From Akkermansiaceae bacterium (GTDB taxonomy: Bacteria > Verrucomicrobiota > Verrucomicrobiia > Verrucomicrobiales > Akkermansiaceae): a stretch of 16,098 nucleotides of DNA. Each line of letters begins with the position of its first letter. Position 1 is the first letter of the stretch. Below are positions 1 through 16,098 of the stretch, one piece after another. The position numbers and the translations under genes were made by a program. The notes beneath the pieces were generated by a model. It ran no database searches, was not told where the DNA came from, and worked only from the letters and a program-made list of their open reading frames with translations. The stretch is taken from positions 1 to 16,098 of the forward strand of contig JALOTR010000005.1 in assembly GCA_025457805.1 (NCBI GenBank). The letters run 5' to 3'.

Positions 1-214
1 CATTCAAAGAGCGCACCCACGGCGAGTGGTCATAGGTGCTTTTCCATGCCGACTCGCTGTCCGGGCATGGCCATGCCGAGTTGCGTGGTGGCAGCTTGTT
101 CACCTCGAAGACCTGCGGATCCTGCCATTCGTGCTTGGAGCTGCTGATTGGCGCGGCGGCGGCATGCGTCGCGAACATGGCGAGTGCCGCCAGCAGGATG
201 GGAAATCGGTTCAC
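1..214 (-). CDS. Secreted GH2 (LacZ-type) beta-galactosidase, 5' part only
   Basis: Only the first 71 codons are present; the gene leaves the window at base 1. It would hydrolyse terminal beta-galactosides from oligo- or polysaccharides outside the cytoplasm. The N-terminus is a signal peptide (hydrophobic ILLAALAMFA, then THAAAA, cleavage probably before PISSSK). The mature start has the run EWQDPQVFEVNKLPPR and, about 25 residues later, SPWVRSLN. This matches the opening of LacZ-type GH2 enzymes (W-x-(D/N)-P-x-V-x-x-(I/V)-N-(K/R)-x-P-x-R, then a SPW-x-x-SLNG block). The start is taken as GTG at 214 because an in-frame TAG lies upstream with no ATG between; the next in-frame ATG is inside the signal peptide. 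The gene diverges from the Verru_Chthon gene. The family call rests on about 45 mature residues, so GH2 is likely, but substrate and full architecture cannot be seen. Confidence 0.8.
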   Translation of the reverse strand, partial: MNRFPILLAALAMFATHAAAAPISSSKHEWQDPQVFEVNKLPPRNSAWPCPDSESAWKSTYDHSPWVRSLN

Positions 215-510
215 GGAAGATATGAGTGGTGGGCTGGCTTGGCTTCCAAGTTTTTCCGGCGGCTCTTCATGGCTATGGACAAACTACAATGGGTTTTGAA
301 AGGGGACAATGCATCCGATCAATGAATCGCGCCAGTTGGCAAAACTACCCATGGGCAGAATTGCCCATAGACGGAACCCTCTGCCCTAACCGAGCCTTCA
401 CTGTTAATCTCCGCCCTCCAGCATGATGTGAAATGCTGAACCTGTCGAAATGCCTGCGAAGGTCCCAGGACGGCATGAAAGAACCCACAAAAACCCATTC
501 ACTTTGACCC
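215..510. other. Divergent intergenic region between the beta-galactosidase and Verru_Chthon A genes
   Basis: This gap should hold promoters for both divergent genes. The one clear signal is the first copy of the palindromic element at 351-400. No convincing sigma-70 -35/-10 pair was seen in either direction. A 10-codon reading frame (475-507, MKEPTKTHSL) ends three bases before the next gene, has no other support and is not called. Confidence 0.6.
351..400 (+). repeat. Palindromic upstream element, copy 1
   Basis: A perfect 7-bp inverted repeat, ATGGGCA-GAAT-TGCCCAT (351-368), is followed by a conserved block to 400 that begins AGACGGAA and contains CTCTGCC. It matches copy 2 (4731-4780) at 45 of 50 positions by eye, with the first 26 bases identical. 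It lies 160 bases before the Verru_Chthon start and 137 bases before the divergent beta-galactosidase start. Because this gap is divergent, the element cannot be a terminator of an upstream gene, which favours a promoter, operator or 5'-leader role. GGGCAGA (353-359) can also pair with TCTGCCC (380-386), as an alternative to the palindrome. Confidence 0.75.
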
Positions 511-3500
511 ATGAAGATGCCGCATTCGCGATGTTTCTCCATAAAATCCCGTGGCTTCGCACTGGTGGTGACCCTTTCGCTGATGATTCTCCTCACCGTG
601 ATCGCGGTGGGACTCCTTAGTCTTTCGGCAATATCGCTGCGCTCCACTTCGGCTGAAGCAATGATGCAGGAGGCGCGACAGAATGCCCGGTTCGCCCTCA
701 TTCTCGCGCTCGGCGAGCTGCAATCGACGACCGGTCCGGACCAACGCGTGACCGCCCCTGCTCAAGTCAGGGGAGCCGATATCTCCCAACCGCATCTGAC
801 AGGGGTCTGGCAGGGATGGAAATGGGATGGAACGGGCAGTCCGGATTTCAAGGGACGGAAGCAGTCGGATTTTTTACGCTGGTTGGTTTCCACTCGTGAG
901 GTTGTTGGCGCGGGCAACGTGGATTTCGTCAAATCGGCCCCCGGCGGGGAGATTGTCGCACTGGTGAGGGGAACGAGGAATGCAGCTGAAAACGACTTGG
1001 TGAATGCCGAGATTGTGCCTGTGTCTTCAGGAACACGGAAAACCAGCGCGGGTTTTGCTTGGGCGGTGTTTGATGAGGCAACCAAGCTCCCCGCCGCTCT
1101 GCCCGAACCAAGCGGCGAATCCGTGACCGCGAGCATGAACCGCATGGCCGCCGCTCCGTTGCCCGGTTACTCTGCGACCACCGTGCGCAACTGGGATGCG
1201 CTGGATCTTCTCGGGGCTTCCCGCACGAAACTCATATCCGCAGGCCAGGCCGGGCTCATCGAGGTCGCGGCAGCGGATCGCGGTTTCCACGACCTCGCCT
1301 CCCGCAGTGCGGGAATCGCCGTGGACGTCGCAAAAGGCGGGTTGGCGATCGATCTCTCGCGATTGTTCAGCAATCCCACCACACTGCCGGCGGATTATGC
1401 GAACCGCCACATCTACTCCGGTGCGGACACCCCGCTTGTGCCGGCACCCGATCGTTTTCCGGGAGCCAATCCGTTCCCGAGTCCGGATCCTTCGTGGCGC
1501 TTGCTGCATTCCCACTACCGGCTCTATGACAAGGTGACCGGAGGCTTGGCCAAACCCACGCTTGCCACCTCCAACGCCGCCCGCCCACCTGCGGGAACCG
1601 AGCCGGCGATTGCGGGAAAACATCCGTTTTTCCACAGCCAGCAAATCGCGCCGGTCATCGCCAAAGCGCAGTTTGTGTTCAGCCTCAGTTTCGGATGGCA
1701 TAGCTCTCTAACAGCCAATGCAAAGGACGGCAACGATGCGCTTCCCGACTCCAATCCCAACAAGGATCACTTTGTCACCTGGTTGGTTGTCGATCCGGTG
1801 ATCACACTTTGGAATCCATACAATGTTAGCCTCCGCTTCACTGGCGGCCGCATCGATCTCTACCGCGTTCCACTTACATTCCAGATCCATAAGAACGGGC
1901 AGAAAATCAGTTCCGAATACACCCATCTTGCCAATTGTTTCCTGTCCGGAACTTCATTCACCGACCGCAAGGACACCTTCTATCGTCTCAATCTGCTGCC
2001 TGAAGTGGGATCCAATGAAATCATCCTGGCTCCCGGCGAACACAAGGTCCTGACCGCCTCCAATCATGTGAAGAATTTCAACAACGAGTTTTCCAAGGTC
2101 GGCTTGAACCTTCGTCCTGGATTTCAACCACCCGCCGGAAACTCAAGCAACCCGGCCGTCGGTGGCGTATCAACGGTCAGCGTCTGCGTCTCATCCACCG
2201 GTGCGAACAGCGGTCAGCAGTATGGCAAATCCGTCCGCACGGTGGCGGTGAAGCCGGGTGATGTCCTCCAAGTGGAGGTGAAGCCCGGCCGTGCGGCGGT
2301 GGACAAGCCCACCGAGACAGGCGGACGTGAGGTTTCCGGATTCCTCAAATACTACATCGGTCCTCCGAACGCCCAACAACTCGTCGGCGGCATCGAGCTC
2401 GATTACGGCAATCAGGAAGCGGAGTATCTCCCTTTGTTTCCGAAGGAGGACCTTCCGTCGGTGGTGGTCAGCAATGCCATTCCCAAGAAAGTCAAAGCCG
2501 ACGACTATCAGGGGAGCAGCCCTCCGGTGGCCGTGCGTTTCAAGGAACCATTCCTGATTTCCACGTTCCAATTGAAAACCGAGCGCGACTCGAAATTTGC
2601 ATCGAGAGGCTGGATCGATAACTCGCCGGTCAATCTCTTCGCTTCCGAAGGCATCGATCAGAAGGAACCATGGTCCGCCCACCAGTTCGAACTGCAGTGG
2701 GAAGCCATGACCGATTGGAGTTCCAGCCCGACTGTGGAAATCGCCAACAACACGGATCGCGGCTATGGAGGATCCGGGATCTTCGCGCAAAGCGGGGTCG
2801 AGTTTGCCACCCACAGTGGCGTGCCCTTGGCCCCCGCATACTCGCTGGCGCAGTTGCGGCATGCCCCGCTCAATACCGGTGGCCAATTGCCGCTCACTTC
2901 CCAAGTCGTCGCGAACTCGTTCGCGCCCCAGGTGATGGATCCGGCCGTGATCCGCAGCACCGCCGACAAACGGACATTTCTCGATCACTCATATCATGCA
3001 AACTCCGCGTTGTTCGATGCCTGCTTTTTCTCCAGCCTCGCCGATCCGGGTGGCCTGCTCGAACCGGCAGGGACCGTGCGTGAGTCGATCGCCAAACTGT
3101 TTGACGAAGGCAACCCCCTTCCCAACCCGCGCCTCCTGCCCCATCATGGATCGCAGAGCACGCAGCAAATCGCCGATTCACTCACCGCTCCGGATGGCTA
3201 TCTCAAAAGCGCCGCCCACCTACTCATCGACTCGCCGCTCAATATCAACTGCACCCGGGTCGATGTCTGGGAAGCATTTCTCAGCAGCACCTTCGGCGCG
3301 GATGTGCCGCGCATCGAGGCTGGCAAGGTGGTCTCCATCGCAGGTGAGGATACCGGTGTGGCCCGCCACCTGCCGAGCAATGGCTCCGCCTTCGAGTCCA
3401 ATGCCGATGCGCCCGGCCAGGACCTGGCCAAGTGGAACGGTCACCGCCGCCTCACCCCGCAGCAGATCCGCCGCCTGGCCGAGGAAATCGTGAAGGAAAT

Positions 3501-3945
3501 CCAAGCCCGCGGCCCATTCCAATCGCTCGGAGAATTCGTCAACCGCCGACCCGGCAACGATGACCTTGCCCAAAATGGAACCCTGCAGGCAGCCATCGAG
3601 CGTGCGGAAATCAACAAGCCCACGCTCGATCCGGCTTTCTCCATTGGCAAGGGCAACACGGCCGACGGCGCACCCGGCGTCCTCACCCAGGCCGACTTGC
3701 TGACGCCCATTGCGCCGGTGCTCACCGCCCGTGGCGACACCTTCCGAATCCGCGCCTACGGCGAGGCAGGCCCGCAAAACGGCCCCAAAGTCAAAGCCTG
3801 GTGCGAGGCGATCGTGCAGCGGGTCCCGGAATATCTCGATCCTGTGGATGAGGCCTGGAAGCCACCTGCCAGCCTTGCCAACCAACGATTCGGCCGACGT
3901 TACGAAGTGCGCGCATTCCGCTGGTTGTCCCCATCGGAAATCTAA
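511..3945 (+). CDS. Verru_Chthon cassette protein A (pseudopilin-like envelope protein)
   Basis: This is an 1144-residue protein. The N-terminus is prepilin-like: basic leader, then SRG-FALVVTLSLMILLTVIAVG at residues 13-34, with possible prepilin-peptidase cleavage after G15. The usual glutamate at +5 is absent. One membrane helix (about 16-38) is followed by a long exported region. Family hallmarks are ARQNARFALILALGELQ followed by GPDQRVTAPAQ near residue 60, SPLNINCTRVDVWEAFLSS near 907, and LTPQQIRRLAEEIVKEIQ with ARGPFQSLGEFVNRR near 985-1015. These fit the Verru_Chthon cassette protein A family, described from four-gene cassettes (A-D) of pilin-like proteins in Verrucomicrobium and Chthoniobacter. 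Function is unknown; a minor pseudopilin or surface role is inference. Members B, C and D are not visible, so this A is solitary or its partners lie elsewhere. No Shine-Dalgarno precedes the ATG. The repeat copy at 351-400 lies upstream. Confidence 0.85.
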   Translation: MKMPHSRCFSIKSRGFALVVTLSLMILLTVIAVGLLSLSAISLRSTSAEAMMQEARQNARFALILALGELQSTTGPDQRVTAPAQVRGADISQPHLTGVWQGWKWDGTGSPDFKGRKQSDFLRWLVSTREVVGAGNVDFVKSAPGGEIVALVRGTRNAAENDLVNAEIVPVSSGTRKTSAGFAWAVFDEATKLPAALPEPSGESVTASMNRMAAAPLPGYSATTVRNWDALDLLGASRTKLISAGQAGLIEVAAADRGFHDLASRSAGIAVDVAKGGLAIDLSRLFSNPTTLPADYANRHIYSGADTPLVPAPDRFPGANPFPSPDPSWRLLHSHYRLYDKVTGGLAKPTLATSNAARPPAGTEPAIAGKHPFFHSQQIAPVIAKAQFVFSLSFGWHSSLTANAKDGNDALPDSNPNKDHFVTWLVVDPVITLWNPYNVSLRFTGGRIDLYRVPLTFQIHKNGQKISSEYTHLANCFLSGTSFTDRKDTFYRLNLLPEVGSNEIILAPGEHKVLTASNHVKNFNNEFSKVGLNLRPGFQPPAGNSSNPAVGGVSTVSVCVSSTGANSGQQYGKSVRTVAVKPGDVLQVEVKPGRAAVDKPTETGGREVSGFLKYYIGPPNAQQLVGGIELDYGNQEAEYLPLFPKEDLPSVVVSNAIPKKVKADDYQGSSPPVAVRFKEPFLISTFQLKTERDSKFASRGWIDNSPVNLFASEGIDQKEPWSAHQFELQWEAMTDWSSSPTVEIANNTDRGYGGSGIFAQSGVEFATHSGVPLAPAYSLAQLRHAPLNTGGQLPLTSQVVANSFAPQVMDPAVIRSTADKRTFLDHSYHANSALFDACFFSSLADPGGLLEPAGTVRESIAKLFDEGNPLPNPRLLPHHGSQSTQQIADSLTAPDGYLKSAAHLLIDSPLNINCTRVDVWEAFLSSTFGADVPRIEAGKVVSIAGEDTGVARHLPSNGSAFESNADAPGQDLAKWNGHRRLTPQQIRRLAEEIVKEIQARGPFQSLGEFVNRRPGNDDLAQNGTLQAAIERAEINKPTLDPAFSIGKGNTADGAPGVLTQADLLTPIAPVLTARGDTFRIRAYGEAGPQNGPKVKAWCEAIVQRVPEYLDPVDEAWKPPASLANQRFGRRYEVRAFRWLSPSEI

Positions 3946-3966
3946 CAATTGATATAACAATTGATA
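3943..3966. repeat. 12-bp tandem duplication across the stop codon
   Basis: TAACAATTGATA occurs twice back to back (3943-3954 and 3955-3966). The first copy begins with the TAA stop of the Verru_Chthon gene. The array fills nearly the whole gap to the next ATG at 3970. It could be a replication-slippage duplication with no function. Confidence 0.9.
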
Positions 3967-3969
3967 TCC

Positions 3970-4686
3970 ATGAATCTCAAAACCCTCGCCCTTTTCCTAT
4001 TCATTCCTGTTGCGCTAAGCGCCGCAGAGCCCACGCCGAAAATCCCCGCTTCGTTTTATGCATTCAACTATGTCCCAGGCCATGAATCGGTAAGCATTCG
4101 CACCGGCCCCGAGGGCTTCGAGGAACTCCGCCTGTCCAAGGCCAACATCGTGGGTCCGGTCAACGCGGTCACCGTGGAGGGCACCTTGATGATTCATTCC
4201 AAACCAGTGAGCGTGGAAGGCAAAACCACTCATCCGGTGATTGGCAGTGTCAAAATCCCGGCGGACCTCAGGCGCGCCCTCGTAGTTTTGTTCCCGGAGG
4301 CTAACAACCCGGCCACGCCTTACCGTTGCATCCTCCTCAACCATGATCTCAATGATTTCCCGCTCGGTGCCTACCGCATGATCAATGTGTCCCCCCACCC
4401 GGTTCGCGGATCCGTTGCCCGCCAATACGTCGAGGCGAAACCCGGCGGCATGGCGGATCTGGAACCCATGGGCGAGCCGGGGGCCATCGTTCCCGTGCGC
4501 TTCGAGTTTTTCGACAACGGGCGCTGGAACCTGCTTACCGAAACCCGCGCCGCCATCCGCAAGGACCGCCGCTGGCTGACCTGTGTCTATCAGGATCCGG
4601 TCACCGGCAGGATGAACATCCGCAGCATCCCGGATCGCACAAACGGAGTCTCCGCTGCCACAAACCAGGACGCCTCGTCCGATTGA
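3970..4686 (+). CDS. Small secreted protein of unknown function downstream of Verru_Chthon A
   Basis: This is a 238-residue protein that I do not recognise. A clear signal peptide (MNLKTLALFLFIPVALSA, cleavage near SA-AEP) sends it across the inner membrane. The mature part has no membrane segment or cysteine cluster and reads as mostly beta: SVSIRTG, NAVTVEGTLMIHSK, RALVVLFPE, then LGAYRMINVSPHPVRGSV, and ends in a polar, probably disordered tail (TNGVSAATNQDASSD). The start is ATG 3970; a TTG nine bases earlier would only add three residues in front of the signal peptide. It begins 24 bases after the Verru_Chthon stop with no terminator between, so the two are probably co-transcribed. A partner in the same envelope structure is a reasonable inference but is not shown. 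Confidence is for the gene being real. Confidence 0.8.
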   Translation: MNLKTLALFLFIPVALSAAEPTPKIPASFYAFNYVPGHESVSIRTGPEGFEELRLSKANIVGPVNAVTVEGTLMIHSKPVSVEGKTTHPVIGSVKIPADLRRALVVLFPEANNPATPYRCILLNHDLNDFPLGAYRMINVSPHPVRGSVARQYVEAKPGGMADLEPMGEPGAIVPVRFEFFDNGRWNLLTETRAAIRKDRRWLTCVYQDPVTGRMNIRSIPDRTNGVSAATNQDASSD

Positions 4687-4730
4687 AAAAACATAACTCC
4701 ATGAAAGCCCTGATCGTGCCCGCTCCCGGC

Positions 4731-4780
4731 ATGGGCAGAATTGCCCATAGACGGAAATCTCTGCCATGACCGAGCATTCA
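4731..4780 (+). repeat. Palindromic upstream element, copy 2
   Basis: The palindrome ATGGGCA-GAAT-TGCCCAT (4731-4748) plus the conserved downstream block is nearly identical to copy 1. It starts 44 bases after the preceding stop and 116 bases before the PATR/PEP-CTERM gene. GGCAGA (4734-4739) can pair instead with TCTGCC (4760-4765). No T-run follows the palindrome, so it does not look like an intrinsic terminator. Confidence 0.75.
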
Positions 4781-4846
4781 GCCTGAATCATCCTTTCAGG
4801 ATAGGGACACCCTGAAGTCCTGGATTTTCGAAAAAACCCCAGCCTC

Positions 4847-6469
4847 ATGAAAGCCGCCTTCGTTTTCCGCAAATTCCTCGCCGCCAGCTCGCTGCTCGCC
4901 GCCGCCAGCTCCGCTCATGGCCAATCCACTTGGAATCCAAGCACCGGTGGATCGTGGAACACCGCCGGCAACTGGACCGGCGGCATTCCCGACAGCAGCA
5001 CCGCGTCCGCGACCTTTTCTCAAAACTTCACGGCATCCCCGATTGTTACCCTTAACAACGCGGCAGGCTTTACGATCAACCAGATCACCTATGATGATAC
5101 AGGCGCTTCCGGAGATTCGACGTTGGCAATCAATGCCGGCACGGGAGGCAAACTCATCCTTGCCGGGACGACTCCGACCATTACCACATCCTCTCCGCTG
5201 TCCATCAGTGTTGCACTGGAGGGGGCAACGACTCTCCGAAAAGCCGGCTCCGGGACACTTTCACTCTCCGGAACAAATACTTACACGGGTGTAACCACCA
5301 TTGCTCTCGGCACAGTGAATGTTTCCGGCGATCACTCCGCAGCCGATGGCGGTTGGTCGTTCCAGGATACTGGCGGAACTGTCAACTTCCAGTCTGGCTC
5401 AACGATAGCTGTTAGGGCAGGTGCGAATATCACCATGCTGAATGGCGGCAGTGCAAAGACATTGAATGTCGCTGGCACCGTCACCACCGCGAGCACCAGT
5501 CAATTGAACGTCAGGGGGGCGAGCACACTCACCCTCAACTCCGGTGCCTCGTGGACGCAAAATGGATCCATGACGATTCAATCCCAGGCCTCAATCACCA
5601 ATGCAGTGATGTCAGTGAACACAGGTGCGAATTTCACGTATGCAAACACGGCGAACATCGTTCTGGCCAAGGCCACCGGATCTGGAAATGGCAGCGCTAC
5701 CTTGAACCTCAGCGGCGGCACATTCACCACCACACGCGGGTTCACCAATACCGCTGCGGGGACCGGCACTGGCTCCACAAATCTCAACTTTTCCAATGGC
5801 GGCACCCTGAAGATATCCAACAATATCACTTCTTTGATCATTCAAGGATCCACCGCATTCAATGTGACAACCACCAATGCGGCTGGCGGCATCATCGACA
5901 CCAACAGTTTCAACACAGCGATCGGCGTCGACATCTCGGGTGCGGGTGGCATGACGAAAGCGGGCGCCGGCACCCTGACACTTTCCGGCTCCAACACCTA
6001 TACCGGTGCCACACTCGTCTCCGGCGGCACGCTGCTGGTCAACGGTTCGCTTGGCAACACCGCTGTCACCGTCGATCCCTTGGCCAGCATCGGAGGCACC
6101 GGAGCGATCAGTGGAAATCTCAGCCTCGCAGGAAATTCATTGTTTCAAGTTGTGGATATCAACGACCCGCTTGCCGTCGGCGGCACCATCAACTTCGGCA
6201 GCGGCTTCGGCATCGCCAACCTGCTCGGCATCGATTGGGATACCCTGGATCTCAACACTCCCTACACCCTGATTTCCACCACCCAGACCTTCGGCACCGG
6301 CGATATTGCCAACTTCGGCCTGGCGAATGCCGTGAATGTCGGCAGCTCCGGACGCCAAGCCTACTTTGTCAACGGCAGCCTGAACGTCTTCGTCATCCCC
6401 GAACCGCGCGCCGCGCTGCTTGGAGGCCTCGGGCTGCTCGCTCTGATGCGCCGCAGAAGGGTCGCTTGA
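4847..6469 (+). CDS. PATR-repeat secreted protein with PEP-CTERM sorting signal
   Basis: This is a 540-residue exported surface or matrix protein. The signal peptide spans residues 1-26 (hydrophobic FLAASSLLAAASSAHG, cleavage before QSTW). The mature start has the GGSWNTAGNW motif common in this class. Two autotransporter-associated beta-strand (PATR) units are clear, near 127-150 (KAGSGTLSLSGTNTYTG) and 368-401 (KAGAGTLTLSGSNTYTG then SGGTLLVNG). The region between is low-complexity, rich in G, T, N and S, and fits a beta-helix. The C-terminus is a textbook PEP-CTERM tripartite signal in the last 25 residues: VIPEP, a hydrophobic helix (AALLGGLGLLAL), then basic MRRRRVA. PEP-CTERM proteins are processed by an exosortase and exported, often with exopolysaccharide; no exosortase is in this window. 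No outer-membrane beta-barrel domain is present despite the repeat's name. It is paralogous to the next gene. Repeat copy 2 lies upstream. Confidence 0.9.
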   Translation: MKAAFVFRKFLAASSLLAAASSAHGQSTWNPSTGGSWNTAGNWTGGIPDSSTASATFSQNFTASPIVTLNNAAGFTINQITYDDTGASGDSTLAINAGTGGKLILAGTTPTITTSSPLSISVALEGATTLRKAGSGTLSLSGTNTYTGVTTIALGTVNVSGDHSAADGGWSFQDTGGTVNFQSGSTIAVRAGANITMLNGGSAKTLNVAGTVTTASTSQLNVRGASTLTLNSGASWTQNGSMTIQSQASITNAVMSVNTGANFTYANTANIVLAKATGSGNGSATLNLSGGTFTTTRGFTNTAAGTGTGSTNLNFSNGGTLKISNNITSLIIQGSTAFNVTTTNAAGGIIDTNSFNTAIGVDISGAGGMTKAGAGTLTLSGSNTYTGATLVSGGTLLVNGSLGNTAVTVDPLASIGGTGAISGNLSLAGNSLFQVVDINDPLAVGGTINFGSGFGIANLLGIDWDTLDLNTPYTLISTTQTFGTGDIANFGLANAVNVGSSGRQAYFVNGSLNVFVIPEPRAALLGGLGLLALMRRRRVA

Positions 6470-6476
6470 TTTTGTG

Positions 6477-6494
6477 CCGGCGCTCAATGGCCGG
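6477..6494. terminator. Weak hairpin after the PEP-CTERM gene
   Basis: CCGGC (6477-6481) and GCCGG (6490-6494) form a 5-bp GC-only stem with an 8-base loop, seven bases after the stop. No T-run follows, so intrinsic termination is doubtful. Confidence 0.2.
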
Positions 6495-6541
6495 GCCTTG
6501 GATGAGATGCATAACTACCGATGTTCATCCCGCATCCGGGC

Positions 6542-6562
6542 ATTGGCAGAATTGCTCATAGA
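6542..6562 (+). repeat. Palindromic upstream element, copy 3 (core only, degenerate)
   Basis: ATTGGCA-GAAT-TGCTCAT followed by AGA matches the core of copies 1 and 2 at 19 of 21 positions. Each palindrome arm carries one substitution, so the inverted repeat is imperfect, and the CTCTGCC block downstream is not conserved. It lies 111 bases before ATG 6653, close to the 116-base spacing of copy 2 from its gene, which supports that start. Confidence 0.6.
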
Positions 6563-6652
6563 TAACATCAACCACCAGATGTGAGGATCCAACGATAGCC
6601 GTTCTTCATGAAAAAAACCAAAACCCAGAAATTCAATCAAACAACCATTCCC

Positions 6653-8893
6653 ATGAAGGCAAAATCATATCGTAAACCCACCGGCGTCAGTCGTCTCCTT
6701 CTGGCCAGCTTCATGCTCGCCACCGCCAACCCGGCACTTGCCCAGACCACCTATTATTGGGATGCGGATGCGGATACCACGATCGATACCGGTGGTGCAG
6801 GCATTTGGGACATCACTTCATCCTTGTGGCGCAGCGGCAGTGACATCGGTGCCCTCTCGCTATGGCCCAATACAGATCCTGCAGTGGACACCGCGCAGTT
6901 TGCCGGAACGGCTGGCACCATTGCACTCAACAGCGACTCCGCGAACCTCAACTTCTCCCGCATCGTCTTCGCCACGACGGGCTATGAAATTGCGGCGCCT
7001 GCCAGCGGCACGGCCACGCTCAACGTGTCCGGTGCCTCACCGGCTCGCATCACCACCAACGCAAGCGTCAGCGCAACCATCTCCGCCGGCATCAGTGGAG
7101 CCTCGACCATCACCCTCAACAAAGCCGGTGCCGGAACCCTGACACTCTCCGGAGCCAATACTCTAACAGGTCCCATCACCGTTGCTGCCAGCGATACGAG
7201 CGGCGGCATTTTGAATATCTCCGGAGATCAATCCGCTGCCACTGGCGGTTACACCATCAGTGGGACTTCGACCGTCAATTTCCAGGCTGGATCGACGATC
7301 GCGGTGGCAGCCGGAAAGAGTATCGCCCTGAGCAATTCCGCCGGTACCCATGCATTGAATGTGGCGGGCACAGTCACCTCCGCAGGGTCCCTGAATGTCA
7401 GGGGCAGGAGCACCCTCAACATCAATTCGGGAGCGAATTGGACACAGAGCGGCACCATGGCTGTCCAGCCACTGAACACATCCTTCGCTGCGGCAATGAA
7501 TGTGCCCAGCGGGGGCAACTTTACCTACAACGGAACGGCGAATATCATTTTGGCGAAAAGCAATAACGCCACGAATAACGGAGCGGCTACCATCACAATC
7601 AGCGGCGGCACTTTCACCACCGGAAAAGGCTTCGATAACAGCTCCGTAACCGCCATCACCACGAGCAGCACCACACTCAATTTCTCCAACGGCGGCACAT
7701 TGAAACTCTCTGCCAACATCAATCCGCTGATCATCCAGGGAAGCACCACCTTCCTCGTGAGAACCAACAATGCTGCCGGCGGCGTCATCGATACCAACGG
7801 AAACGATGCCACGATCCCCGTGGCGATTTCGGGCGTCGGCGGCATCACCAAGGCCGGTGCAGGCACACTCACGCTCTCCGCCGCCAACACTTACGCAGGA
7901 AACACCACCGTAACCGGCGGCACGCTCGTCCTCGGGGCGGACAATATCAGCAACGATGCGTCCAGAGTCACCCTTGGCAGCGCGGGAATCCTCAAGTTGG
8001 ACTACGCCGGCACCGACACCGTCCAAAGACTCTATGTCAACGGCAACCGCATGCCCAACGGCGTCTATGGCTACGATTCCGTCGATTCCATCGCGCAAAG
8101 TATCAACTCCTACTTCGAGGCCACCGGCACTGGCACCCTCACTGTCTCCGACACCGTCGCGCCGACACTCGCCCCCGCCAACATCGTGGACGACAAGGCG
8201 GGCGGACCGGTCGTGGCGAATACCCTCGTCAACTATACTGTTACCTTCAGCGAGGAAATGAACGCCTCAACTATCAGTGCCGCTGATTTCGGCAACACGG
8301 GCACCGCTACCTTCACCATCGGCACGGTGACGCAAGTATCGCCATCCGCGTTCCTCGTTCCCGTCACGCCCACCAGTGCCGGCACGCTGCAACTCAGCGT
8401 TCTCGCTGCCGCCGACATTCAGGACTTTGTCAACAACCCGCTCGACACCACGTCCGCCATTGCCGACGACACGACCCTCACGGTGAATGCGCCAGCGTCT
8501 GGTTACGCCACCTGGTCAGGCGGTGCGCCCGCTGATGGGGATGCCAATAATGACGGCGTGGAAAATGCCGTCGCCTGGGCACTCGGCGCGGCCGATCCTG
8601 CCGAGAACGCCATCGGCCTCCTGCCGACCTTGGATAACACGAGCGATCCGAACTACCTCATTTTCACCTTCCAGCGCAGTGATCTGGCGAAGACCGACCC
8701 GAATACCTCGATCACGGTGGAATACGACGACAACCTCAGCGGCTGGACCACCGCCGTGGATGATAACAACAACGTTGAAATCGAAGAAACCGATGGCAGC
8801 CCGAAGGACACCGTGATTGTCAAACTCAAGCGCTCCACCCTCGGTGCCAGCGGCAATCTCTTCGTCAGGGCCAACGTGGTGGTGACACCATAG
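6653..8893 (+). CDS. PATR-repeat secreted protein with Ig-like and calcium-loop-like C-terminal parts
   Basis: This is a 746-residue exported protein from ATG 6653. The signal peptide is basic and then hydrophobic (LLLASFMLATANPALA, cleavage before QTTYYW). PATR units lie near residues 150-175 (KAGAGTLTLSGANTLTG) and 396-430 (KAGAGTLTLSAANTYAG, then TGGTLVLG). From about 502 (VAPTLAPANIVDD) a segment resembles bacterial Ig-like domains with an F-S-E-E-M motif. Near 628 the run DGDANNDGVENAVAWALGA resembles a dockerin or EF-hand calcium loop, common in verrucomicrobial exported proteins. The end (SGNLFVRANVVVTP) has no PEP-CTERM. The middle aligns closely with the preceding gene, so the two are paralogues. 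An in-frame ATG at 6608 would add 15 residues. I prefer 6653 because the added stretch is A-rich like the leaders here, the signal peptide is better placed, and the distance to the upstream repeat matches copy 2. A scaffold or adhesion role is inference. Confidence 0.85.
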   Translation: MKAKSYRKPTGVSRLLLASFMLATANPALAQTTYYWDADADTTIDTGGAGIWDITSSLWRSGSDIGALSLWPNTDPAVDTAQFAGTAGTIALNSDSANLNFSRIVFATTGYEIAAPASGTATLNVSGASPARITTNASVSATISAGISGASTITLNKAGAGTLTLSGANTLTGPITVAASDTSGGILNISGDQSAATGGYTISGTSTVNFQAGSTIAVAAGKSIALSNSAGTHALNVAGTVTSAGSLNVRGRSTLNINSGANWTQSGTMAVQPLNTSFAAAMNVPSGGNFTYNGTANIILAKSNNATNNGAATITISGGTFTTGKGFDNSSVTAITTSSTTLNFSNGGTLKLSANINPLIIQGSTTFLVRTNNAAGGVIDTNGNDATIPVAISGVGGITKAGAGTLTLSAANTYAGNTTVTGGTLVLGADNISNDASRVTLGSAGILKLDYAGTDTVQRLYVNGNRMPNGVYGYDSVDSIAQSINSYFEATGTGTLTVSDTVAPTLAPANIVDDKAGGPVVANTLVNYTVTFSEEMNASTISAADFGNTGTATFTIGTVTQVSPSAFLVPVTPTSAGTLQLSVLAAADIQDFVNNPLDTTSAIADDTTLTVNAPASGYATWSGGAPADGDANNDGVENAVAWALGAADPAENAIGLLPTLDNTSDPNYLIFTFQRSDLAKTDPNTSITVEYDDNLSGWTTAVDDNNNVEIEETDGSPKDTVIVKLKRSTLGASGNLFVRANVVVTP

Positions 8894-8944
8894 CCACATG
8901 GGCAAGGTTTTCATTCCAGTTCGCCTTCGACGACCACGACGTTC

Positions 8945-8977
8945 CCGTCACCCTTCTCTGCGCTTCACGAGTGACGG
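8945..8977 (+). terminator. Possible hairpin between the PATR gene and the glycosidase pair
   Basis: CCGTCAC (8945-8951) and GTGACGG (8971-8977) form a perfect 7-bp inverted repeat around a 19-base loop, 51 bases after the PATR stop. The bases that follow are only loosely T-rich. It may separate the PATR gene from the glycosidase pair, but the long loop makes this tentative. Confidence 0.3.
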
Positions 8978-9081
8978 CACTTTCAGTTTCATCATTGCGA
9001 TTCCGCTCCTCCGCCCGGAGATAGTCCGCGGCGCATTGCCTTGTAGTCTTCCGCCGCGTCCCACACCGCAAACCACTGCCC

Positions 9082-11961
9082 ATGCGCCTGCCCCGTTGCT
9101 CCGCCCTTGCGATGTTCATGCTTTTGCTGGTCGCACGCGCCACCGGTGCCGATGCGCTCGACGCCGGTTTCGCCGCACCGCCTCCGGTCGCCCGACCCCT
9201 CGTTTGGTGGCATTGGATCAATGGCAACGTGACCAAGCACGGCATCGAAGCCGACCTCGCCGACATGAAGCGTGTCGGGATCGCTGGCGTGCAGATGTTC
9301 GACGCGAGCATCTACCTTCCGCCCGGTCCCGTCCGCTACGGCACCGATCTGTGGCACGATCACGTGCAGCACGCGATCGCCACGGCGGACAAACTCGGGC
9401 TGGAGTTTCACCTCATGAACACGACCGGCTGGTCCGCTAGCGGCGGTCCCTGGGTCACGCCCGAGCGTTCGATGAAAAAGCTCGTGTGGAGCGAAACAGC
9501 AGCGACCGGCGGCGCCGCGCTCACGCTCGCCGTGCCGCCGCCGAAGATCGCGCCGCTGAAATTCCGCACCCCGCCCGCGAGGAAAATGGAAAATTTTTTC
9601 CGCGATATCGTCGTGCTGGCGGTTCCGGCCGAATCGACCCGCCGCACTCCCGACTGGGAATTCAAGACCAAGCTCAAGGAGAAGACGCTCACCGCTGCGC
9701 CGCTCGACACGGATGCCACGGGCTGCATTCCCCGCGCCCAAGTGATCGACCTCACGGCTGACTTCGATGCAGCCACCGGCACGTTGCGCGCCATGCTCCC
9801 CGCCGGCGAGTGGACGATCTTACGTTTCGGATTTACCTCGACAAGTTCGACGAACCATCCCGCCGTGCCCGAGGGCCACGGCCTCGAGATCGACAAAATG
9901 GACGCCGCCGCCGTCTCGTTTTACTTTGATCAGGCGCTCGGCCGCATCCTGCGCGAGGCCGGCCCGCGCGTGGGCCGCACGCTCAAGGGACTGCTTTTCG
10001 ACAGCTTTGAGGGCGGCCCGCAAACCTGGACCGACACGTTTCCCGCCCAGTTTCGCGCGCTGAAGGGTTACGATTTCGTGCCGCTGCTGCCCGTGCTTAC
10101 GGGTCGCGTGGTGGAAAGCCCGTCGTTCACCGAGGCGGCGCTCCGCGATTTCCGCAGCGCGGTCGAGGAACTCATCGCGAAAAACTATTTCGGCACCATG
10201 CAACGCCGTGCTGGCGAACACGGGATGGTCATCCACGCCGAGGCGCAGGGCGGCCCTCTGAATCCCGTTTCGGCGAACGAGTATGTCGATGTGCCGATGA
10301 ACGAATTCTGGATGCCTGATACCGCGCCGCGTTTTACGCGGATCAAGCTCGTCGCTTCCGTTGCCAATGTCCTTGGCCGCCCGCTCCTCGCCGCCGAGGC
10401 GTTTACCGCCAAGCCCGAAGACGGGCGCTGGCTTGCGACTCCCGCCACGCTCAAAGATCCGGGCGACTACGCGTGGACGGTCGGCGTCAACCGCTTCATC
10501 CTCCACCACTGCGTGCACCAACCCACCGACGACGGCCCCGGCTTCTCGCTCGGCCGCTACGGCACGCACTTCGGCCGTCTCAACACGTGGTGGCCGCTCG
10601 CAGGTGCTTGGATCGACTATGTGGCGCGCGGGCAGTTTCTCCTGCAACAGGGCCGCACCGTTGCCGACATCGCGTTCCTCCACAACGAGGACCACGGCTA
10701 CGCCTACCCCGCCGGCATGGTGACTACGCCGGCCGGATACGATTTCGACATCGTCTACCCACGCCACCTCGCCGCAATGACGTGGAGCGATGGCGCACTC
10801 ACGCTCCCGACCGGTCCTGCCTATCGTGTGCTCATGCTCCCGGAAAACTGGGCCGCCGATCTGGCTACGCTGCGCAAGCTCCGCGACTTAGCCCGCGCCG
10901 GTGCGCCGATCTACGGTCACGCGCCCCTCGTTCCCGCCGGTGTGCGCGATTACGAGGCGCGCCATGAATTCACGGCGCTCGTGCGCGAGCTGTGGGAAAC
11001 TCCCCGCCCGCTGGTCCGGCGCGCCGCCCTGCCCGCTGCGCTCGGTGAAATCGGTCTCGCCCCCGACGTGATGCTGCCACCCGCGCCAACGGGAGGCGAA
11101 CTTCGCTACATTCACCGCCGCACGCCCGACGCCGAAATCTACTTTGTCTTCAACCACTCGGATCGCGAAGTCGCGGGCGACTTCATCTTTCGCACGACCG
11201 GCCGGCAGCCCGAACTTTGGAACGCCGTCACTGGCGCGCAGGCCGATTCCCCCGGCTATCGTGCGACGGCCACGAGCACCACGGTGCCGCTCCAGCTTGA
11301 GCCCCGCGGCTCCATGTTTGTGATTTTCCGTCGCCCGCTTCTGACCCCGCAGACCGATGCACCCAAGACGACCCTGACCGCGACTCTGCCGATCGCCGGA
11401 CCGTGGCGCATCGCGTTCCACGACGGTCGCGGCGCACCGCCCAACGCGACCTTCGCGACCCTCGCCTCGTGGACGGAGTACGAAAACCCCGGCATCAAGT
11501 TCTACTCCGGCACCGCCACCTACCGCACGAGTTTCACCACCCAACTCCGCGCCGGGGCCACCGCCACACTCGACCTCGGCACGGTCGCCGATCTCGCCGA
11601 GGTCCGGCTTAACGGAGCACTCATCGGCACGCTCTGGCAGCCGCCGTTTCGCGCCGAGGTTACGCGCCACCTGCGTGCCGGCGACAACACCCTCGAGGTC
11701 CGCGTGGCCAACCGCTGGATCAACCGCGTGATTGGCGACGAGTCACTGCCCACCGATCTCACCTATCAGCCCGAGGGCACGAACAAATTCACCGACGGAA
11801 GGCTCAAAAAACTCCCGGCCTGGCTATACGACCGCAAGCGCCTCTCCGAGCGCACGCGCCACAGTTTCACCACTTGGAAACACTACGAGGCAAAATCTCC
11901 GCTCGTCCCCTCCGGTTTGCTGGGCCCCGTCAAGATCGATTGGCGAGTGCCAGCACCGTAG
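9082..11961 (+). CDS. Secreted GH106-like glycoside hydrolase (probable alpha-L-rhamnosidase)
   Basis: This is a 959-residue exported enzyme, within the usual size of GH106. The signal peptide covers about residues 1-23 (ALAMFMLLLVARATG). The N-terminal family signature is strong: RPLVWWHWINGNVTKHGIEA, then DLADMKRVGIAGVQMFD, then MNTTGWSASGGPWVTPE with KKLVW shortly after. Further conserved-looking blocks are HAEAQGG (E387), VPMNEFWM (E408) and LLAAEAFT (E439); these glutamates are the candidate acid/base and metal-site residues, not proven here. The C-terminal about 200 residues form beta-sandwich modules, ending in a GH2-like sugar-binding domain (AEVRLNGALIGTLWQPPFRA, then LRAGDNTLEVRVANRWIN). 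Characterised GH106 members cleave alpha-L-rhamnose from pectic polysaccharides such as rhamnogalacturonan; the exact substrate here is unknown. It probably forms an operon with the next gene 47 bases on. Third codon positions are more GC-rich than in the genes to the left. Confidence 0.85.
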   Translation: MRLPRCSALAMFMLLLVARATGADALDAGFAAPPPVARPLVWWHWINGNVTKHGIEADLADMKRVGIAGVQMFDASIYLPPGPVRYGTDLWHDHVQHAIATADKLGLEFHLMNTTGWSASGGPWVTPERSMKKLVWSETAATGGAALTLAVPPPKIAPLKFRTPPARKMENFFRDIVVLAVPAESTRRTPDWEFKTKLKEKTLTAAPLDTDATGCIPRAQVIDLTADFDAATGTLRAMLPAGEWTILRFGFTSTSSTNHPAVPEGHGLEIDKMDAAAVSFYFDQALGRILREAGPRVGRTLKGLLFDSFEGGPQTWTDTFPAQFRALKGYDFVPLLPVLTGRVVESPSFTEAALRDFRSAVEELIAKNYFGTMQRRAGEHGMVIHAEAQGGPLNPVSANEYVDVPMNEFWMPDTAPRFTRIKLVASVANVLGRPLLAAEAFTAKPEDGRWLATPATLKDPGDYAWTVGVNRFILHHCVHQPTDDGPGFSLGRYGTHFGRLNTWWPLAGAWIDYVARGQFLLQQGRTVADIAFLHNEDHGYAYPAGMVTTPAGYDFDIVYPRHLAAMTWSDGALTLPTGPAYRVLMLPENWAADLATLRKLRDLARAGAPIYGHAPLVPAGVRDYEARHEFTALVRELWETPRPLVRRAALPAALGEIGLAPDVMLPPAPTGGELRYIHRRTPDAEIYFVFNHSDREVAGDFIFRTTGRQPELWNAVTGAQADSPGYRATATSTTVPLQLEPRGSMFVIFRRPLLTPQTDAPKTTLTATLPIAGPWRIAFHDGRGAPPNATFATLASWTEYENPGIKFYSGTATYRTSFTTQLRAGATATLDLGTVADLAEVRLNGALIGTLWQPPFRAEVTRHLRAGDNTLEVRVANRWINRVIGDESLPTDLTYQPEGTNKFTDGRLKKLPAWLYDRKRLSERTRHSFTTWKHYEAKSPLVPSGLLGPVKIDWRVPAP

Positions 11962-12008
11962 TGCACGCCATCACAACTTTTTCTCCCCAAGCCAAATCGC
12001 CAAACCCG

Positions 12009-14915
12009 ATGAACTCCAAACCATCCTTCACTTCCTCTTGGCCACATGGAACGTGTATTTCCTTCCGACGTGTTGTTTTGAGTCTGTGCGCGCCCCTGCT
12101 CCTCGCCACGCTGTCCGCCCAACCGCTCGCCAACGACCGCTATTCCGTCGCGCCCGCGGCTGACGGTGCCGTGCAACTCACCGCCAAGGATGCTGGCGCA
12201 TTTACCTTCCGCGGCGACTTCGTGGTGCTCATGGCAAGTGCCGATCCGAAGCCCGCGATGCGGCCGGGCAACATCCCACGCGTCGCCTACAACCTCGTCA
12301 CGTGGCAAACTCCGGCGAAAATGGGCGGTGCCGCACTCAAGTCCGTGAAACGATCCACCGCGCAGGCTGGCGATGGCTTCGACGACCGGATTCTCGATGG
12401 CGACACCCAGAAGCGCACCGCCGACGTCTTCGCCGCCGCGCCGAGCACGCAGGTCCGCGCCACTGCCGTCACGCGCGACGGCGAGGCGCTCCGTTTCGCC
12501 TTCGCCGACCACGCCGACTTCACGCTCGCCGCCACGCTCACCTTGCCGCCCGGCGACGCCGAGCCCGTGCTCGCGTTCACGCTCACGCCCAAACGCGCCG
12601 CCTGGTTCTCCGTCGGCTACACCGGCGCGCCCGCGTTCGCCGCCGCCGGACTCGCCGAAAGCTGGCAGCCCTTCATCTGGCAGGGAAAACGTTTTCCTGA
12701 CCGTTCCTATCTCACGGCGGCCTTCCAGTGCTCACTTCCCGCCACGTTTGTGCGCCAAGGCAAGGTCACCCTCGGCGTGGTGGCGGATGCCGACGAATTG
12801 CCCTTCTCACCGCTCCCTCTGCTCGACAACAGCCGCTTCGGCGTCGCCCTGCGCAACCCCGCGGGCGAGGCGCAGCCGATGGTCTTCGCCCCGATGCTCG
12901 GCGGTGCCGAATCGAAACGCGCGCCCGGCCAGGCCTTCACGTTCAAGGTCCGCCTCTTCGCCGGTGCGGGCGACGTCACGCAGGCCTACGAATCGCTTGC
13001 CCGCCGGCTCTACGGTTTCCGCGACCACCGCCGCAACGCCATCGCTTCGCTCAACGAGACCTTGGACAACATGATCGACTACGGGATGAGCCACTACAGT
13101 TGGTTCATCGAGGATCTGAAAGGCTGCGCCTACTCGACCGACGTTCCCGGAGCGGTGAAGAACGTTTCCTCGCTCAATCCCCTCAACCTCGCGCTCATCA
13201 CCGACGACGAAGAGATCTTTCAAAAACGCGCCTATCCGATCGTCGAATACATGCTCTCGCGCGAAAAATTCCTCTTCTCGCTCGACCCGAAACAAAAAAT
13301 CCAAAGCCCCTCGCGCGCCATGCTCGGCCCCTGCGCGCCGGTCAGCGAACTCGCCACGCTTTACGGCATCACCCACGGCGCCTCGCCCGTTCTCCGCCAG
13401 CTCGCCGAGCGCATGCTTGGAAAAAACCGCACGCTCAACCTCGACGACGTCGCCGAGGGTGACACGTGGCCCAACCAGCTCGCACTTTATCGCGGGACCG
13501 GTGAAGCCCGTTTTCTCACCGCCGCCCGCCGCGGCGCCGACGCTTACCTCCAGGAGCTGGCGGCCTCGCCCAGCACCGACTTCACCGCGCCGGGTCTCTT
13601 CTTTTGGACCGGGTTTGCGCCGAAGTGGATCGATTTGCTCCAACTTTACGAAGCGACCAACGACCGCCGTTACCTGGATGCCGCGCGTCAAGGCGCCCGC
13701 CAATATACGATGTTCACATGGATGGCACCGCGCATCCCCGATACCGACGTCACCGTCAACCCCGGCGGCAAGGCCCCGGTTTACTGGTATTTGAAAAGCA
13801 AGGGCCACACGCCCATTACTGCTCCCGAAGAACGCGTGCCCGCGTGGCGACTTTCCGAAATCGGCCTCACGCCCGAATCTTCGAGCACGATGTCGGGGCA
13901 CCGCGCCATCTTCATGGCCAACTACGCGCCCTGGATGCTCCGCATCGCCGCACTCACCGGCGACAAGCTGCTCCACGATGTCGCGCGCTCGGCCGTCGTC
14001 GGGCGTTATCGCAATTTCCCCGGCTACCACATCAACACCGCGCGCACCACGATCTACGAACGCGCCGATTATCCGATGCGCAAACACAAGGCGCTCAGCG
14101 TGAATTCATTTCACTACAATCACATCTGGCCGCACATGAGCATCCTCGTCGATTTCCTCGTCACCGACGCGTTTGCGCGGTCCGGCGGCAAGATCGATTT
14201 CCCCGCGCACTACATCGAGGGCTATGCCTACCTGCAGAGCAAATTCTACGGCGACCGCCCCGGAAAATTCTTCGACCGCGACGACGCCGTGCTCTGGATG
14301 CCGCGCCGCTTGATCAAGAGCAGCTCCGTCGAAATCAACACCCTCGTCGCCCGTGGCCGCGACCGCCTCTACCTCGCGTTCACCAACCAATCCACCGAGC
14401 CCGTCACCACCGAGATCGCGCTCAACGCCGCGATCCTGCCGCAACTCGCCGGTCAGACCTACCCCACGCGCGTCCTCGGCGATGGCTCCGTCACGACGCT
14501 GCGCGATGGCCGACTCACCGTCACCGTGCCGCCGATGGGGCTCACCGCCGTCGAGGTCGAGGGCCTCGTCGTCACGCCGAAATTCCAAGACCGCCTTGTC
14601 GGCGCACGTGCCGCCGATGCGTGGAAGCGCGACCACGTCGAACTGCCCTTCGGCGGCACCCACGCGATGATCCTCAACTTCGGCCCCGCCGCGACCACCG
14701 CCTTCGTCTATCTCCAGGCCGACGACTCGAAGTTCAAATCCGTCACGCTCAGCTACACCGTCGGCGCGCAAAAGGCGACGCTCACCGACGCGAGTTACCC
14801 CTTCGAATTCACCATCCCCGTGCCCGCCGCCGCGACCGCCTTCAATTTCGAAGTGCAGGCCGTCACGCTCGCCGGTGAAAAACAATCCTCCGGCCCCGCC
14901 GCGCTGGATCGTTGA
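12009..14915 (+). CDS. Large secreted multidomain protein, probable alpha/alpha-toroid carbohydrate-active enzyme
   Basis: This is a 968-residue protein that I cannot assign to a named family. A signal peptide with a long n-region has its core at VVLSLCAPLLLATLSA, cleavage before QPLAND. Residues about 40-330 look like a beta-sandwich (VLAFTLTPKRAAWFSVGYTG, then ESWQPFIWQGKRFPDRSYL). Residues about 345-740 are helical with repeated aromatic and acidic motifs (LNETLDNMIDYGMSHYSWFI, WPNQLALYRGTGEARFLTAA, APKWIDLLQLYEATNDRRYL, SFHYNHIWPHMSI), typical in style of (alpha/alpha) toroid glycosidases and lyases. The C-terminus returns to beta-structure: a segment near 775-855 ending VPPMGLTAVEVEG resembles the sandwich closing many glycosidases, then another all-beta segment. 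The start is ATG 12009; an upstream TTG at 11874 would overlap the GH106 gene and bury the signal peptide. Co-transcription with the GH106 gene suggests action on the same polysaccharide or its products. The function call is inference from architecture. Confidence 0.75.
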   Translation: MNSKPSFTSSWPHGTCISFRRVVLSLCAPLLLATLSAQPLANDRYSVAPAADGAVQLTAKDAGAFTFRGDFVVLMASADPKPAMRPGNIPRVAYNLVTWQTPAKMGGAALKSVKRSTAQAGDGFDDRILDGDTQKRTADVFAAAPSTQVRATAVTRDGEALRFAFADHADFTLAATLTLPPGDAEPVLAFTLTPKRAAWFSVGYTGAPAFAAAGLAESWQPFIWQGKRFPDRSYLTAAFQCSLPATFVRQGKVTLGVVADADELPFSPLPLLDNSRFGVALRNPAGEAQPMVFAPMLGGAESKRAPGQAFTFKVRLFAGAGDVTQAYESLARRLYGFRDHRRNAIASLNETLDNMIDYGMSHYSWFIEDLKGCAYSTDVPGAVKNVSSLNPLNLALITDDEEIFQKRAYPIVEYMLSREKFLFSLDPKQKIQSPSRAMLGPCAPVSELATLYGITHGASPVLRQLAERMLGKNRTLNLDDVAEGDTWPNQLALYRGTGEARFLTAARRGADAYLQELAASPSTDFTAPGLFFWTGFAPKWIDLLQLYEATNDRRYLDAARQGARQYTMFTWMAPRIPDTDVTVNPGGKAPVYWYLKSKGHTPITAPEERVPAWRLSEIGLTPESSSTMSGHRAIFMANYAPWMLRIAALTGDKLLHDVARSAVVGRYRNFPGYHINTARTTIYERADYPMRKHKALSVNSFHYNHIWPHMSILVDFLVTDAFARSGGKIDFPAHYIEGYAYLQSKFYGDRPGKFFDRDDAVLWMPRRLIKSSSVEINTLVARGRDRLYLAFTNQSTEPVTTEIALNAAILPQLAGQTYPTRVLGDGSVTTLRDGRLTVTVPPMGLTAVEVEGLVVTPKFQDRLVGARAADAWKRDHVELPFGGTHAMILNFGPAATTAFVYLQADDSKFKSVTLSYTVGAQKATLTDASYPFEFTIPVPAAATAFNFEVQAVTLAGEKQSSGPAALDR

Positions 14916-14934
14916 GGTCGGGATTGTTTTGACC

Positions 14935-14951
14935 TCAAGGTTAAGCCTTGA
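14935..14951. terminator. Weak hairpin after the glycosidase pair
   Basis: TCAAGG-TTAAG-CCTTGA forms a 6-bp stem with a 5-base loop, 19 bases after the stop. It is not followed by a T-run on either strand, so a terminator role is uncertain. Confidence 0.25.
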
Positions 14952-14983
14952 AATGAAAATGACTCTGGTAGTCACGGCTCATT

Positions 14984-15115
14984 GAACCACTGATTACGCT
15001 GATTTTTACGGATCTCACTGAAAGAGATGGTTGGTATTTTGCTCACCTTTTGGGTGAAGAAGACCTGCCTGCCAAAGCTCTTCAAAATCAGTTCAATCAG
15101 TGAAATCAGTGGTTC
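14984..15115. repeat. Short MITE-like element with 21-bp terminal inverted repeats
   Basis: The left end (14984-15004, starting GAACCACTGATTACGC) and the reverse complement of the right end (15095-15115, starting GAACCACTGATTTCAC) agree at 19 of 21 positions. CTGATT recurs two to three times within each end. The 132-base unit carries an internal TCACC-TTTTG-GGTGA hairpin (15043-15057) and no convincing gene. It resembles intergenic repeats built on ACCACTGATT and CACTGATT that I associate with Verrucomicrobiota genomes. No target-site duplication is evident, so mobility is unproven. Confidence 0.6.
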
Positions 15116-15192
15116 CCCTCTTCCTTTTAGGTAGAGAAGCCAGGCTTCAAACAGCAAACAAAGCGCGGGAATGTCGAAGGATGGTTCGTCGA

Positions 15193-15381
15193 TCACGAGC
15201 CCGCGACGGTGGCGGCAAGGCGCACAAAAACCCTGCCGGATGGACCTGCGGGGACCATGGCATTGTTTTGATGGAGCTTACCGCCGGGCAGCGGGGTGAT
15301 GAGAAATTCGACGCCATTGATGGTGGCGGAGGCAGCCGGGATTTCGACATTCGTCCACCATGGTTTTTTTCGTCTCCAATG
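15193..15381 (-). pseudogene. 3' remnant of a secreted-protein gene
   Basis: Read on the minus strand, this stretch encodes about 60 residues with natural-looking composition: PWWTNVEIPAASATINGVEF, LITPLPGGKLHQ, then MVPAGPSGRVFVRLAATVAGS and a TGA (15195-15193). Upstream the frame degrades into KK after an A7 run and reaches a TAA near 15398. There is no credible start. The ending resembles the closing segment of verrucomicrobial exported proteins, compare GNLFVRANVVVTP at the end of the second PATR protein. It is probably the tail of a deleted gene. The only evidence is the translation, so confidence is low. Confidence 0.4.
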
Positions 15382-15434
15382 ATTTGATCTGTTTTATTTG
15401 TTGGCCAAATGGCCGGAAATGACCTGTAGTCCAG

Positions 15435-15448
15435 TGCTCTTATGAACA
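15435..15448 (+). promoter_or_regulatory. Candidate LexA (SOS) box over the dinD start
   Basis: TGCTC-TTAT-GAACA fits the palindrome TGTTC-N4-GAACA at 9 of 10 specified positions. As I recall it, that is the reported LexA-binding consensus for Verrucomicrobia. It spans the dinD start codon (15442). LexA repression of dinD is known in Escherichia coli, so the placement makes biological sense. A single site with one mismatch could still be chance. Confidence 0.5.
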
Positions 15449-16098
15449 TCGAACAGATTCATCGCATGCAGAGCGACTTTGATTCGCTGGCTCAAACCCT
15501 GCCGAATGACGACAGGATCGAATTTTGGTTCGCCCGCGATCTTCAGGAACCTCTCGGCTATGCCCGTTGGGAAAACTTCATGACTGCCATTCAGCGGGCC
15601 ATTGAGTCTTGTGAGACAACGGGTTACAAATCTGAACATCATTTTCGTGGCGTCACGAAATTGATCACCCACGGCAAGGGCGGGCAACGCGAAATCGAGG
15701 ACTTCATGCTGACCCGCTATGCCTGCTACCTGATCGCCCAGAACGGAGACCCCAGGAAGGAGGCGATCGCCTTCGCCCAAAGCTACTTTGCCCTCCAAAC
15801 GCGAAAACAAGAACTCATTGAGGAACGCATCCGCCTCCTTGGCAGGTTGGAGGCCCGGGACAAACTCCGGGCCTCCGAAAAAGCCCTCTCGGACAACATC
15901 TTCGAGCGTGGGGTGGACGAAGATGGATTCGCTCGAATCCGATCCAAAGGAGATGCCGCCTTGTTCGGCGGCCACACAACCCAGATGATGAAGGCGAAAT
16001 TCGGCATCGTTCAATCGCGCCCTTTGGCCGACTTCCTCCCAACCCTGACTATTGCGGCCAAAAACCTCGCCACCGAAATGACCAACCACAACGTGCGG
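15442..16098 (+). CDS. dinD: DNA damage-inducible protein D (DinD), 3' end missing
   Basis: The open frame runs 219 codons without a stop to the right edge. DinD is an SOS-regulated protein; the Escherichia coli protein has been reported to act on RecA filaments. Matching features are an N-terminal BRO-N-like segment (EFWFARDLQEPLGYARWENF, residues 27-46), then REIEDFMLTRYACYLIAQNG (near 82-101), AFAQSYFALQTRKQELIEER (near 109-128), and IFERGVDEDGFARIRSKGD with ALFGGHTTQMMK (near 153-184), then RPLADFLPTLTIAAKN. All follow the family's order. Full-length members have roughly 270-290 residues, so about 60 are missing. ATG 15442 is preferred; ATG 15466 is possible and would place the LexA-like box fully upstream. 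Base composition is lower in GC than the glycosidase pair to the left. Confidence 0.9.
   Translation, partial: MNIEQIHRMQSDFDSLAQTLPNDDRIEFWFARDLQEPLGYARWENFMTAIQRAIESCETTGYKSEHHFRGVTKLITHGKGGQREIEDFMLTRYACYLIAQNGDPRKEAIAFAQSYFALQTRKQELIEERIRLLGRLEARDKLRASEKALSDNIFERGVDEDGFARIRSKGDAALFGGHTTQMMKAKFGIVQSRPLADFLPTLTIAAKNLATEMTNHNVR

Follow-up and report, generated by a model that had tools for sequence, protein, structure and literature searches.

A conserved palindrome as the candidate operator of a NarL-type two-component system in glycan-use and surface-protein gene clusters of Verrucomicrobiota

Why does the same palindromic element stand upstream of three genes in a single stretch of bacterial DNA? 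The window, by which we mean the whole stretch analysed, comprises 16,098 nt from an Akkermansiaceae bacterium (GCA_025457805.1, contig JALOTR010000005.1, positions 1-16,098). A sequence-only reading had taken the element, most simply, for the operator or promoter of a surface-protein regulon, with a possible tie to PEP-CTERM export. With a probability of roughly 0.78, our analysis suggests a cluster-specific, autoregulated operator, the candidate binding site of a NarL-type two-component system that would control both glycan-use and surface-protein genes. For the large-PATR and pseudopilin-like operon clusters of Verrucomicrobiota this would supply an operator of defined sequence along with a candidate regulator and a list of targets, and the motif offers a handle for finding such clusters in draft genomes; titles, the beginnings of abstracts and passages of one paper yielded nothing on the regulation of PATR or pseudopilin-like clusters.

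Palindrome copies and genes in the window

The elements are as follows.

335..352, +: weaker overlapping site GTTGGCAAAACTACCCAT, tentative, 16 bp upstream of copy 1
351..368, +: copy 1, perfect 18-bp palindrome ATGGGCA-GAAT-TGCCCAT, 5' of the pseudopilin-like gene in a divergent gap
352-367, +: 7-2-7 core of copy 1
369..400, +: 3' extension of copy 1, common to copy 2; possible promoter region
4731..4748, +: copy 2, perfect 18-bp palindrome, 5' of PATR gene 1
4749..4780, +: 3' extension of copy 2, common to copy 1; possible promoter region
6542..6559, +: copy 3, degenerate palindrome with 2 mismatches, 5' of PATR gene 2

The neighbouring genes are these.

2..214, -: divergent gene truncated by the contig end, read by eye as a GH2 N-terminus
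511..3945, +: large protein with a pseudopilin-like N-terminus (Verru_Chthon_A / GspK-like), putative target
3970..4686, +: companion gene, probably co-transcribed, without a family match
4847..6469, +: PATR protein 1 with a weak PEP-CTERM-like C-terminus, putative target
6608..8893, +: PATR protein 2, whose start may be 6653, putative target

The three-copy element described in the sequence-only reading was recovered in full: ATGGGCAGAATTGCCCAT occurs without mismatch at 351-368 and 4731-4748 and with 2 mismatches at 6542-6559; all three copies lie on the + strand upstream of genes, and three-copy matches appeared in 0 of 200 dinucleotide shuffles. Recomputation again found 351-400 and 4731-4780 identical at 45 of 50 bases, and, as had been stated, no copy in the window precedes the glycosidase pair or dinD, while copy 1 occupies a divergent gap, with the pseudopilin-like gene on one side and a gene starting at 214 (-) on the other. 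Start-to-start distances from palindrome to gene are 160, 116 and 66 bp, the third measured to the ATG at 6608, so that the previously given range of 111-160 holds only if PATR protein 2 starts at 6653 (111 bp). The GTTGGCAAAACTACCCAT site differs from RTSGGCA-N4-TGCCSAY at 2 positions; in two related genomes, G067 and G049, comparable sites with 2-3 mismatches likewise lie close to palindrome copies.

The gene label 'Verru_Chthon' did not survive. The 511..3945 protein resembles the Verru_Chthon cassette (TIGR02600) in having a pseudopilin-like N-terminus in a large protein and a small companion gene adjoining it, but it matches the profile over residues 15-76 only, scoring 24.1 bits where the cut-off is 332.3, and its match to GspK is equally weak; 'pseudopilin-like' is the safer label. 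Similar weakly matching pseudopilin-like proteins are preceded by the palindrome at four further loci (L190, L191, L194, L091). The 71 residues of the 2..214 (-) gene had no Pfam match.

A link to PEP-CTERM export proved too broad, and we rejected a general PATR/PEP-CTERM element: the window's own genome has 108 PATR matches, and among the 30 of them whose loci were scanned only the two in the window carry the core, the remainder having at least 7 mismatches of 21. We also discarded apparent conservation of the 3' extension (about 4754-4769) in relatives; the two such matches that were read, in L041 and L057, are the start, MAEISLGLSFDDV..., of a gene that we take to be IMP dehydrogenase (GuaB), a coincidence.

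A fourth copy beside a sensor kinase and a response regulator

Whole-genome scans of the window's own genome (736 contigs, 59% complete) with up to 2 mismatches to the 18-mer returned the three window copies and one more, at position 7469 of contig C154, and no others. The C154 copy is a perfect palindrome about 50 bp upstream of a Reg_prop kinase gene, and the gene for a NarL/LuxR-type response regulator comes next. This regulator has Response_reg and GerE domains, both over cut-off, as do those of G067 and G049 and the Thr-type regulator (see below) of G438; receiver plus GerE is the architecture of NarL/FixJ-family regulators. The regulator profile found full-length NarL (1a04) as its best PDB match, and the C154 helix-turn-helix alone scored best against VraR. 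The first letters of C154 fall inside a GH2 gene (profile position 10), and the contig probably adjoins the window through the divergent, putative GH2 gene, which would continue at the C154 start; the two contig ends have no sequence overlap.

Sites in related genomes

Similar clusters of related genomes, with genes for a response regulator, a kinase, PATR proteins, a pseudopilin-like protein and GH16/20/29 enzymes, carry the palindrome RTSGGCA-N4-TGCCSAY (7-2-7) in their intergenic DNA. A scan of 73 genomes of the genus gave 21 match rows, against 2 with a reversed control. G067 has 4 copies within 23 kb and G049 has 3 within 15 kb, in clusters that encode a regulator 71-73% identical to that of C154 together with PATR proteins and glycosidases; the 21 rows also include seven lone matches in other genomes, 5 within called genes and 2 outside. 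A match in G108, inside a coding gene, we attribute to chance. A strict oriented pattern applied to 145 genomes gave 42 rows representing 38 distinct sites (3 rows in the control), counts that overstate the independent evidence, since the members of G002/G012 and of G049/G067 seem closely related.

Six of these genomes, the window's own included, encode a regulator with the recognition helix YSTV[QH]xHIE, and all six have sites (Fisher 6e-10, from counts entered by hand and genomes that are not independent). Within the six, 19 of 22 strict sites lie outside called genes; two overlap the final kinase codons, 64 bp before the regulator start, and one is called coding because, we think, a fucosidase start is over-extended. 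Elsewhere 6 of 16 strict sites are noncoding, three of them in G054, which has no regulator with this helix. Across 80 distant response-regulator loci (837 kb) we found no noncoding TSGGCA-N4-TGCCSA and one coding, no YSTV[QH]xHIE helix among the 41 of 80 in which the helix was readable, and only stray pairs of other common 7-2-7 palindromes.

Sites mostly face the next gene in one direction; some sit between divergent genes. Genes for histidine kinases, response regulators and GH16, GH20 and GH29 enzymes all have the same site in front of them, immediately so in the case of regulator and kinase genes. The first part of the earlier proposal, an operator of a regulon, is well supported, since the sites recur between the genes of related clusters, keep largely to one orientation towards the following gene and accompany one regulator subfamily; its restriction to surface proteins fails on the kinase, regulator and glycosidase genes. 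Neither finding that had been named as counter-evidence turned up: sites are non-random with respect to gene starts, and in the window's genome they do not form a dispersed repeat.

Promoter placement and proposed mechanism

In G006 and G054, reading by eye, TACAA[AC] starts 22 bases past the 18-mer at 5 of 8 sites, with ACGACA, ATGACA or ACCACA immediately 3' of the palindrome; two of the remaining sites have weaker versions and one has none. This arrangement would place the palindrome centre near -43, as for the NarL 7-2-7 sites at napF (-40 to -49) and yeaR (-38 to -47) in the passages of PMC4549865 on these promoters. Beside window copies 1 and 2 we found no sigma-70 consensus promoter. 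Sigma-54 promoters have the spacing GG-N10-GC, and we rejected GGCAGAATTGC as such a site, since by eye it has 7 bases between GG and GC.

The sequences themselves establish the repeats, where they lie and which way they face, how well they are conserved, and that they co-occur with one regulator subfamily; from this we infer binding, phosphorylation, the signal, and activation rather than repression. The sensor would be the Reg_prop/Y_Y_Y histidine kinase and its partner the NarL/LuxR-type regulator, both encoded in the same cluster (C154). A periplasmic glycan-derived signal would activate the kinase, and the phosphorylated regulator would dimerise on the TSGGCAR-NN-YTGCCSA inverted heptamers, probably immediately 5' of the -35 region, activating the pseudopilin-like operon, the PATR surface proteins and exported glycosidases as well as its own kinase and regulator genes.

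NarL operators, as described in the same passages (PMC4549865), are likewise inverted heptamers with a 2-bp gap, but the half-site here is TSGGCAR and that of an engineered NarL site is TACCCCT (PMC4549865). The predicted targets are glycan and surface-protein genes where E. coli NarL is concerned with nitrate. A second point of comparison is the hybrid two-component systems (HTCS) of Bacteroidetes polysaccharide utilisation loci, which have Reg_prop/Y_Y_Y sensors and exert cluster-local control of glycosidases. The system proposed here would share both features; however, it divides sensing and DNA binding between two proteins and has a GerE output, whereas the HTCS is a hybrid with an AraC output.

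Alternative explanations

Another transcription factor might bind the palindrome, with the response regulator merely co-resident; the G067 cluster does encode a candidate of LacI/AraC type, with a periplasmic-binding-protein-like domain and an AraC-type helix-turn-helix, and the G054 sites occur without a helix-positive regulator. We consider this unlikely, given that the regulator helix follows the sites genome by genome, sites stand immediately before the regulator and kinase genes, the 7-2-7 spacing suits NarL-type dimers, and site base 3 changes with the helix residue (see below). The half-sites ATGGGCA/TGCCCAT could also form a hairpin in 5' leaders that acts in attenuation or binds a protein. 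A change from G3/C16 to C3/G16 would be compensatory in an RNA stem too, and 56-base pieces around copies 1 and 2 gave folding z-scores of -1.79 and -2.15; copy 3 and a longer copy-1 piece, however, fold no better than shuffles, and no Rfam family matched at the gathering threshold, the sole weak hit (E 3.2) lying within a gene. Across 43 oriented rows there are 9 G-U and 9 C-A mismatches, and this equality argues against RNA, as a stem would favour G-U. Since the promoter-like element of G006/G054 lies 3' of the palindrome, the palindrome would be untranscribed there, and sites occur between divergent genes; a structured leader is quite improbable.

A palindromic repeat of REP/MITE type, mobilised by the Y1 transposase whose gene lies next to that of the regulator (Y1_Tnp, C154 3090-3581), would fit the 45 of 50 bp shared by copies 1 and 2, and a similar palindrome occurs 19 times in G094. 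But the window's genome has only 4 copies, on 2 of 736 contigs (59% complete) that are probably adjacent, where a REP/REPIN family would show many dispersed copies per genome; the same gene types follow the copies across species, the sequences on either side mostly differ from gene to gene, apart from the G006/G054 set, and the G094 repeat, which we set aside, mostly has a different centre (13 of 19 are exactly GTCGGCAGGAATGCCGAC) in a genome lacking a helix-positive regulator. Such an origin is very improbable. Hardly credible, finally, are conserved short leader peptides: by eye, short ORFs opening at 309, 4701 and 6521 run in frame through the copies and read MGRIAHRR or IGRIAHR there, and a TAA/TGA stop is kept between copies 1 and 2, yet the palindrome is found in both strand orientations, base changes fall in both halves, and conservation extends beyond the stop codon.

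Regulator helix and site specificity

One residue of the recognition helix, Arg or Thr, aligns with NarL Val189. Regulators with Arg, as in the C154 cluster and in a cluster each of G049 and G067, accompany sites that have G as their third base; regulators with Thr accompany sites that have C there. Among the 17 rows from Arg-type clusters, in which one site appears twice, once per direction, 15 have G at position 3, and 25 of the 26 remaining rows have C. Several of these 26 do not adjoin a response regulator and were assigned by exclusion, and three come from G054 and G046, both without the exact helix. The second half-site is less constrained, with C at position 16 in 10 of 17 Arg-type rows (A in 4, G in 3) and C in place of G in 3 of the 26 others. 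G038 and G028 are rich in CATGCGT-NN-ACGCATG at up to 2 mismatches (17 and 23 matches per strand, against 3 control matches in each), a candidate third operator type that we rejected, as the best three G038 copies encode MR[EL]RM in kinase genes adjoining regulator genes and a fourth was also read within a gene.

For G438, from a second genus, a prediction noted beforehand came true at the Thr locus, which has two perfect C-type sites, one before a PATR/kinase unit and one before the regulator, and no G-type. Its Arg-type locus has one hybrid site, against the pure G-type predicted, and the Arg-type regulator there is an open frame without a receiver domain.

It is possible, if doubtful, that within a genus every paralogous sensor-regulator pair has an orthogonal operator to itself, helix residue and base 3 having co-diverged and the second half-site having followed less strictly, so that several glycan clusters with giant surface proteins would run in parallel in one cell without cross-talk; the Arg/G switch may have happened only once. 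Whether one helix residue chooses between TGGGCA and TCGGCA half-sites is now a testable question: if the specificity holds, Arg-type and Thr-type regulators would each prefer their own site, ATGGGCAGAATTGCCCAT and GTCGGCAGAATTGCCGAC respectively. G049 and G067 each carry both the Arg and the Thr type.

The palindrome in the window and its genome

The window holds two exact copies of the palindrome ATGGGCAGAATTGCCCAT, at 351 and at 4731, and a third with two mismatches at 6542; none of 200 shuffles gave three copies. The three copies claimed in the sequence-only reading were recovered, and comparison of copies 1 and 2 reproduced their stated agreement at 45 of 50 bases. As that reading also held, no copy precedes dinD: the DinD-like gene (BRO-N; 15442-16098, cut by the contig end) has no palindrome ahead of it. 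The source genome, G000, comprises 736 contigs and has a completeness of 59%. Scanned at up to two mismatches to the 18-mer, it contains, beyond the window copies, a single further match: the perfect palindrome ATGGGCAATATTGCCCAT, at 7469 of another contig, C154 (locus L095).

Palindromes of the window and genes of C154
Window 351: copy 1, exact match, ahead of a large protein whose N-terminus is pseudopilin-like; on its other side, a minus-strand gene starting at 214
Window 4731: copy 2, exact match, ahead of a PATR protein
Window 6542: copy 3, two mismatches, ahead of a second PATR protein
C154 4461-7418, minus strand: ORF of a Reg_prop/Y_Y_Y/HisKA_3 sensor kinase
C154 3744-4412, minus strand: response regulator (RR) with receiver and GerE domains, after the kinase gene
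C154 (L095:3090-3581): Y1_Tnp (IS200-like) transposase gene, between a GH2 gene and the RR

The kinase ORF lies 50 bp from the palindrome (95 bp by our custom gene caller). C154 starts inside the GH2 gene, whose Pfam match begins at profile position 10, and the left end of the window encodes 71 residues, ending ...SPWVRSLN, which we take by eye to be the missing GH2 N-terminus. Because these residues match no Pfam family and no overlap joins the ends of the two contigs, we only infer that these are neighbours.

Sites in relatives

A scan of 73 genomes of the genus gave 21 matching rows in 10 genomes, against 2 rows for the reversed control pattern. Copies are clustered in G067 and G049, and seven of the 21 rows come from seven further genomes with one match each (five within called genes, two outside). 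The G067 and G049 regions carry the same kinds of genes as the window, with palindromes between them, and their RRs are 71-73% identical to that of C154.

Genes preceded by palindromes in G067 and G049
Large PATR proteins (Pfam match in L087 and L091)
GH20 gene
GH16 gene
Protein without a Pfam family, TonB-like by eye
Pseudopilin-like gene
Kinase and RR genes

The sequence-only reading had proposed an operator or promoter of a surface-protein regulon; an operator is well supported, but the proposed scope was too narrow in that kinase, RR, GH16 and GH20 genes are also preceded. The TonB-like gene is a single ORF in G049 and two overlapping frames in G067 (L088:5653-6875).

A sister palindrome, GTCGGCA-N4-TGCCGAC, accompanies paralogs or relatives of the RR at second loci of G049 and G067 and in G002, G012 and G006. 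The joint consensus, RTSGGCA-N4-TGCCSAY, amounts to inverted heptamers TSGGCAR with a 2-bp gap. This looser pattern matched in 91 of 145 genomes; many matches have GC-rich centres and are therefore probably mostly chance, a judgement from the subset read. With the strict oriented pattern, TSGGCAGWWYTGCCSA, 20 of the 145 genomes had matches, in 42 rows that represent 38 distinct sites (control, 3 rows); the contexts of all 38 were read with a simple custom gene caller. In the order-level relative G094 the looser pattern has 19 exact matches (control, 0), 13 of them GTCGGCAGGAATGCCGAC, some in threes at spacings of 308 or 376 bp (examples are in L209 and L212 at 1501); both copies read in context are intergenic, and this looks like a separate repeat family.

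Link to a proposed regulator

The DNA pattern for the RR recognition helix, YSTV[QH]xHIE, was found in six of the 145 genomes (G000, G002, G006, G012, G049 and G067), in which 19 of 22 strict sites lie outside called genes. Two of the other three overlap the last kinase codons, 64 bp ahead of the RR ORF; the third (L093) is, we think, called coding through an over-extended fucosidase gene, whose Pfam-matched frame begins about 40 bp downstream. For 16 of the 19 noncoding sites the next called gene on the side to which the centre's G points runs the same way; two are symmetric, facing a pseudopilin-like gene, and one points off its contig. In helix-less genomes 6 of 16 strict sites are outside genes (three in G054, one each in G046, G029 and G021), that of G046 preceding an RR gene with a broken reading frame (L201:3265-4000) and having a GH101 gene upstream.

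If overlap with the last kinase codons is tolerated, seven genomes have at least two strict sites that lie outside gene bodies, and the helix is present in six of these, G054 being the exception, versus none of the 138 others (Fisher 6e-10, counts entered by hand), an association that is less independent than it appears because the sample includes close sister species. Among 80 more distant RR loci (44-55% identical, 837 kb), TSGGCA-N4-TGCCSA was found at no noncoding and one coding position, and the helix in none, being readable in 41. Beside another RR relative, L281 holds near-identical 16-bp palindromes, TACCTC-N4-GAGGTA, at 3563 and 4664, possibly another candidate operator.

Among hand-picked sites with up to two mismatches near these genes, position 3 is G in 15 of 17 rows from clusters in which Arg follows STVQ in the RR, one site being counted both ways, and C in 25 of 26 other rows, several of which do not adjoin an RR and three of which belong to G054 and G046. 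At mirror position 16 the preference is looser (Arg-type rows: C 10, A 4, G 3; others: G 23, C 3). The Arg/Thr residue aligns with Val189 of NarL, which contacts bases. Both types occur in G049 and in G067, and such paralogs may differ by a testable specificity switch.

A search of 387 genomes of the phylum for the helix found one more, G438, from another genus of the family. It encodes a Thr-type and an Arg-type helix, one of each, and site types were predicted before the sites were examined. The Thr locus (40 kb) lacks G-type sites and has two C-type sites, both perfect: the first separates a PATR gene from a kinase gene in divergent orientation, the second lies between kinase and RR. In the Arg locus the only intergenic site is a half-G, half-C hybrid flanked by a GH16 gene and a giant gene; the nearby regulator, with the Arg-type helix, is a short GerE-type protein (L321:18918-19130) whose open frame lacks a receiver domain. 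The Thr half of the prediction held, the Arg half only in part.

Taken from sequence comparison, the palindrome is predicted, at a probability of about 0.78, to be the cluster-specific, autoregulated operator of a NarL-type two-component system, which probably activates glycan-use and surface-protein genes. The kind of system is known and the member is new; titles and abstract openings in a limited literature collection held no description of an operator for such clusters.

RNA alternative and possible promoter geometry

Were the palindrome instead to act as an RNA stem, G-U pairs would be the mismatches to look for; counted over 43 rows, G-U and C-A occur 9 times each, which favours DNA over an RNA stem, a very improbable reading. 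By eye, five of eight sites in G006 and G054 have ACGACA, ATGACA or ACCACA directly past the palindrome and TACAA[AC] starting 22 bases past it; in two others the elements are weaker, and one site lacks them. The putative G006 promoters are alike, perhaps through recent copying. Read as -35 and -10, these elements would place the centre of the palindrome near -43, similar to the position of the NarL 7-2-7 sites at napF and yeaR (PMC4549865). Beside copies 1 and 2 of the window, which share a 32-bp extension, no comparable promoter is seen.
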